A program made the translations under genes and the position numbers. Below, one piece after another: positions 1 to 64,000 of a stretch of 64,000 nt of DNA. This stretch comes from Flavobacteriaceae bacterium PS02337. GTDB taxonomy: Bacteria; Bacteroidota; Bacteroidia; Flavobacteriales; Flavobacteriaceae. Every line of letters starts with the position of its first letter. The stretch's first letter is position 1. The notes under the pieces were generated by a model. It saw only the letters and a list, made by a program, of their open reading frames with translations. It was not told the origin of the DNA and ran no database searches. The DNA lies in NCBI GenBank assembly GCA_029959285.1, contig JASCOE010000007.1:62001-126000 (forward strand), in the 5' to 3' direction.

Positions 1-152
1 AATTATCATAATTAAAATAAATCATTTTCAAAAATAGATAAATTATAATCACATTTAATATTAATTTTCATATTAATTTCTCAACTAATTAAAGTTGATT
101 GTGTATATATTTGTGAATTAAAAACTTACTAAAAATATAATTTAAATATACT

Positions 153-2585
153 ATGAAGTTATTTTATTCTTTTTGTTTTATTTTTTTTATTGCAGGAAGT
201 CAAGCGCAAAATCATCCTGCTACAGTAAATTATGATCTAAAAAAGAAGCGTTTGTTAATACAAACTTGTTCCGCTTATTTATATAATTCTAATCAAGGAT
301 CAATTGATGCCGACAGTTCGGTAGTTTTAACTTGCAAGGCGTATAAACTTCCCGTTTTATTAGCTTATGATGAAGGTTATAATGATGGAACTTTTCTTAT
401 TGGAAGTGATTTAATTGAAAAAGGAAATCTCGAAGCGGCAAAACAACTTTTTGCTAAATCGAAAGGCGAAAACAAATTAAAATTAGCTTTTCAATTAGGA
501 AACTTCTACTTATTTAAATCTTTTGCAAAACCTGACGATTTAAAAAATGCAAATTTTTATATCTCTGAAGCTATGAAAATAAGCAAGGAATTGAAAATTA
601 AAAAGTGGCAAGACGAAAGCACAATGCTTTTAGGCAAGTTTTATTTCCAAATTAATAATTATCCCGAAAGTAAAAAGTGTTTTCAACAAATTGTCGCACA
701 ATGCAGAAAACAAGGTGACAAAGCTGCTTTAGCTTATGCTTTGCTCAATCAGGCAAGTTACCAATACGATTTAGATCCTGAAAAAGAAAAAATTCTAAAA
801 GAAGCCCAAAGTTTATACGAAGCTTTAGGCATTCCAGAAAAAGTGATTGAAGCTAAAATGAAGATTTGCACCATCTATTTCTGGCATGGAAAAATTAACG
901 ATGCTAAAAAAATTCTGTACCAAAATATTGCTGCGATGCGAAAAATCGGTTTTAGACAGCAGCAATTTGGAGAAACTACTATTTCGTACATCGAAGGTGT
1001 TCAGTTTAATATGAAAAGTGCTTTTTATTATGCTTTAAAAAGTGTAGAAACTATGGAAAATACCAAAGACTACACCTTTGCCGATATTTTCTACATGAGA
1101 TTAGGATTGATTTATTTAAATATGGGGCATTATGATGAAGCTTCAAAAATGGCTGAAAAAAGTATTCAATATGGGCAAAATGTCTACAACAGCGGTAGTT
1201 GGTATAAAAGCTTTGTAACAGCGGCGGCTTCTCTTTCTATGAAAGGAAAAAATAAAGAGGCAATTGAATACATGAATACGGTAACCAACAAATTTTCGCC
1301 TCCAAATAACTTTGACAAAATGCTGGTAAATTTTGCATACGCGAATTGTTACGCAAGAATTAAAAATTACGGTATAGCCGAAAATTATTTTGAAAAAACT
1401 GCTGCGGCTGCAGATGCTTTAGAATCTCCTCAAACTCACCGCGATGTTTGTAACAGTTATTCTTCTATTGCAATATTTTATGCTAATCGAGCTGATTATA
1501 AAAAGACAAAACTTTATGTCGATAAAATAGAAGCTTTATCCAAAAAATACAATAAAAAATATGCTTCCGAAGCTCTTTATATGTCAATCTATAAACTCGA
1601 TTCTGTAAATGGCGATTTTAAATCTGCTTTAGTGAGTCATAAAATTTATAAGAAATTTAGCGATTCGCTTTTAGATTATGCTAAAAATAAACAGATTGAA
1701 GAGCTGAGAATTCAATATGAAACCGAAAATAAAGAACAAAAAATCAAACTCTTAAATCAAGAATCTAATCTTAAAGAAACGGCATTAAAAAAATCAAAAT
1801 TATTAAACACGCTTTCTATTTGGAGTTTGGTTTTATTGGTTTTAATAATTGGATTATTATATAATAGATATCGTTTAAAACAGAAAAACAATGCCGAATT
1901 AGAACTTAAAGAAAAAGAAATCAATCAGAAAAACATAAATCTAAGACATTTGCTAGATGAAAAAGAATGGCTTTTGAAGGAAATTCATCATCGTGTAAAA
2001 AACAACCTTCAAACCGTAATAAGTCTTCTTAATTCGCAATCGGCTTATTTGGAGAATGATATGGCGTTGTCTGCGATTAAAAACAGTCAGCATCGTATAC
2101 ATTCCATGTCGTTGATTCATCAGAAATTATACAATTCTGAAAATATTTCGACCATCAATATGCCAAATTATATTAAGGAATTGGTAGAATATTTACGTGA
2201 ATCTTTCTCGCTTGGGCAAAGAATTCGATTTGAATTAAAAATTGATCCACTAGAATTGGATGTTGCGCAAGCAGTTCCGCTTGGACTTATTTTAAATGAA
2301 TCGATCACAAATTCAATTAAATACGCTTTTCCAGATGACAGAACGGGAATGATTTACGTGACTTTAGAAGCAACTTCAGAAAATAAATATCTTTTGACCA
2401 TTGCAGATAACGGAGTTGGTTTTGATGCCGATATCAGCGCTAAGAAAATTAATTCATTTGGTTTGAGCTTAATAAAAGGTTTAAGCGATGATTTAGAAGC
2501 GGTTTTTTCAATGGAAAATAAAGACGGAACAATCTTGAAAATCGAATTTTCGAAAGAATTTCCAATTAACGAAAAAAGAAAATAA
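153..2585 (+). CDS. TPR-containing membrane sensor histidine kinase (HisKA_2 type)
   Basis: Predicted membrane kinase that would sense through a periplasmic TPR region and signal to a response regulator. The 810-residue protein opens with a signal peptide ending near SQAQ, followed by helical TPR-like repeats to about residue 500, a coiled stretch, one membrane helix near 550-570, a HisKA_2 phosphoacceptor motif (EIHHRVKNNLQ, His612/613) and a HATPase_c domain with an N-box (NESITNSIKYAF) and DNGVGFD. It is a paralogue of the kinase at 6097-8346, with the same order of domains. No receiver gene is adjacent; the nearest candidate is the sigma-54 activator at 8361. A TATATTTG -7-like box lies at 106-113, about 40 bases before the ATG, without a clear TTG partner. 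Family assignment is secure; the signal is unknown. Confidence 0.9.
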   Translation: MKLFYSFCFIFFIAGSQAQNHPATVNYDLKKKRLLIQTCSAYLYNSNQGSIDADSSVVLTCKAYKLPVLLAYDEGYNDGTFLIGSDLIEKGNLEAAKQLFAKSKGENKLKLAFQLGNFYLFKSFAKPDDLKNANFYISEAMKISKELKIKKWQDESTMLLGKFYFQINNYPESKKCFQQIVAQCRKQGDKAALAYALLNQASYQYDLDPEKEKILKEAQSLYEALGIPEKVIEAKMKICTIYFWHGKINDAKKILYQNIAAMRKIGFRQQQFGETTISYIEGVQFNMKSAFYYALKSVETMENTKDYTFADIFYMRLGLIYLNMGHYDEASKMAEKSIQYGQNVYNSGSWYKSFVTAAASLSMKGKNKEAIEYMNTVTNKFSPPNNFDKMLVNFAYANCYARIKNYGIAENYFEKTAAAADALESPQTHRDVCNSYSSIAIFYANRADYKKTKLYVDKIEALSKKYNKKYASEALYMSIYKLDSVNGDFKSALVSHKIYKKFSDSLLDYAKNKQIEELRIQYETENKEQKIKLLNQESNLKETALKKSKLLNTLSIWSLVLLVLIIGLLYNRYRLKQKNNAELELKEKEINQKNINLRHLLDEKEWLLKEIHHRVKNNLQTVISLLNSQSAYLENDMALSAIKNSQHRIHSMSLIHQKLYNSENISTINMPNYIKELVEYLRESFSLGQRIRFELKIDPLELDVAQAVPLGLILNESITNSIKYAFPDDRTGMIYVTLEATSENKYLLTIADNGVGFDADISAKKINSFGLSLIKGLSDDLEAVFSMENKDGTILKIEFSKEFPINEKRK

Positions 2586-2632
2586 CCAATTGGCGAAATC
2601 TCACTAATCCAAATCTCTTTAGCGAAATATAA

Positions 2633-2656
2633 CGCTTTTTCACTCATAAAAAAGCG
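2633..2656 (+). terminator. Hairpin after the first kinase gene
   Basis: An 8-bp perfect stem (CGCTTTTT / AAAAAGCG) with an 8-base loop lies 48 bases after the kinase stop codon. It has no long T-tract after the right arm, so termination is plausible but not certain. Confidence 0.4.
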
Positions 2657-2662
2657 CTAATC

Positions 2663-2676
2663 ACCTATTAATAGGT
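2663..2676. promoter_or_regulatory. 14-bp perfect palindrome upstream of the -24/-12 promoter
   Basis: ACCTATTAATAGGT is perfectly self-complementary and ends 12 bases before the putative sigma-54 promoter at 2689. It could be a binding site for an activator, although it is closer than usual enhancer sites. Function is inferred from position only. Confidence 0.35.
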
Positions 2677-2688
2677 ACTTTATTGGCA

Positions 2689-2704
2689 TGGCATATAAAT
2701 TGGT
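2689..2704 (+). promoter_or_regulatory. Putative sigma-54 (-24/-12) promoter
   Basis: TGGCATATAAATTGGT matches the TGGCAY-N5-TTGCW form. The GG at 2690-2691 and the second GG at 2702-2703 are separated by exactly ten bases, as sigma-54 requires; the -12 dinucleotide is GG rather than the usual GC. It lies 35 bases before the start codon at 2739, which fits a transcript start near 2715. A sigma-54 activator gene is present at 8361-10304, which makes the match more meaningful. Confidence 0.6.
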
Positions 2705-2738
2705 TTCTTAAGGAAATTAACCCTTAAAACCATTTATT

Positions 2739-3482
2739 ATGAAAAAATCAATATTGCTATTAATCATTTTATTTTTAAATTATAGCGCCACAAAAGCTTG
2801 CGATAAATGCGTCGCTTATAATAATGCCGATTTCAAAATAAAATCGGCTACTATTACCCACAAAGCAGATTTAGGTATTACAGTTTGGGACATTAAAGTC
2901 GAAGGAACTGCTGGAAAAACAATGCCTAAACCAGTTGGACAATTAAATGGCGCGCCCGTTTTGGCGTATGTTTTTCCGACTACTTTAAAATCTTCTGATA
3001 TTGGTTTCGGTCAAGCCGAAGGGATTGTGGCACTTGCCCTAACCTCTCATCCTGATTTTGAAGACACTCCGCTTTGGGATGAAAATCTAGACGGAAATTA
3101 TCTAAACGATGGACTAATCTGGCACTCGCATTGGGTTTTATTGGTTGAAGACAAACGTGTTGCAGGCGGACTTTCGGTTAGAGAATTTACCAAAGGCGAT
3201 CCCAATGTCATATTGCCGCCAACAAATCCTGGAATGGCAATGTATATGGACAGTCCAGGTTTTAATATCGTGGCTAAAGGAAATTCTATAAAAGTTATTG
3301 TACCCGATTTTAGAATCAACAATAAAACCAGTTTCAAGTTTGATGCTGTAAGTTGTTATATGGAAGTTAGCACAGGCGCTGGCGGCTCTCATGATGCTGC
3401 GGGAGTAAAACCTATGTTGGGCGTTTACAAAGTGTATACAGTTGCAAGTGGTAATCTTTCATTGCCTTATGCTGTAAAATAA
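2739..3482 (+). CDS. Exported protein of unknown function
   Basis: This 247-residue protein has a signal peptide (MKKSILLLIILFLNYSATKA) and then a Cys-x2-Cys (ACDKC) at the mature N-terminus. The mature part is mainly beta-rich, with an IWHSHWVLLVED segment whose two His flanked by Trp could bind a metal, and acidic stretches such as DENLDGN. I do not recognise a named family. It is the first gene after the putative sigma-54 promoter and is followed 24 bases later by an esterase, so it probably belongs to the same operon. A periplasmic or secreted binding role is only a guess. Confidence 0.8.
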   Translation: MKKSILLLIILFLNYSATKACDKCVAYNNADFKIKSATITHKADLGITVWDIKVEGTAGKTMPKPVGQLNGAPVLAYVFPTTLKSSDIGFGQAEGIVALALTSHPDFEDTPLWDENLDGNYLNDGLIWHSHWVLLVEDKRVAGGLSVREFTKGDPNVILPPTNPGMAMYMDSPGFNIVAKGNSIKVIVPDFRINNKTSFKFDAVSCYMEVSTGAGGSHDAAGVKPMLGVYKVYTVASGNLSLPYAVK

Positions 3483-3506
3483 AAATTAATCTAAAGTTGA
3501 AACATC

Positions 3507-4544
3507 ATGAAAAAATCTAGCATCTTAAAAATGATCTTAATTCCTTATATAATTCTAACCAATATGACAACAAAAAGCTACGGACAGGCTGATTATGCCA
3601 CAGATCCACATTTGACACCAGCGGTTAAAGCATTTTTGAAACCTCTAAATGCTGGAGGTGCACCTTTAGAATCTCTTCCTGTTACAGATGCACGTAATGT
3701 ATTGGTTGGCGCGCAAAATGCTTTTAAAGTAGATTTATCTGGAATTGAAGAATCGGAGAAAGAAATTACGGCCGACGGTTATAAAATCAAACTGAATATT
3801 GTACGTCCCGTTGGAGCAAAAGGAAAATTACCTGTTTTTATGTTCATTCACGGCGGCGGCTGGGTTTTAGGAGATTATCCAACGCATAAAAGAATGGTTC
3901 GCGATTTAACTGTTCTTACAGGTTATGTTGGCGTTTTTGTGAATTATTCTTTGGCGCCAGAAACCAAATATCCGCAACCTGTAAATGAAGTTTACGCAGC
4001 TGCAAAATGGATTGCAGCACACGGAAACGAAATTAATGTTGATGGATCTAAATTAGGAATTATCGGCAACAGCGCGGGCGGAAATCTAGCCACAGCAAGT
4101 GCTTTAATGGCGAAAGAAAAAGGAACTCCTTTATATAAAGTTCAAATTCTTTTCTGGCCCGTAACCGATGCCAATTTTGAAACAGAATCGTATAAAAAAT
4201 ACGGAAAACAACGCTTTTTAACTGATACTTTAATGCAATGGATGTGGAATCAGTATGTAGATCCTTCTAAAAGAAAAGAAATTTATGCGTCACCGCTACA
4301 AGCAAGTTTAGCACAATTAAAAGGTTTGCCTCCAACTTTAATTCAAGTTGCTGAAAATGACATTTTGAGAGACGAAGGAGAAGCATACGGACGTAAATTG
4401 AGCGATGCAGGAGTTGTAGTTACTACAGTTCGTTACAATGATGTCATTCACGATTTTGGATTATTAAATGGTTTAGCAGAAATTCCGCAAACTAAGGCTT
4501 TGTTTTTGCAAGCGGCGGCTGAACTTAAAAAGTATTTGAAATAA
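3507..4544 (+). CDS. Exported alpha/beta hydrolase (hormone-sensitive-lipase-like esterase)
   Basis: Predicted carboxylesterase of the HSL (bacterial group IV) family. A signal peptide (to about residue 26, YGQ) is followed by the oxyanion-hole motif HGGGW at 115-119 and the nucleophile elbow GNSAGG with Ser189. A downstream AENDILRDE segment supplies the acid and VIHDFGLLNG the catalytic His. The 345-residue length is normal for the family plus signal peptide. It would hydrolyse a small ester outside the cytoplasm. It follows the unknown exported protein by 24 bases and precedes an isochorismatase-like gene, consistent with one operon. The natural substrate cannot be told from sequence. Confidence 0.9.
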   Translation: MKKSSILKMILIPYIILTNMTTKSYGQADYATDPHLTPAVKAFLKPLNAGGAPLESLPVTDARNVLVGAQNAFKVDLSGIEESEKEITADGYKIKLNIVRPVGAKGKLPVFMFIHGGGWVLGDYPTHKRMVRDLTVLTGYVGVFVNYSLAPETKYPQPVNEVYAAAKWIAAHGNEINVDGSKLGIIGNSAGGNLATASALMAKEKGTPLYKVQILFWPVTDANFETESYKKYGKQRFLTDTLMQWMWNQYVDPSKRKEIYASPLQASLAQLKGLPPTLIQVAENDILRDEGEAYGRKLSDAGVVVTTVRYNDVIHDFGLLNGLAEIPQTKALFLQAAAELKKYLK

Positions 4545-4617
4545 AAAATAACATAATTCATTAAACTTAAACAACTTACAATTAAATCAGTGAATTTAAT
4601 TTCAAATTTTTGAAGTT

Positions 4618-5148
4618 ATGCTGCAACAAGAAAATACAGGATTAATCCTAATTGATGTTCAAGGAAAACTAGCACGAATTGTTGATGAAAGCCAACAATT
4701 AATATTGAATTTAGAAAGACTAATTCGAGGCTGTCAGATACTTTCTGTTCCGATAATTTGGGTAGAGCAAAATCCAAAAGGTCTTGGCGCTACAATTTCT
4801 GAATTGGAAAAGTTGTTAGTAAATCAAAAACCAATTGAAAAATATGCTTTTGATAACGAAACTTTCAATCAAGTGATTTTAGATTCGGGTAAAAAACAAT
4901 GGTTAATCTGCGGAATTGAAGCTCATATTTGTGTATATCAAACCGCAATCGGTCTTTTAGCAAATCATTTTGAAGTTGAAATTGTTGCTGATTGTGTTTC
5001 TTCTCGAACAAAAGAAAGTATTGATATCGGCTTGAAAAAGTTACAAAATAAAGGAGCTTCATTAACCAATATAGAAATGTGTCTTTATGAACTTGTAAAA
5101 GACTCAAGGCGAGAAATTTTCAAAGAAATTCTAACATTAATCAAATAA
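4618..5148 (+). CDS. Isochorismatase-family cysteine hydrolase
   Basis: Cytoplasmic hydrolase of the isochorismatase/nicotinamidase superfamily, 176 residues, close to the YcaC-like subgroup in size. The Asp-Lys-Cys triad is visible: Asp13 in LILIDVQGKL, Lys75 in IEKYAFDN and Cys105 in GIEAHICVYQTA. These enzymes cleave amide, vinyl-ether or similar bonds of small molecules; the sequence does not decide the substrate. It sits between two alpha/beta hydrolases and only 7 bases before the next one, so the three are probably co-transcribed. Confidence 0.9.
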   Translation: MLQQENTGLILIDVQGKLARIVDESQQLILNLERLIRGCQILSVPIIWVEQNPKGLGATISELEKLLVNQKPIEKYAFDNETFNQVILDSGKKQWLICGIEAHICVYQTAIGLLANHFEVEIVADCVSSRTKESIDIGLKKLQNKGASLTNIEMCLYELVKDSRREIFKEILTLIK

Positions 5149-5155
5149 AATAATC

Positions 5156-5926
5156 ATGTCAAAATCAAAAAATATTGTACTCATTCACGGAAATTTTGTA
5201 AACGACAATACGTGGACGGAATGGAAACAGTACTATGAAAAAAAAGGTTACACGGTTTACACGCCTGCAAATCCTGGACACGACGGAAATCCTTCCGAAT
5301 TGAGAACAAAAGCACATCCAGATTTGATTAAAACTGGTTTTATAGATATCGTCAATAATATTAGCAGATTAATCGATTCATTACCCGAAAAACCTTTGGT
5401 TATTGGGCATTCGATGGCTGGAATGGCGGCTTTAAAATTGGTCGAATTAGGAAAAGCCTCTGCTGGTGTTAGCATTGACGGTGCACCGCCAAAAAATGTT
5501 TTTCCGCCGTTTCAAACTTTAAAAACCGTTTTGCCTGCTTTTGGATTTTTTTCTTCTAAAAAATATTTTATGGGAAGCCGAGAATGGTACGATTATGCCT
5601 TTTTTAATACCATTCCAGAAGCAGATAAAAAAATCGCATTTGAGAAATTTGCCGTTCCAGAAAGTTATAAAGTCAGTCGAGAATTGGTTTTAAATTCATT
5701 TTCTAATATCAATTTCAAAAAACCTCATGTGCCTATTCTTTTTGTCGGCGGTGGCAACGATCATATATTCCCTCCCAATTTGACAACAACAATTGCGCGT
5801 AAATATCGAGACAATTCTGGGCGCGTAGATCTCAAAATATTTAATGGAAAAAGTCATTTTATCTGCGGAGAATCCGGTTGGGAAAGTGTTGCCGACTTTA
5901 TATTGAGTTGGTATGAAGCTTTATAA
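5156..5926 (+). CDS. Alpha/beta hydrolase
   Basis: A 256-residue cytoplasmic alpha/beta-hydrolase. It starts directly with the first core strand (IVLIHGNFVNDNTW), has the nucleophile elbow GHSMAG with Ser86, and a GKSHFICGE segment carrying the likely catalytic His near 234. No signal peptide is present. It is paralogous to the enzyme at 10541-11329: both share the HGN/TGAF opening, a W-x-EW segment and a HPD motif near residue 55. The gene is the last of the 2739-5926 run and is followed by a hairpin terminator. Substrate unknown. Confidence 0.88.
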   Translation: MSKSKNIVLIHGNFVNDNTWTEWKQYYEKKGYTVYTPANPGHDGNPSELRTKAHPDLIKTGFIDIVNNISRLIDSLPEKPLVIGHSMAGMAALKLVELGKASAGVSIDGAPPKNVFPPFQTLKTVLPAFGFFSSKKYFMGSREWYDYAFFNTIPEADKKIAFEKFAVPESYKVSRELVLNSFSNINFKKPHVPILFVGGGNDHIFPPNLTTTIARKYRDNSGRVDLKIFNGKSHFICGESGWESVADFILSWYEAL

Positions 5927-5948
5927 TTCTTAAAAATCAATCATAACG

Positions 5949-5977
5949 ATGCTAATCTGAATAGGTTAGCATTTTTT
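5949..5977 (+). terminator. Rho-independent terminator
   Basis: A 9-bp stem (ATGCTAATC / GGTTAGCAT, with one G-T pair) with a 6-base loop is followed by six T. It closes the hydrolase operon ending at 5926. Confidence 0.8.
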
Positions 5978-6001
5978 GTATCTTTTAAAAACTAAAATAT
6001 A

Positions 6002-6019
6002 CCAACGATATATCGTTGG
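6002..6019. promoter_or_regulatory. 18-bp perfect palindrome upstream of the second kinase
   Basis: CCAACGATATATCGTTGG is perfectly self-complementary without any loop. It lies 78 bases before the start of the kinase at 6097, beyond the preceding terminator. Such loopless symmetry suits a dimeric DNA-binding protein better than an RNA hairpin. The binding protein is unknown. Confidence 0.5.
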
Positions 6020-6096
6020 CTATCAATTTTGGTAAATTTTAAACTTAGATACATAATTATCAATACCTTCGTATAGCCAGTTTAATTTCACGAAAG

Positions 6097-8346
6097 ATGT
6101 TCTCTAACCCACTCAAAATATATTTGTTTCTTATTGTCATGCTTACAATTGGGAATATCTATGCCGTGGCTCCTTTTAAAACTGAAATTCAGGTCGAAAA
6201 AACTGAAAAAAACCTTTACTATCAAAAAGATGATAGCGAAAAAGTCAAAACCATTCTCAACTTAAGTAAATGGTATTTAAGTCATTATACCGATTCAAAA
6301 GTTACAGCTAGAAAATCTCTTTCTTACGCGTTTAAAGCACTTTCAATAAGTGAAAATATTAAATATCAAGAAGGAGTTTCTGAAAGTTGTCTTCAGCTTG
6401 CCGTTGTATTACAGCAAGCAAAAGAATATTTAAAAGCAAAAATATATGCCAAAAAAGCCATTGAAGGTTTTACAAAAATCAATGAGCAGGATCAATTGGG
6501 AGAATCTTGGGTGATGTATTGGTCGGCTAGTTTTTTATCTGGCACACCTTATAAAGAGCGAATTCCGTTATTGCAAAATGCCGCAAATGCATTTCATAAA
6601 TCAGGCAACAAACTTAGAGAAGGTGATTGCTACAGACAGTTAGGCGATATTTATCAAATATTAGGAAATGGTCCTGATGCCATTTACTGCTTAAAAAAGG
6701 CGTTGTCTTTTTGTCCAAAAAATGATTTGGGACGTTTGTACGAATTGTATAACCTTATGGGGTCTGCTTATTTATATTCTGGAGATCATAAAACTGCAAT
6801 TACTTACGGTTTAAAATCGGCAAGACTCGCAGAAAAATTAAAAATTAAAAGCATTTTTTTATGTACAGTTTACAACCGAATCGGACTTATTTATTTTGAA
6901 TTTCAAGATTTTAAAAGTGCTCAAAAATACTTTTCAGAAGCTTTAAATATTGCTATTAAAGAAAATGACATTTATGCCATTACAAAATTGACCCATAATT
7001 ATAGCGACGTTCTTTTAAAACAAAATCAACCTAAAGAAGCATTTGAGTTTCTAAAAGATATGGAATCCAAATTTCCTGGCATATATAACAATGAATCTGT
7101 TTATATGGAATCTCAATATATGGAGATTTATATGCGTTTCAAACAATACAATAAAGCACAAACCTTTGTAAAGCCAATAAAAGATAAAATTAAGAACGTA
7201 GCAGATTATGAAGAAAAGCTAACCGCTTATTTGACTCTTTTGAAACTTTCATTTAAACAAAAAAATTACGATCAAGCCTCTAAATATTGTAATTCTTATG
7301 ATAGTACTGCAAAAAACATTCAAAATTACAGATTCAATGCAAATGTTAGTTTTTGGAAATACGCCATAGATTCTGCACAAGGAAACTGTTTGTCGGCAAT
7401 GAATAATTATCGCAAATATGTTGGTTACACACAAAATATTTATGATGACCATAAAGCAAAAGAAATCAACAAAATGACGATTCTGTATGAAACAGAAAAG
7501 AAAAACAAAAACATTTTGCAGCTTCAAAATAAATCCATTCTTCAAAACAACAAACTTCATCAGGCCGATATTTTAAAGAAATTAATGATTTTCAGTATAT
7601 TATTACTTCTTATAATCGTTGGATTATTATTTCGAGCTTACAAAGTAAAACAACGCAACAATAAAATATTAAACGATCAGCAAAATGAGATTTATCAAAA
7701 AAATAAAACGCTTCAGCATTTAGTTGTCGAAAAAGAATGGCTTTTAAGAGAAATTCATCATCGAATAAAAAATAATCTGCATATGGTTGTTGGACTTTTG
7801 GCAAGTCAAACCGAATTCTTAAAAAATGAAGAAGCTGTACAAGCCATAAATAATAGTCAGAACAGAATTCAAGCGATGTCATTGATTCATCAAAAATTAT
7901 ATCAGTCGGAAAATTTATCGATTATTGATATGCCTTCTTATATTTTTGAATTGACGGAATATTTAAAAGATTCATTCGAAATCAGAAATACGATTCGGTT
8001 TATTTTGAATATTGACAGTTTCAATCTTCCGTTATCACATTCTATTCCGATTGGTTTGATTTTTAACGAAGCCGTTACAAATGCCATAAAATATGCTTTT
8101 CCGAATCAGGAAAATGGCATAATCGATATTTCACTAAAAACAGATGGAAACAGCAATTACACCTTGATTATTCATGACAATGGTATCGGACTTCCACCCG
8201 ATTTTGATCCTTACAACAATCCTTCGCTTGGCGTAAAATTAATGCACGGTTTATCTGCAGATATCGAAGGAAAGTTTTTAATTACTAGTGTGAATGGCAC
8301 CAAAATAAGTTTGGAATTCACTTTCGTAGAAAATAATCTTCATTGA
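6097..8346 (+). CDS. TPR-containing membrane sensor histidine kinase (HisKA_2 type), second copy
   Basis: 749-residue paralogue of the kinase at 153-2585. It has an N-terminal signal peptide (to about residue 24), tandem TPR-like helices over roughly residues 40-430, a membrane helix near 497-515, a HisKA_2 motif EIHHRIKNNLH (His554/555) and a HATPase_c domain with NEAVTNAIKYAF and DNGIGLPP. It lies 14 bases upstream of the receiver-containing sigma-54 activator and is very likely its cognate kinase. A perfect 18-bp palindrome lies in its promoter region. The sensed cue is unknown. Confidence 0.92.
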   Translation: MFSNPLKIYLFLIVMLTIGNIYAVAPFKTEIQVEKTEKNLYYQKDDSEKVKTILNLSKWYLSHYTDSKVTARKSLSYAFKALSISENIKYQEGVSESCLQLAVVLQQAKEYLKAKIYAKKAIEGFTKINEQDQLGESWVMYWSASFLSGTPYKERIPLLQNAANAFHKSGNKLREGDCYRQLGDIYQILGNGPDAIYCLKKALSFCPKNDLGRLYELYNLMGSAYLYSGDHKTAITYGLKSARLAEKLKIKSIFLCTVYNRIGLIYFEFQDFKSAQKYFSEALNIAIKENDIYAITKLTHNYSDVLLKQNQPKEAFEFLKDMESKFPGIYNNESVYMESQYMEIYMRFKQYNKAQTFVKPIKDKIKNVADYEEKLTAYLTLLKLSFKQKNYDQASKYCNSYDSTAKNIQNYRFNANVSFWKYAIDSAQGNCLSAMNNYRKYVGYTQNIYDDHKAKEINKMTILYETEKKNKNILQLQNKSILQNNKLHQADILKKLMIFSILLLLIIVGLLFRAYKVKQRNNKILNDQQNEIYQKNKTLQHLVVEKEWLLREIHHRIKNNLHMVVGLLASQTEFLKNEEAVQAINNSQNRIQAMSLIHQKLYQSENLSIIDMPSYIFELTEYLKDSFEIRNTIRFILNIDSFNLPLSHSIPIGLIFNEAVTNAIKYAFPNQENGIIDISLKTDGNSNYTLIIHDNGIGLPPDFDPYNNPSLGVKLMHGLSADIEGKFLITSVNGTKISLEFTFVENNLH

Positions 8347-8360
8347 TTTAATAATATAAA

Positions 8361-10304
8361 ATGGCAAAACCACTAAAAATTCTCATTGTTGAAGATCAAT
8401 TTGTAGAAGCAAATCATTTGCGTTTAATGCTCAAAAAAGCAGGACATTCCGTAATCGGAATGGCGCGTTCTGTACCAGATGCTAAATACTATATTGCTCA
8501 AGAAAGACCAGAATTGGTTCTTTTGGATATTTTCCTTTCGGGGAAGGAAACCGGAATTGATCTTGCCGAAATACTGAAAGAAGACAATATTCCTTTTATT
8601 TATCTTTCTGCAAATTCTAATGAAGAAGTGCTCAATAAAGCAAAACTGACACATCCGTACGGATTTTTAGTGAAACCTTTTAGAGAAAAAGATTTGTTGG
8701 TTACCATTGAAATCGCCGAATATCATCAGGAACACGGCATTGAATCTTCGATTAGAAAAGAACTTTTATTTCAGAAACAACTCAAAACAATTGTCAAAAA
8801 AAGCGGTACTTGGGATGATCGGGTTTTAAATATTGTGACTTCCTTACAATCTCTTATTTCTTTTGATCTCGTAATGGCTATTTTTTATATCGATGGAAAA
8901 TTATCCAATCAAGTTTTAGGATATGCGAGAACTGGTTTATGCGAATATCAAAAAATTGGAATCGAGGAATTGCAAAACATAACCGCTTTAAAGGAATCTG
9001 AAATTAATGATTTACGAAATAAAAGCAAAGTAGAAACAGAAGCTACTTTCTATAACGATAAGGATTTTATAAAAATTTGCGATAAAACGCCAATCAAAAA
9101 AATGATTGCAAATTCGATGAATATGAAATCGAATTTAATGCTGCCAGTTCCGTTATCGCTTCACGAAAATGGCGGACTTTATTTGTCTTTTTTTAGCAGA
9201 CAGCCCAATAATTACAACAAAAATCATCTGACATTGTGCGAAAGATTGCAGCAACCCTTAATTTATGCGATTGAAAACTTAGTAAGCGCTGATAAAAAAT
9301 TAGATCAAAAAAATACAGTTCCTAGCAATACTTCCAAAAATGTAAAAATAGAAGGTTTTGAATCTATTGTTGGTAAAAGTCCGATTTTGCTCAAATTATT
9401 CGATCATATTATACAAGTTGCTCCCGCTGATACAACCGTTTTAATTACAGGCGAAAGCGGTACCGGAAAAGAAAGTATAGCAAACAGTATTCAGCAATTA
9501 TCTAATAGAAAATCGCAACCCTTTGTAAAAATCAACTGTTCGGCTTTGCCACCAAGTCTTATCGAATCTGAATTATTTGGACACGAAAAAGGCTCATTTA
9601 CAGGTGCAACCGAAAGACGAATTGGTAAATTTGAACAAGCAAACAACGGAACTTTATTTCTAGACGAAATTGGAGATATGCCTTTAGAAATGCAAGCAAA
9701 ATTGCTTCGAGCAATTCAAGAAAAAGAAATTGAACGTGTTGGCGGAAATCTTCCCATAAAAGTAAACGTCCGCATTATTGCAGCGACAAATTGTAAACTA
9801 GAAAAAGAAGTTGCCGACGGTCGTTTCAGACTTGATTTGTATTATCGTTTAAATGTTTTTCCAATTCAACTCCCGCCTTTAAGAGAACGCAAAGAAGATA
9901 TCGGACTTCTAGCGCGTCATTTTATTGCTGTCTATAGTGCTAAAACGGGAAAAAATGTAACCGAGATTGCCGAAGATGCTTTAAAAAGTCTTTTATCATA
10001 TCAATGGCCTGGAAATATTCGTGAACTGGAAAATCTTATCGAAAGAAGTATTCTTTTGGCGAAAACCGATACGATTGAACATATTCCGCTTCCCGCTTTT
10101 GATGAAACCAAAATCAATAATACGTCTAACGAATGGTTTTTTAAAACCATTCAAGAAAACGAAAGAGAACATATTATCAATGTGTTAGAAAAATGCAACG
10201 GAAGAATCAGAGGCGCCGGCGGAGCGTCAGAAATATTAGGTCTTCCTCCTACTACATTGGCTTCTAGAATGCAGAAATTGGGGATTAAGAGAAGTCATTT
10301 TTAG
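8361..10304 (+). CDS. Response regulator with sigma-54 activator (AAA+) domain
   Basis: 647-residue NtrC-like activator. The N-terminal receiver has an acidic pocket (VEDQ) and phosphorylatable Asp56 (LLDIFLSG), with Lys in LVKPF. A central region around residues 140-310 resembles a GAF domain. The AAA+ domain has Walker [10 protein letters not shown] near 364 and the sigma-54 contact loop as GSFTGA (near 411) instead of the usual GAFTGA. A Fis-like HTH ([18 protein letters not shown]) ends the protein. It should open sigma-54 promoters when phosphorylated by the kinase 14 bases upstream; the -24/-12 site at 2689 is the clearest target in the window. A long inverted repeat begins just after its stop codon. 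Confidence 0.93.
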
Positions 10305-10308
10305 TTAT

Positions 10309-10380
10309 GAGTTATGAATTATGAGTTATTAATTATGAATGTGAATGCTAAAAAAACTCATAACTCATAATTCATAACTC
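10309..10380. repeat. Inverted repeat with 21-bp arms
   Basis: Perfect 21-bp arms at 10309-10329 and 10360-10380, built from repeats of GAGTTATGAATTATGAG, surround a 30-base AT-rich loop. The left arm starts 5 bases after the stop codon of the regulator gene, so it may terminate that transcript. Its composition suggests a dispersed intergenic repeat. Confidence 0.65.
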
Positions 10381-10433
10381 AAAACTTTTTCAAACGATAT
10401 TCAGTCGCTTTTTTTTCGTTTTACGACGAAATA

Positions 10434-10523
10434 TAGTTTGGCATAATTATCCTTAAAAACATAAATACCTAAAAATCAACATCTTAATAAAAAGGTTCGA
10501 TTTTAGTCTGTAGTTTGGCATAA
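10434..10523 (+). promoter_or_regulatory. Two copies of TAGTTTGGCATAA upstream of an alpha/beta hydrolase
   Basis: The 13-mer TAGTTTGGCATAA occurs at 10434-10446 and again at 10511-10523. It contains TTGGCAT, the -24 half of a sigma-54 promoter, but neither copy has a good TTGC-like -12 element at the correct distance. They may be degenerate sigma-54 sites or a separate activator motif for the gene at 10541. Confidence 0.35.
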
Positions 10524-10540
10524 CATTAAAACAATGTATT

Positions 10541-11329
10541 ATGCTAACTGAAAACCCTACTACGATTCTTTTCATTACGGGCGCTTTTGTCAGTAATAAA
10601 TGTTGGGATGAGTGGAAAGTCTTTTTTGAGAGTAAAGGCTTTAAAACTCTAGCTCCAGCATGGCCTTTTAAAGACGCTCCGGCGAGTGTTTTACGCGATC
10701 GTCATCCAGATCCACAAATTGCGGGACTGCGATTAACGCATCTTATAGAACACTTTGAAAATATCGCTAAAAATCTGCCTCAAAAACCCATTATAATTGG
10801 GCATTCTATTGGCGGATTAACAGCTCAGATTCTCTTGCAGCGAAATTTAGCATCGGCTGCTATTGCGATACATTCTGTTCCGCCTCAAGGAATTATGACT
10901 TTTAAATTTTCGTTTTTAAAAGCTGGCTGGGGACCGCTTGGCTTTTTTACTTCTACAAAAGCCACTTTCTTGATGAGTTTTCCGCAATGGCAATATGCTT
11001 TTACAAACGGAATGCCCGAAGAATGGCAAGATAAAGCGTATTGCGATTCTGTAATTCCAGAATCGAAATTAATTGTTCGTGACACCATAACTTCTGTTGC
11101 AAAAGTAGATTTTCACGCTCCGCATAATCCATTATTATTAATTGCAGGATCTACAGATCACACTATTCCCGAATCGCTCAATTATACGAATTACAAAAAA
11201 TATACAGACAAAAACTCCATTACCGATTTCAAGGTTTTTCCAAATCGAAATCACTTTGTATTGAATCAGCCTGGATGGCAGGAAATTGCAGTTTACATAC
11301 AAGATTGGATTGCAAAATTGCCCGCTTAA
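10541..11329 (+). CDS. Alpha/beta hydrolase, paralogue of the enzyme at 5156
   Basis: A 262-residue cytoplasmic alpha/beta hydrolase with the nucleophile elbow GHSIGG (Ser89) and a catalytic His in FPNRNHFVLN near the C-terminus; SGSTDHTIPE-like sequence supplies the acid region. It shares the overall pattern of the protein at 5156-5926, including W-x-EW and the HPD/HPDP segment, which indicates gene duplication inside this locus. It is 48 bases ahead of another hydrolase gene. Function within the family (esterase, lactonase or non-haem haloperoxidase-like) cannot be decided. Confidence 0.87.
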   Translation: MLTENPTTILFITGAFVSNKCWDEWKVFFESKGFKTLAPAWPFKDAPASVLRDRHPDPQIAGLRLTHLIEHFENIAKNLPQKPIIIGHSIGGLTAQILLQRNLASAAIAIHSVPPQGIMTFKFSFLKAGWGPLGFFTSTKATFLMSFPQWQYAFTNGMPEEWQDKAYCDSVIPESKLIVRDTITSVAKVDFHAPHNPLLLIAGSTDHTIPESLNYTNYKKYTDKNSITDFKVFPNRNHFVLNQPGWQEIAVYIQDWIAKLPA

Positions 11330-11377
11330 AAATTTATAATAACCAATTATTTTATTAACTATTTCAAATTTTAAATT

Positions 11378-12403
11378 ATGAAAACGTATTCATTAAACAC
11401 CGCTTTTTTAAACTTTAAAAGTAAAACAACCCAGCTTTTTGTTTTGGGACTTTTAATATTGACATTCATTTCTTGTAATAAAAAAACAGAAGAAACTCCT
11501 GCCGCAGAAGCAAAACCTGCAACTACAGAAACAGCAGAAACGGCGGCGGCAGTTCCGGCAAATCCGCCAGCAAATTTCAAACATGCAACGGCAACTGTAA
11601 ACGGAATCAAAATTCACTACGTTATTGGCGGACAAGGCGATCCGTTGGTTTTAGTTCATGGCTTCGGTCAAAACTGGTACATGTGGAATCGTTTATTACC
11701 AGAACTTTCTAAACATTTTACCGTAATCGCTCCCGATTTAAGAGGCGTTGGCGAATCTGACAAACCAGAAAGTGGTTACGACAAAAAAACGATGGCATCA
11801 GATATTCACGAATTGGTGAATCAGCTTGGGTATAAAAAAATCAATTTAGCTGGACACGACATCGGATTGATGGTGGCATATGCTTACGCGGCACAATATG
11901 GAGACAGCGTAAACAAAGTTGCGCTTATGGACGCGCTTTTACCTGGAGTTGAGCCAGTTTGGTCTAATGTAAAAGCATCTGCTTGGTGGTTTGGTTTCTT
12001 CGGATGGCCTGCTTCTGGAGACATTGTAAAAGGAAAAGAAAAAGAATTCTTGACTAATTTCTGGCCTGTTGTCGGACACGTTAAAGATCCGTTTACACCA
12101 GAAGAAACGACAGAATTTATTAGAGCTTATGCTGTAGAAGGCGGAACAACTGCTGCTTTTAAATGGTTTGGTGCTTTCGACCAAGACGGAAAAGACAACG
12201 TAATTTTTATGAAGAAAAAACTAAAAATGCCATTATTAGCAATGGGCGGAGAGTATTTCGCAGCCGCTTTCTTAAAAGATCATTCCAAATTGGTTGCAGA
12301 AAACGTTTCTGAATCTAAAATTGCTGGTTCTGGACATTGGTTGGTACAAGAAAATACAGCACAAGTACAAAAAGATTTACTAGCCTTTTTTCTGGCTAAA
12401 TAA
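11378..12403 (+). CDS. Lipoprotein alpha/beta hydrolase with Asp nucleophile (epoxide hydrolase / dehalogenase-like)
   Basis: 341 residues. A lipobox (TFISC, Cys33) shows membrane anchoring, and an Ala/Glu/Pro-rich linker leads to the hydrolase at about residue 65. The core has HGFGQNWYMW for the oxyanion hole, RGVGESDKP and the elbow GHDIG, in which the nucleophile position is Asp161 rather than Ser. An Asp nucleophile is typical of epoxide hydrolases and haloalkane or fluoroacetate dehalogenases. The catalytic His is in SGHWLVQE. The gene is 8 bases ahead of an amidohydrolase. The chemistry is inferred from the elbow; the substrate is not known. Confidence 0.88.
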   Translation: MKTYSLNTAFLNFKSKTTQLFVLGLLILTFISCNKKTEETPAAEAKPATTETAETAAAVPANPPANFKHATATVNGIKIHYVIGGQGDPLVLVHGFGQNWYMWNRLLPELSKHFTVIAPDLRGVGESDKPESGYDKKTMASDIHELVNQLGYKKINLAGHDIGLMVAYAYAAQYGDSVNKVALMDALLPGVEPVWSNVKASAWWFGFFGWPASGDIVKGKEKEFLTNFWPVVGHVKDPFTPEETTEFIRAYAVEGGTTAAFKWFGAFDQDGKDNVIFMKKKLKMPLLAMGGEYFAAAFLKDHSKLVAENVSESKIAGSGHWLVQENTAQVQKDLLAFFLAK

Positions 12404-12411
12404 TAAATGTC

Positions 12412-14175
12412 ATGAAAAAATTATTATTAATTCTATTGCTTTCTGCGGGCTTGTTTTCTCAAGCCCAGCAAAAAGCTGATCTGATTATTTACAACGGAAA
12501 AATTGCAACGATGCAGAAACAAAACGAATTTGTGCAAGCAATTGCAATGAAAGATGGAATTATTATGGACATTGGAACAGAGAAAAACATTCTTTCTTCT
12601 TATAAATCTTCAGAAACAAAATTGATTGATGCTAAAGGAAAAACGGTAATTCCAGGTCTAAATGACAGTCATATGCATGTGATTCGTGAAGGTTTAAATT
12701 ACAATTCAGAATTGCGTTGGGACGGTGTAAAAACCTTAAAACGTGCGATGGAAATGCTGAAAGAACAAGCGGCAAGAACTCCAGACGGTGTTTGGATTAA
12801 AGTAATTGGAGGTTGGAACGAATTTCAGTTTGAAGAAAAAAGACAGCCTACAATTGATGAAATCAACGCTGCAGTTCCTGATAAACCTGTTTTCATCACT
12901 TATTTATATGGAAAAGCTTTTCTAAACAAAAAAGGCATTGAAGTTTTGAAATATACAAAAGACACAAAATACGAAGGAAGTCTTTTAGAACAAGATGCAA
13001 ACGGAAATTTAACGGGGTTGATGTATGCAAAAGAAACGCCAAAAGCGATTTATACCACTTTAGGATTAACAACAAAATTGAGTCCAGAAGAGCGAATCAA
13101 CAGTTCGATACAGTTTAATCGTGAACTCAATCGTTTCGGATTGACAAGTGTAATTGATGCCGCCGGAGGAAGCCAAAATTTTCCTGCTGATTATGTGACT
13201 TCGCTTGAATTGGCAAAACAGAATAAACTGAGCCTTAGAATTTCTTATTATCTATTTGCACAACAAAAAGGCAAAGAATTACAAGATTATGAAAAATGGG
13301 TTTCGACAACGCAAATCAATAAAAATGACAATTTAATCGTTCCAAACGGTTATGTTGAAGAAGGCGCTGGCGAAAATATTGTCGCTTCTGCAGCAGATTT
13401 TGAGAATTTCCTGGAACCGAGAATTGTTTTATCTGATGAAATGGAAAAAGATTTGGAACCGATTATCAGATTATTGGCTAAAAATAAATGGCCTTTTAGA
13501 CTTCACGCCACTTACGGCGAATCGATTGATAGAATGCTGAATGTTTTTGAGAAAGTAAACAAGGAAATTCCGTTTAACGGATTGCGTTGGTTTTTTGACC
13601 ATGCCGAAACGATTACGCCATCAGAATTGGAACGTGTTAAAAAATTGGGCGGTGGAATTGCGGTTCAATTCAGAATGTATTATCAAGGGGAATTGTATAA
13701 CAAACTTTACGGTGCGCCAAAAACACAATTGCCTCCGATTAAGAAAATGTTAGAATTAGGAATCCCTGTCGGAATGGGAACTGATGCTACACGAATTTCT
13801 ACTTATAATCCGTGGATGTCATTGCATTGGCTTTTGACTGGAAAAACTATTGGAGGTTTGCAGTTCTGGCCAAAAGATCAGGTTTTAGACAAATTTACAG
13901 CTTTGCAATTGTATACTTCTGGAAGTGCTTGGTTTTCTGGCGAAGAGAAAGAGAAAGGAAAATTAGTTAAAGGAATGTATGCGGATATGGCGATTTTATC
14001 TGATGATTATTTTGCTTTGAAAGCAGATGATATTAAAAAAATCGAATCGGTTTTGACGATTGTAAATGGTAAAATTGTTTACGCTTCCGCGGAATATAAA
14101 GCTTTGAATCCAGAAATTCCTGCTGTAATTCCGGATTGGTCTCCTGTAAAATATTTTGGAGGTTATCAGAGATAA
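12412..14175 (+). CDS. Exported amidohydrolase family protein (YtcJ-like)
   Basis: 587-residue metal-dependent hydrolase of the YtcJ/AepA-like group of amidohydrolases. A signal peptide (to FSQAQ, about residue 19) is followed by the beta-sandwich entry KADLIIYNGKIATM, the metal motif NDSHMH (HxH), later His residues in HATYGES and FDHAET, and the catalytic Asp in GMGTDATR. A second sandwich segment (ADMAILSDD) closes the protein, as usual. It would cleave amide or cyclic amide bonds in the periplasm. It directly follows the lipoprotein hydrolase and is probably in the same transcript. Substrate unknown. Confidence 0.9.
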   Translation: MKKLLLILLLSAGLFSQAQQKADLIIYNGKIATMQKQNEFVQAIAMKDGIIMDIGTEKNILSSYKSSETKLIDAKGKTVIPGLNDSHMHVIREGLNYNSELRWDGVKTLKRAMEMLKEQAARTPDGVWIKVIGGWNEFQFEEKRQPTIDEINAAVPDKPVFITYLYGKAFLNKKGIEVLKYTKDTKYEGSLLEQDANGNLTGLMYAKETPKAIYTTLGLTTKLSPEERINSSIQFNRELNRFGLTSVIDAAGGSQNFPADYVTSLELAKQNKLSLRISYYLFAQQKGKELQDYEKWVSTTQINKNDNLIVPNGYVEEGAGENIVASAADFENFLEPRIVLSDEMEKDLEPIIRLLAKNKWPFRLHATYGESIDRMLNVFEKVNKEIPFNGLRWFFDHAETITPSELERVKKLGGGIAVQFRMYYQGELYNKLYGAPKTQLPPIKKMLELGIPVGMGTDATRISTYNPWMSLHWLLTGKTIGGLQFWPKDQVLDKFTALQLYTSGSAWFSGEEKEKGKLVKGMYADMAILSDDYFALKADDIKKIESVLTIVNGKIVYASAEYKALNPEIPAVIPDWSPVKYFGGYQR

Positions 14176-14181
14176 AATTTC

Positions 14182-14236
14182 AATGGCAAAATTCAATATC
14201 AATGGCAATTGTAATGGCAAAATTCAATTTCAATGG
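14182..14236. repeat. Short direct repeat, 31-bp spacing
   Basis: A 24-base unit starting AATGGCAAAATTCAAT occurs at 14182-14205 and 14213-14236 with one mismatch. It lies just after the amidohydrolase stop codon in a non-coding stretch. Confidence 0.6.
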
Positions 14237-14306
14237 AAATGTAAATAATATTCAAATTGATATTGATATTGAATAAATCACAACAAAAAAGCGATTTGTC
14301 TCCCTT

Positions 14307-14375
14307 TAGCCCTGATCGAAGCGGTATCCTTTGCTTTTTTTCTTTAAAAAAGCAAAGATATAGCGGAGAGCAGGA
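14307..14375 (-). repeat. 69-bp dispersed inverted-repeat element, copy 1
   Basis: This imperfectly palindromic 69-base element matches, in opposite orientation, the 69-base element at 38520-38588. Both have the ends TCCTGCTnTCCGCT and ATCAGGGCTA and a variable A/T-rich centre. Equal length, separate loci and intergenic position mark it as a dispersed REP-like repeat. Confidence 0.75.
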
Positions 14376-14448
14376 ACCATGAATCCAAAAATGCCAAATG
14401 CCTTTGCTTCTAAAAAAAAAATTAAACATTGACAAAAAATATTCAAAA

Positions 14449-15471
14449 ATGAAAAATTATAAATCCATATTAATTACAGTGCTTTTTGCTGTCGTTTTTC
14501 TTTCGGCGCAAAATACGTATGCACAATTTCCGATGCCGCCAGAAGTTCCAATTTGGGATGCGAATAAAGTGACTTTGCAGTTGCATAAAATCTCTGAGAA
14601 TGTGTACGCGGTTTCGCCATCGACTACGGAAACAGAAACTACAAAAGGGATTCCGCAGGCGACTTCGGCGGGATTTATTGTTGGAGATAAAGGTGTTTTG
14701 CTTATCGAAACGATGTTGAGCAAAAGATTATACGATCAATTGTATAAATTGATTCGATCTGTTACGCCAAAACCTATTGTTTATGCAGTAAATACGAGCG
14801 ATCACGGAGATCATTGTTTTGGAAATTATTTGCTTCCAAAGGAAACTATTTTGATACAAAACGAATTCTGCAAAGAAAATCTCGCTAAGAATTATGAAGG
14901 AATCAAACAATTTATGATCATGCTTTTTGGAAAAGATCGCGGGATTGAACAAAGTGTGTATCGTCCCGCAGATCTTACAATTGCCTTAAATCAAAGTTTG
15001 AAAATTGATATGGGCGGCGGAAAAATTGTAGAAATTATCAATACGGGAACGGCGCAATCTCCAGCTGATTTGTTTGTTTTTTTGAAAGATTCAGACAAAA
15101 ATGTGCTTTGGGCAGGAAATCCATTTATTGCTGAAAGTCCGACGATTCCTTGGTTATTTGACGGTTATTTTTTAGAACCGGTTCGCAATCTTCAAAAAAT
15201 TTATGACATGATTGGCGAAAATGACGTTGTTGTTCCTGGACATGGTAGAATTACCAATAAAAAGGGAATAAAATATACGATTGATTATGTAAATGCTTTG
15301 AAAAAAAATGTGGAAGATGCGGTTAAAAAAGGCGAAACTTTAGAACAAGTGAAAGCTTCGGTAACGATGAAAGAATTTGATAAAGGTTATGTTCTTTTTA
15401 ACTGGTTGCATTACAATTTCAACATTCCAAACGCTTACAACGATATTAAGAAAAACAGTTTAGGCAAATAG
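14449..15471 (+). CDS. Exported MBL-fold protein with degenerate metal site
   Basis: 340 residues from the ATG at 14449; the upstream in-frame ATG at 14398 would bury the signal peptide (MKNYKSILITVLFAVVFLSAQ), so it was not used. The fold matches the metallo-beta-lactamase superfamily, but the first motif reads S-D-H-G-D-H (Ser117 to His122) in place of HxHxDH. The later motifs read TAQSPAD where H-T-P-G-D is usual and WAGNPF where a GD is usual; a final GHGRI is kept. Thus three expected metal ligands are changed. It precedes the outer-membrane barrel by 2 bases. It may use one metal, act on a different bond, or bind rather than cleave. Confidence 0.85.
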   Translation: MKNYKSILITVLFAVVFLSAQNTYAQFPMPPEVPIWDANKVTLQLHKISENVYAVSPSTTETETTKGIPQATSAGFIVGDKGVLLIETMLSKRLYDQLYKLIRSVTPKPIVYAVNTSDHGDHCFGNYLLPKETILIQNEFCKENLAKNYEGIKQFMIMLFGKDRGIEQSVYRPADLTIALNQSLKIDMGGGKIVEIINTGTAQSPADLFVFLKDSDKNVLWAGNPFIAESPTIPWLFDGYFLEPVRNLQKIYDMIGENDVVVPGHGRITNKKGIKYTIDYVNALKKNVEDAVKKGETLEQVKASVTMKEFDKGYVLFNWLHYNFNIPNAYNDIKKNSLGK

Positions 15472-15473
15472 CC

Positions 15474-16838
15474 ATGAAAAAAATAATCCTACTATTTCTG
15501 ATTTGTATACAGCTTCAAGCGCAATCTTATCCTGATTTTAAGGCAACGCGTTTTGATGAAAATTACAGCGTTTTAAAAAATGATACTGCAAAAAACTGGT
15601 ACAAATCTCTTAAGTACCTGCCTCTCTCCTCCTCGGGGGAAACTTATCTAAGTTTTGGAGGAGAGATTCGGTATCAATATTTCTACGCTAAAAATGAAAA
15701 ATGGGGCGATGATCCAGTCGATAACGACGGTTACATTTTAAACCGACTTTTGCTTCACGCCGATTTTCATTCGAGCAAATATTTTAGAGCTTTCATTCAG
15801 CTTCAAAGCAGTAATGCGAATGGCAGAATTGATCCGAGTCCGGTTGATAGTAATCCGCTTGAAGTACATCAGGGATTTATTGACATTAATGTGCTTTCAG
15901 AAAAAAACAAGCAATTGATTTTTAGAGCAGGAAGACAGGAATTAAGTTACGGTTCGCAGCGTTTGGTTGCGCTTCGCGACGGTCCAAATAATCGTCAGTC
16001 TTTTGATGGTGCGAAAGCTATTTTGGGTATTGATAATTTTCGTGCTGATTTATTTTACACGCATTATGTAATTGCGCAAGACGGCATTTTCGATGATTAT
16101 ACGAACCAAAAAAGAGAATTCTGGGGAAGCTATTTTGTCATTAATAAAATTCCAGCAATCAAAAATATTGATGTTTATTATTTAGGTTATAAAAGAGCGA
16201 ACGCCAATTTTGACGACGCCAGCGGAAAAGAATTACGCCATTCTGTTGGAACACGAATTTGGGGAAAATACGACGATTGGCGTTATGATGCTGAAGCTGT
16301 TTACCAATTTGGAAATGTTGCTTCTAAAGACATTAAAGCTTGGACTGTTTCATTGAATACTGGTTATCAATTTTCGTCTGTAATCTTAAAACCCGAATTT
16401 GGATTTAAAGTCGAATTAATCAGTGGTGATAAAACCAATGGCGATAATGAGTTAAATACTTTTAATCCGCTGTTTCCTAGAGGCGCTTATTTCGGATTGG
16501 CTTCTGTTATTGGGCCTTCCAATTTAGTTGATTTTCATCCTTCACTTAGTTTTGAACTAGCAAAAAATATCGATTGGGTTATTGATTATGATATGTTTTG
16601 GAGATACAGCAATCAAGATGGAATTTATGGTCCAAACACGATTATGATTTATCCAGGGAATGCTACAATCGCAAAAGAAATTGGCAAACAATTGGAAAGC
16701 GAAATTATCTACACGCCGAACCAATATTTGTATTTCCGTGTAGAAGCTACTTGGTTTAAAGCAGGAGATTTTCTAAAAGCGGCAGGAACTGGTAAGAATA
16801 TGTTTTTTACTGGAATTACGATGCAGATTAAATTTTAA
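15474..16838 (+). CDS. Alginate-export family outer-membrane beta-barrel
   Basis: 454-residue barrel protein related to the alginate export (AlgE-like) family. It has a signal peptide (to LQAQ), an early GGEIRYQYFY strand, the family-typical segment FRAFIQLQSSNANGR, GRQELSYGSQRLVALRDGPN, and alternating aromatic strands to a C-terminal QIKF ending in Phe. It is a passive outer-membrane pore. It starts 2 bases after the MBL gene and lies 15 bases before a deacetylase, so its cargo is probably the substrate or product of these enzymes, not alginate, for which no genes are seen. Confidence 0.88.
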   Translation: MKKIILLFLICIQLQAQSYPDFKATRFDENYSVLKNDTAKNWYKSLKYLPLSSSGETYLSFGGEIRYQYFYAKNEKWGDDPVDNDGYILNRLLLHADFHSSKYFRAFIQLQSSNANGRIDPSPVDSNPLEVHQGFIDINVLSEKNKQLIFRAGRQELSYGSQRLVALRDGPNNRQSFDGAKAILGIDNFRADLFYTHYVIAQDGIFDDYTNQKREFWGSYFVINKIPAIKNIDVYYLGYKRANANFDDASGKELRHSVGTRIWGKYDDWRYDAEAVYQFGNVASKDIKAWTVSLNTGYQFSSVILKPEFGFKVELISGDKTNGDNELNTFNPLFPRGAYFGLASVIGPSNLVDFHPSLSFELAKNIDWVIDYDMFWRYSNQDGIYGPNTIMIYPGNATIAKEIGKQLESEIIYTPNQYLYFRVEATWFKAGDFLKAAGTGKNMFFTGITMQIKF

Positions 16839-16853
16839 TTCAAATTTAAAACA

Positions 16854-17804
16854 ATGACAACAAGAAGAAATTTCATAAAAATGACTGGTCTGACAGGCGC
16901 TGCGGTGATGGCAAATCCTGTTGAAATATTTTCAAATCCGATCGAAAAAGAAAAAGTAACTCCAGAAACACCAAATAAATGGTTAGATGGTTCACGTTTA
17001 GTGGTTTCGGTTTCGATGCAGTTTGAAGCTGGCGGACAACCCGAAAATGCAGAAAGTCCATTTCCGCAAAACATGCAGAAAGGTTATGTCGATCTTCCTG
17101 CCGAAACATGGTATCAATACGGATATAAAGAAGGAATTCCGAGAATGCTCGACAATTGGGACAAACACGGAATCAAAGTTACCTCACATATGGTTGGATC
17201 GGCAGTTTTGCAAAATCCGCAATTGGCAAAAGAAATTGTCCAACGCGGGCACGAAGCAGCGGCACACGGTATGAACTGGAGTTCGCAATACGCCATGTCT
17301 TACGAAGAAGAAAAAACATTTATTAAAGCTGGCGCCGATGCTGTAAAAAGCGTTACCGGATTTACTCCCGTTGGTTACAACGCCAATTGGCTAAGACGCG
17401 GACAAAATACGATTAAGATTCTTCAAGAATTGGGTTTTACGTATCATATCGACGATTTAAGTCGAGATGAACCTTTTATCATTCAAGCCAATAAAAAAGA
17501 TTTTGTGGTTGTGCCTTACACGATTCGCTGCAATGATATTGTTTTGATTGAAGGAAAAAACTTTTCATCTGACCAATTTTTAAATCAAGTAAAAGCAGAA
17601 TTCGATCAACTTTATGCCGAAAGCGAATTCAAACGCAGACAAATGTCTATCAGTTTTCATGACAGAATTGGCGGAACTCCGCAAATGGTTAAAACTACTT
17701 CTGATTTATTAGATTATATGAAAAAACATGCTGGTGTCACTTTCAAAAGAAAAGATGAAATTGCAAAAATGACACTTCAAGATAAAACGTCTATTCGCGA
17801 ATAA
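16854..17804 (+). CDS. Tat-exported polysaccharide deacetylase-like protein (PuuE/HP0310 type)
   Basis: 316 residues. The N-terminus TTRRNFIKMTGLTGAAVM is a twin-arginine signal. The body matches the NodB-fold subgroup that includes PuuE allantoinase and HP0310: the strand VVSVSMQFEAGG, the segment RGHEAAAHGMNWSS with the metal His, and GYNANWLRRG. The start strand lacks the TFDDG of classic deacetylases, as in that subgroup. It could act on a C-N bond of a small molecule rather than on a polysaccharide, which would suit the neighbouring amidohydrolase. It is the last gene of the run and is followed by a strong terminator. Confidence 0.85.
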   Translation: MTTRRNFIKMTGLTGAAVMANPVEIFSNPIEKEKVTPETPNKWLDGSRLVVSVSMQFEAGGQPENAESPFPQNMQKGYVDLPAETWYQYGYKEGIPRMLDNWDKHGIKVTSHMVGSAVLQNPQLAKEIVQRGHEAAAHGMNWSSQYAMSYEEEKTFIKAGADAVKSVTGFTPVGYNANWLRRGQNTIKILQELGFTYHIDDLSRDEPFIIQANKKDFVVVPYTIRCNDIVLIEGKNFSSDQFLNQVKAEFDQLYAESEFKRRQMSISFHDRIGGTPQMVKTTSDLLDYMKKHAGVTFKRKDEIAKMTLQDKTSIRE

Positions 17805-17832
17805 ATTAAAGTTGAAAATATACAAGATATTA

Positions 17833-17868
17833 TGCCTTAGAAAAATATATTTCTAAGGCATTTTTTTT
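17833..17868 (+). terminator. Rho-independent terminator
   Basis: An 11-bp perfect stem (TGCCTTAGAAA / TTTCTAAGGCA) with a 6-base loop and eight T follows the deacetylase-like gene. Confidence 0.88.
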
Positions 17869-17898
17869 GAACTTATTCAATTGAAATTGATAAATTTG
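17867..17898 (+). promoter_or_regulatory. Bacteroidota-type promoter for the antiporter
   Basis: TTG at 17867-17869 and TAAATTTG at 17891-17898 are 21 bases apart, matching the TTG / TAnnTTTG form. It lies 63 bases before the antiporter start. The -33 TTG overlaps the end of the T-tract of the preceding terminator. Confidence 0.45.
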
Positions 17899-17960
17899 AG
17901 CGAAGAAATACCTTTATAAGGTTAAAAACATTGTTGAAGTTTAAATTAAAATATTGAAGA

Positions 17961-19535
17961 ATGCTTGAAAATTTTCCTTTCTATTTAGGTATCATAATTG
18001 TTATTTTATTGCTGATAATGTTAGCCAATAAAATTAAAGTGGCATATCCCGTATTATTAGTTTTAGCTGGATTAGCGATTAGTTTTATTCCGAAAGTTCC
18101 AACAATAGAAATCGAACCCGATTTAATCTTTTTTATATTTCTTCCTCCATTATTATATGAAGCTGCGTGGACAGTTTCGTGGAAAGAACTTTGGCGCTGG
18201 CGACGTATTATTACCAGTTTTGCTTTTATAGTCGTTTTTCTTTCTGCGCTTTCAGTTGCTTTGGTTGCCAATTATTTTATTCCTGGATTTTCTTTGGCAT
18301 TAGGATTTTTATTGGGCGGAATTGTTTCTCCTCCAGATGCTGTAAGTGCGGGCGCTATTTTAAAATTTGTGAAAGTTCCGAAAACCATGTCGTCTATTTT
18401 AGAAGGCGAAAGTTTATTGAATGATGCTTCTTCTTTAATCATTTTTAGATTTGCTATGATTGCCGTGGCAACAGAACAATTTATATTTTACAAAGCCGCA
18501 ATAAGTTTTAGCTGGATGATATTTGGTGGCGTTGCCATTGGTTTATTAATCGGATGGCTTTTTATGAAAGCCCATAAATATCTGCCAACAAACGCGAATG
18601 TTGATATTGTTTTATCTCTTCTAACACCTTATATCATTTATCTTGCTGCGGAAGAAGTTCACAGTTCAGGTGTTTTAGCTGTAGTAAGTGGCGGATTGCT
18701 TTTGTCTAATAATAGACATCGTTTTTTGAGCAGTAAATCGAGAATACAAGGCGTAAATGTTTGGGAAAGTCTTTCGTTTATCTTAAACGGATTAGTTTTC
18801 ATATTAATTGGTTTAGATCTTCCTCAAATTACGTCTGGACTTGCAGAAACCAGTCTTGCCACGGCAATTGGTTATGGCGTTTTAATCACTTTTGTTTTAA
18901 TTGTAAGCAGAATTTTATCTGCTTATGGTGCGGTAATCGTAACACTTATTGCTCGTAATTTTATAACGGTTGCCGATACAAGACATCCTGGTTATAAAAC
19001 TCCTTTTATTTTGGGATGGACAGGAATGCGAGGCGTTGTCTCGTTGGCTGCGGCATTATCTATTCCCGTTTATTTGGATAATGGAAATGGTTTTCCGCAA
19101 CGAAATCTTATTTTATTTATCACCTTTATCGTCATTCTTTTAACTTTATTGATTCAAGGATTGACGCTTCCTTATTTCATTAAAAAAATCAAATTAGATA
19201 ATATTTACGATCCAGTTTCTCCAGAAGAAGCCGCTTTAAATTTGAAAAGAGATTTGGCAGAACATGCTTTATCTTATTTAAAAACAACTTATAATGATCA
19301 GTTAGAAAGTAATGCTTCTTTGCAACAGCTCATTCTAAAATGGGAACAACACAGCAAAGGAATTGACGATGAATCGATTGGAAATGAACTCAAAACCATT
19401 TATCTCGATTTAATCAATCATCAAAGGCAATGGTTAATTAGTAAAAACAAAGAAGATCAGCATATTGATGAATCTATCATTAGAAAACAAATGTATTATC
19501 TGGATCTTGAAGAAGAAAAACTGATTCATTTTTAA
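17961..19535 (+). CDS. CPA1-family Na+/H+ antiporter
   Basis: 524-residue polytopic membrane protein of the bacterial Na+/H+ antiporter (CPA1, NhaP/NhaK-like) family. About twelve hydrophobic helices are visible. The motifs FLPPLLYEAAW, GGIVSPPDAVSAGAILK, LEGESLLNDASSLIIF and GWTGMRGVVSLAAALSIP are all characteristic. A charged cytoplasmic tail of about 100 residues follows the last helix. It exchanges cytoplasmic Na+ or K+ for protons. It stands alone behind its own promoter. Confidence 0.93.
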   Translation: MLENFPFYLGIIIVILLLIMLANKIKVAYPVLLVLAGLAISFIPKVPTIEIEPDLIFFIFLPPLLYEAAWTVSWKELWRWRRIITSFAFIVVFLSALSVALVANYFIPGFSLALGFLLGGIVSPPDAVSAGAILKFVKVPKTMSSILEGESLLNDASSLIIFRFAMIAVATEQFIFYKAAISFSWMIFGGVAIGLLIGWLFMKAHKYLPTNANVDIVLSLLTPYIIYLAAEEVHSSGVLAVVSGGLLLSNNRHRFLSSKSRIQGVNVWESLSFILNGLVFILIGLDLPQITSGLAETSLATAIGYGVLITFVLIVSRILSAYGAVIVTLIARNFITVADTRHPGYKTPFILGWTGMRGVVSLAAALSIPVYLDNGNGFPQRNLILFITFIVILLTLLIQGLTLPYFIKKIKLDNIYDPVSPEEAALNLKRDLAEHALSYLKTTYNDQLESNASLQQLILKWEQHSKGIDDESIGNELKTIYLDLINHQRQWLISKNKEDQHIDESIIRKQMYYLDLEEEKLIHF

Positions 19536-19650
19536 GGCATTCATCAAAAATTCATTTAAAAAGAAATATCTTTATACGTGCGTAAACGGAACATGAAGAG
19601 GATAAAATTGTATCGAATTTATAGTTGAGAACTAACCTAATTTTCTCTTT

Positions 19651-20448
19651 ATGAAAAATTTATTTTCTAAAAAAATAGCAGCAATTCTACTTGTAGCTAT
19701 TATTGCATTTGTTGTGGTTTTTAAAATGTATTCTGAAGAAAAAACTGCCGCTATGAAACCAGTAAAAAAAGCATACGCGCCAGGAGTTGTTTTTACTTTT
19801 GATGACGATTATATTGATGATTGGTACAATGCCGAAAAATTATTGCGTCCGCTTGGTTGGAAAGCTACATTTTTTGTCTGCTGGTACGGCAGTTTAACTA
19901 GAGATCAAAAAGATAAATTGCATTATTTGCAAGATATGGGACACGATATTGCCGGACACGGTTTTAATCATTTAAATGCCTTAAAATATTCAAAAGAATT
20001 TGGTGTGCAGAAATATATTGAAGATGATATAATTCCTTTGAAAGCAGCAATGAAAAAAGACGGTTTCAATATTCATTCGTTTGCTTATCCTGATGGTGCG
20101 CGCAATACAGAATTAGACAAAGAATTACTGAAACATTTTGATATTATAAGAGGCACAACTTATGATGAAATTCCCGCTGCACAGCAATATTGTTATTACG
20201 AAGGCAACCGATTAGTTTATGGATTAGGAATTGATGACGATTACAAACAATTCAATATTCCGTATTACAAAACCTTAATAGATTACGCCAAAGCGCATGA
20301 TAAAATCGTGATTTTTTACGGTCATAAAACAGTTGAAAATGCAGACGAAAAGATAGAAACACCTCTTTCTGCATTAGAAGAACTTTGTAAATATACCAAA
20401 GAAAAAGGGCTGAAATTTTACACCATTGATGATCTTGCCAAATTATAA
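19651..20448 (+). CDS. Membrane-anchored or exported polysaccharide deacetylase (NodB fold)
   Basis: 265 residues with an N-terminal hydrophobic helix (about 7-26) that may be an uncleaved anchor. The NodB motifs are clear: FTFDDDYIDDW (motif 1, catalytic and metal Asp) and GHDIAGHGFNHLNA (motif 2, H-x3-H). FAYPDGARN corresponds to motif 3 and a late IVIFYGHKTV carries the motif 5 His. It would remove acetyl groups from a cell-wall or surface glycan in the envelope. It lies 23 bases before a two-component system and may share its transcript. Confidence 0.9.
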   Translation: MKNLFSKKIAAILLVAIIAFVVVFKMYSEEKTAAMKPVKKAYAPGVVFTFDDDYIDDWYNAEKLLRPLGWKATFFVCWYGSLTRDQKDKLHYLQDMGHDIAGHGFNHLNALKYSKEFGVQKYIEDDIIPLKAAMKKDGFNIHSFAYPDGARNTELDKELLKHFDIIRGTTYDEIPAAQQYCYYEGNRLVYGLGIDDDYKQFNIPYYKTLIDYAKAHDKIVIFYGHKTVENADEKIETPLSALEELCKYTKEKGLKFYTIDDLAKL

Positions 20449-20471
20449 TTTCAGTTTTTGCAATTAATTTT

Positions 20472-21164
20472 ATGAATAAAGTATTATTAGTCGAAGACGA
20501 TCCTAGAGTGGCTTCTTTTATTATTAGAGGACTCGAAGAACAGCTTTACCAAGTTAAAAATGTCAACAAAGGTTTTGACGCCATTACTGAAGTGATGGAA
20601 AATACGTATGATATTATTATACTCGATATTATGCTGCCCGATTTAACTGGTTTTGAAGTCTGCGAAATTTTAAGAAGCCGAAAAATAATTGTTCCGATAC
20701 TTATACTTAGCGCTTTAGACACGCCACACGAAAAAGTAAAAGGACTTCAGGCGGGAGCCGACGATTATTTGGCAAAGCCTTTCATGTTTGAAGAACTTTT
20801 GGCTCGAATAAATGCGCAGCTTCGTCGTTCTGAATTTAGCAGCGGAATTTTAGATTTTCAATCGTATGCTGGAATTGAAATTAATATGAAAGAACAAAGT
20901 GCAACCAGAGACGGAAAAGAACTTAATCTTTCTTCTAGAGAATTAAAACTGTTGATTTTTTTTATGAAAAATCGCGAAAAAGCGCTTTCTAGAATTGCAA
21001 TTGCAGAAGCCGTTTGGAATCTTGATTTGGATATGAACACCAATACGGTCGATGTTTACATTAATTATTTACGAAATAAAATAGACAAGAACTTCTCTAC
21101 TCCGCTTATTCATACTATAAAAGGAACTGGATATATGCTCAAAAGCAAGATTAATGAATCTTAA
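20472..21164 (+). CDS. OmpR/PhoB-family response regulator
   Basis: 230 residues: receiver domain with VEDD at 7-10, phosphorylatable Asp52 (ILDIMLPD) and Lys in LAKPF, then a winged-helix DNA-binding domain with LNLSSRELKLL, a VDVYINYLRNKID recognition region and IHTIKGTGYML. Its stop overlaps the start of the partner kinase by 11 bases. OmpR-type regulators bind tandem sites about 11 bp apart; just such an array is found at 22590-22630, upstream of the TonB receptor. Confidence 0.95.
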   Translation: MNKVLLVEDDPRVASFIIRGLEEQLYQVKNVNKGFDAITEVMENTYDIIILDIMLPDLTGFEVCEILRSRKIIVPILILSALDTPHEKVKGLQAGADDYLAKPFMFEELLARINAQLRRSEFSSGILDFQSYAGIEINMKEQSATRDGKELNLSSRELKLLIFFMKNREKALSRIAIAEAVWNLDLDMNTNTVDVYINYLRNKIDKNFSTPLIHTIKGTGYMLKSKINES

Positions 21165-22515
21165 AACCAAATTATCAGTCAATTCGACATTGCTTTTTGC
21201 TTTTATTGTTGGACTCGTACTGGCGGGATCTTTTGTGCTTTTTAAAAATCATAGACAAGATCTTTATTATGAAAGACTGGAAGACAGCGCAATAATAACC
21301 GCTTTCTTTTATTTTGAAAAAGATGAAATTACCAAAATTGACAGTTCCCGTTACCAAAAGATAGAAATTCAATACAAAAAAATTACCAACCAAACCATCC
21401 GAATATACAATGCAAAAACGAAGGAATTGTATTTGCGTGACGGTATAAATATAAAATTAAGCGATCAGGAATTAAAAGCCATTTCTAAAAGCAGAATTCT
21501 ACATTTCACAAAAGAAAACAGACAATTTACAGGTTTATTTTATAAAGACAATCAAGGTGATTTTATTATTGTAGTTTCAGGAATTGATACCGTTGGAGAC
21601 CGACAATTAGATGTGCTTGGTTTAATTTTTATTCTTTCCTATTTGATTGTAATTCCGCTTAACTTCTTTATTGGAAGATATTTAGCAAAACAAACTTTCA
21701 GACCTTTTGAAGATGTTATTGCAAAAGTAAATACGATTACGACAGAAAATCTTCATTCTAGACTCGAAATGCCAACAAGTGGAAAAGATGAAGTCCGAGA
21801 ACTTATTACGACTTTTAATTATCTTTTAGAAAGATTAGAAAGCGGTATTACTGTTCAAAATAATTTTCTAAAGAATGCTTCACACGAACTCAAAACACCA
21901 CTTACGATTATTATTGGTGATATTGATGTTTCGCTGCAGCATCCAAGAACGAATGAACAATATGAAGAGGTTTTAAAATCGCTTAGAAAAGATACTTTTC
22001 ACCTAAAATCTATTTTAGATGGACTTCTAGTTTTATCTGGTTTACAAGTTGGCGAGCCTGACCAAATGGAAAGTGTTAGAATTGATGAAATTTTATGGAA
22101 TGTTCTTGAAAAAAAGGCAATCGAATATCCCGAATCTAAAGTTTCTCTTAATTTAGAATCTATTCAAAATGAGGAATTGCTTTCTGTTCATGCCAATAAA
22201 CATATGCTTTTTACGGCGCTGTATAATATTGTAGATAATGCTATAAAGTTTTCTTTTCCTGCTCCGGTTACTATTTTGGCTTTAGAAAAAGAAGAAAAAC
22301 TTTTAATAAAAATTATCGATCAAGGTTCTGGAATTGCAGAAAAAGACAAAGAATCTATTTTTGATCTCTTTTTTAGAAGTGATCGCACGCGACATATAAA
22401 AGGACAAGGTTTAGGACTTTTTATAACTATGGAAATTTTAAAACGCCATCATATTACTTTAACCGTAGATTCTGAACTGGAAAAAGGAACAAGTTTTTCT
22501 CTTTTATTTCCTTAA
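21154..22515 (+). CDS. Two-component sensor histidine kinase
   Basis: 453 residues. Two membrane helices (about 10-30 and 150-172) enclose a periplasmic sensor of about 120 residues, followed by a HAMP-like segment. The HisKA domain has NASHELKTPLTI (His near 244) and the HATPase domain has IVDNAIKFSFP, IDQGSGI and GQGLGLFI. It overlaps the response regulator gene and is its cognate kinase. The periplasmic part does not match a domain I recognise. Confidence 0.95.
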   Translation: MNLKTKLSVNSTLLFAFIVGLVLAGSFVLFKNHRQDLYYERLEDSAIITAFFYFEKDEITKIDSSRYQKIEIQYKKITNQTIRIYNAKTKELYLRDGINIKLSDQELKAISKSRILHFTKENRQFTGLFYKDNQGDFIIVVSGIDTVGDRQLDVLGLIFILSYLIVIPLNFFIGRYLAKQTFRPFEDVIAKVNTITTENLHSRLEMPTSGKDEVRELITTFNYLLERLESGITVQNNFLKNASHELKTPLTIIIGDIDVSLQHPRTNEQYEEVLKSLRKDTFHLKSILDGLLVLSGLQVGEPDQMESVRIDEILWNVLEKKAIEYPESKVSLNLESIQNEELLSVHANKHMLFTALYNIVDNAIKFSFPAPVTILALEKEEKLLIKIIDQGSGIAEKDKESIFDLFFRSDRTRHIKGQGLGLFITMEILKRHHITLTVDSELEKGTSFSLLFP

Positions 22516-22589
22516 AAAAGTACAACAAAATAGAGTTGGTTTGAATTTCAAAAACATCAATTTCTTTAGTTGATAACATTTCCATAACA

Positions 22590-22630
22590 CTCTAATCTAT
22601 CTCTAATCTTGCTTAAATCTACCTCTAATC
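22590..22630. promoter_or_regulatory. Four octamer repeats at exact 11-bp spacing (probable OmpR-type operator)
   Basis: CTCTAATC starts at 22590, 22601 and 22623, and a variant CTTAAATC starts at 22612, so the four units have an exact 11-bp period. Phased direct repeats of this kind are typical binding sites for OmpR/PhoB-family regulators. The array lies between the kinase gene and the TonB receptor gene, about 180 bases before the receptor start. Confidence 0.65.
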
Positions 22631-22809
22631 CCTTTATTTTAGGCATTTTTCGCAAAGTATTGATTTTAAAGAGCTGCAGACTTATTTGTTAAATAACCTA
22701 TCCATCATCATAAATTAACGTTGCCTATTTTTTTGATTTTACGTTAACAAAAGCCTTAAATCGAATCGGAAGAAAGAGAGTTTATTTGTCAAAAATAAAA
22801 ACTAATAAC

Positions 22810-25800
22810 ATGACAAAACTAAAACTCATTTTTTCGGCTTTAATGCTTCTTACTGCGGGAAGTATTTTTGCTCAGATTACCACTTCTTCTTTGTCTGCTA
22901 AAGTCAACGATGGAACAACTGCAGTTATCGACGCCGAAGTTACCTTAACTCATTTGCCTACAAATGCTGTTTACAGAGCAACTACAGACAAACAAGGCCG
23001 ATTCAGTTTCGAAAATTTAAATGCCGGTGGTCCTTACGAATTAGAAATTAAAAGTAAAGACACTAAAGATTATTCTAATGCACAAATTCATTTAGCGCTT
23101 GGCGACAATGATTTACCAACAATTGTAGTTGGAAAAGCAGATAATAATGTTTTGGAAGAAGTTGTAATTACAAGTTCTAAACCTTCTTCTAAAAATAACG
23201 GAACAAACATCAACGAAAAACAAGTAAACGGACTTCCATTAATAAATCGTGGAATTCAAGATGTTACGAAATTGGTTCCGCAAAGTTCAAACAACTCTTT
23301 TGCTGGAACAAACTTTAGATACAATAACGTAACTATTGACGGTTCTATTAATAATGATGCGATTGGTTTTAGTCCATCTTTAGGAGGACAATCTGGAACT
23401 TCTGGAATGCCAGGAAGCAGCACGCGTTCGAACTCAATCAGTTTAGATGCCATTCAAGATATTCAGGTTTACATTGCTCCTTACGATATTAAATTAGGAA
23501 ACTTTTTAGGAGGTAGCGTTAATGCCGTAACAAGAAGCGGAACCAATAAAGTAAGCGGATCTATTTATTCTTACGGAAGAAGCGCCGCAATTACTGGTCC
23601 GAACAATGCTGGAGATGGCTCTAAAATGCCAAAAGCGTTTGGAGATTACCAAATCGGATTTAGATTAGGTTTGCCAATTGTAAAAGATAAATTGTTCTTC
23701 TTCACTAACATGGAATATGCTGAAAGAACAGATCCAATTTTCTATAATGCGGGACAAACAGATGCAAGCGGAAAATTGACTTCTTTGGTTGATAATGCGA
23801 CTGCTGAACAAATTTCGAACTTCGTAAAAACTAACTACGGATTTGATCCAGGAACTTATGGTTCATACAACAACTTTGCAAAAAGCCAGAAATTCTTCAA
23901 TAAATTAGATTGGAAAATTAACGACAAACATTCGATCTCTTTACGAAACAATACTGTAGTTTCTCAAGCAACAAACTTAGAGCGCGATGCAGCAAACTTC
24001 CGATTCTCAGGAATGGATTTTACACAGAAAAACCAATCTATCAGTACGGTTTTAGAGCTTAAAAGTCATTTTAACAGCCAGTGGTCTAACTCTTTTATTG
24101 CTAGTTATTCTGCTATTAAAGATTACCGTGATCCTAAGTCAAATAACGTGATGTTTCCTCAAGCTGAAATTGGTTATAACGGAGGAACAATTTTCTTAGG
24201 AAATGATCGTGAAGCTACTGTTTTCAATATGAAACAAAATACAGCTGAACTTACAGATAACCTTACGTACAAAACAGGAAATCATACTTTATTATTTGGT
24301 ACGCACAACGAATTTTACGACATTAATTACGGTTTTGTGAACGCCTTAAACGGAAGAGTTTCATACAAATCTCTTGCAGATTTCTACAACAAACTTCCTA
24401 CTCGTGTTCGTGGTACTTATCCGTTTGATGGTTCAACAAGAGATGAAATCTTCAATAATCCTTACGCACAATTCAAAATAAATCTTTACAGCGTTTATGC
24501 GCAAGACGAAATCAGAGTTGGAAGCAGATTAAAAGTTACGCCTGGAGTTCGTGTAGATTATACCGATTTGCCAAACAAACCAAAATTGAGCCAACAAGTT
24601 CAAAATTCTCCAGCAGATCCAAATTACGGAACTACATATTCTTACACACCTTTAAGTCAAATTAAGAATAATTTCTTCAGCACGGCTTTAGTTTCTCCAA
24701 GAATTGGTTTTACTTATAATGTTGATGAAGATAAAACATTTGTAATACGCGGAGGTTCTGGAGTATTTACAGGAAGAATTCCTTTCGCTTGGCTAGGTTA
24801 TGCATATTATAATGATGGTGTTGGTTACGGAAGTTACGATAAAAACAACCTTACTGCTGCTCAAGTTGCAGCTGCGGGAGATCCTTTGGCAACTGGTGGA
24901 CTTAACGGATACCACGATGCAACTCCAAAAGTGCAAGCCGATTTAATTGATAATAAATTTAAAATGCCAGCTGTTTTAAGAAATTCATTGGCTTTTGATA
25001 AAACTATCGACGGTTACAAATTTACAATTGAAGGTATTTACACAAAAGTAATTCGCGATTTAGAATTTCAACAAGTAAACAAAACAGATAATCCAACTTA
25101 TTTCTCTTATGATACCAAGCACGAAATGCCAATTTATGCAGCAAACATAAATTCAGCTTTCTCAAATGCTTATTTGTTATCAAACACAGATAAAGGATAC
25201 CGTTACAGCATTACAGAAATGATTTCTAAAACATACGATTTTGGATTCAACTTTATGGTTGCGTATACTTATGGTGATTCTCGTGATATTACAAACGGAA
25301 TTCGTAATTCTATGGAAAGTAACTTCCAAATGAATCAATCGTTGACACCAAATAATCCACAATTGGCAACTTCTAACTTTAATATCAAACACAGAATTGT
25401 TTCTAATGTTGGTTATGGTGTAAAATTAGCATCAAATAATACTTTATCTGCAAATGTTTATTTTAATGCACAATCAGGAAATCCATTTTCTTGGGGATTT
25501 GTAAACTCAACAATTGCAGGAACTGGACAAGCAGCAGGTTTGGCTTACATCTTTAAAGATGCTACAGAAGCTGCAAAATATATTGGAGTAAATTCAGCAG
25601 GAGTTCCATCTGCAACAGCAGCACAGCAAGTAGCAGATTACGAAGCTTTTATTAATGGTAATGATTATTTAAAAAGCAGAAGAGGAACTTTTACGCAAAG
25701 AAATGGTGATACAACACCTTGGAACATTCAAGCTGATTTGAAATTGATGGATGAAATTCAAGTAACCAAAGTGGGGACTTTTCAAATTTCATTTAGCGTG

Positions 25801-26025
25801 GCAAACATTGGAAACTTAATCAACAAAGATTGGGGAAGAAGTTATTTCGTTCCAAACACCTACAATTCAACAGCAAATATTGGTTTAACAAAATCAGGAA
25901 ACCTTGGTGGAGTTGCTACAGGAGACCCAACTTATACATTCAAAGCCCCAACTACGTCGCCTTATACTGTAGATCAGTTAGCGTCTAGATTTCAGGGACA
26001 GCTTGGAGTTAGATATTCATTCTAA
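22810..26025 (+). CDS. Oar-like TonB-dependent outer-membrane receptor
   Basis: 1071 residues from the ATG at 22810, which begins the signal peptide MTKLKLIFSALMLLTAGSIFAQ; the in-frame start at 22786 adds eight non-signal residues and was not used. A carboxypeptidase-regulatory-like beta-sandwich (about 25-110) precedes a plug with NNVTIDGSINNDAIG and the Oar-type segment APYDIKLGNFLGGSVNAVTRSGTN. A large beta-barrel ends in QLGVRYSF. It imports or exports an unknown large ligand using TonB energy. The phased repeat array upstream suggests control by the neighbouring OmpR-type regulator. A strong terminator follows. Confidence 0.92.
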   Translation: MTKLKLIFSALMLLTAGSIFAQITTSSLSAKVNDGTTAVIDAEVTLTHLPTNAVYRATTDKQGRFSFENLNAGGPYELEIKSKDTKDYSNAQIHLALGDNDLPTIVVGKADNNVLEEVVITSSKPSSKNNGTNINEKQVNGLPLINRGIQDVTKLVPQSSNNSFAGTNFRYNNVTIDGSINNDAIGFSPSLGGQSGTSGMPGSSTRSNSISLDAIQDIQVYIAPYDIKLGNFLGGSVNAVTRSGTNKVSGSIYSYGRSAAITGPNNAGDGSKMPKAFGDYQIGFRLGLPIVKDKLFFFTNMEYAERTDPIFYNAGQTDASGKLTSLVDNATAEQISNFVKTNYGFDPGTYGSYNNFAKSQKFFNKLDWKINDKHSISLRNNTVVSQATNLERDAANFRFSGMDFTQKNQSISTVLELKSHFNSQWSNSFIASYSAIKDYRDPKSNNVMFPQAEIGYNGGTIFLGNDREATVFNMKQNTAELTDNLTYKTGNHTLLFGTHNEFYDINYGFVNALNGRVSYKSLADFYNKLPTRVRGTYPFDGSTRDEIFNNPYAQFKINLYSVYAQDEIRVGSRLKVTPGVRVDYTDLPNKPKLSQQVQNSPADPNYGTTYSYTPLSQIKNNFFSTALVSPRIGFTYNVDEDKTFVIRGGSGVFTGRIPFAWLGYAYYNDGVGYGSYDKNNLTAAQVAAAGDPLATGGLNGYHDATPKVQADLIDNKFKMPAVLRNSLAFDKTIDGYKFTIEGIYTKVIRDLEFQQVNKTDNPTYFSYDTKHEMPIYAANINSAFSNAYLLSNTDKGYRYSITEMISKTYDFGFNFMVAYTYGDSRDITNGIRNSMESNFQMNQSLTPNNPQLATSNFNIKHRIVSNVGYGVKLASNNTLSANVYFNAQSGNPFSWGFVNSTIAGTGQAAGLAYIFKDATEAAKYIGVNSAGVPSATAAQQVADYEAFINGNDYLKSRRGTFTQRNGDTTPWNIQADLKLMDEIQVTKVGTFQISFSVANIGNLINKDWGRSYFVPNTYNSTANIGLTKSGNLGGVATGDPTYTFKAPTTSPYTVDQLASRFQGQLGVRYSF

Positions 26026-26052
26026 AAAGATTTGTGTTTATTTTTTTTCACT

Positions 26053-26095
26053 ATCTCCCAGTTTCAATGCTTAGAAACTGGGAGATTTTTATTTT
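26053..26095 (+). terminator. Rho-independent terminator
   Basis: A 13-bp perfect stem (ATCTCCCAGTTTC / GAAACTGGGAGAT) with an 8-base loop and a T-rich tail follows the receptor gene. Confidence 0.92.
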
Positions 26096-26187
26096 AAAGA
26101 TGTGAATTTGATAACAAAACAGATTTCAGATATAACAATTTAAATTTCAGCTATTTGTAAATTTGAAAATCTTTAAAAACAAACGCC

Positions 26188-26391
26188 ATGAAAAATCTAC
26201 AAATAAATAAAAGCGAAAATAAAGCAGTGTGCAACAATCGTTTAAGCGTTTGTGCAGGAGATAATAACGAATTAATATTTCGTAAAACTTACGTAGGAGA
26301 TTGGGGAGATTGGGATGAAAAACCTAATACGACATTCAAAGATCAGAATCTTTTTATTGATCAAAATACAACTCTTTCTACAGCTGTATAA
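26188..26391 (+). CDS. Small protein of unknown function, 67 residues
   Basis: A 67-residue ORF starting MKNLQINKSENKAVCNN. It has no hydrophobic segment or signal peptide, two Cys (15 and 22), a GDWGDWDE stretch and a polar C-terminus rich in Asn, Asp and Thr ending STAV. It stands alone between the receptor terminator and a convergent gene. The size and polar leader-like start could fit a peptide precursor, but no modification enzyme lies nearby. I recognise no family. It may also be an ordinary small protein. Confidence 0.5.
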   Translation: MKNLQINKSENKAVCNNRLSVCAGDNNELIFRKTYVGDWGDWDEKPNTTFKDQNLFIDQNTTLSTAV

Positions 26392-26406
26392 TTCATAATT
26401 TTTTAA

Positions 26407-26467
26407 AAGCGTTTTTGTGTAATCTTCTTTTAAAATAGATATTACACAAGAACGCTTATAGTATTAC
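26407..26467. terminator. Bidirectional hairpin between convergent small genes
   Basis: 17-base arms (26407-26423 and 26451-26467) pair with one mismatch: AAGCGTTTTTGTGTAAT against the complement of ATTACACAAGAACGCTT. It lies between the stop codons of convergent genes and overlaps the last codons of the minus-strand gene. Confidence 0.65.
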
Positions 26468-26690
26468 TCAAATTTTCTTTGACGATAAAGTCAAGTATAA
26501 ATTCTCTTACTTCATTTTTTGCTTCGGTTTCGAACGAGTTGATATGAAATTCTTCATCTTTATCACTTATATGAATGATTTCAGTATAACCTTTGGTAAT
26601 TAAACTTCCTTTCAACTTAATTAAATTAAATTGCTGTTTGCCATCTAATTCTTTTCGAACCTGTAATTTTATAGCTCTTCCCATATGCAA
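26442..26690 (-). CDS. Small hypothetical protein, 82 residues
   Basis: An 82-residue ORF on the minus strand, MHMGRAIKLQV at the start; translation might instead begin at the third codon (MGRAIKL). It is predicted to be cytoplasmic and soluble with a beta-rich first half and an acidic helical second half (ETEAKNEVREFILDFIV). There is no other gene on either strand in this interval. I recognise no family. The coding call rests on length and amino-acid composition. Confidence 0.5.
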   Translation of the reverse strand: MHMGRAIKLQVRKELDGKQQFNLIKLKGSLITKGYTEIIHISDKDEEFHINSFETEAKNEVREFILDFIVKENLSNTISVLV

Positions 26691-26855
26691 ATTCTTTTAA
26701 TTAATTAACTATCATTTAATTATTAAATTTAAAACAATTAATCAATCAAAACTTTTTTTTAACACAGGTCACAACCTATTATTTATCAACACATTATAAA
26801 CATTTTCTTTTCATATAAAAGAACAAAAAAGTCTATAAAATAAGGACTTCGCAAA

Positions 26856-27875
26856 TTACTTTCCAACAAACTGTTTGTCACTCAACGTTTTCATAAAGGC
26901 AATAAGATTGTTTTTTTCCAACTCAGACAAAGGAATTCTCTTACCATTATTCTTAAAAATCGGATCTAAATTATCTGAATCTAAAACTCCTTTATCAAAA
27001 TAATCCAAAACAGATTTTAAGTCAGAAAACTGTCCGAAACTACCATACGGAGCCGTATATTCAATATTTCGTAAAGTTGGAACACGAAAACTCATAAAAT
27101 CAGAAGCAATTCCTGTAACACGTCCGCGTCCTGCTTCGTTTGTATCTTTATTTAAAGGAAAACCAATATTTCTAAAGCTTTGATCGGTAAATAATTCACC
27201 CGAATGACAACTAGCACATTTCTGCTGAAACGTTTTGTAACCTTCTAATTCACTTTCTGTAAAAGTTTCGCCTTCGTTTCGTTTTACTTTATCATATTTA
27301 CTGTTCGAAGAAATCAACGTGTATTCAAATTGCGCAATACTTTTATAAATTCTGTCTGGATTAATTTCTGAATCGCCAAAAGCTTTTCTAAACAAAACTT
27401 TATAATCAGCATCTTCTTTTATTTTACCAATAACTTCCAAGATAGAAGAATCCATTTCTTCATGCGTTATAATCGGAACTAGTGGCTGTGTTTCTAATTG
27501 CAGTTTGCTTCCGTCCCAATTATAAAATTTCAAAAAAAGTAAATTCTGAAGCGACGGCGCATTACGAAGTCCAACTCTACCTTCAATTCCAATTGCTTGC
27601 GGTTTATCATCAGAAAAAGCATTTGCCTGAATATGACAAGTCGCGCACGAAATCGTATTGTCTGCGCTGAATCTTTTATCAGAAAAAAGCTTTTCGCCCA
27701 ATTCTACTCCATATTTTGTTGGTTTATTCAAACTTGCAAAACTATTTACTTCTGGAAAACCCGTAGGAATATTTAAAGCGATTTCAGGATTATCAATAGC
27801 AATCATATCCGCATCATCATTATTACAAGATGTTAATAATGATAAGATTGCTATCAAAACAATTATTTTTTTCAT
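26856..27875 (-). CDS. Di-haem cytochrome c peroxidase / MauG-like lipoprotein (MbnH-like)
   Basis: 339 residues with a lipobox (LLTSC, Cys17). Two c-type haem motifs are seen: CATCH at 77-81 and CASCH at 220-224, as in the bacterial cytochrome c peroxidase/MauG family. The domain order matches the usual two-haem layout, including a GLRNAPSLQN segment between the haems and FRVPTLRNIEYTAPYGSFGQF near the end. It lies 58 bases downstream of an mbnP-like gene. In known MbnP/MbnH pairs the di-haem enzyme modifies a Trp in MbnP, so that role is inferred here. A plain H2O2 reductase cannot be excluded. Confidence 0.9.
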   Translation of the reverse strand: MKKIIVLIAILSLLTSCNNDDADMIAIDNPEIALNIPTGFPEVNSFASLNKPTKYGVELGEKLFSDKRFSADNTISCATCHIQANAFSDDKPQAIGIEGRVGLRNAPSLQNLLFLKFYNWDGSKLQLETQPLVPIITHEEMDSSILEVIGKIKEDADYKVLFRKAFGDSEINPDRIYKSIAQFEYTLISSNSKYDKVKRNEGETFTESELEGYKTFQQKCASCHSGELFTDQSFRNIGFPLNKDTNEAGRGRVTGIASDFMSFRVPTLRNIEYTAPYGSFGQFSDLKSVLDYFDKGVLDSDNLDPIFKNNGKRIPLSELEKNNLIAFMKTLSDKQFVGK

Positions 27876-27893
27876 TTTAAATGAATTTTAAAA

Positions 27894-27922
27894 AGCCGTC
27901 TGATTTTTGTTTTCAGACGGCT
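27894..27922 (-). terminator. Intercistronic hairpin between mbnP-like and peroxidase genes
   Basis: A 10-bp perfect stem (AGCCGTCTGA / TCAGACGGCT) with a 9-base loop. On the minus strand it is followed by five T, so it may partly terminate and lower expression of the downstream di-haem gene relative to the mbnP-like gene. Confidence 0.65.
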
Positions 27923-27933
27923 CTGAAATATTT

Positions 27934-28800
27934 TTAGTTTTCTACGCTGCTAACAGAAAACATTCCGCTAATATCGCTTGAACCATTTCCTCCTAAATTA
28001 TCTACAAATTTCATCATCTGGGTCGCAGTGTGAATGTTTGGAGTTGCATTATCATCATTTCCTGTTCCAGTTGACAATGTAATCGTATTTGATTTTCCGC
28101 TTAATAGTTTATCAAAATCAGCCTTAATTTTGATTTTTGGTGCCTTACTTCCAACAATTGCGTTTGTAGTTAAGTTTAAAGTAATATCTCTGTAAGCATT
28201 TACGCCTTGAGCATCAGCTCCATCTTTTTTTGTAATAGTACTTCCAGTATGAATAGACATAGTTTTATTATCAGTACCATAAAAACCTTCCACTTTTGTA
28301 AAACGGTAACCACTTCCCCATTCCCACATCATTTGTGTGTCGTTTGCGCCCGCAGCCGCATAAAAAACTGGAAATCTTACTTGGTCTAAAGTATTTTGTT
28401 CTGGTTTAATTCCCAAACCAAATTTAATCTGCTTGTAAGTTGCAGACGGAATATTGCTTAAAACATAACTCAAAGAAGCTGTTTTAGACTGATCGATTAC
28501 AGCCGCGCCTTTATCTAAATCATTTACATTATAAGGAACTTCAGTTCCGTTGTCTTTAACCAAACGAATATTACTAATAACATACTTCAATTCTGAAAAA
28601 TGATGAACTTGCCCAGCCGCTGAAGTGTTTGCAGTTGCTGAAGCTGCAGTTGCATTTCCAAGAACAATCGTATTACTTTTAAATGTATTCGTAAATTCAA
28701 GCGTTACATTGTTCGCAACTGGATTATCATCATCGCTTGAACATGATACGAAAGCCAATGCGGCAACTGATAATAAAAGGTATTTTTTTAAATTTTGCAT
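27934..28800 (-). CDS. mbnP: MbnP-family lipoprotein (copper-binding type)
   Basis: 288 residues with a lipobox (FVSC, Cys20) followed by SSDDD. The sequence matches the MbnP family: LEFTNTFKSNTIVLG at the start of the mature part, HHFSELKYVISNIRLVKDNG, LSNIPSATYKQIKFGLGI and the aromatic motif MMWEWGSGYRFTKVEGFYG. In characterised members a Trp is oxidised by a partner di-haem enzyme and the protein binds copper; the neighbouring MauG-like gene fits this. It is a beta-rich envelope protein. The family call is strong; copper binding here is inferred. Confidence 0.88.
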   Translation of the reverse strand: MQNLKKYLLLSVAALAFVSCSSDDDNPVANNVTLEFTNTFKSNTIVLGNATAASATANTSAAGQVHHFSELKYVISNIRLVKDNGTEVPYNVNDLDKGAAVIDQSKTASLSYVLSNIPSATYKQIKFGLGIKPEQNTLDQVRFPVFYAAAGANDTQMMWEWGSGYRFTKVEGFYGTDNKTMSIHTGSTITKKDGADAQGVNAYRDITLNLTTNAIVGSKAPKIKIKADFDKLLSGKSNTITLSTGTGNDDNATPNIHTATQMMKFVDNLGGNGSSDISGMFSVSSVEN

Positions 28801-28851
28801 TTTGTGATATTTAAATTTTTGTATTCTATTTTATTAATTTAGGGAAATTAA

Positions 28852-29214
28852 TCAGCAAATAGGAGGCGGTACAAAAATTTCTAAACAAGGTTCAAAATGA
28901 TTAAATTCTTTATAAATCAATACTTTATTATTTATCATTTTTAGAATGTGAATGGGAAACTCAAAATTCTGATTCTGAAGGATGTCTATCTTTTTAAAGA
29001 TACTGTTCAACTCCAAATCGTTCTTTTCAGACTTTTCTAATTCTTTCTTTAAATGGCATTTCCCGTGGCATTGCAATTCTGGTTTGGCTTTATTTTCGCA
29101 GAATTCTTTTTCTATATCTTGCTGATTCAGTTTGAAGTGCACAACAATAAGTGCCTGTTGGAAAGAAACCAACAAGAACAAAATCGTCATTGTGAAACTA
29201 AAAACTTTTTTCAT
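28852..29214 (-). CDS. Small exported Cys/His protein of the copper cluster
   Basis: 120 residues. A hydrophobic N-terminus (about 5-25) suggests a signal or anchor. The motif QCHGKCHLKKELE (Cys49, His50, Cys53, His54) looks metal-binding, with an extra Cys39 before it. The C-terminus ends FVPPPIC. It is paralogous to the protein at 32382-32756: both have FK(L/I)NQ at 27-31, and Cys39, Cys49 and Cys53 fall at identical positions. It lies 1 base after the TonB receptor gene, so it belongs to that transcript. A copper-handling role is inferred from the motif and context. Confidence 0.78.
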   Translation of the reverse strand: MKKVFSFTMTILFLLVSFQQALIVVHFKLNQQDIEKEFCENKAKPELQCHGKCHLKKELEKSEKNDLELNSIFKKIDILQNQNFEFPIHILKMINNKVLIYKEFNHFEPCLEIFVPPPIC

Positions 29215-29215
29215 T

Positions 29216-31195
29216 TTATAAAGTGAATTTTAAAGAAGTAAAAATATTACGTCCCATTCTCGGAATATTTCCCCAATCGGCATAAGTGCTGTAATATTCA
29301 TTTAATAAATTCTCTGCACCAACTTGAATTGTTGTATTTATTTTGTTGATTTTGAACGAATAATTGGCAGAAAGATTCCAAATCATGTACGCCGAAGTCA
29401 GATCTTCTCCGTATTCTGGACTGTAATTGATTTGTTCAAAATCGCCATTTACAGAAGTTTGGATTCCGAAATTCTTGTGCATAAAATGAAGCGAAGTCTG
29501 ATAACTCAACGGGCGAATAAAAGGAAGATTTCCACCAAGATTATCCATTCCGCGAGCATACATTAATGTTCCTTTCCAATGCAAATGCTCCAAAATATCG
29601 TAACCTGCATTCACAGAAAAATTCAACAGTGTAGCATAATCTAATGACGTATATCCTTTTACACCAACCGATTGATAATTCATTGGACTTCCCATGCTTA
29701 AAATTCTACCTATAATATAATTCTGGATGTAGAAATAATTTACTTTTCCCTGAAGACTGAATCTTTCGTTTTTAAAACCCGCGCTTGCATTTCCTTCATA
29801 CGAAATTTCATTTTTTAAATTCGGATCTCCAATATAATCGTAGCGATCAAAACTATTATAGATATAATACCCGTAACCTTCAGAAACAGAAGGTGCTCTG
29901 TGACCGTAACCCGCTCCAACAGAAAAATCAAATTGATCAATATTCAACTGATAACCCGCATGAAGATTTGGTAAAAATCTCGTTTTTTCCTGAGGCGCGC
30001 CCGGATGAAAAATCCAGTTGAATTCTACATATTTAGAATAATTGTAATTCACGCCCAAAGAACCACCCAAATTCACCTGACTTTTCTCTGAAATATCCCA
30101 AGAATTATTCATCGAAAGTCCCGCGTAACGTGTTGTTACCCAAGGCCAGCTATACGCAAACATCGTTCTTTTGCTACGATCTTGCGGATACATTCGCATT
30201 TCTGCAATAGATAAATTATCGTACGCATTTAATTGAATTTCAGCAGCATAATTATCCTTTTTCAAATTGGCTTTAGAAACTAAACCGTAAGTCGTGCTCC
30301 AACCCGGCATATCCATATGAACTAGATTTTCGGGACGCGTTGTATCATCCATATAATGTTCGATGGCATTAAAATAGATTTTTGTATCAATCACTTTTAC
30401 CAAGCCATTTTCAAATAATTGCTTGTAAGCAGCCGAAGTTATTAGCGCTCTAGAAAGCGATAAATCCATTGGAAGCGCTGGAAAACCAACATCTTTTGCC
30501 ATATCAAAAATGGCATCGACTCTTACGGCAGATAATTCGCTTGTTTTATAAGCCAAACCAATTGAAGTATTGAATTTTTTATATTGTGAATGTTTTACTT
30601 CATCATCATTTCCGTCGTAATAATTATCGGCTTTTCGGTAAGAAACGCTCCCATCAAAAACAAATTTATTGCTTGAATACGAGACATTTCCAAGATTAAA
30701 AAACTGTTTGTTATTGAATTCAAATCCGCTTTGGTAAGCGCCATTCCATTTTCTTTGAGCGCTAAACGGCGTACTTTTTCGTTTTAAATCAATACTTCCG
30801 GCAACAGTTGCGCCGTGAAGACTTCCCTCCTGACCCGATTTGATATCAATTGCAGCAAGATTATTGCTTTCTACATAAGAAGTTATCGGATCCATTTTAT
30901 CGGTACAAGCGCCAAAAACGTGCATTCCGTCAATTGTAACTGTCGAACGTTCTGTACTCATATTGTTTAATAAAGGTTCCCAAGCGTAAGCACCTCGTTT
31001 TATAAAACTAATATTATCTGAAGAAGATAAAAATTCATCAACAGAAACTGCCATTTTCATTTCGGTTTCAATTTTCTTTTTAGTGGCATTTTTTACGGTT
31101 ACTTCTTCTAAATTTTTGATGCTGTCGTGATGCGCGTGCGGATTTTGAGCGTTTACAGACATTCCCAAAAAAAGCAACATTATAATATATTTCAT
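29216..31195 (-). CDS. TonB-dependent receptor, OprC/NosA-like (probable copper)
   Basis: 659 residues from the ATG at 31193-31195, where a signal peptide (MKYIIMLLFLGMSVNAQ) begins; the longer reading frame to 31270 would overlap the upstream gene and was rejected. The mature start HAHHDS is His-rich. The plug has TVTIDGMHVFGACTDKMDPI, SYVESNNLAAIDIKSGQEG and HGATVAGSIDLKRK, a pattern seen in OprC/NosA-type copper receptors with Cys and Met near the substrate site. A barrel follows, ending FTSLKFTL. It lies between the YtkA-like lipoprotein and the small Cys/His protein. Confidence 0.9.
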   Translation of the reverse strand: MKYIIMLLFLGMSVNAQNPHAHHDSIKNLEEVTVKNATKKKIETEMKMAVSVDEFLSSSDNISFIKRGAYAWEPLLNNMSTERSTVTIDGMHVFGACTDKMDPITSYVESNNLAAIDIKSGQEGSLHGATVAGSIDLKRKSTPFSAQRKWNGAYQSGFEFNNKQFFNLGNVSYSSNKFVFDGSVSYRKADNYYDGNDDEVKHSQYKKFNTSIGLAYKTSELSAVRVDAIFDMAKDVGFPALPMDLSLSRALITSAAYKQLFENGLVKVIDTKIYFNAIEHYMDDTTRPENLVHMDMPGWSTTYGLVSKANLKKDNYAAEIQLNAYDNLSIAEMRMYPQDRSKRTMFAYSWPWVTTRYAGLSMNNSWDISEKSQVNLGGSLGVNYNYSKYVEFNWIFHPGAPQEKTRFLPNLHAGYQLNIDQFDFSVGAGYGHRAPSVSEGYGYYIYNSFDRYDYIGDPNLKNEISYEGNASAGFKNERFSLQGKVNYFYIQNYIIGRILSMGSPMNYQSVGVKGYTSLDYATLLNFSVNAGYDILEHLHWKGTLMYARGMDNLGGNLPFIRPLSYQTSLHFMHKNFGIQTSVNGDFEQINYSPEYGEDLTSAYMIWNLSANYSFKINKINTTIQVGAENLLNEYYSTYADWGNIPRMGRNIFTSLKFTL

Positions 31196-31199
31196 GTTT

Positions 31200-32123
31200 T
31201 TAGAATAAAGTATCAATATAAAGTTCACTTTTAACTCCCTCAACTCCAGGCGTAAAATCGGTTGGAACAACAGTTCCTTTTAAGATCAATCCGTTTTGAT
31301 TCATCATAATTAAATTCAGCGTCCAATTTCCCGTCATCGTATAATTGACAACGCCGTGATACAAACCGTCGTTTTCTTGTACCAAATCTTTATTGTTTGG
31401 CGAAGAGTGATTTCCCATAGAAGGTTCGGGCATTCTCGGATCTAATTTTAAAGTAAAACCCGTTACTTCAGAATACGAAAATTGAGTCGGATCAGGAAAA
31501 GTTCCCGCTGTAGCAGTCGGTTTATTGTATTTATAAATGCCCGCAACTAATTTGTTTTCTGAAACAGTTGGTTTTTGTGGAGAAACCAAAGCGATAAAAT
31601 ACTGCTCGCCATCATTTCCTGTAAATGCAGTCATATTCAGGTTTTTATTGCTTTGTTTTTGAACAGTAATATCTTTATTGATTTCATATTTCTGATTATC
31701 AGCAGTAAAACTCATATACAATTTCCAACTTGCAGTAGTCGTGCTTTCACCAGTAAAAACAGAATATCCAGCGTAATATTTATTTGTAGCATCGTAAGTT
31801 GTTTTATATTCATGCGGGCAAGAACTTTTGCTCCCGTCTGCATTAGTAATTATTGGCAAAAAAGTTACATCAGAAGTATTTACACTTTGATTGGTTTGCG
31901 TATTTAAAACTTTGATATGAAGCTCATTATAACCTTTATAAAATGTTCCGTTTAAAGCGTCAATAGTGATTTTATAATTACCGCTAGTAAACGAAACCGC
32001 TTCTTTAAATTCGTAAGATTCTGGAACTTGAGAGCCTGTTTCTGCTTCGTAATCTGTTTTGTCAATGGTACAAGAAGTGATTGCAAGAAATAATGCAATT
32101 ACTAGAAAATTAAAAGATTTCAT
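31200..32123 (-). CDS. YtkA-like lipoprotein of the copper cluster
   Basis: 307 residues with a lipobox (AITSC, Cys18). Two beta-sandwich-like parts are visible: the first (about 45-150) with YKITIDALNGTFYKGYNELHIKV, the second with PEPSMGNHSSPNNKD and YHGVVNYTMTGNWTLNL, which resembles the YtkA/FixH-like envelope domain. Met and His in this segment (MPEPSMGNH) could bind copper. It is 4 bases upstream of the TonB receptor and is probably a periplasm-facing partner of it. Family assignment is moderate. Confidence 0.78.
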   Translation of the reverse strand: MKSFNFLVIALFLAITSCTIDKTDYEAETGSQVPESYEFKEAVSFTSGNYKITIDALNGTFYKGYNELHIKVLNTQTNQSVNTSDVTFLPIITNADGSKSSCPHEYKTTYDATNKYYAGYSVFTGESTTTASWKLYMSFTADNQKYEINKDITVQKQSNKNLNMTAFTGNDGEQYFIALVSPQKPTVSENKLVAGIYKYNKPTATAGTFPDPTQFSYSEVTGFTLKLDPRMPEPSMGNHSSPNNKDLVQENDGLYHGVVNYTMTGNWTLNLIMMNQNGLILKGTVVPTDFTPGVEGVKSELYIDTLF

Positions 32124-32381
32124 TTGTAATGAATGTTAGAAAACTGTTTAAATTTTAGCAAAAAGCCATATGATTTTTAAAATCAAAACAAGCAAAATGC
32201 CGTGAAATTAGAATATAGTAAGATCAACAGTTTCGGAAATAAAGAAAAAAGTGTTTAAGATTGCGTAAACTCCAATTATGAGTTTATAAATAAGCGCATC
32301 TCACCTTTTAGTGTATGATTTAGCATCATCGAATTATTACGATAAAGCAATTTTATACAAAATTAAAATAGAAACTCTGAT

Positions 32382-32756
32382 CTAGACCAAACAGAGCGGT
32401 GGATGAAAAGTAAGATTAGAAGCCTTAACAGGTTTCTTTTCGAATAAGATAGAAGAATTTTCTTTTGATTCTAAGACAGTAATAATTGAAAATTTAACTT
32501 CAGGAGAATTTTGAACATAAACCAACTCTAATTTTTCTTTTAGAGTGTCTTGTTTTTTCTCATTATCAGCATATTTTTTAATGCTTTTTTGAAGTTCACA
32601 TCGACCGTTACAAGAATTAAAAACAGATTTACGCTGCACACAAATTGTCTGTGCAATTTCTTTCTGGTTTATTTTGAAAGAAGCATAAATGAACAAGCTG
32701 CCAAAAGATGGCGACAAGATTAAAATGGAAAGTACTATGATAAATAATCTTTTCAA
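32382..32756 (-). CDS. Small exported Cys-rich protein, paralogue of the one at 28852
   Basis: 124 residues with a hydrophobic N-terminus (about 4-25). It shares FKINQ at 27-31 and Cys39, Cys49 and Cys53 (NSCNGRCELQ) with the 120-residue protein at 28852-29214, and both end in a Pro-Pro-x-Cys pattern (FHPPLCLV here). The His of the sister motif are replaced by Asn50 and Glu54. It is the first minus-strand gene of the cluster, separated by 258 bases from the next. A TACTTTTG -7-like box lies on the minus strand at 32780-32787. Confidence 0.75.
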   Translation of the reverse strand: MKRLFIIVLSILILSPSFGSLFIYASFKINQKEIAQTICVQRKSVFNSCNGRCELQKSIKKYADNEKKQDTLKEKLELVYVQNSPEVKFSIITVLESKENSSILFEKKPVKASNLTFHPPLCLV

Positions 32757-32940
32757 TTGCTTGAATTATGTTTCGGCAACAAAAGTACACACTATTTTGT
32801 ATTTATTTTAACGAAACGTAAATTTTTTATTCAATAAAAGATGTTTTTATCTTATTTCGTGATGCTGAAATAATTCCCTAAATTATTATCATAAAATTAA
32901 TTCTAATGTCTTTAGATAGGATTATTATTTAACAATACTA

Positions 32941-32973
32941 TTGCATAATTTCAATCTTTCTCCTATAATTTTC
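32941..32973 (+). promoter_or_regulatory. Candidate promoter of the type III PKS operon
   Basis: TTG at 32941-32943 and TAATTTTC at 32966-32973 are 22 bases apart, close to TTG / TAnnTTTG with the last base changed. It lies 49 bases before the first gene of the operon. Confidence 0.4.
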
Positions 32974-33021
32974 GCCAAATTATATAAACAGTATTCCATA
33001 TTTTATAACTAAATTGGTGGT

Positions 33022-34149
33022 ATGGAAAAAAATCCAGATGTACTTATTATTGGCGGTGGTCTTGCTGGTTTGGCAAGCGCTATTCATTTGTCTAGAACTG
33101 GGTTAAAAGTCACCCTTTTAGAAAAAAATGATTACCCCAAACACAAAGTTTGTGGCGAGTACATTTCCAACGAAATTTTACCTTATCTAAAATGGCTTGG
33201 CGCAGATGTATCGGTTCTTGCTCCTTCTCAAATTACCCATTTTGAATTTACAGCACAAAACGGTAAAAGCGCCGAAACTAAACTTCCATTAGGCGGATTT
33301 GGAATCAGCCGATATACTTTAGATCATTTTTTATTTGAAAATGCCATCAAAAATGGATGCATTATTATTAATGAAAATGCCACAGAGATTTCTTTTGAAA
33401 TTGATGCTTTCACAGTAAAAACTTCAGAACAAAGTTTTTCAGCAAAAATAGTTTTGGGTGCATACGGCAAACGTGCCAATATCGATCAGCAATTAGGTAG
33501 AAATTTTTTCGCTAAAAAATCACCTTGGCTGGCTGTAAAAGGACATTATTATGGCGATTTAGATCCTAATTTGGTCGCGATTCATAATTTCGATGGCGGT
33601 TATTGTGGTGTTTCGAAAGTAGAAAACAGCATCATAAACATCTGTTATTTGGCGGATTATGAGACTTTCAAAAATTATAAAAATATAGAAGAATATCAGA
33701 AAGAAGTTCTTTATAAGAATAAAAATCTGAAAACTATTTTTGAAAACAGCACTCCAATTTTTGATAAACCTTTGACTATTAGCCAAATTTCATTCGATAA
33801 AAAACTGCCTGTTGAAAACCACATTTTAATGATTGGAGATACTGCGGGACTTATTCATCCAATGTGTGGCAACGGAATGGCAATGGCGATTCACAGCGCA
33901 AAAATTGCATCAGAATTGATCACTGATTTTTACAACGGAAACATTGTTTCACGCGATGCATTAGAAAAAAAATATGCTGCCGAATGGAAAAAGCAATTTA
34001 GCAAACGTCTTTTTTTCGGAAGAATTTTAGCTAAAGCTCTTACTCACAAAAAACTGACTTCTTTTATAACTATTATCGCGGCATCTTTTCCATCTCTGCT
34101 TTCAACCATAATCAAACAAACGCACGGAAATCCGGTAACCATAAATTAA
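33022..34149 (+). CDS. FAD-dependent oxidoreductase (geranylgeranyl reductase / monooxygenase family)
   Basis: 375 residues. The dinucleotide-binding motif IIGGGLAGLASAIHLSRTG lies at about 9-27, followed by LLEKNDYPKHKVCGEYIS, and the second FAD motif LMIGDTAGLIHPMCGNGM at about 270. This pattern is shared by geranylgeranyl-reductase-like enzymes and flavin monooxygenases. It is the first gene of a compact operon with a methyltransferase and type III PKS. By comparison with the Streptomyces srs operon, where a flavoprotein oxidises the phenolic lipid, it may hydroxylate or oxidise the polyketide. Reduction of a C=C bond is the alternative. Confidence 0.88.
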   Translation: MEKNPDVLIIGGGLAGLASAIHLSRTGLKVTLLEKNDYPKHKVCGEYISNEILPYLKWLGADVSVLAPSQITHFEFTAQNGKSAETKLPLGGFGISRYTLDHFLFENAIKNGCIIINENATEISFEIDAFTVKTSEQSFSAKIVLGAYGKRANIDQQLGRNFFAKKSPWLAVKGHYYGDLDPNLVAIHNFDGGYCGVSKVENSIINICYLADYETFKNYKNIEEYQKEVLYKNKNLKTIFENSTPIFDKPLTISQISFDKKLPVENHILMIGDTAGLIHPMCGNGMAMAIHSAKIASELITDFYNGNIVSRDALEKKYAAEWKKQFSKRLFFGRILAKALTHKKLTSFITIIAASFPSLLSTIIKQTHGNPVTIN

Positions 34150-34863
34150 ATGGCAATAAACACGCAATATAGAACCGAAGAACCTGAAATAATGGATGAT
34201 TTTTCGCTTGAAGGCGAAGAATTAATTCATGCGCTCGATAAAATTGCGGCAATTAACCGATTATTGGGCGGAAACAAACTCACTTTACACGGCATTAAAA
34301 AGCTATTAGAAAAAGTTGATATTTCTAAAACTATTACAATTGCTGATATCGGTTGTGGCAACGGCGATATGTTGAGAATGCTCGCAGAATATGGCAAAAA
34401 ACAAGGAATTAATTTCCAATTAATTGGTATTGACGCAAACGCTTTTACGATAAATTACGCCAAAGAACTTTCTAAAAATTTCAAAAATATTGATTATTTG
34501 TGTTTGGATATTTTTAGTAAAGAATTTCGTGATTTAAAATACGACATTGCATTGTGTACATTGACATTGCACCATTTTTCTAACGAAGAAATAGAAAATA
34601 TGCTCGATTTGCTCAATCAAAATGCTTCGATCGGAATTGTGGTCAATGATCTTCATCGCAGTAAATTGGCGTATCGCCTTTTTGAAGGAGTTTGCTATGT
34701 TTTCAATCTCAATAAAATGTCAAAAAATGACGGTTTGGTTTCTATTTTAAGAGGATTTAAAAAGAGCGAATTGGTACATTTTTCTAAAAAATTAAATTTA
34801 AATAACTATTCCATCAACTGGAAATGGGCTTTTCGCTACCAGTGGATAATTTCTAAAATATGA
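34150..34863 (+). CDS. Class I SAM-dependent methyltransferase
   Basis: 237 residues with motif I ADIGCGNGDMLRMLA (about 65-79), an acidic end of strand 2 (LIGIDAN), and the LCTLTLHHFSNEEIENML segment typical of small-molecule C- or O-methyltransferases. It starts immediately after the stop codon of the flavoprotein gene and its stop overlaps the start of the PKS gene. It probably methylates the PKS product; SrsB and BpsB are methyltransferases paired with type III PKS in other bacteria. The target atom cannot be predicted. Confidence 0.9.
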   Translation: MAINTQYRTEEPEIMDDFSLEGEELIHALDKIAAINRLLGGNKLTLHGIKKLLEKVDISKTITIADIGCGNGDMLRMLAEYGKKQGINFQLIGIDANAFTINYAKELSKNFKNIDYLCLDIFSKEFRDLKYDIALCTLTLHHFSNEEIENMLDLLNQNASIGIVVNDLHRSKLAYRLFEGVCYVFNLNKMSKNDGLVSILRGFKKSELVHFSKKLNLNNYSINWKWAFRYQWIISKI

Positions 34864-35912
34864 GTGTAAAGATTATAACAGCTACAAAACAGCTTCCGCA
34901 ATATTCCCGTTCAACCGAAGACATTCTGCCGCTTTTAGATGTTTGGCTGGAAGGACAAGAAGAACGTTTTATCAAAAAAGTAAAGAAGATTTTTGAAGGC
35001 GCATCGGTAGACAAACGTTATTCGATTATGGAACCTTCGGAGGTTTTTACCGCTACTTCTTTTGAAGAAAAAAATGATATTTACAGCAGAGAAATGATCG
35101 TTCTAGGACATCAGGTTTTAGAAAAAGCGCTTCAAAAAGCCAATTGGGATCCGCAGAGTTTGGATTATATTATCACGGTAAGTTGCACCGGAATTATGAT
35201 TCCGTCTTTAGACGCGTATCTCATCAATAAAATGAAATTACGTCAAGATATTGTGCGTCTGCCCGTTACCGAAATGGGTTGTGCGGCAGGTATTTCTGGA
35301 ATTATTTATGCGAAAAACTTTCTGAAATCAAATCCTGGGAAGCGTGCGGCCGTAATTGCAGTAGAATCACCAACAGCTACTTTTCAGCTCGATGATTTTT
35401 CGATGCCGAATATTGTCAGCGCGGCCATTTTTGGAGATGGAGCCGCTTGTTGCTTATTATCTTCGGATGAAAAAGACGAAGGTCCAGAAATTATAGACGA
35501 ACAAATGTACCATTTTTACGATGCCGAACATATGATGGGTTTTAAACTCACGAACGGCGGACTTCAAATGGTTCTGGATATTGAAGTTCCCGATACGATT
35601 GCATCTCATTTTGGCGATATTATTCATCCCTTTTTAAAACAGAATAATCTTGAAATTAAAGATGTTGATCACATGATTTTTCATCCAGGAGGAAAAAAAA
35701 TTGTAAATACGGTCGAAGAACTTTTCTCAGGATTGAATAAAAATATAGACGACACAAAAGAAATTCTAAAACAATACGGAAATATGTCTAGCGCGACAGT
35801 TTTGTATGTTTTAGAAAGCATTATGGACCGAAAACCTAAAAAAGGAGAAAAAGGTTTAATGTTAAGTTTTGGTCCTGGATTTTCAGCCCAACGCGTTTTA
35901 TTACAATGGTAA
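34860..35912 (+). CDS. Type III polyketide synthase (chalcone/stilbene synthase family)
   Basis: 350 residues, the usual size for a homodimeric type III PKS. The Cys-His-Asn triad is in place: Cys141 (TEMGCAAG), His275 (MIFHPGG) and Asn308 (YGNMSSAT), with the GFGPG-type loop as SFGPGFS near the C-terminus. It should condense malonyl-CoA with an acyl starter, giving alkylpyrones or alkylresorcinols. The dedicated ketosynthase, dehydratase and ACP genes that follow suggest that the starter is a special fatty acyl chain made in the same operon. The start ATG overlaps the methyltransferase stop. Confidence 0.95.
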   Translation: MSVKIITATKQLPQYSRSTEDILPLLDVWLEGQEERFIKKVKKIFEGASVDKRYSIMEPSEVFTATSFEEKNDIYSREMIVLGHQVLEKALQKANWDPQSLDYIITVSCTGIMIPSLDAYLINKMKLRQDIVRLPVTEMGCAAGISGIIYAKNFLKSNPGKRAAVIAVESPTATFQLDDFSMPNIVSAAIFGDGAACCLLSSDEKDEGPEIIDEQMYHFYDAEHMMGFKLTNGGLQMVLDIEVPDTIASHFGDIIHPFLKQNNLEIKDVDHMIFHPGGKKIVNTVEELFSGLNKNIDDTKEILKQYGNMSSATVLYVLESIMDRKPKKGEKGLMLSFGPGFSAQRVLLQW

Positions 35913-35922
35913 TTTTAGAATT

Positions 35923-36360
35923 ATGGAATTAAACGATATTATAAAACAGCTTCCGTACAGCGAACCTTTTTTGTTTGTAGATGAATTACTTTATGCGGAT
36001 GAAAATGGTATAACGGGAACGTATACTTTTAAAGAAAATCTAGATTTTTATAAAGGTCATTTTAAAAATAATCCAGTTACGCCCGGCGTTATCTTAACAG
36101 AAACAATGGCACAAATCGGAATGGTTTGTTTGGGTATTTTTTTGTTGAATAATGACTTGCAAAGCGATACAGTAATTGCTTTTACATCAGCCGATATGGA
36201 GTTTTTAAAACCTGTTTATCCGAATGAAAAAGTAACCGTAACTTCAGAAAAAATGTTTTTCCGTTTTGGAAAATTAAAATGTAGTGCGGTAATGAAAAAT
36301 GAAGCGGGACAAGAAGTTTGCAGAGGTATTTTAGCTGGAATGATAACCAAAAGATTATGA
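35923..36360 (+). CDS. 3-hydroxyacyl-ACP dehydratase, FabZ-like (hot-dog fold)
   Basis: 145 residues from the ATG at 35923; the in-frame start at 35869 lies inside the PKS gene and was not used. The hot-dog active-site pattern FYKGHFKNNPVTPGVILTE has the catalytic His and Glu spaced as in FabZ (GHFPxxPxxPGVxxxE). It would dehydrate 3-hydroxyacyl-ACP in the cytoplasm. Gap to the PKS gene is 10 bases and its stop overlaps the next start (ATGA). It probably works with the adjacent ketosynthase and ACP on the starter chain. Confidence 0.88.
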   Translation: MELNDIIKQLPYSEPFLFVDELLYADENGITGTYTFKENLDFYKGHFKNNPVTPGVILTETMAQIGMVCLGIFLLNNDLQSDTVIAFTSADMEFLKPVYPNEKVTVTSEKMFFRFGKLKCSAVMKNEAGQEVCRGILAGMITKRL

Positions 36361-37625
36361 AGAAACGAGTCGTAATAACTGGTCTTGGAATCGCTGCACC
36401 AAACGGCGTCGGAATTCCTGAATTTACAGATGCCATTAAAAACGGTATTTCTGGAATTCGTCATGATGCACAGTTAGCAGAACTACAGTTTTCTTGCCAG
36501 ATTGCGGGTCAGCCACAGATTTATGATGAACTTAAATCGCAATATTTTACCGAACTCGAACTCCGCGGATTCAATAGCACAGGAATTCTATACGGCGTAA
36601 TTGCAGGATTAGAAGCTTGGAAAAATGCAGGATTGTCCATAAATGAAACTCCCGATTGGGACAGCGGAACCATTTTCGGAGCTGGAACTTCTGGAATTGA
36701 AAAATTTCGCGAAAGCATTTATAAAATTGATGATTTGCAAACTCGAAGATTAGGAAGCACGGTTGTCGCACAAACCATGAACAGCGGAGTGAGCGCTTAT
36801 TTAGGTGGTAAAATCGGACTTGGAAATCAGGTTACTACAAATTCATCTGCTTGCACAACGGGAACTGAAGCTATTTTAATGGCGTACGATCGCATACAAT
36901 CTGGACAAGCAAAACGAATTTTGGCAGGAAGCACTTCAGACAGCGGTCCGTATATTTGGGCGGGGTTTGATGCACTTCGCGTTTGTTCTTCCAAATACAA
37001 TGAAAATCCAGAAGAAGGTTCAAGACCTATGAGCGCTTCAGCTTGCGGTTTTGTTCCAGGAAGTGGTGCTGGTGCTTTAGTAATTGAAGATTTGGAAAGT
37101 GCTTTAGAACGAAATGCTGTAATCTATGCCGAAATATTGGGCGGAAATGTCAATTCTGGCGGACAACGCGACGGCGGAAGTATGACAGCTCCAAATAGTA
37201 TTGCCGTTCAAAAATGTATTAAAGATGCCATTTTGAATGCCAATATAAACCCAAATGAAATTGATGCCATCAACGGTCATCTTACGGCAACTACAAAAGA
37301 TAGTCTAGAAATTGAAAATTGGACGAAAGCTTTAGAAAGAAATGGCGCTGATTTTCCGTACATTAATTCTTTAAAAAGCTTAACTGGACATTGTTTAAGC
37401 GCTTCGGGAAGTATTGAAAGTGTGGCTTCTGTTTTACAGCTTCACGAAGGCTTTTTATTCGGAAATCTAAATTCTTCCGACCTTCATCCTGAAATTGCAG
37501 CGCTTATTGATTCATCAAAAGTGCTTCCGAAAACAATAAATACCAATCCTAAAATAATCGCAAAAGCCAGTTTTGGTTTTGGCGATGTAAATGCCTGTAT
37601 ACTATTTAAAAAATTCGAAAAATAA
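36357..37625 (+). CDS. Beta-ketoacyl-ACP synthase (KAS II-like)
   Basis: 422 residues from the ATG at 36357; the in-frame start at 36318 lies inside the dehydratase gene. The thiolase-fold condensing enzyme has Cys166 in TNSSACTTGTEA, His308 in AINGHLTATTKDSLE, Lys340 in NSLKSLTGH and His345, which is the complete KAS I/II set. It elongates acyl-ACP by decarboxylative condensation with malonyl-ACP. It is separate from a housekeeping fatty-acid cluster, and is thus likely devoted to this pathway. No ketoreductase or enoyl reductase is nearby. Confidence 0.92.
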   Translation: MKKRVVITGLGIAAPNGVGIPEFTDAIKNGISGIRHDAQLAELQFSCQIAGQPQIYDELKSQYFTELELRGFNSTGILYGVIAGLEAWKNAGLSINETPDWDSGTIFGAGTSGIEKFRESIYKIDDLQTRRLGSTVVAQTMNSGVSAYLGGKIGLGNQVTTNSSACTTGTEAILMAYDRIQSGQAKRILAGSTSDSGPYIWAGFDALRVCSSKYNENPEEGSRPMSASACGFVPGSGAGALVIEDLESALERNAVIYAEILGGNVNSGGQRDGGSMTAPNSIAVQKCIKDAILNANINPNEIDAINGHLTATTKDSLEIENWTKALERNGADFPYINSLKSLTGHCLSASGSIESVASVLQLHEGFLFGNLNSSDLHPEIAALIDSSKVLPKTINTNPKIIAKASFGFGDVNACILFKKFEK

Positions 37626-37626
37626 C

Positions 37627-37881
37627 ATGAACAGAACAGAAATTACAGAAAAACTAAAAGAGATCATTAAACCGTACGCAGCTAATACAGAAGCACACGA
37701 AAATCTAACCGAAGAAACCGATTTCATCAAAGATTTAAATATCAATTCGGCGAATCTTGTGGATATTGTATTGGATATTGAAGAAAAATTTGATGTCGTA
37801 ATCGACAACGCCGACATGGAAAGAATGCTCGATGTAAAGACCGCAATTGAAATTATCGAAACCAAACTTGCAGCAAAATGA
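37627..37881 (+). CDS. Acyl carrier protein
   Basis: 84 residues from the ATG at 37627. The phosphopantetheine site is Ser41 in DLNINSANLVDIV, reading NSA where most ACPs have DSL; helix 2 and the acidic helix (IVLDIEEKFDVVID) are otherwise typical. It lies 1 base after the ketosynthase stop and overlaps the start of a phosphopantetheinyl transferase gene, its probable activating enzyme. It carries the chain built by the neighbouring condensing enzyme and dehydratase. Confidence 0.88.
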   Translation: MNRTEITEKLKEIIKPYAANTEAHENLTEETDFIKDLNINSANLVDIVLDIEEKFDVVIDNADMERMLDVKTAIEIIETKLAAK

Positions 37882-38375
37882 TAGGCAACGATATTGTAGA
37901 TCTTGCGCAATCTCGGCTAGAAAGCAGATGGTCGCGCAAAGGTTTAATTGAGAAGCTTTTTACTCCACAAGAACAACAGCTTATAAGAAATTACCATGAT
38001 CCAGAAATTATGGTATGGCTGCTTTGGAGCATGAAAGAAGCCGCCTATAAAATCTACAATAGACAAACTAAAATAAGAGAATTCAGTCCTCAAAAATTAA
38101 AATGCAATTTGATTTCTATAAATGCTATCGAAGCATTTGGCGAAGTTTCATGCCTTCAAAATAAATATTACACCCAAACTATCATTTCTACAGAAAACAT
38201 TCATTCTATCGCGACAAATACTTTAGAAAACCTCAACAATGTCATAGAAATCGAAAAAAAGGGAATTATCAAAGACAAATTCGGTATTCCTTATTTAACA
38301 ACTTCTACAATAACTTTTAAAAACGTTTCGATTAGTAATCATGGCCGTTTTGAAAAGGTTGTGACTTATAAATAA
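37878..38375 (+). CDS. 4'-phosphopantetheinyl transferase
   Basis: 165 residues. The metal and CoA-binding motifs of the superfamily are visible: MIGNDIVDLAQ at the N-terminus and WSMKEAAYKI (about 53-62). It transfers phosphopantetheine from CoA to the ACP Ser. Its start overlaps the ACP stop codon (ATGA), which points strongly to that ACP as its substrate. It is the last gene of the operon and is followed by a long hairpin. Confidence 0.9.
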   Translation: MIGNDIVDLAQSRLESRWSRKGLIEKLFTPQEQQLIRNYHDPEIMVWLLWSMKEAAYKIYNRQTKIREFSPQKLKCNLISINAIEAFGEVSCLQNKYYTQTIISTENIHSIATNTLENLNNVIEIEKKGIIKDKFGIPYLTTSTITFKNVSISNHGRFEKVVTYK

Positions 38376-38415
38376 TTCTACAAAAACACCATTAGCAATT
38401 ATTCAAATTAAACCT

Positions 38416-38473
38416 TGTCTATTTCACCTTTTAATCTGTACAATTTAAGAAGATTATAAAAGTGAAATAGACA
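38416..38473. terminator. Long imperfect hairpin after the PKS operon
   Basis: 12-bp perfect arms (TGTCTATTTCAC at 38416-38427, GTGAAATAGACA at 38462-38473) with further inner pairing AATCT / AGATT. It lies 40 bases after the last operon gene. There is no T-tract, so it may stabilise the 3' end rather than terminate. Confidence 0.5.
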
Positions 38474-38519
38474 GTTATTGAAGTGTGAAGAAATGAAATG
38501 GCTTTAATTAGGAGCTTTT

Positions 38520-38588
38520 TCCTGCTATCCGCTTTATCTTTTCCTTGCTAAAGGAGCAAGAAAAAGGATGCCGCTACTATCAGGGCTA
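38520..38588 (+). repeat. 69-bp dispersed inverted-repeat element, copy 2
   Basis: Same length and conserved ends as the element at 14307-14375 but in opposite orientation. The outer ends are TCCTGCTATCCGCT and ATCAGGGCTA and the centre differs. Confidence 0.75.
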
Positions 38589-38729
38589 GGACGTTAGTTT
38601 TCAAAAGTAAGTTTTCTTGGTTTAAAAATATATCAAAAGTTAAATTTTGTAAGTAAATTATTTTATTTTAAGAAATTACTTATATTCGTAATTATATAAG
38701 ATTTTATTTACAATTAAAACAAATAAGTA

Positions 38730-39218
38730 ATGAGTGGAAAAGTTGTAGTCGTTCAAGGAGCAAAACTAAAATGCAAATTCAACGTTGAGCAAAATACGGA
38801 TGTTTTAAAGGTTAAAACACATGATAAACATTTTGCAAATGATAAAAATTCAGAAAGCAAGCTTATAGGAACCACAAAAGAGACAGGTCAAACACTGGAG
38901 AAAAATACTTTTGGAAAATGCAAATTGAAACCAGACGGAAAAGGCGATTATCTTCCTTGCCAAACTGTAATTACAGAATGGACTGAATATTATGAAAACA
39001 TCACTTTAAGCAATCAAGGAAAAATACTTATTGAAACAAGCAAAGCAGGTTGTTCAACTGGAGGAGCCGAATGTATCTCTGTAGCTCATCATGGACAAAT
39101 TATCGAAATCAGCAAAAAGAGTGTTATGAATGCCTCAGTGCTTTTACACAACCAGATAAATCCTTTGATTGATATGAGAGAATTACAAAATGCCATCGTT
39201 GACGATGATATACTTTAA
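38730..39218 (+). CDS. PAAR-like protein (DUF4280)
   Basis: 162 residues, starting MSGKVVVVQGAKLKCKF. It has the DUF4280 pattern: N-terminal VVQGA-x-L-x-C, GKCKLKPDGKGDYLPCQ, and GCSTGGAECISVAHHGQ, with a repeated small beta-rich layout and five or so Cys. DUF4280 proteins are PAAR-like tip proteins associated with the Bacteroidota type VI secretion system (subtype iii) or other contractile devices. It is 12 bases upstream of a peptidoglycan hydrolase that should be its cargo. No other secretion component is present in the window. Confidence 0.82.
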   Translation: MSGKVVVVQGAKLKCKFNVEQNTDVLKVKTHDKHFANDKNSESKLIGTTKETGQTLEKNTFGKCKLKPDGKGDYLPCQTVITEWTEYYENITLSNQGKILIETSKAGCSTGGAECISVAHHGQIIEISKKSVMNASVLLHNQINPLIDMRELQNAIVDDDIL

Positions 39219-39230
39219 AAATATAACAAC

Positions 39231-41495
39231 ATGCCAGATTTTAAAATTATTGGAAATCCAAGCCCTACAGTTGGAGAACAGCAGACTTATTCAATACAAG
39301 AAAATCTTACTTTAAATATTCCCGTAAGAGATTTATCTTCTGAAAAAACAAATCCTTTTTCGCAAGATATTCATTGGTCAATTTATCAGTTAATAAATAA
39401 TAAATGGATACTTAAGCCAAAAAATAATAAAACAGGTTCTGTAGTAAATTTCAACTTCTTTCAAGCAACTTTAAAATACGAAGGAATAAAATTAATTGCC
39501 AAACGTGGTAATGACGAAGCAATTCTTTACATCAAAACACAAAAAAGTATTGAGCGAAAAATTGTTCATGTTGATTTTTTAGATGAAAACTGGAATAAGC
39601 CCACTAGACCGTTTACATATGGAGAGAAACTGATAGCACGAGTACACTGTGTTAATCTAAACAAATGTGCTGGATCTGTCACTTTGTGGGAAGATGATGC
39701 GCCTGGTTCTGGGCATAGTATTATCAACAAAAATAACAAAGTCATTACTCTCCCTATTTTTATTGAAGAAGGAAAAGCAGAAGCTAAGTTCTTTCTAGCT
39801 CCAGATTTTGCTAAAATCGCAAACAGTCAAGTAGCTAACGGCGATAAAGATGAAGGAGAGTTTCACGAATACTATGTTACTGTTGAAATATTCAACCAAA
39901 AAACTTTTGAAAGCCAGAACGTAAATGTCAAAAATCCTGAGTACGAAAAACAACAAAGTCCTGCCGAAAAGAAAGGAACATCACAAAAAGAAACTAAAGG
40001 AATAAAATCTGAAGAAAAAATCTATGATTATCTCGAACAAAAAATTGTCGTAAAACCAGATCCTTCATTCAATCCTATAATGGAAAAGTACGATAGTATA
40101 TTTAAAGTTGATGTTGGAGATTCTATTTGGAATAGGAAGAATGGCACATGCGCCTGTAAAGAAAATAATTTCTACTGGAGCAGCAAATTAACTTGCGACG
40201 AACGAAAAAAAGTGCTTGAAGTATGCTCGAAACTTTGGGGAGAAGATAAAAAGAAAGATAAAGCAAGCGAATTAATGGCAATCATGCATCTAGAAACGGG
40301 TGAAAAAAACATTTTTAAACCTTATGCAGATAATGGGGCTGACTATTCTGGTTTAATACAATTTAGTGATGATTCAGCCAAAAAATTAGGCACTACAAGA
40401 GCTGAGCTAAAGAAGATGACTTTTATAAAACAAATGAATTATGTTCATGATTATTTTGCTTCAAAGAAAGAAATCTCAAACATAGTAGACTTGTATTTAC
40501 ATGTTTTAAAACCTAATGCGGTAGGAAATGGAAACAATCCTGATTATGTTCTCTTTGATGAAAGCATTTCGGTCCCAGATGGTGACGGAAGCCAAACAAG
40601 TCTTGAACAGCGAAAAATAAATATTGGCAGAGAACCTTGGGTAACGAAATACGGTTATTCTTCAAATCCTTCCTTTATGAAAGGGGAAGAGCACACACAA
40701 AGAAAGAAATGGGTCTACACCAAACAACGTTTTGAAGACCGTTGGGGATTTATAAACGGAAAAACCACTGTTGCTGATGTGATGTTAGAATTAAAGGAAA
40801 TGCATTTTAATCCTGGAGCAAAATATTTATTTACTGGTGTTTGTGAGAATATTGAAGAAGAAAATGATAACACAAGTGATAGAGCACCTTGGATGGAAGT
40901 AGTTGTTAATGAAGCTAAAATTTATGGTGGTAAAAAACAAAATTTAATACAAGATAGAATAACAATGTATCATAAAGAAGGTGCTAGCTATCTAGGTAAA
41001 AAAGATGCCTGGTGTTCATCATTTGCATGCTGGTGTCTTGAAAATAGCAATCCTAATTATCCTTCACCCCATTCACCAGGATCTAGATCATTTATTAATA
41101 ATAAAAACGTTGAAAAATGTGAAGTATTTTACGGTGCAATAGCTACATTTTCTGATTGTAATAAAAACGGTATTGTTGAAAGTTCAGGACATGTAACTTT
41201 TGTTTATGGAAAAATAAATGGCACAGATAATTATGCTGTGCTAGGAGGAAACCAAAATAATATGATTAAAGTTTCATCGTATGATTGCAGTGGAAACGTT
41301 TTCCACAGTCATTATAGTGCAAAGAAAAAAAGGGACGTATATAAAAAATTTATGGGGTTTTTCAAGCCTAAGGGATATGAAATAAAAACAACTGAAAAAT
41401 TAACGGCATCAGATATGTATTCAAATCCTGACGAAGCAAATAAAGCAATAGGATTAAGTTCAATTAAAACTGTTAAAGGGGAGAAAGATGATTAA
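39231..41495 (+). CDS. Bifunctional peptidoglycan hydrolase effector (lysozyme-like plus TIGR02594/CHAP-like)
   Basis: 754 residues without a signal peptide, consistent with delivery by a PAAR-like tip. The N-terminal part (1-230) is beta-rich and Ig-like. A charged linker (about 235-265) leads to a lysozyme-like region (about 300-470) with IMHLETGEKN (candidate catalytic Glu355) and DYSGLIQFSDDSA, which resembles transglycosylase GLxQ motifs. The third part (about 552-710) matches TIGR02594: APWMEVVVNEA, DAWCSSFACWC (Cys595), SGHVTFVYG (His654) and AVLGGNQ. It would cut both glycan and peptide parts of peptidoglycan. The next gene overlaps its end by 8 bases. Confidence 0.82.
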   Translation: MPDFKIIGNPSPTVGEQQTYSIQENLTLNIPVRDLSSEKTNPFSQDIHWSIYQLINNKWILKPKNNKTGSVVNFNFFQATLKYEGIKLIAKRGNDEAILYIKTQKSIERKIVHVDFLDENWNKPTRPFTYGEKLIARVHCVNLNKCAGSVTLWEDDAPGSGHSIINKNNKVITLPIFIEEGKAEAKFFLAPDFAKIANSQVANGDKDEGEFHEYYVTVEIFNQKTFESQNVNVKNPEYEKQQSPAEKKGTSQKETKGIKSEEKIYDYLEQKIVVKPDPSFNPIMEKYDSIFKVDVGDSIWNRKNGTCACKENNFYWSSKLTCDERKKVLEVCSKLWGEDKKKDKASELMAIMHLETGEKNIFKPYADNGADYSGLIQFSDDSAKKLGTTRAELKKMTFIKQMNYVHDYFASKKEISNIVDLYLHVLKPNAVGNGNNPDYVLFDESISVPDGDGSQTSLEQRKINIGREPWVTKYGYSSNPSFMKGEEHTQRKKWVYTKQRFEDRWGFINGKTTVADVMLELKEMHFNPGAKYLFTGVCENIEEENDNTSDRAPWMEVVVNEAKIYGGKKQNLIQDRITMYHKEGASYLGKKDAWCSSFACWCLENSNPNYPSPHSPGSRSFINNKNVEKCEVFYGAIATFSDCNKNGIVESSGHVTFVYGKINGTDNYAVLGGNQNNMIKVSSYDCSGNVFHSHYSAKKKRDVYKKFMGFFKPKGYEIKTTEKLTASDMYSNPDEANKAIGLSSIKTVKGEKDD

Positions 41496-42672
41496 AAATG
41501 AAAAAATTAAATTAACAAAAATAGGAATATTAATTTTTGCTTTGATTTATAGCTGTGCTAAAAAAAAAGAAGAAAATATTCAAAGTGATAATAAAACAAA
41601 TAACGAGACTATGTTTTATAATGATAATAACGATAAAATAAAATCAATTTTAATAAAGCAGGTTAGTTCTGGAAGTGATGCAGTTTATGGCAGTTTTCAA
41701 GATTATAACAAAGATGATCTAGATGCCCTAGTTATAGTTGTGCAATCCATTTTGAAATCAAGTGGATACAAAATAGTAGATAACAAGAATTTTAATGATA
41801 TTATAAAAAAAGTATTTGGAAGAATAATTGATGATCATTCCATAAATGAATATTTAAAGATTGAAACATTTGCTGAGAATAAATGCGATAAAAGTTTGCA
41901 GTACTACCCTTATACTGCTGATGCACAATACTTATATGTCGTAAAAGGTAAATTCATTACTAACTTTTACCCTCTTCCAACAATAATTGATTATTTAAAA
42001 CTGTTTCCTGATGTTTCAAAATTTGAAAAAGAGGATATCATTATTGAAGATAAGATAGAGAATGTAAAAACAAAAGCTTCTCAATGGAAAGATGATTTAC
42101 AATATTTAGCTCAAACAAGAGAAAAAAATATTCAAATATTGATAAACCGAAACAAATATCTTTTCAACGACAACAAAGCAAGTTTGGTATGGCTAAAATT
42201 TAACGACGAATATTTTTTAGAATCACTTGTAAAAGTTTTCGGATACGTTCAAGATAAAGATTTATTAAAGTGGGTTTTAGACAGAAATCTTGATGATGAA
42301 GAATTTGATAAATTGCTGTTTACCAAAACTTGCGATAACAAATACATTTTTCATAAAGAGATTTTTGAAGTCATGACGAAAGCAGACGAAAGAACCAAAG
42401 AAAAATATATAATGTATTTGAGAGCAAAAACAGAACTACCAAAAGTTGATGATGCTAATTTTAATGAGACAGCAAAAATCTATGCACTCTATTGTTATTA
42501 TGCAACAAAATTTACACAAAGTATTGAACAAGGTGATGTTTATACCTTTTTTCCAAAATTAAACGAAAAAAAGTACGAAGAAGAATTTAAAAAAAACAAC
42601 TACTACAACATTCCTGATTTTAAAAAATTATTTGAAGATACTAAAAATGGCGGTATTGGTTTGCCTATGTAA
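41488..42672 (+). CDS. Lipoprotein, probable immunity protein to the hydrolase effector
   Basis: 394 residues. A lipobox (LIYSC, Cys23) followed by KKKEEN predicts a lipid-anchored envelope protein. The rest is hydrophilic and mainly helical, with no enzyme motif that I recognise. Its start codon lies inside the last codons of the effector gene (8-base overlap), a typical effector-immunity arrangement. The periplasm is the place where a peptidoglycan hydrolase must be blocked, which fits. Two segments (about 30-210 and 215-394) might be separate domains. A strong terminator follows. Confidence 0.75.
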   Translation: MIKNEKIKLTKIGILIFALIYSCAKKKEENIQSDNKTNNETMFYNDNNDKIKSILIKQVSSGSDAVYGSFQDYNKDDLDALVIVVQSILKSSGYKIVDNKNFNDIIKKVFGRIIDDHSINEYLKIETFAENKCDKSLQYYPYTADAQYLYVVKGKFITNFYPLPTIIDYLKLFPDVSKFEKEDIIIEDKIENVKTKASQWKDDLQYLAQTREKNIQILINRNKYLFNDNKASLVWLKFNDEYFLESLVKVFGYVQDKDLLKWVLDRNLDDEEFDKLLFTKTCDNKYIFHKEIFEVMTKADERTKEKYIMYLRAKTELPKVDDANFNETAKIYALYCYYATKFTQSIEQGDVYTFFPKLNEKKYEEEFKKNNYYNIPDFKKLFEDTKNGGIGLPM

Positions 42673-42695
42673 ATAAAAAAAAATGAAATATTTCG

Positions 42696-42725
42696 CCCTC
42701 GGTTTTAAATAAAATCGAGGGTTTT
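42696..42725 (+). terminator. Rho-independent terminator
   Basis: CCCTCGGTTTT at 42696 pairs with AAAATCGAGGG ending at 42721, with one G-T pair, a short AAAT loop and a following T-rich tail. It closes the toxin cassette. Confidence 0.88.
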
Positions 42726-42792
42726 GTTTTAATGCTATTACTTTAAAAGCAATAATTATAAAAAAATTTAATAAACATAAAAAATTATTAAT

Positions 42793-42823
42793 TTGATTTA
42801 TAAAAACCTTCCCTATACCTTTG
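42793..42823 (+). promoter_or_regulatory. Bacteroidota-type promoter of osmC-like gene
   Basis: TTG at 42793-42795 and TACCTTTG at 42816-42823 are separated by 20 bases, a clean match to TTG / TAnnTTTG. It lies 62 bases upstream of the start codon. Confidence 0.65.
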
Positions 42824-42884
42824 CTTCATCAAAATCAAAGAAACGATTTGATCATCTAAAAAATAACTTTAAAAAATAGAAATC

Positions 42885-43301
42885 ATGAAATTTACAAGAA
42901 GAGCAAACGCAAACTGGAAAGGTACAGGAATGGAAGGAAAAGGTACTATTAGCACACAAAGCACAACTTTAGATAATGCACAATTATCTTTTAAAACTCG
43001 TTTTGAGCAAGGTGTCGGAACAAATCCTGAAGAATTAATCGCAGCGGCACATTCTGGCTGTTTTACAATGCAATTAAGCTTTTTATTATCTGAAGCTGGA
43101 TTTGTACCAGAAGATTTAGACACGACTGCAAAAGTAACTTTTGAAGACGGAACTATTACTTTAATAGCTTTAGAATTGACTGGAAAAGTACCTGGAATTT
43201 CTGAAGAAGATTTTCAACAAACAGCTCAAAAAGCAAAAGAAATTTGTCCAATTTCTAAATTGCTAAATACTGAAATTACTTTGGCTGTTACTTTAAACTA
43301 A
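42885..43301 (+). CDS. OsmC-family peroxiredoxin
   Basis: 138 residues. The two redox Cys of the OsmC/Ohr family are present: Cys59 in AAAHSGCFTMQL and Cys121 in KEICPISKLL. The N-terminal segment RRANANWKGTGMEGKG is of the OsmC subtype rather than Ohr. It reduces organic hydroperoxides in the cytoplasm. A clear promoter precedes it. It stands alone, convergent with the SDR gene. Confidence 0.92.
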   Translation: MKFTRRANANWKGTGMEGKGTISTQSTTLDNAQLSFKTRFEQGVGTNPEELIAAAHSGCFTMQLSFLLSEAGFVPEDLDTTAKVTFEDGTITLIALELTGKVPGISEEDFQQTAQKAKEICPISKLLNTEITLAVTLN

Positions 43302-43330
43302 TTTCTAAATACTAGAATTTCAAAGTAATC

Positions 43331-43349
43331 TTGTCATTCCGAGGAACGA
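43331..43349 (+). repeat. Solitary half of a dispersed inverted repeat
   Basis: TTGTCATTCCGAGGAACGA matches, with one change, the arm of the inverted repeat at 62953-63083. No opposite arm was found here. Confidence 0.55.
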
Positions 43350-43498
43350 GAAATGAAATCCATAACATCTTATTTATCGTACATAAACAAAACGGATTAA
43401 AGGAGTGTCGTGAATGCAAATGGAGTAGTTTTTGGAGCATGTTGCGTTTATCATTCCCGAATGATGTTTTTTTCAAAGTAAACTAATTTGAAATAAAA

Positions 43499-43526
43499 AA
43501 AGCGATCCCTAACCGATCGCTTTTTG
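43499..43526. terminator. Bidirectional terminator between osmC-like and SDR genes
   Basis: AAGCGATC (43500-43507) and GATCGCTT (43515-43522) form an 8-bp stem with a 7-base loop, flanked by A on the left and T on the right, so it can serve both convergent genes. Confidence 0.85.
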
Positions 43527-43545
43527 CTTTTTTAAGACTCTAAAT

Positions 43546-44289
43546 TTAAGCCAAAACCATTCCTCCATCCATAATGAAGTCAGCACCAGTAATAAAAACT
43601 GCGGCTTCACTGCTTAAATACGAAACCATTTTAGCTACATCTTCTGGTTTTCCCATTTGTTTTAATGGAATTTTATCAACCACAACATCCATAATTCCTT
43701 TTACGGTTGATACGTCTAAACCTACTTTTTTCATGACTTCCGTTTCTGTTGGACCCGGACTAACCGAATTGACTCTTATTTTTCTTGGCGCTAACTCTAC
43801 TGCAGCCGATTTCATAACCGAATTTAAAGCTGTTTTACTCGAAGAATAAACCGAAGATCCAGGACCAGGCATACTTGCAGTATTAGACGAAAGAAACACA
43901 ACCGAAGCTTCATCGTTCAGAATTGGAATAAATTTGCTCAATGTAAAATAAGCGCCTTTTAAATTGACATTCATAATAGAATCATATAACTCTTCTGAAG
44001 TTTGTTCAATTGTTCCTAAGCCTGCGATTCCTGCATTAACAAACAAAATATCTACCGAACCAAAATCTGTTTTTACTTGATTTGCCAGTTTTTCAATATC
44101 CGAAACATTCGATTGATCGGCTACAATTGCAGTAACTCCCAATTCTAAAGCCGCTTTTTCTATCGCTTCTTTTCTTCTTCCGGTGATAATAACATTTGCG
44201 CCTTGTTCTTTCAATTGTTTGGCTGTAGCATATCCTATTCCGCTATTTCCTCCAGTTATAACTGCTGTTTTATTTTTTAAATTGTCCAT
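43546..44289 (-). CDS. Short-chain dehydrogenase/reductase
   Basis: 247-residue classical SDR. The NAD(P) motif GGNSGIGYATA is at about 13-23, with GRRKEA suggesting NADP preference. The catalytic Ser region is FLSSNTAS and YSSSKTAL gives the Tyr-x3-Lys. The C-terminal VFITGADFIMDGGMV is standard. The promoter region on the minus strand has a TACCTTTG -7 box (44316-44323) and the 19-bp element 44333-44351, shared with the HxlR-type regulator gene at 48644. It is probably regulated by that protein. Substrate unknown. Confidence 0.93.
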   Translation of the reverse strand: MDNLKNKTAVITGGNSGIGYATAKQLKEQGANVIITGRRKEAIEKAALELGVTAIVADQSNVSDIEKLANQVKTDFGSVDILFVNAGIAGLGTIEQTSEELYDSIMNVNLKGAYFTLSKFIPILNDEASVVFLSSNTASMPGPGSSVYSSSKTALNSVMKSAAVELAPRKIRVNSVSPGPTETEVMKKVGLDVSTVKGIMDVVVDKIPLKQMGKPEDVAKMVSYLSSEAAVFITGADFIMDGGMVLA

Positions 44290-44332
44290 TTTATATGTGT
44301 TTTAAATTAACAGGACAAAGGTAAATTCAAAA

Positions 44333-44351
44333 TGGTATCACTTTGTAACCA
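44333..44351. promoter_or_regulatory. Candidate HxlR-regulator operator at the SDR promoter
   Basis: TGGTATCACTTTGTAACCA, with imperfect dyad symmetry (TGGTA at one end, TAACCA at the other). It is identical at 18 of 19 positions to 48597-48615 in front of the HxlR-type gene. Relative to the SDR gene it lies between its -7 box and the -33 region. Confidence 0.6.
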
Positions 44352-44563
44352 GTATCATAGAGTATACCAGAATTGAGTTTTAACATTTAAATGGCATCAA
44401 ATAATCAGTTTTTTCGAAAAATCGATTTTTAATGTTAAATATTGAGTTGATATTTTTTAGTTTTTCAGTTAAAATTCTTCGATATATTTATATTTTTAAG
44501 TCATTTTTCTTAATTTATTTTTAAAACTTCATTAAACAGCTGTTAAAACTTAACAAGAATTAA

Positions 44564-44593
44564 TTGAAAATCTTGCAAGAAAACGTATATTTG
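44564..44593 (+). promoter_or_regulatory. Promoter of the kai-like operon
   Basis: TTG at 44564-44566 and TATATTTG at 44586-44593 are 19 bases apart, an excellent TTG / TAnnTTTG match. Transcription would begin near 44600, giving a very short leader before the GTG start at 44617. Confidence 0.7.
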
Positions 44594-44616
44594 AGTCAAT
44601 ACAGAAATTTATTATC

Positions 44617-46290
44617 GTGCAAGAAAAAACAACATCACATAGTTTTATATTTCCAAAAACTCCTACTGGAGTTGACGGGCTAGACGAGATTACGGAAGGA
44701 GGATTTCCGCAAGGACGACCAATTTTGATCTGCGGTGGCGCTGGATGCGGAAAAACATTATTATCAATGCAGTTCCTAATAAAAGGAATTACAGAATATA
44801 ACGAACCCGGAGTTTTCATGTCTTTTGAAGAACCTTCGGACGATCTTACGCTAAATGTAAAATCATTAGGCTTTGATTTGGAACAACTTAAAAAAGATAA
44901 AAAACTCGTAGTAGATCATGTTCGTGTAGAAAGATCGGAAATTGAAGAAGCTGGAGAATACGATCTTGACGGCTTATTTATTCGTTTAGGTCACGCCATA
45001 GATTCTATAAAAGCAACTCGCGTTGTTTTGGACACCATTGAATCGCTATTTGCTGGTCTTGACAATCAAGCAATTTTGAGAGCTGAATTACGAAGATTAT
45101 TTCATTGGCTAAAAACCAAAGGCGTAACGGCGATTATTACAGGAGAACGAGGCGAAGCAACTTTAACCCGTCAAGGTTTAGAAGAATATGTTTCGGACTG
45201 TGTTATTGTTCTGGATCATCGCGTAATTGAGCAGGTTTCTACCAGAAGACTTCGTATTGTAAAACACAGAGGTTCAACACATGGCACAAACGAATATCCT
45301 TTTTTAATTGATGAAGATGGAATTTCGGTACTTCCTATTACTTCTTTAAAATTAGATAATGAAGTTTCTTCAGATGTAATTTCAACAGGAGTTCCGGGTT
45401 TAAATGACATGTTTAACGGTGGTGGATTTTACCGCGGTAGCAATATTCTGGTTTCTGGAACGGCTGGAACAGCAAAAACTACGATTGCAAGTTACTTTGC
45501 CAATCAGCAATGTGAAAATAAAGAAAGAACTATTTATTTCGCTTTTGAAGAATCTCCGCAACAATTGGTTCGTAACATGAAATCAATCGGAATTGATCTC
45601 GAAAAACATATTAATGATGGTTTACTGCAGATTCATTCTTCACGCCCGTCTTTAAATGGTCTTGAACTCCATTTGCTTACACTTAGAAAATTAATCAAAG
45701 AATTTAAACCAACTACAATAGTTATAGATCCAATTAGTAATCTTATTTCTGTTGGAAGCGAACATGAAGTACGTTCGATGCTGGTTCGTTTAATTGATAT
45801 GTTGAAAGCCCATAACATTACGGCATTATTTACTTCATTAAATAAACAAACTGAAAATTTCAGACCAGATCTTGCAGAAGAATCTGTATCTTCACTAGTA
45901 GATACTTGGATTACGGTTCGTGATATGGAAGGAATTGGCGAAAGAAATCGTGGTATTTTTATTGTAAAAGCACGAGGAATGGGACATTCTAACCAAGTTA
46001 GAGAGTTTGTTATTACGAATAAAGGAATCGAATTGTTGGATGTAGAATTAGGTCCGCAAGGAATTTTAACGGGTACGGCAAGACAATCGCATCAGTTTAA
46101 GAAAACCATTTCAAATATCAAGCTTCAAAACGAAATTAGTAGAAAAGACAGGGAAATTGAACGTAAACGTAAAGTTTTAGAAGCCAATATTGAAGCCCTT
46201 AAAAACGAATTTGAGTCGGCTGAAGAAGAATTAAGTATCCTTAAAGCAACAGAAGAATTGCAGGAAAAACTGTCTTCTAAGAAAAAATAA
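44617..46290 (+). CDS. kaiC: KaiC-like ATPase with two RecA-fold domains
   Basis: 557 residues from a GTG start, supported by the promoter just upstream. Both KaiC domains are present: CI with Walker A GGAGCGKT (40-47) and catalytic Glu71-Glu72, and CII with GTAGTAKT (281-288) and Glu311-Glu312. The positions that match cyanobacterial phosphosites Ser431-Thr432 are Ser425-Ser426 ([10 protein letters not shown]). A charged coiled coil (about 500-557) replaces the cyanobacterial tail that binds KaiA. It is followed by two kaiB-like genes, a kinase and a receiver, all close together. Circadian function is unproven; stress or timing signalling is more likely. Confidence 0.92.
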
Positions 46291-46295
46291 AAGAA

Positions 46296-46589
46296 ATGAA
46301 AAAAGAAGTAGCAGAGTGGCAATTATTGCTTTATATAGCAGGACAAACGCCAAAATCAATAAAAGCACTCGAAAACATAAAAAAATATGCCGAAGAACAT
46401 TTGAAAGGAAAATACAGCATCGAGATTATCGATTTGCTGAAAAGTCCACAATTAGCAGAAGGCGATCAGATTTTGGCTGTACCGACTTTGGTGCGCAAAT
46501 TTCCTGAACCTATTCGTAAAATTATCGGTGACCTTTCTAATGAAGAAAGAGTGCTTGTAGGTCTTAACATTAAACCTATAAAATCTTAA
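46296..46589 (+). CDS. kaiB: KaiB-like protein 1
   Basis: 97 residues, normal for KaiB. It has the N-terminal [19 protein letters not shown], the segment [19 protein letters not shown] with the cis-Pro region, and [19 protein letters not shown], all of which match cyanobacterial KaiB closely. KaiB binds the CI ring of KaiC after a change of fold. It begins 5 bases after the kaiC-like gene. Of the two KaiB copies in this operon it is the more canonical. Confidence 0.92.
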
Positions 46590-46592
46590 ATC

Positions 46593-46892
46593 ATGGAAGA
46601 TTCATCTGATGGCACAAGTACAACCAAACATAAGTTTACACTTTTTGTTTCAGGTATGTCTGTTAAATCAGGACATGCAATCGAAAATTTACGCAAAATC
46701 TGCGACACTTACCTTAAAGACAATTATGAATTAGAAATTATCGATATCAGCCGTGATAAAGAACAAGCCGTAATTCATCAAATTGTAGCTATTCCGACAT
46801 TGATAAAAACATATCCAGAACCTAAAAGAATTATTCTGGGCGATTTATCAGATAAAGAAAAAGTGTTATACCTGCTTAATTTAACCCAATAA
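46593..46892 (+). CDS. KaiB-like protein 2, divergent
   Basis: 99 residues, paralogous to the preceding gene. It keeps FTLFVSGMSVKSGHAIENL, IPTLIKTYPEPKR and ILGDLSDKEKVLYLLNL but lacks the PQLAE motif of KaiB (here SRDKEQAVIHQ). The gap to the first kaiB-like gene is 3 bases. It may be a competing partner for KaiC, or may keep the thioredoxin-like fold and bind the kinase, as the KaiB-like domain of SasA does. This is inference. Confidence 0.88.
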   Translation: MEDSSDGTSTTKHKFTLFVSGMSVKSGHAIENLRKICDTYLKDNYELEIIDISRDKEQAVIHQIVAIPTLIKTYPEPKRIILGDLSDKEKVLYLLNLTQ

Positions 46893-46893
46893 T

Positions 46894-48150
46894 TTGAAGG
46901 AAAATAAACAAGATATAGCCGCATTATTAGCTGAAATTGAATCATTAAAGGAAGAACTTTATGAATCAACTAGCATTGTTAATGCGATAAAACAAGGAGA
47001 TGTAGATGCGCTTGTAGTAAGCAGCAATGGAGTTCCAGAGATTTATTCTATGGAAACTGCCGATTATACCTATCGCCTTCTTATTGAAAAATTTGGTCAG
47101 GGTGCTCTAAGCATTACCCGAAAAGGGCTTATACTGTATTGCAATGAATACTTTTCGAAATTAGTTGGAATTCCGTCAGAAAAAATTATTGGAAATTATC
47201 TCAGTGAATATTTTGTTAGTCCTTCTCAATTTGTTTCTATAATTGAAGCGCTTCGCTACGGCATTACAACTCATGAAATTCTTTTTAAATCGGAGAATGA
47301 AAAAAAGATTTTCCCTGCATATATTGCTTTAACAGATCTTGAACCATCTGTAGAAGCAATCGGAATTGTAATTACCGATTTAACCGAAAAGAAAAAACAC
47401 GAAGAAGCTTTAATTCGCCATCAGGCAGAATTAGAAGAAAAAATAGATGAACTGAATAAAACAAATCGTAATCTGGAAGAATTTATTCATGTAATATCTC
47501 ACGATTTAAAAGAACCACTTCGAAAAATCGTAATGAATACGAGCAGAATTGATGAGAGTTATTTTAAAGAAGCAGAGGTTAAAGCCATAAATGTGATGAA
47601 ATTATCTGCGTTGAGATTAAATTCACTTGTAGACGATTTAGTGCAATATTCATCGCATACCGCTCAGGAAGAACGAACAGAAATCGATTTGAAAACTGTA
47701 ATTTCGGAAGTTGTTGAGGATTTTGAAATCTTAATTTCGGATAAAAATGCGAGTATCAAAACAGGAAAACTGCCTACGGTTAAAGCTTCTAAAGTACAAA
47801 TGCGACAGCTTTTCTCTAATCTAATTTCAAATGCTATAAAATACAGTAAAACAGGAATTCCTCCGATAATTGAAATCCATCAAGAAGAGAATTTAGATGA
47901 CGAAAAATCAAATCAAAACACTAAATTTGTCAAAGTTCAGATAAAAGATAACGGTATTGGAATGGAAGAAAACCATTTACTTAAAATTTTTATCATTTTT
48001 CAGCGACTTCATGCACGAAACGAATATTCAGGAAACGGTATTGGTCTTGCAATCTGTAAAAAAATCATGGAAAATCATTCCGGAAATATTACAGTTGAAA
48101 GTACGCTGAACGAAGGAACAACATTTAATCTTTACTTCCCCATTATATAA
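46894..48150 (+). CDS. PAS-domain sensor histidine kinase of the kai-like operon
   Basis: 418 residues from a TTG start one base after the stop of the second kaiB-like gene; no ATG lies near. It has an N-terminal coiled coil (about 5-45), a PAS domain (about 60-170), a HisKA domain with HVISHDLKEPLRK (His near 203) and a HATPase domain with LISNAIKYSKTG, IKDNGIGM and GNGIGLAICKK. It has no membrane helix, so it is cytoplasmic. The layout resembles bacteriophytochrome-type kinases with Rcp-like partners. It probably reads the KaiC/KaiB state or an unknown ligand. Confidence 0.9.
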   Translation: MKENKQDIAALLAEIESLKEELYESTSIVNAIKQGDVDALVVSSNGVPEIYSMETADYTYRLLIEKFGQGALSITRKGLILYCNEYFSKLVGIPSEKIIGNYLSEYFVSPSQFVSIIEALRYGITTHEILFKSENEKKIFPAYIALTDLEPSVEAIGIVITDLTEKKKHEEALIRHQAELEEKIDELNKTNRNLEEFIHVISHDLKEPLRKIVMNTSRIDESYFKEAEVKAINVMKLSALRLNSLVDDLVQYSSHTAQEERTEIDLKTVISEVVEDFEILISDKNASIKTGKLPTVKASKVQMRQLFSNLISNAIKYSKTGIPPIIEIHQEENLDDEKSNQNTKFVKVQIKDNGIGMEENHLLKIFIIFQRLHARNEYSGNGIGLAICKKIMENHSGNITVESTLNEGTTFNLYFPII

Positions 48151-48151
48151 A

Positions 48152-48556
48152 ATGCCAGAAAAATATAATCTACATATCGTAATTGCCGAAGATGACATGG
48201 ATGACGCTGATGTTATCACAGAAACTTTTACAAATAATCCGAATTTTAGCAAAGTAAGTCTTGTAGCAAATGGCGAAGAACTGCTTAACTTTCTAAAAAA
48301 CGATTCAAATCCAAATCCCGACGTTATTCTAACCGATATCAATATGCCTCTTGTTGATGGCATTGAGGCTTTGCAGGAAATTCTTAATACTAAAGAATTA
48401 AAAGATATTCCGTGTTTTGTTTATTCTACGAGCATTAATCCGTCGTACAAAGAAAAATGCGATGATCTTGGCGTAAAGGCATATCTTATTAAACCATATT
48501 CTTTTGAAGCTTTCGCTGAAATTCCGAAAACTATTTTAAGTATTATACAAGAGTAA
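48152..48556 (+). CDS. Single-domain response regulator (Rcp1-like)
   Basis: 134 residues, a receiver with no output domain. The acidic pair is at AEDDMDD (about 12-18), the phosphorylation site is Asp62 (ILTDINMPLVDG), Thr/Ser is in YSTSINPS and Lys in LIKPYSFE. It starts 1 base after the kinase stop codon and is its likely partner. Without an output domain it must work through protein contacts or as a phosphate relay. Confidence 0.93.
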   Translation: MPEKYNLHIVIAEDDMDDADVITETFTNNPNFSKVSLVANGEELLNFLKNDSNPNPDVILTDINMPLVDGIEALQEILNTKELKDIPCFVYSTSINPSYKEKCDDLGVKAYLIKPYSFEAFAEIPKTILSIIQE

Positions 48557-48596
48557 ATTTCGTTTCAAGTTTTTTTTATCATTCTTTTAGGTTTTT

Positions 48597-48615
48597 TGGT
48601 ATAACTTTGTAACCA
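48597..48615. promoter_or_regulatory. Candidate HxlR-regulator operator over its own promoter
   Basis: TGGTATAACTTTGTAACCA contains a -7 box TAACTTTG at 48602-48609, 35 bases upstream of the HxlR-type start codon. It differs in one base from 44333-44351. Binding here would block the promoter, so autorepression is likely. Confidence 0.6.
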
Positions 48616-48643
48616 TCAATTTCTAAACTAATGCTGTTTTGTT

Positions 48644-48979
48644 ATGGAAAGAAATCAGAAAGAAGAAGTACAAGCGCTTCAAGATACTTTACACGTTTTA
48701 GGCGGAAAATGGCGATTGCCAATTATCAATTCTATTTGCAACGGAAACATTCGTTTTAGAGAAATCGAACGCAGTATTCCTGGAATTACAACACGTATGC
48801 TTTCGAGAGAACTCAAAGAAATGGAAATTAATATGCTGATTAAAAGAACCGAAGATCGCGATGCCGAAATTCAGGTAAAATATGAGTCGACACCTTATTG
48901 TAAATCATTTGCACCAGTTATTGAAGAAATGATAAAATGGGGAAAATCGCATCGACAAGAAATCATCAAAAAATCATAA
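48644..48979 (+). CDS. HxlR-family transcriptional regulator
   Basis: 111 residues with the family pattern LHVLGGKWRLPIINSI, GNIRFREIERSIPGITTRMLSRELKEMEI and a winged-helix end YESTPYCKSFAPVIEEMIKWG. There is no Cys in the N-terminal position used by HypR-type redox sensors. HxlR proteins usually control oxidoreductase genes nearby; the shared 19-bp element indicates the SDR gene at 43546 as a target. The kai-like operon lies between the two. Confidence 0.92.
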   Translation: MERNQKEEVQALQDTLHVLGGKWRLPIINSICNGNIRFREIERSIPGITTRMLSRELKEMEINMLIKRTEDRDAEIQVKYESTPYCKSFAPVIEEMIKWGKSHRQEIIKKS

Positions 48980-49169
48980 AACACATCTTATTTTCTTTCA
49001 TAAAATCATCCGTTTTTAGATCAAAAAACAACTAAATGAGCTTAAAAAGTGCTTAAAAATGTTGTTTTTATATGATTTTCAGCCATAAAAGCCTTATCTT
49101 ACAGAAATATTAAAAGTCGATTCTGTTGGCCCTGTCGGCGGTTTATTATCAATTTCTAAAAACAATAAA

Positions 49170-50243
49170 ATGAAACAACTTCTACAGTGGACCATCATTA
49201 TTCCGATTCTATCTTGGGTTCTTTTCTTTAGCGGACTAGTCGATAACAGCAGTATTTTTCAAATTGTTGCTAGTATTTTACTTATTCTCAGCGTAATGTC
49301 GGCAGTTCATCATTCTGAAATTATAGCAGAACGCGTTGGAGAACCTTACGGAACGATAATTTTGGCCATTTCGATAACTGTAATTGAAGTTTCTATCATT
49401 ATATCTTTAATGCTTTCTGAAGGTTCAGAAGCTGCATCATTAGCCAGAGATACGGTTTACGCAGCCACAATGCTAATTTTAAACGGAATTATCGGTTTGT
49501 GTCTTCTTATTGGAAGCATCAAACATTACGAACAGAATTTTTCGACTTCTTCTGTAACAATTGGTTTAGTTTCACTGATTTCTATTATTGTGTTTACGTT
49601 GGTCTTCCCTACTTTTACAGAAAGCGTTCACGGTTCTTATTATTCTACTCCACAATTAATATTTGCTTCAATTGCTTGTATTGTCATTTATGGTTCGTTT
49701 CTTTTTGCACAAACCAAAGGATATCGACAATATTTTCTAACGAATGGAACTGATGAAGATGCAAAAACTCATCCGATAGAAATCAATAATAAAACATTTT
49801 ATACTAGTCTAATTTTTCTTTTAATCAGTTTAGGAATTGTGGTTTTGTTAGCTAAAACTCTTTCGCCAACAATTGAAACTATTATTATAGGTTACAATCT
49901 TCCGAAATCTCTCGTTGGAGTAATTATCGCAATCATTATTTTATTGCCAGAAGCTGTTGCAGCAATTATCGCCGCGAGAAAAAACAGATTACAAACCAGT
50001 CTTAATTTGGCTTTAGGTTCTGCCCTAGCCAGTATCGGATTAACGATTCCGAGTGTTGCTGCGGTTTGTATTGTAATGAATATGCCAATTGCATTGGGAC
50101 TTGATATTAAATCAATCGTTTTATTGGCTTTATCTGTTTTTACTGTAATGCTTTCTTTAAGCAAAGGCAAATCTAATATTGTTTATGGTGTTGTACTTTT
50201 GGTTAATTTATTTGCTTTTATGTTTTTGATGATTTATCCTTGA
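49170..50243 (+). CDS. chaA: Ca2+/H+ (Na+/H+) antiporter, ChaA-type
   Basis: 357 residues with about eleven membrane helices. The two CaCA-family alpha repeats are visible: GEPYGTIILAISITVIEVSIIISLML in the N-terminal half (positions about 69-94) and LVGVIIAIIILLPEAVAAIIAARKN in the C-terminal half, each with the ion-binding Glu. The length is close to E. coli ChaA. It exports Ca2+, Na+ or K+ in exchange for protons at alkaline pH. It has no operon partner. Confidence 0.92.
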   Translation: MKQLLQWTIIIPILSWVLFFSGLVDNSSIFQIVASILLILSVMSAVHHSEIIAERVGEPYGTIILAISITVIEVSIIISLMLSEGSEAASLARDTVYAATMLILNGIIGLCLLIGSIKHYEQNFSTSSVTIGLVSLISIIVFTLVFPTFTESVHGSYYSTPQLIFASIACIVIYGSFLFAQTKGYRQYFLTNGTDEDAKTHPIEINNKTFYTSLIFLLISLGIVVLLAKTLSPTIETIIIGYNLPKSLVGVIIAIIILLPEAVAAIIAARKNRLQTSLNLALGSALASIGLTIPSVAAVCIVMNMPIALGLDIKSIVLLALSVFTVMLSLSKGKSNIVYGVVLLVNLFAFMFLMIYP

Positions 50244-50586
50244 TATTTTTAAACACATAGTTTTCGCATACGATGTTAACTTTGTCAAAGTTCGAAACTT
50301 TGACAAAGTTTAATACGATTTCAATAATTACAACGATATAGTTCACAAACAGCATTATAAGTGTATTTTCAACACCTGTAAAAGTATCACAATAAAGACC
50401 AAAAGTGAACTATTTTACTCCTCATTTTTCATCATTTTTCTCTAACTTAGCGCTCTACATTTTGAAATGTAAGATTAAAATAAACTTTGTTTTTCTGCAA
50501 AACATTGATTGAAAAAGAATTACCAAACTTTCTCTTACTTTTTGCTAGAAAAAACATTCTTCTAATAATTTAGTTAATTGAAAACT
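50244..50586. other. Non-coding interval before gnd
   Basis: A 343-base interval with one 33-bp palindromic repeat (50278-50310). The rest is AT-rich leader sequence. A TACTTTTTG stretch about 45 bases before gnd is one base too long for a -7 box. No gene was seen. Confidence 0.55.
50278..50310. repeat. 33-bp palindromic dispersed repeat, copy 1
   Basis: Almost perfectly symmetric, with AACTTTGTCAAAGTT at the left and its complement at the right around TTCGAA. The same 33 bases with one change occur at 62864-62896. Confidence 0.75.
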
Positions 50587-51996
50587 ATGAACAAATTTGA
50601 TTTTGGAATTGTAGGACTCGGTGTAATGGGCCGTAACTTACTTTTAAATATTGCAAGCCATAACTTCGCGGCGGCAGGTTTAGATTTAGATACAGAAAAA
50701 GTCAATTCTCTTCAGCAAGAAGCTGATGCAGACCATACTATTGAAGCGACTACAGATGTCAAGCGCTTTGTTGAGCTTATTCAACAGCCAAGAGCAATTA
50801 TGTTGTTGGTTCCAGCGGGAAAACCTGTTGACAGCGCAATTGCAAGTTTACTTCCTCATTTAGATAAAGGAGATATTATTATTGACGGTGGAAATACTTA
50901 TTTTACCGATACTGACAGACGATTTTTAGAATTATCTGAAAAAGGAATTCATTTCTTCGGAATGGGAATTTCAGGTGGAGAAAAAGGAGCTCGTTTCGGT
51001 CCTGCTATGATGCCAGGTGGAGATCAAAAAGCTTACGAAAGATTACGTCCTATTTTTGAAGCAATTGCTGCAAAAGTTGATGGAGAACCTTGTGTAGAAT
51101 ATTTAGGAAATGGTTCTGCTGGAAACTACGTAAAAATGGTTCACAACGGAATAGAGTACGGAATTATGCAGTTGATTTCTGAGATTTATGACTTAATGAA
51201 AAGAGGTTATAATTTGGATGATGAAACGATTCAGAAAACTTTTGCTGAATGGAATCAAACGGATGACTTAAGATCGTATTTGATTGAAATTACCGGGAAC
51301 ATTTTAAAACAAAAAGACGAAGACGGAACTCAGTTAATTAATAAAATTTCTGATTGGGCAAGATCTAAAGGTACAGGAAAATGGACTTCGCAAAACGCGA
51401 TGGATTTACAAGTTCCAGTTCCGACTATTGACGCTGCAGTTAACATGCGCGATATGTCTAAAACAAAACCAGAAAGAATTGAAGCGGCTAAGAAATTAGT
51501 TTGGAATGCAGCTGATTCTAATATTTCTAAAAGTGAAGCAATTGCAGCTTTAAAATCGTCTTTGTTTTTCTCTATCGTTGTAACTTATGCTCAAGGATTA
51601 GCGCAACTTCACACCGCTTCTAAAGAATACAATTACGGATTAAATTTAGAAACAGTTGCTAAAATCTGGCGTGGCGGATGTATCATTCGTGCTACGATTT
51701 TAGAAGATTTCAGAAAAGCATACGTTGCAAAAGCAGATTTGCCAAACTTACTTTTAGATGGCGGAATTGCTTCAAAATTAACAGAAAACCAAGCAGGAAT
51801 GAGAGCTGTAATTCAGTTTGCAGTTCAACAAGGATTACCAGTTTCTGGATTAATGAATTCTTTAGCTTATTTTGACGCTTACCGTTCTGCAAATCTGCCT
51901 ACAAACCTAATTCAAGCGCAGCGTGATTATTTTGGAGCGCATACTTACGAACGTATCGACAAAGAAGGCGTTTTCCATACACAATGGGCTGAATAA
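50587..51996 (+). CDS. gnd: 6-phosphogluconate dehydrogenase, decarboxylating
   Basis: 469 residues from the ATG at 50587; a TTG three codons upstream was not preferred. The Rossmann motif GIVGLGVMGRNL opens the protein; IIDGGNTYFTDTDRR and GISGGEKGARFGPAMMPGG are the standard substrate-binding motifs, and MVHNGIEYGIMQ holds the catalytic Lys-x2-Asn equivalent. It oxidises 6-phosphogluconate to ribulose-5-phosphate and CO2 with NADP+. It is followed by zwf after 28 bases and then by pgl, so the three oxidative pentose phosphate genes form one operon. Confidence 0.97.
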   Translation: MNKFDFGIVGLGVMGRNLLLNIASHNFAAAGLDLDTEKVNSLQQEADADHTIEATTDVKRFVELIQQPRAIMLLVPAGKPVDSAIASLLPHLDKGDIIIDGGNTYFTDTDRRFLELSEKGIHFFGMGISGGEKGARFGPAMMPGGDQKAYERLRPIFEAIAAKVDGEPCVEYLGNGSAGNYVKMVHNGIEYGIMQLISEIYDLMKRGYNLDDETIQKTFAEWNQTDDLRSYLIEITGNILKQKDEDGTQLINKISDWARSKGTGKWTSQNAMDLQVPVPTIDAAVNMRDMSKTKPERIEAAKKLVWNAADSNISKSEAIAALKSSLFFSIVVTYAQGLAQLHTASKEYNYGLNLETVAKIWRGGCIIRATILEDFRKAYVAKADLPNLLLDGGIASKLTENQAGMRAVIQFAVQQGLPVSGLMNSLAYFDAYRSANLPTNLIQAQRDYFGAHTYERIDKEGVFHTQWAE

Positions 51997-52024
51997 CAAT
52001 TAAAGCAACACAACTACAACCACA

Positions 52025-53563
52025 ATGACTAAAAATAAACTTAAGAATCCAACAATCATTGTTATTTTTGGAGGAACAGGAGATTTGGCAAAGAGAAAGC
52101 TCTTTCCCGCATTTCAGAATCTGTACCTTGACGGACGTTTGTCTGAAAAGTTTCAGATAATTGCTCTTGGAAGAGCAGAAAAAACCAATGAAGATTTTCG
52201 CAGTTATGTCGCAGAAAACCTAAATCTTTTTTCAAGAAGAAAAGGAATTGATGATCCAGAAACTGAAAAATTTCTTTCGCACATAACTTATCATAGTCTT
52301 GATATCGATAAAGAAGAATCGTATATCGGTTTGAATGAAAAGATTAATGCTTTTGACCAAGCTTTTGGCGAACGCGCTAATCGTCTTTTCTATCTTTCGA
52401 TTACACCTTCTTTTATTTCAACAATTTCTAGCAATATCAAAAAAATCGGACTTGCGGCAAACCCGAAACAAGACCGTATTATTATTGAAAAACCATTTGG
52501 TTACGATAAAACTTCTGCTATTGAATTGAATGAAATGCTTTCGCAGACTTTTAAAGAAGAGCAGATTTATAGAATTGACCATTATTTAGGTAAAGAAACT
52601 GTTCAGAATATTTTGGCTTTCCGTTTTGGAAATTCGATGTTCGAACCTTTATGGAGCCGTAATTTTATTGATTTTGTGCAAATTACCGTTGCAGAAGAAG
52701 TTGGCGTTGAAGAACGAGGCGGATTCTACGAAGGTGTCGGAGCATTAAAAGATATGATTCAGAACCATTTGCTTCAAATCTTATGTATGACGGCTATGGA
52801 AGCGCCTGCGTCTTTAAATGCAGATGATATTCGTAACCGAAAAGCAGATGTTTTAAAATCTATTCGCCGTATTAAACCAGACGAAGTTGATCATTATATT
52901 GTTAGAGGTCAATACGATGCTGGTGAAATAAAAGGCGTTCCGGTTCCAGGATATCGTCAAGACAAAGGCATTGCACCAGATTCTAATACAGAAACCTATG
53001 TAGCAATGAAGATTTATTTGGACAACTGGAGATGGCAAGGAATTCCGTTTTATTTGCGTTCTGGAAAAAGAATGGAAGAAAAACAATCTTCAATCATAAT
53101 TCAGTTTAAACCAGTTCCACATTCTTCATTTTCATATGGAAAAGAAGGTATGACACCAAATAGATTGATTATCAATATTCAACCTTCAATGGACATTAAA
53201 CTGCAATTTATGACCAAAAAACCAGGTTTGTCAATGTCTTTAAGACCCGCAGAAATGGTATTTGATTATTTTTCTTGTTCTACAATGTCGCCAGAAGCTT
53301 ATGAAACATTGCTTGCAGATGCATTATTAGGCGATCCTACTCTATTTATGCGTTGGGATCAGGTCGAAGAAGCTTGGGACGCAATTGATACCATTCAACA
53401 AGTTTGGAAAACAACTGCTCCAAAGAATTTCCCAAATTACAAAGCAGGAAGTTGGGGACCAGAAGAAGCTGACGAATTGTTGGCTCGCCAAGGACACAAA
53501 TGGATTCCGAATACACAAACAAAAAAAGAAGAAGAAGTTTTAAATGATACAGATTTACAATAA
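52025..53563 (+). CDS. zwf: Glucose-6-phosphate 1-dehydrogenase
   Basis: 512 residues. The NADP-binding motif IFGGTGDLAKRKLFPA is at 14-29 and the active-site signature RIDHYLGKETVQN includes the catalytic His. It makes 6-phosphogluconolactone and NADPH in the first step of the oxidative pentose phosphate pathway. Its 3' end overlaps the start of pgl by 20 bases, which suggests translational coupling. Confidence 0.97.
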   Translation: MTKNKLKNPTIIVIFGGTGDLAKRKLFPAFQNLYLDGRLSEKFQIIALGRAEKTNEDFRSYVAENLNLFSRRKGIDDPETEKFLSHITYHSLDIDKEESYIGLNEKINAFDQAFGERANRLFYLSITPSFISTISSNIKKIGLAANPKQDRIIIEKPFGYDKTSAIELNEMLSQTFKEEQIYRIDHYLGKETVQNILAFRFGNSMFEPLWSRNFIDFVQITVAEEVGVEERGGFYEGVGALKDMIQNHLLQILCMTAMEAPASLNADDIRNRKADVLKSIRRIKPDEVDHYIVRGQYDAGEIKGVPVPGYRQDKGIAPDSNTETYVAMKIYLDNWRWQGIPFYLRSGKRMEEKQSSIIIQFKPVPHSSFSYGKEGMTPNRLIINIQPSMDIKLQFMTKKPGLSMSLRPAEMVFDYFSCSTMSPEAYETLLADALLGDPTLFMRWDQVEEAWDAIDTIQQVWKTTAPKNFPNYKAGSWGPEEADELLARQGHKWIPNTQTKKEEEVLNDTDLQ

Positions 53564-54260
53564 TACAGAAGAAATCAATACAGTTGCTGCAGATTTATTC
53601 GTAGAATCGGCTCAGAAAGCAATAGCTGCAAATGGCAAATTTACAGCTGTACTTACTGGAGGTTCTTCTCCAGCAGGAATTTATAAATTATTAGCTTCTG
53701 AGGCGTATAAAAATAAAATAGACTGGAGTAAAGTTTACATTTTTTGGGGAGATGAACGTTGGGTTCCGCTTAACGATGATTTGAGTAATGCTAAAATGTC
53801 TTATTCTACTTTATTAAGCCACGTTTCTATTCCGCAGGAAAACATTTTTGAAATGTACAAAGACGGCGTTACACCTGAAGAATATGCAGTTACTTACGAA
53901 GGCATCATTAAAAAGATTTTAGGTGAAGAAGGTAAATTTGACCTGATTTTATTAGGTATGGGAGACGACGGACACACGGCTTCTCTTTTTCCTGGTGAAG
54001 CTGTTTTAGAAGAACAAACCAAATGGGTTGACGCATATTACTTAGCTCCACAGAAAATGTACCGTATTACACTTACTGCGCCGTTAATCAATAAAGCCGA
54101 AAAAATTGTTGTTGTGGCATTTGGCGAAAAGAAAGTTAATGCTTTAAAAGAAGTTACAACGGGAGAATTTAATCCCAAGTTATACCCAATGCAATTGATT
54201 AAACCAATTTCTGGTGAATTATTATTTTTAGTAGATAAAGTTGCTGCTGGACAGAATTAA
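53544..54260 (+). CDS. pgl: 6-phosphogluconolactonase
   Basis: 238 residues, DevB/Pgl type. The characteristic segments are VLTGGSSPAGIY, FWGDERWVPLNDDLSNAKM and LLGMGDDGHTASLFPG. It hydrolyses 6-phosphogluconolactone, the zwf product. It overlaps zwf by 20 bases and ends the operon, followed by a hairpin terminator. Confidence 0.96.
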   Translation: MIQIYNNTEEINTVAADLFVESAQKAIAANGKFTAVLTGGSSPAGIYKLLASEAYKNKIDWSKVYIFWGDERWVPLNDDLSNAKMSYSTLLSHVSIPQENIFEMYKDGVTPEEYAVTYEGIIKKILGEEGKFDLILLGMGDDGHTASLFPGEAVLEEQTKWVDAYYLAPQKMYRITLTAPLINKAEKIVVVAFGEKKVNALKEVTTGEFNPKLYPMQLIKPISGELLFLVDKVAAGQN

Positions 54261-54285
54261 GAAATTGTTTTTATAAATAAAGATT

Positions 54286-54317
54286 AAGGTTTATACTTTT
54301 CAGCATAAACCTTTTTT
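54286..54317 (+). terminator. Rho-independent terminator of gnd-zwf-pgl
   Basis: A 9-bp perfect stem (AAGGTTTAT / ATAAACCTT) with a 10-base loop followed by a T-rich tail, 26 bases after pgl. Confidence 0.82.
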
Positions 54318-54345
54318 AATTTTAAATTTATTTCAAGTAACAGTT

Positions 54346-54515
54346 CATTCCGTAGGAATGTTTCGTGGGTAGAATTAAATTTGAATTACATTTATGCGTT
54401 CCGTAGGAACGCTTGATTAATTATAATTTGTGTAAAAAACAAGTGTCCCTACAGGACACTAATGCTAAACAATACTATTTTTTTTTTCTACCGACCAGAT
54501 ATTCCTATGGAATAT
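54346..54515. repeat. Cluster of four short perfect palindromes
   Basis: Four hairpin-forming units lie in 170 bases: CATTCCGTAGGAATG (54346-54360), GCGTTCCGTAGGAACGC (54396-54412), AGTGTCCCTACAGGACACT (54442-54460) and ATATTCCTATGGAATAT (54499-54515). All have a CC-(3 to 5 bases)-GG centre and arms of 6-7 bp. They fill most of the space between pgl and the convergent gene. Flavobacterial genomes often hold such units; function unknown. Confidence 0.75.
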
Positions 54516-54553
54516 TAAATTTTGGGTTGAATTTAGAAAATACGATTTTCTTA

Positions 54554-54913
54554 TTAATTCTCCATCAACTCAATATCCATAGTTTTAATCAAACCGTTTT
54601 CAAAAGTATAAACGTGTTTTACAAATCCATCAAACATCAAATTGCCTTGAAGATCTTTTACATTTTGGTGCACTTTTACTTCTAGACTTCCATTTTCTCT
54701 TTCATCAAAACCAACAGGCTCCACTTTCGGATTAATTTCTGCCCATTGTCTCGTCCAATATTGACGGATTTCTTCGTGACCGCTTATATATCCGCCTTCC
54801 CAAGCTTTTGACCATTGTACATCTTCTTGCATGGTTGATAAACAATTGTCGATATTTCTTTCGTTAAAAGCATTGTACGCTTTTTCTATTACGTGTTCGA
54901 ATTGATTTGACAT
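54554..54913 (-). CDS. SnoaL-like / NTF2-superfamily protein
   Basis: 119 residues starting FEHVIEKAYNAFNERNIDNCLSTMQEDVQW, the usual opening of SnoaL-like polyketide cyclase-fold proteins, with GGYISGHEEIRQYWTRQW and HVYTFENGLIKTMDIELM at the end. The fold forms a small hydrophobic pocket; many members are enzymes or binding proteins of unknown role. It stands alone and convergent with the pgl operon, separated by the palindrome cluster. Confidence 0.85.
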   Translation of the reverse strand: MSNQFEHVIEKAYNAFNERNIDNCLSTMQEDVQWSKAWEGGYISGHEEIRQYWTRQWAEINPKVEPVGFDERENGSLEVKVHQNVKDLQGNLMFDGFVKHVYTFENGLIKTMDIELMEN

Positions 54914-55148
54914 AGTGTGTTTGTTTTAATTAGTTTCATAAAAGTAAGATAGAAATTATAACTTTTTAATAAAAATCTCTATAAAAATGAAAACTCTAAA
55001 AACCAACTTCGATTATTATTAAATCTTAAAATCTCATTCGTTTTAGAAAAATTTTAAGAAACCTTCCTTTTCAATTTGCTATATTTGGCGCACTATAAAC
55101 AATTATAAGCCTATTTTTAAGGAACAAAATTAATCTGCTGTGCTGTAA

Positions 55149-55508
55149 ATGAAACCTACAAAGTTCATATATATCGTTTTACTCTCGCTGCTTTCTTTTT
55201 TTAGAGGAACAGAGACGTATCAGCCGATTCATCATGCTAACAGCTGCATTACTCTCGACAGCGTTGCAACAGACGATTTACTTAGTTTCTCTTCAGACTT
55301 TTCTACTTCCAAAACAATTGATCTTCATAGTGTCGTAAAAAAGAAGATAAAAGGACGAGCAACGACTTTAGAACAAAGTACAATCAGAGCTCCTTATTTC
55401 AGCAATTTAATCAACTTCAAGCTTTACAAAAAAAGCTTAATATATGGTATAGCAAAAATATACCAGGTTCAAAGGCACACTTATCTGCATTTGTACCAAC
55501 TTTTCTAG
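55149..55508 (+). CDS. Small exported protein of unknown function upstream of the RND operon
   Basis: 119 residues. A hydrophobic N-terminus (MKPTKFIYIVLLSLLSFFRG) predicts a signal peptide or anchor; the rest is polar and basic, ending YLHLYQLF. A TATATTTG -7 box at 55080-55087 would place its transcript start near 55094. It lies 229 bases upstream of the RND adaptor gene and in the same direction. It has no motif I recognise. It may be a real small gene or merely part of the leader of the efflux operon. Confidence 0.45.
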   Translation: MKPTKFIYIVLLSLLSFFRGTETYQPIHHANSCITLDSVATDDLLSFSSDFSTSKTIDLHSVVKKKIKGRATTLEQSTIRAPYFSNLINFKLYKKSLIYGIAKIYQVQRHTYLHLYQLF

Positions 55509-55737
55509 ATTTCAGTTTCTTGATGTTTTTATATATTTAAAATTCAGAAGTTTTTTAAATCAATTCCTCATATACATTCACCTAGTATTTTGAGAAAATA
55601 AATTATATAAAAATACTCCCAAAAGCAGAGCTTCAAACGAAGTATCTGAACACCATTTTATATCTAAAATCCAAATTCCTACTTCCTTTTACATTGTATT
55701 AGGAAGAAGATCTATTTATTCAAAAATTAAAAACCTA

Positions 55738-56832
55738 ATGATGAGCATTTATAAAAATCCATTCCTTTTATTCACTTTGGCTTTATTTGTTTTAGTCTCG
55801 TGCGGAGATAAAGCAAAAAAGAATTCCGACAACATAAAAACAGTTCCTGTTTATAAAGTTACCTTAAAAGACACCATTGTTTCGAGCAAATTTGTTGCCG
55901 ACGTACATGCGAAAAACAATGTAGAAATTCACGTTCGTATTCCTGGTTTACTGGATAAAGTTTACGTAAGTGAAGGACAAAAAGTAAAAAAAGGACAAAT
56001 CCTTTTCAAAATAAGTGATGTTGAACTTCAGATTCAACTCTTAAAAGCCGAAGCCGTTTACAAAAGTGCCAAAGCCGATTTGAGAATTGCAACTGTAGAA
56101 TTGGAACAAGCACAAACACTATTCAATAAAAAAGTAATTGCAGACAAAGAATTAGAATTATCTAAAGCAAAACATGAAGCCGCTTCCGCGAAAGTAGCAC
56201 ACGCTGTTGCAGAGAAAAAAGCAATTAATCAGCAAATTAGTTTTACCACAATCCGCGCACCATTTGACGGAACCGTTGATAGAATTCCGTTTAAAGAAGG
56301 AAGTTTAATCGAAAACGGTTCATTACTAACTACTGTTTCTCAATTAGATGACGTTTACGCATATTTCTCCATTCCTGAGAATACCTATTTCCAAATGATG
56401 GAAGACAAAACTCTAAATACCCAAGGTGATATCAAATTAATATTACCAAACGGACTAGTTTATGACCAAAAAGGAGAATTAAGAACCGCCGACGGAGAAA
56501 TCGACAGAGAAACTGGTTCTATCCAATACAAAGCAAAATTTCACAATCCGCAAGGTTTTATCAAACACGGAACTTCTGGAAAACTGATTATTTCAGAGCC
56601 AAAAACCAATGCAATTTTAATTCCGCAAAAAGCTGTTTTTTCTATTCAGGACAAACAATATGTATTTGTGGTAAAAAAAGATGGAGTAGTTAAAATGACG
56701 AATGTTACAATCGAAAGCACTCTCGATGATGTTTATATTCTGAATGAAGGTCTAAAAAGAGACGACCTAATTGTAGAAGAAGGCACGCAATCGTTGAGAG
56801 ACGGCGATAAAATCAACATGAAGCAAATGTAG
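55738..56832 (+). CDS. RND efflux periplasmic adaptor (MexA/AcrA-like lipoprotein)
   Basis: 364 residues. A lipobox (LVSC, about residue 22) predicts anchoring to the inner membrane. The membrane-fusion order is visible: barrel-lipoyl half (VHAKNNVEIHVRIPGLLDKVYVSEGQKVKKGQ), an alpha-helical hairpin (about 95-155), second lipoyl half (TIRAPFDGTVDRIPFKEGS) and a beta-barrel with TGSIQYKAKFHNP. It bridges the RND pump and the outer-membrane factor encoded downstream. An alternative ATG is one codon later. Confidence 0.93.
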   Translation: MMSIYKNPFLLFTLALFVLVSCGDKAKKNSDNIKTVPVYKVTLKDTIVSSKFVADVHAKNNVEIHVRIPGLLDKVYVSEGQKVKKGQILFKISDVELQIQLLKAEAVYKSAKADLRIATVELEQAQTLFNKKVIADKELELSKAKHEAASAKVAHAVAEKKAINQQISFTTIRAPFDGTVDRIPFKEGSLIENGSLLTTVSQLDDVYAYFSIPENTYFQMMEDKTLNTQGDIKLILPNGLVYDQKGELRTADGEIDRETGSIQYKAKFHNPQGFIKHGTSGKLIISEPKTNAILIPQKAVFSIQDKQYVFVVKKDGVVKMTNVTIESTLDDVYILNEGLKRDDLIVEEGTQSLRDGDKINMKQM

Positions 56833-56882
56833 TTTATCGACCTGTAAAACAGTTATTTAATTATTGATCTAAAAAAATTAAA

Positions 56883-59800
56883 ATGATAGAGTTATTTATC
56901 AGAAGGAAAATATTGTCGTTAATTATCTCGGTAATGATAGTCCTTTTGGGATTGCTGGCATTGTTTCAGCTTCCCATAACCCAATTCCCAGATATTGTAC
57001 CACCGTCTGTAACCGTTACAGCAAAATATACAGGAGCAAATGCAGAGGTTTCTGCCAATGCCGTTGCCCTTCCGCTCGAAAGAGCTATAAATGGAGTTCC
57101 CGGAATGACGTATATGTCGACCGTAACTTCTAATGATGGTTTAACTTTAATTCAGGTTTTCTTTGAAGTAGGAACCGATCCCGATTTGGCTGCGGTAAAC
57201 GTTCAAAACCGTGTAACAACAATTTTGGATGAACTTCCCGAAGAAGTAATTCGCGCCGGAGTTACAACCGAAAAAGAGGTAAATAGTATGTTGATGTATT
57301 TGAACATTACAAGTACCGACAAAACTCAAGACGAGCAGTTTATCTTCAACTTTACGGATATTAACATTTTACAGGAATTAAAACGTATTGACGGTGTCGG
57401 ACGTGCCGAAATTATGGGGCAGAAAGAATATTCGATGCGTGTTTGGTTAGACCCAGAAAAAATGCTTTCGTATAATATTTCGGCAAATGAAGTCATTAAT
57501 TCACTTCAAAAACAAAATATTTCTGCCGCTCCAGGTAAAGTTGGTGAAGGTTCAGGACAAATGAACAATCAGTTACAATATGTAATTAAATACGGCGGGA
57601 AATTCTTCGAACCTAAACAATATGAAGAAATTCCTTTAAGAGCCAACGCTGACGGAACGATATTAAGATTGAAAGACATTTCTAAAATCGAATTTGGCGC
57701 CATGAGTTACGGAATGGTTTCTAAAACCGACGGAAAACCTTCGGCATCAATCATGCTGAAACAACGTCCAGGTTCGAATGCATCTGAAGTAATTGCCAGC
57801 GTAAAAGAAAAAATGGCAGAGTTGAAAGGTTCTTCTTTTCCTCCTGGAATGGAATTTAATATTGCTTATGACGTTTCCCGTTTCCTTGACGCTTCGATTC
57901 ATGAAGTATTGAGAACTTTGGTCGAAGCCTTTATTTTAGTGGCTTTCGTGGTTTTCCTTTTCCTTCAAGATTGGAGATCGACTTTAATTCCGGTTTTAGC
58001 AGTTCCTGTTGCGCTTATAGGTTCGTTTACTTTTATGTCGATGATGGGATTCTCGATCAACTTATTAACGCTTTTCGCTTTGGTACTTTCCATCGGAATT
58101 GTAGTCGATAACGCTATTGTCGTCGTCGAAGCCGTTCACGTAAAAATCTCCGAAGAACATATGTCGCCAATGGATGCGACGATTAGTGCGATGAAAGAAA
58201 TTACGGGAGCCGTTATTGCGATTACAATTGTAATGGCTGCGGTGTTTATTCCAGTTGCATTTTTGAGCGGTCCAGTTGGAGTTTTCTACAGGCAGTTCTC
58301 TTTAACAATGGCGATTAGTATTGTGATTTCAGGAATCAATGCGCTTACACTTACTCCTGCCCTTTGCGCTATTATGCTGAAACCGCACGATCCTAATAAA
58401 GAGAAAAAATCATTATTAGACAGATTCTTCCATAGATTCAACAATTGGTTCGATAATATTACTTCAAAATATATTAAAGTTTTAGTAAAATTTGCCGATC
58501 GTAATACCGTTACAGTTGGTTTATTAGTTCTGTTTTGTGTTTTAACTTGGGGAACAACTAAATTCTTAGCATCTGGATTTATTCCGACAGAAGATCAAGG
58601 AATGGTTTACGTAAGCGTTACAACGCCACAAGGCGCAACGGTAGAACGTACTGAAAAAGCTTTAGACGAAGTAACCAAAATTGCAAAAGAAATTAAAGGA
58701 GTTGATAACGTTACCACTCTTGCAGGATACAGTATCGTTACTGAAATCGCTGGAGCTTCGTACGGAATGGGAATGATCAACTTAAAAGATTGGAGCGAAC
58801 GTGATATTTCTGTTACCGAATTTATGGCTGAACTTACCGAAAAAACAAAAGGAATATCTGATGCTCAAATCGAGATTTTTGCTCCGCCAACAGTTCCAGG
58901 TTTTGGTAACACCAGTGGTTTTGAACTTCGTTTATTAGATAAATCTGGAGGAAGTATTACCAACACTGATAAAGTTACCAAAGAGTTTCTTAAAGAACTA
59001 AATGCTTCGCCAGAAATTCAGAATTCATTTTCGAGTTTTGACGCTACTTTTCCTCAGTATTTAATTCATATTGATTATGATTTGGCTGCCAAAAAAGGAA
59101 TTTCTGTAGACAATGCCATGAGCACTTTACAGACGATGTTAGGTTCTTTTTATGCGACCAATTTTATCCGTTTTTCTCAGATGTATAAAGTAATGGTGCA
59201 GGCAAGTCCGCAATTTCGACAAAATCCAGAAAGTATTTTAGATATGTATTTGAAGAATGATAAAGGCGAAATGGTACCTTTTTCAACCTTTATCAAATTA
59301 GAAAGAGTTTACGGTCCAGAAGTTTTAACGCGTTACAATATGTACATGTCGGCCATGATTAATGGTGAACCAGCCGAAGGTTACAGTTCTGGAGATGCCA
59401 TTGCCGCTGTAGAAAGAATCGCTGCCGAAAAACTCCCAAGCCGTTTTGAATTAGAATGGTCTGGTATGACGCGTGAGGAAATTTTATCAGGAAATCAGAC
59501 AATCTACATTTTTGCGCTTTGTATACTATTTGTATACTTATTATTAGCGGCACAATATGAAAGTTTGCTGCTTCCGTTCCCAGTATTATTGAGTCTTCCT
59601 GTTGGAGTTTTCGGTTCTTACATTGCACTTGTAATGGTCGGATTAGACAATAATATTTACGCTCAAGTAGCACTCGTCATGCTGATTGGTCTGCTCGCCA
59701 AAAATGCCATTTTGATTGTAGAATTCGCAATGGCGCAAAACAAACTCGGACGTGATATTGTCGAAGCCGCGATTGAAGGTGCTAGACTTCGTTTCAGACC

Positions 59801-60005
59801 TATTTTGATGACTTCTTTTGCTTTTATTTCAGGATTAATTCCGCTATGTATCGCTTCTGGCGCGGGTGCAATAGGTAATCGCTCGATTGGAACAGCGGCG
59901 GCTGGAGGAATGTTAATCGGAACTGTGTTTGGTCTTTTGATTATTCCTGGACTTTATATACTGTTTGCAAAATTGGAAAAACGAGTGAATAAGTCTAACA
60001 ATTAA
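56883..60005 (+). CDS. RND multidrug efflux pump, AcrB/HAE1-type
   Basis: 1040 residues with twelve predicted membrane helices in two halves and two large periplasmic loops, as in AcrB. Typical features are the ITQFPDIVPP start, GSVTV-like porter segments, LAVPVALIGSF and LIGLLAKNAILIVEFAMAQ, which keeps the TM10 Lys (AcrB Lys940). In TM4 the AcrB Asp407-Asp408 pair reads Asp409-Asn410 (VVDNAIVVVEAV), so one proton-relay Asp is changed. It exports drugs or other small molecules using the proton gradient. Confidence 0.95.
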   Translation: MIELFIRRKILSLIISVMIVLLGLLALFQLPITQFPDIVPPSVTVTAKYTGANAEVSANAVALPLERAINGVPGMTYMSTVTSNDGLTLIQVFFEVGTDPDLAAVNVQNRVTTILDELPEEVIRAGVTTEKEVNSMLMYLNITSTDKTQDEQFIFNFTDINILQELKRIDGVGRAEIMGQKEYSMRVWLDPEKMLSYNISANEVINSLQKQNISAAPGKVGEGSGQMNNQLQYVIKYGGKFFEPKQYEEIPLRANADGTILRLKDISKIEFGAMSYGMVSKTDGKPSASIMLKQRPGSNASEVIASVKEKMAELKGSSFPPGMEFNIAYDVSRFLDASIHEVLRTLVEAFILVAFVVFLFLQDWRSTLIPVLAVPVALIGSFTFMSMMGFSINLLTLFALVLSIGIVVDNAIVVVEAVHVKISEEHMSPMDATISAMKEITGAVIAITIVMAAVFIPVAFLSGPVGVFYRQFSLTMAISIVISGINALTLTPALCAIMLKPHDPNKEKKSLLDRFFHRFNNWFDNITSKYIKVLVKFADRNTVTVGLLVLFCVLTWGTTKFLASGFIPTEDQGMVYVSVTTPQGATVERTEKALDEVTKIAKEIKGVDNVTTLAGYSIVTEIAGASYGMGMINLKDWSERDISVTEFMAELTEKTKGISDAQIEIFAPPTVPGFGNTSGFELRLLDKSGGSITNTDKVTKEFLKELNASPEIQNSFSSFDATFPQYLIHIDYDLAAKKGISVDNAMSTLQTMLGSFYATNFIRFSQMYKVMVQASPQFRQNPESILDMYLKNDKGEMVPFSTFIKLERVYGPEVLTRYNMYMSAMINGEPAEGYSSGDAIAAVERIAAEKLPSRFELEWSGMTREEILSGNQTIYIFALCILFVYLLLAAQYESLLLPFPVLLSLPVGVFGSYIALVMVGLDNNIYAQVALVMLIGLLAKNAILIVEFAMAQNKLGRDIVEAAIEGARLRFRPILMTSFAFISGLIPLCIASGAGAIGNRSIGTAAAGGMLIGTVFGLLIIPGLYILFAKLEKRVNKSNN

Positions 60006-60117
60006 TTCGTTGAGTAAAATAGAATAAAATAGTTTCAGCCAACAAATAAAATCTTATTTGATCTGCTAAAATCTTTTAAAATCTGCTTGAAAAAATCTAT
60101 ATGCAAAAGTATTTCAC

Positions 60118-60157
60118 GCAGATTTATACAGATTAAAGCAAATTTATGCAGATTAAA
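60118..60157. repeat. Tandem 20-bp repeat in the pump to outer-membrane factor gap
   Basis: Two adjacent 20-base units (60118-60137 and 60138-60157) of the form GCAGATTTATACAGATTAAA share 18 of 20 bases. They lie in the 237-base gap between the pump gene and the outer-membrane factor gene. Confidence 0.7.
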
Positions 60158-60278
60158 ACTAAGCTAGTTAGTAGAATTAAAAACCAATTTTTCGAGTGTT
60201 TTAAAAAAAATGCTTAGCAGATTCAATAAATAAATTTAAATAATGAAAGAGATATTAAATCAATATAAAGATGCAAAT

Positions 60279-61733
60279 ATGCATTTTCTAAGGACAACTA
60301 AAAGTGCCATTCTAATAACTGGAATTTTACTTCTAACAGCTTGTTCTGCACCAAAAGTCAGTACAAAATTAGACGCCGCAAAACTTCCAGAAAATTTTGA
60401 TGCAAAAAGAAAAGAAGCTACAAATGAGACTTTTATTCCATTAAAAACAGAAACTTTCTTTAAAGATCCGAAATTAGAAGAATTACTTAAGAAAGCTATC
60501 GCCAAAAATCCTGATTATTTAATTATGCAGGAAAGAATTTTAATTGCCAATTCGCATTTAAAAGTCGCAAAATTGGCACTTCTGCCCTCTTTAGACCTTG
60601 TGGCAGATGCTTCTGGAACACATTATGGAAAATATACAATGGATGGAGTTGGTAATTATGACACCAATTTTTCACAGAATATTACCGAAAAACAAAGAAT
60701 TAACGAAGATGTTACTCCTAACCTATTTTTAGGCGGAAGAGTTTCTTGGGAAGCTGATATTTGGGGAAAATTGAGCAATCGTAAAAAAGCAGCGCAACAG
60801 CGATTTTTTGCCTCACAACAAGGAATGCGTTTATTGCAAACTCGTCTTTTAGGCGATGTTGCTGATTTGTATTTTAAGCTTATCGCTTTAGACAAACAAG
60901 CTACAATCTATGATAATAACTTAAAAACGCAAGAACGAGCGCTTGATATTGTTTCTGCACAAAGATCTGTCGGAAAAGCAACTGAATTGGCTGTACAACA
61001 GTTTAATGCACAAAATAATAATATTCATGCTGAATCTTCAGAATTGAAATTAAGCATCGATCAAACTGAAAAAGCTTTATTGACGCTTTTAGGAGAATAC
61101 GGAGGAAAAATAGACCGAAGCAGCGACTTTTTAGCTGGACATTTAGAGGTTTTAAACCAAAAAATCAGCGTGGATTCTATCATTCACAAAAGACCAGACG
61201 TTTCTGAAGCTTACTTTGATTTATTGGCAAGTAACGCAGATGCAAAATCGGCTCGCGCGGCCTTTTTTCCAACTGTAAATTTGGGAGGTTACGCAGGTTT
61301 TAATTCGTTTTCTTTCAACACTTTATTTGACGCAGGTTCTTTTGCGTGGCAGATTTTAGGTGGATTAACGGCTCCTGTTTTCAACAAAGGTCAGATTAAA
61401 CAGGAATTTTATGTTTCAAATAGAAAACAAGAAATTTCCTTTCTTCAATATCAAAATAGTGTAACAACAGCTTTTAACGAATTGAGCGCATTATTGCACA
61501 GAAATGAAGCTTACGAAGATGTCTTGAAATATAAATTGAAAGAAATCGATCATCTTGAAATTGCTGTAAATGTTTCAAACGATTTGTATTTAAGTGGTTA
61601 TGCCAATTATTTGGAAATCATTAGCGCGCAACAAAACAAACTTCAGGCAGAACTTGATTTTGTAGATATTCAGTTGCGAAATGCCAACTCACAAGTGTTG
61701 CTGTACAAAGCATTAGGCGGAGGAGTTAATTAG
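60279..61733 (+). CDS. Outer-membrane efflux factor (TolC/NodT-like lipoprotein)
   Basis: 484 residues from the ATG at 60279, which begins the lipoprotein signal MHFLRTTKSAILITGILLLTAC; the upstream in-frame ATG at 60243 adds twelve polar residues. The mature protein has the NodT pattern: helical hairpins with LEELLKKAIAKNPDYLIMQERI, WEADIWGKLSNRKKAA, SIIHKRPDVSEAYFDLLASNADAKSARAAFFP and a second half repeating the layout. It forms the outer-membrane channel of the RND system encoded just upstream. Confidence 0.92.
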   Translation: MHFLRTTKSAILITGILLLTACSAPKVSTKLDAAKLPENFDAKRKEATNETFIPLKTETFFKDPKLEELLKKAIAKNPDYLIMQERILIANSHLKVAKLALLPSLDLVADASGTHYGKYTMDGVGNYDTNFSQNITEKQRINEDVTPNLFLGGRVSWEADIWGKLSNRKKAAQQRFFASQQGMRLLQTRLLGDVADLYFKLIALDKQATIYDNNLKTQERALDIVSAQRSVGKATELAVQQFNAQNNNIHAESSELKLSIDQTEKALLTLLGEYGGKIDRSSDFLAGHLEVLNQKISVDSIIHKRPDVSEAYFDLLASNADAKSARAAFFPTVNLGGYAGFNSFSFNTLFDAGSFAWQILGGLTAPVFNKGQIKQEFYVSNRKQEISFLQYQNSVTTAFNELSALLHRNEAYEDVLKYKLKEIDHLEIAVNVSNDLYLSGYANYLEIISAQQNKLQAELDFVDIQLRNANSQVLLYKALGGGVN

Positions 61734-61790
61734 TTTTTATATATTGGTCAAAATCGCCTCTGTTTTATAGCTCATCGCAGAGGTAATTTT

Positions 61791-61823
61791 AAATCCCATT
61801 TCAATAGAAATGGGATTTTTTTT
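61791..61823 (+). terminator. Rho-independent terminator of the RND operon
   Basis: A 12-bp perfect stem (AAATCCCATTTC / GAAATGGGATTT) with an AATA loop and eight T. Confidence 0.9.
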
Positions 61824-61877
61824 GAATGAAATTTTCTGTTCGTCCTAACAAAAACTATCTTTATTGAAAAAATAAAA

Positions 61878-62438
61878 ATGGATATTTCGAATATTCTAGA
61901 CCAAATACACTTACTTCCTGAGCAATCCAAATTGGATTTACAAAATAACGTTTTGGAAATTGCTTTCCCCAAAGGGCATATTTTATTAAAAGCCAACAAA
62001 ATAGAATCGAATATTTATTTTATAAAAAAAGGATTGGTAAGAGCTTTTGTAGAAAGAGATAATGAAGTGACTTTTTGGTTTGGAAAAGAAGGCGAAACCG
62101 TAATTTCTATGAAAAGTTACGTAGAAGACCAACCTGGTTATGAAAATATAGAGCTTCTTGAAGATTGTGAATTGTACGAACTCAAAACAGAAAACCTTAG
62201 AAAGCTTTTCAGTAAAGATGTTCATATTGCGAATTGGGGACGAAAATTTGCCGAAAAAGAATTGATTAAAACTGAAGAACGTTTGATTTCCAGACAGTTC
62301 AAAAACGCTTCAGAACGTTATCTGGAATTGATGAAAGATCATCCAGAAATCATAAAAAGAGTACAATTAGGACATATTGCTTCCTATTTGGGAATTACAC
62401 AAGTGAGTTTAAGCAGAATTCGTGCAGAATTAAAATAA
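61878..62438 (+). CDS. Crp/Fnr-family transcriptional regulator
   Basis: 186 residues. The cyclic-nucleotide-binding-like beta-roll covers about 20-120 (KGHILLKANKIESNIYFIKKGLVRAF, WFGKEGETVISMKSYV) and a short HTH is at the end (LGHIASYLGITQVSLSRIRAELK). The Fnr Cys cluster is absent, so it is not an iron-sulphur oxygen sensor. It is in front of an SMR exporter gene, 73 bases away, and may regulate it. The effector is unknown. Confidence 0.9.
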   Translation: MDISNILDQIHLLPEQSKLDLQNNVLEIAFPKGHILLKANKIESNIYFIKKGLVRAFVERDNEVTFWFGKEGETVISMKSYVEDQPGYENIELLEDCELYELKTENLRKLFSKDVHIANWGRKFAEKELIKTEERLISRQFKNASERYLELMKDHPEIIKRVQLGHIASYLGITQVSLSRIRAELK

Positions 62439-62511
62439 TCTGATTTTTTATCATTTGTTAATTTTTTTCCGAATTCGATAAAAGAACTTTGCACCACAAA
62501 ATTTTAACTAT

Positions 62512-62838
62512 ATGAACTGGATTATTTTAATCATCGCTGGCTTATTTGAAGTAGCCTTTGCATCATGTCTTGGAAAAGCAAAAGCAACAACTGGAACTGA
62601 AATGTATTATTGGTATATTGGATTCTTTATTTCTCTAACCGTAAGTATGCTTTTATTAATGAAAGCAACAGAAACACTTCCGCTAGGAACAGCTTACGCA
62701 GTTTGGACAGGAATTGGTGCTGTTGGAACAGTTTTAGTCGGTATTTTTGTTTTTAAAGAACCAGCAGCTTTTTGGAGATTGTTTTTCTTAGCAACATTGG
62801 TTGGTTCTATTGTTGGTTTAAAAGCGGTTTCTCATTAA
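62512..62838 (+). CDS. sugE: Small multidrug resistance (SMR) exporter, Gdx/SugE-like
   Basis: 108 residues with four membrane helices. The conserved membrane Glu is Glu13 (IAGLFEVAFA). The helix-3 motif PLGTAYAVWTGIGAVGTVL and the GLKAVSH end match the SugE/Gdx (guanidinium exporter) branch rather than EmrE. It works as an antiparallel dimer and exchanges protons for guanidinium or related cations. No guanidine riboswitch is visible upstream, only 73 AT-rich bases. A dispersed palindrome after the gene can serve as terminator. Confidence 0.88.
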   Translation: MNWIILIIAGLFEVAFASCLGKAKATTGTEMYYWYIGFFISLTVSMLLLMKATETLPLGTAYAVWTGIGAVGTVLVGIFVFKEPAAFWRLFFLATLVGSIVGLKAVSH

Positions 62839-62863
62839 AAAATTTATTACACGAATTGAATAC

Positions 62864-62905
62864 AACTTTGTCAAAGTTTGAAACTTTGACAAAGTTTTTT
62901 TGTTT
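62864..62905. terminator. 33-bp palindromic dispersed repeat, copy 2, acting as terminator
   Basis: The 33 bases 62864-62896 match 50278-50310 with one change and form a near-perfect hairpin. Here the right arm runs into a T-tract, so it can terminate the SMR transcript; the copy at 50278 lacks that tail. Confidence 0.75.
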
Positions 62906-62952
62906 TTATTTAAATTCGTAATCCAATCTTTCCCTTACTATTTACCACAATC

Positions 62953-63083
62953 TTGTCATTCTGAGGAACGAAGACACGAGCGATAGCGAACTGGCGAAGC
63001 AATCTCCGCAAGTAGCTCGACACAGATTTACACTCCACTTTGCGGAGTTTTTTGTGAAGATTCTTCGTTCCTCAGAATGACAA
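62953..63083. repeat. 131-bp nested inverted repeat
   Basis: Perfect 22-bp outer arms (62953-62974 and 63062-63083) contain TTGTCATTCTGAGGAACGA and its complement. An inner 8-bp stem CTCCGCAA / TTGCGGAG (63004-63011, 63040-63047) is nested. A single related arm is at 43331-43349. There is no ORF inside, which suits a non-coding miniature element or a dispersed repeat. Confidence 0.78.
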
Positions 63084-63213
63084 ACTGAACGCTGAACTTT
63101 GACAAAGCTTTTTAAAAACATTAATGCATTTTCAGCATCACATGATAAAAAAATAGCATTTTATATCATTATTCTCTCTTTTATCTTTGTTAAAAATTAA
63201 AGCAAAAATAAAA

Positions 63214-63660
63214 ATGACATTTAGCCATTCCATTAAATCTTTTGATGAATTAACCAATCACGAATTGTATAATTTACTTCGGTTAAGAAGTGACGTTTTT
63301 GTAGTCGAACAAAACTGTCCGTATCTTGATTTGGATAATAAAGACCAGAAAAGTTTTCATCTTTTATATTATGTTGATAACGAATTGGCAGGCGTAACAC
63401 GTTTATTGCCAGCTGGATTATCTTACAACGAAATTGCTATCGGAAGAGTCGTAATTGCAAGATCGCATCGCGGATTAGGTTTGGGAGTAAAACTAATGGA
63501 AGCCTCAATTGCGGGTTGTGAAGAAAAATTTGGAAAAGCTCCAATTCGAATTAGTGCGCAATATCATTTATCCAAATTCTACCAATCTTTAGGATTTGTA
63601 GAACAAGGCGAAGTTTATGATGAAGATGGAATTCCGCATATTGAAATGTTCCGCGAATAA
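63214..63660 (+). CDS. GNAT-family N-acetyltransferase, ElaA-like
   Basis: 148 residues from the ATG at 63214; a TTG at 63187 lies inside the TATCTTTG -7 box (63182-63189) and was rejected. ElaA-type features are LYNLLRLRSDVFVVEQNCPYLDLDNKD and the acetyl-CoA motif VVIARSHRGLGLGVKLM, followed by HLSKFYQSLGF. It transfers acetyl groups from acetyl-CoA to an unknown acceptor. It is convergent with the LysR-type gene. Confidence 0.9.
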   Translation: MTFSHSIKSFDELTNHELYNLLRLRSDVFVVEQNCPYLDLDNKDQKSFHLLYYVDNELAGVTRLLPAGLSYNEIAIGRVVIARSHRGLGLGVKLMEASIAGCEEKFGKAPIRISAQYHLSKFYQSLGFVEQGEVYDEDGIPHIEMFRE

Positions 63661-63664
63661 AAAT

Positions 63665-64000
63665 TTAAGGTGTAATCAATTTTAAAACATTGGCCAAAAC
63701 CGGATTGTGATCTTCTATTCGCCAATTGATATACAAATCGGTTTCTAGTGGAAGTTTGATAAATCGGATTCCAGGAATTTCATGAAAAAGATACGAATCA
63801 GGTAAAATCGCAATTCCAAGTCCTTTTCGAACCAAAGCAATGATAGCAGAACCAAATTCAGAATGAAGGTATACTTCTGGAGCGTTTTCTAAAGAATTGA
63901 ATAATTGTCTGATCAAATCGCTGTAACTGCTTCCTTCGTCATTAGTTGGCAGGATAAACTTTTGAGAAGCAAGCGTTTCTTTGGTTAAATCTTCGGGAGT
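63665..64000 (-). CDS. LysR-family transcriptional regulator, C-terminal part (truncated by window)
   Basis: The last 112 codons of a minus-strand gene whose start lies beyond position 64000. The visible part is the second half of the LysR substrate-binding domain: FILPTNDEGSSYSDLI, EFGSAIIALVRKGLGIAILPDSY and INWRIEDHNPVLANVLKLI. The reading frame is open through 64000, so the TTG at 63916 is not the true start. The DNA-binding domain and its target are not in the window. Confidence 0.85.
   Translation of the reverse strand, partial: TPEDLTKETLASQKFILPTNDEGSSYSDLIRQLFNSLENAPEVYLHSEFGSAIIALVRKGLGIAILPDSYLFHEIPGIRFIKLPLETDLYINWRIEDHNPVLANVLKLITP

Follow-up and report, generated by a model that had tools for sequence, protein, structure and literature searches.

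The window analysed here, 64,000 nucleotides from Flavobacteriaceae bacterium PS02337, contains seven ORFs that follow one another on the forward strand between 33022 and 38375 (Table 1). In the ORF list of the window they encode, in this order, a FAD-dependent oxidoreductase (FAD), a methyltransferase (MT), a type III PKS, a dehydratase (DH), a ketosynthase (KS), an ACP, and a PPTase (PPT). With the likely starts, which for the DH (ATG 35923), the KS (ATG 36357), and the ACP (ATG 37627 or 37591) differ from the ORF starts, the intergenic gaps are 0, -4, 10, -4, 1, and -4 bases. All seven overlapping or nearly touching genes lie where the original prediction had placed them, and their Pfam and NCBIfam families agree with the names given there. 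Also as predicted, neither a ketoreductase nor an enoyl reductase (ER) lies between the seven genes. The Bacteroidota promoter consensus, TTG / TAnnTTTG, had no match at 32701-33100. Downstream lie a dispersed repeat (38490-38620) and, 5 kb away on the opposite strand, an SDR gene of unassigned role (43546-44289).

Table 1. Genes of the operon, with their predicted functions and the model scores behind them
Predicted function	Position	Strand	Basis
FAD-dependent oxidoreductase, geranylgeranyl-reductase / flavin monooxygenase superfamily; putative tailoring enzyme	33022..34149	+	TIGR02032 115.8 bits (below cut-off 158.8); FAD_binding_3 above cut-off
SAM-dependent methyltransferase, PRK06202-like; putative tailoring enzyme	34150..34863	+	NF004851 125.6 bits (below cut-off 243); Methyltransf_25 above cut-off
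Type III PKS, Cys141-His275-Asn308	34860..35912	+	Pfam Chal_sti_synt N and C above cut-off
FabZ-like 3-hydroxyacyl-ACP dehydratase	35923..36360 (ORF from 35869)	+	Pfam FabA 47.6 bits, above cut-off
FabF/FabB-like ketosynthase, Cys-His-His	36357..37625	+	Pfam ketoacyl-synt N and C above cut-off
ACP, INSANLVD around carrier serine	37627..37881 (alternative start 37591)	+	Pfam PP-binding 21.2 bits (cut-off 20.8); NCBIfam ACP models below cut-off
4'-phosphopantetheinyl transferase, AcpS-like; presumed activator of the ACP	37878..38375	+	Pfam ACPS 49.6 bits, above cut-off

The PKS belongs to the chalcone-synthase family (Pfam above cut-off), and its predicted Cys-His-Asn triad was borne out, the three residues being invariant in an alignment of 31 sequences and their motifs present in all 111 related loci. 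The closest sequence in the PDB is Pks11 of M. tuberculosis (4jao, 180.3 bits), an enzyme that uses acyl-CoA starters. DpgA was the top NCBIfam model, but its 171.9 bits lie far under the cut-off of 425, and the DarB model also scored below its cut-off (24.8 bits on NF053539; cut-off, 550). Alignment columns showed that the Cys-His-His of the KS, the His and Glu of the DH, and the Ser of the ACP are conserved in 123 of 123 loci, and the D, E, and K of the PPTase in 114 of 114. These columns were used instead of fixed motif patterns, which proved too strict (KS Cys, 63/123; KS second His, 110/123; DH His, 113/123; PPTase GxDIV, 44/114).

The seven-gene order was sought in other genomes and recurs, as FAD-MT-PKS-(SDR)-DH-KS-ACP-PPT, in 111 related loci, an arrangement far beyond chance. 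FAD and MT are present in all 111, the DH, KS, and ACP in 110 (the single absence coincides with a contig end), and the PPTase in 105; no PPTase was detected in five type III PKS loci that extend beyond the ACP (L144 and L146-L149). Since the loci were gathered through similarity of the PKS or the KS and are mutually related, these counts do not represent independent events. Upstream neighbors are common to the loci of some other genera (L143-L149), but by eye they appear unrelated. The distribution is patchy: the operon occurs in 14 of 24 genomes of the same genus and in none of the 15 that represent the order's other families.

An SDR gene resembling FabL sits between the PKS and DH genes in 14 of the 111 loci. 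Nearly all Flavobacterium loci gave no detection; among the 80 named loci the only enoyl reductase was that of F. cyanobacteriorum (L131), while L119 stops short of the site. The Y-x6-K spacing, which we take to be a trait of FabL enoyl-ACP reductases, was found in all 16 SDRs read, 13 from type III PKS loci and those of L174, L175, and L177; the fourteenth SDR of the type III PKS loci (L219) falls outside this count. The NCBIfam model PRK08063 was the top one for the scanned SDRs, yet its scores (136 to 160 bits in four of four cases, 122 bits in one of one) are below the cut-off of 328. Remnants of the reductase were sought by tblastn in 29 PKS-DH spacers of more than 100 bases, and matches occurred only in the 13 with an intact gene and in none of the other 16; nor did the downstream repeat fill long spacers, with no match in any of the 29. 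Elsewhere in the PS02337 genome, 22 SDR matches reached at best 30% identity, and we found no copy of the FabL-like reductase among them. A ketoreductase was not noticed within the operon, and genes for ketoreduction, malonyl transfer, and initiation are all absent from the seven, so the operon cannot be regarded as self-contained, as had been proposed; an enoyl reductase within it is a feature of other genera and of that one named locus.

The original prediction had also assigned the starter-chain enzymes specifically to this PKS, and here the comparison of genomes is favorable. Among 395 genomes of the phylum, the PKS (at least 66% identity) and the KS (at least 60%) occur in an identical set of 33, and the distances between the KSs correlate with those between the PKSs (rho 0.73, against a maximum of 0.31 in 999 permutations). 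A cassette related to that of PS02337 also recurs next to a different ring-forming enzyme. Of 106 matches in one order, 23 were covered. Thirteen cassette loci without this PKS were examined. Nine of them (L174, L175, and L201-L207) have DarB next to a related ER-DH-KS-ACP set, with a PPTase in eight; three (L176-L178) have other lipid-like genes, with GNAT and GT2 neighbors, and in one (L214) the cassette stands alone. Given that these last four loci lack DarB, the link between the cassette and ring formation is not universal. The KS tree divides by partner, with a support of 100 for the DarB rows and of 99 for the clade of type III PKS rows, which also contains L214. We take the gene adjoining DarB to be DarA from its position, the copies of L174 and L175 having no NCBIfam match. 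PS02337 itself encodes a DarB (676 bits) on a different contig, with separate KS and ACP-like genes. Conversely, type III PKSs of other clades are found without the cassette, namely in L179 (type III PKS-MT-FAD with UbiA), in L150 and L151 (type III PKS with ICMT), and in the plasmid loci L221 and L222.

These observations bear on a reading in which the ACP, KS, DH, and PPTase serve another lipid pathway and merely share the transcript, the PKS using ordinary acyl-CoA or housekeeping acyl-ACP. The related sets of L176-L178 and L214, which lack a ring-forming enzyme, are compatible with such a separation, and Pks11, the top relative in the PDB, is described as an alkylpyrone synthase (PMC6274091). 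The PKS could use acyl-CoA instead. We nevertheless consider the separate pathway unlikely in view of the shared set of 33 genomes, the near-constant presence of the KS in the PKS loci, and the division of the KS tree by partner.

We think it probable that the lipid made by the operon is either a pyrone or an alkyl-aromatic compound of the resorcinol type. The DH-KS-ACP-PPTase cassette would elongate an acyl chain on its own ACP, activated by the PPTase, with FabG, FabD, and initiation borrowed from primary fatty-acid synthesis and enoyl reduction carried out by the FabL-like enzyme in many relatives and presumably by housekeeping FabI in PS02337. The type III PKS would then accept the acyl group from the ACP, add malonyl units, and cyclize the product, whose ring the methyltransferase would methylate and the FAD enzyme would probably oxidize. 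The acyl hand-over, the types of chain and ring, the order of tailoring, and all enzyme activities are inferred. By analogy with characterized MT-oxidoreductase-type III PKS operons, the predicted methylated, oxidized alkylresorcinol, pyrone, or quinone is plausible.

The flow might also run the other way, a DpgA-like PKS making a small aromatic acid from malonyl-CoA that is loaded onto the ACP and lengthened by the KS and DH to an aryl-alkyl or aryl-polyene chain. DpgA being the top NCBIfam model is in line with this, and an operon without enoyl reductase, as in PS02337, would suit a polyene. Yet the score is far under the cut-off, the seven genes include no CoA ligase or loading enzyme, and a FabL-like reductase belongs to the operon in 14 loci, which makes this route very improbable. 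Finally, the acyl group could be esterified to the PKS product rather than built into it, as in flexirubins, described as polyene acid esters of a dialkylresorcinol (PMC3992019), but with no acyltransferase among the seven genes this too is very improbable.

Returning to an acyl-ACP handed to the PKS, the recurrence beside a second ring-forming enzyme suggests that the cassette can be reused as a source of oily side chains. In its broadest form, which we advance tentatively and with about even confidence, a portable type II cassette for acyl supply (FabL-like ER, FabZ-like DH, FabF-like KS, INSANLVD-type ACP, and PPTase) would have joined two ring-forming systems of Bacteroidota that are unrelated to each other, the type III PKS with MT and FAD and the DarB system, with one such event for each on the KS tree, and would hand custom acyl-ACPs to both; the type III PKS version appears to have been transferred as a unit from one family of the class to another. 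If true, this would be a discrete-enzyme counterpart of Azotobacter ArsA and show that starter supply can be interchangeable in nature, and a dedicated, exchangeable ACP-based supply would explain how the side chain of the ring lipids is set in these bacteria. Transfer from an ACP to a type III PKS would become testable in a tractable genus, as F. johnsoniae CI04 has all seven genes (L098), and the cassette might serve as a ready-made part for alkylresorcinols of chosen chain type. According to two surveys, type III PKS clusters make up 9% and 10.7% of the biosynthetic clusters found in flavobacteria (PMC7440613, PMC10734526); for the window operon, we found no product in the open-access literature.

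Among related arrangements, the gene pairs of L150, L151, L221, and L222, presumably of the srs/bps type, likewise have a methyltransferase beside the type III PKS, but it is an ICMT-family membrane enzyme and the FAS cassette is lacking. DarB dialkylresorcinol/flexirubin systems of Bacteroidota share the related ER-DH-KS-ACP set, whereas DarB falls outside the type III PKSs. In Azotobacter vinelandii, ArsA is a type I FAS. The arsABCD operon of this organism, described as producing the alkylresorcinol and alkylpyrone lipids of cysts, couples a dedicated FAS and a PPTase to type III PKSs, the PKS receiving acyl groups straight from the ACP of the FAS (PMC4824345, PMC6274091). Dedicated FAS genes, a PPTase, and a type III PKS within one operon are therefore not without precedent, a point on which the original prediction needs correction, and what would be new here is a portable supply cassette of type II. 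Compared by description, ArsA is a single FAS protein, whereas the operon studied here has discrete KS, DH, and ACP (and ER in relatives), with MT and FAD genes in addition. A residue governing ring type has been described for ArsB/ArsC, and transfer of acyl-ACP to type III PKSs is reported from ArsA to ArsB/C and for germicidin synthase (PMC6274091), as well as for CylI (PMC8086630). Koreenceine was considered and set aside as a type II system of Pseudomonas (PMC6498172) without relevance here. The hidABC operon of cyanobacteria (hierridin) and a planctomycetal operon are described as having a three-gene core of MT, oxidoreductase, and type III PKS; the planctomycetal PKSs yielded pentadecyl- and heptadecylresorcinols, and methylation took place once when one MT and FAD pair was coexpressed (PMC8086630, PMC10896814). 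The same triad is co-operonic in PS02337, but the order is FAD-MT-PKS rather than the MT-oxidoreductase-PKS of hid, for which a hidC-first order is also on record (PMC8086630), and the triad is joined by four further acyl-supply genes, or five where the ER is present.

The seven ORFs run head to tail on the + strand (33022-38375), with intergenic gaps of 0, -4, 10, -4, 1 and -4 bases when ATG 35923, 36357 and 37627 are used as starts. The original prediction named them as a flavoprotein (FAD-dependent oxidoreductase, FAD), a methyltransferase (MT), a type III PKS (T3PKS), a FabZ-like dehydratase (DH), a ketosynthase (KS), an ACP and a PPTase, and all seven names were borne out by Pfam and NCBIfam scans, with several of the best NCBIfam matches scoring under the model cut-offs. 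Likewise, the proposed PKS triad Cys141-His275-Asn308 showed no variation across 31 aligned sequences. The G+C content is 0.358 in the operon and 0.337 in the window.

When the seven-gene order was sought in other genomes, it recurred in a set of 111 loci with a PKS of the window clade (the window, L052-L131, L132-L149 and 12 of L208-L220; the short loci L001-L051 were read separately). PKS presence in this set is mostly by construction, and the three triad motifs were found in every locus, as were FAD and MT. DH, KS and ACP were present in 110 of the 111, the exception being L119, where the contig ends after the PKS, and a PPTase in 105, with none detected in L119, L144 and L146-L149. Since the T3PKS operons of L144 and L146-L149 have no detected PPTase 3' of the ACP, a different PPTase may serve there. 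In alignments that include 13 loci from other contexts, the KS Cys-His-His, the DH His and Glu and the ACP Ser were kept in 123/123 sequences, and the PPTase D, E and K in 114/114. The operon is real and conserved.

The genome carrying the window measures 5.7 Mb, and the nearest named PKS relatives are Flavobacterium, with F. chungbukense at the top (98%) among the matches listed; the source is therefore probably a Flavobacterium. The named loci are the best 80 of 308 stretches encoding a relative (394 pattern matches; collection of 84,980 species), and therefore represent close relatives alone. Of 40 genomes surveyed, 24 belong to the same genus, 15 to other families in the order, and one is the own genome; the PKS was found at 78% identity or more in 14 of the 24 and in none of the 15, and its distribution is thus patchy. 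Across 395 genomes of the phylum, 33 (own included) carried the PKS at 66-100% identity, with a sharp gap to the further matches listed (36% at most), and the same 33 carried the KS at 60% or more. Five more had a KS at 48-53% without a PKS of the window clade. PKS and KS distances correlated over 41 loci (rho 0.73; top of 999 permutations, 0.31), partly due to shared ancestry. In quick trees with many weak forks, L217 and L218, from family f17 of another order, sit inside a starred PKS clade of 15 rows, whose other members are the window with named Flavobacterium/Myroides (11 rows together) and two own-genus rows; the KS tree places them amid these rows too, and the remaining f17 rows form sister groups. 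This placement in both trees suggests that the whole operon was transferred between lineages.

Relatives of the DH-KS-ACP-PPTase cassette also stand apart from the window-clade PKS. In L174 and L175, a related set, SDR-DH-KS-ACP-PPTase, lies in divergent orientation near DarB, an enzyme of dialkylresorcinol synthesis (614.7 and 634.8 against an NCBIfam cut-off of 550). The SDRs share 45-48% identity with that of a relative, and the other proteins match those of the window at 45-46% (DH), 52% (KS), 42-44% (ACP) and 25-38% (PPTase). From its place, we take the gene preceding DarB to be DarA, although this DarA-like gene had no NCBIfam match. The cassette KS occurred in 106 of 250 genomes of that order, 20 of which were opened. 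In all seven from genus g45, the cassette adjoins DarB and a DarA-like gene, which are 79-89% identical to those of L175; 12 of the 13 from g43 and g32 carry the FAD-MT-PKS triad. The exception, L214, has a DH-KS-ACP-PPTase set of the T3PKS-linked clade but, over the 16 kb opened, lacks the triad, which may have been lost recently. DarB was present in nine of the 13 opened cassette loci without a window-clade PKS and absent from four. In the KS tree, the nine DarB rows are separate (support 100) from a clade of T3PKS rows that includes L214 (support 99), with three context changes in total. Dialkylresorcinols arise by condensation of two fatty-acid intermediates, according to excerpts of PMC3949708. 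Finding the cassette next to two resorcinol-type systems that are unrelated to each other fits the picture expected of an acyl supplier, although this is guilt by association and falls short of proof.

A third context, L176-L178, argues for a more general cassette. Here DH-KS-ACP occur without DarB or a window-clade PKS, and with an SDR in L177. Pfam supports a GNAT protein in L176 and L177 and a GT2 protein in L177; other neighbours were identified by eye or from weak models, and the genes possibly belong to an N-acyl or glycolipid pathway. These loci come from family f38, outside the window's class, and L177 has an SPT/BioF-like gene nearby.

The original prediction held that neither a ketoreductase nor an enoyl reductase is present, which stands for the seven genes of the window. 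Across the loci, no ketoreductase was noticed among the labelled FAD-to-PPTase genes (neighbours were labelled by BLAST only). An SDR gene does lie between PKS and DH in 14 of the 111, one being F. cyanobacteriorum L131 and the other 13 belonging to other genera. Four of these SDRs were scanned with NCBIfam; FabL was the top model for each, at 136-160 bits, below its cut-off of 328. Among PDB entries, FabL of B. subtilis ranked first (3oic, 95.7 bits; runner-up, 74.2). Every copy read, 16 in total (13 of T3PKS loci plus L174, L175 and L177), has the Y-x6-K spacing, a mark of enoyl reductases. Because SDR presence changes six times on the 41-row PKS tree and no remnant was found in 16 long PKS-DH spacers without the gene, the enoyl reductase seems to be dispensable to the operon, with several losses or gains; elsewhere a housekeeping enzyme would presumably replace it. 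Outside the operon, weak SDR matches (23-30%) occur in the window (43546-44289) and at L072, L082, L094, L133, L135 and L217, and one of these could be the ketoreductase.

Features around the operon and in a same-genus genome
Feature	Position	Strand	Content
Divergent upstream group	window 27934-32756	-	MbnP protein (Pfam, 123.9 bits); YtkA-like protein (30.9 bits); 684-aa protein resembling a TonB receptor by eye, no Pfam match; two small Cys-containing proteins
Dispersed-repeat segment, downstream of operon	window 38490-38620		non-coding
DUF4280 gene, then 754-aa and 394-aa proteins	window 38730-42672		DUF4280, 61.3 bits; no Pfam match for the 754-aa and 394-aa proteins
T3PKS operon of G016	L179:3030-6839		UbiA prenyltransferase, T3PKS, MT, FAD

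The upstream group is perhaps a copper locus, and the DUF4280 protein is presumably PAAR-like. The repeat occurs at 24 places in its own genome, itself included (74-100% identity), with a partial copy at 14307-14376. T3PKS and DarB genes also occur without the cassette. The T3PKS of the same-genus genome G016 is distant (27%), and the product of its operon may be a prenylated alkylresorcinol. L150, L151 and two plasmids pair a T3PKS with an ICMT methyltransferase and lack the cassette. The own genome encodes a DarB (676 bits) on a different contig, accompanied by its own KS and ACP-like genes.

No paper on this operon was recognised among the excerpts returned by a literature search of mostly open-access journals; Flavobacteriaceae surveys count T3PKS clusters and, in the excerpts, give no product (PMC7440613, PMC10734526, PMC9323603, PMC7477175). 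The hid and planctomycetal operons have the MT-oxidoreductase-T3PKS core in common with ours; in excerpts of PMC8086630 and PMC10896814, the planctomycetal enzymes yield pentadecyl- and heptadecylresorcinols, and one MT-FAD pair adds a single methyl, the role of the FAD enzyme being left unsettled. Polyketide quinones serve as electron carriers in actinobacteria (abstract of PMC9927152). Direct supply has precedents in the excerpted sources: in Azotobacter arsABCD, the fatty-acid synthase ArsA makes C23-C25 acids, ArsD is a PPTase, and ArsB and ArsC are type III PKSs (PMC4824345) that receive acyl groups straight from ArsA, and germicidin synthase uses hexanoyl-ACP (PMC6274091). Comparative genomics supports well the reading that the cassette would supply the starter, but the predicted "self-contained" operon does not hold, given that no ketoreductase was noticed within it. 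The operon would work in like manner to the ars system and is not a member of it, because its fatty-acid synthase consists of discrete proteins; what is new is the portable cassette.
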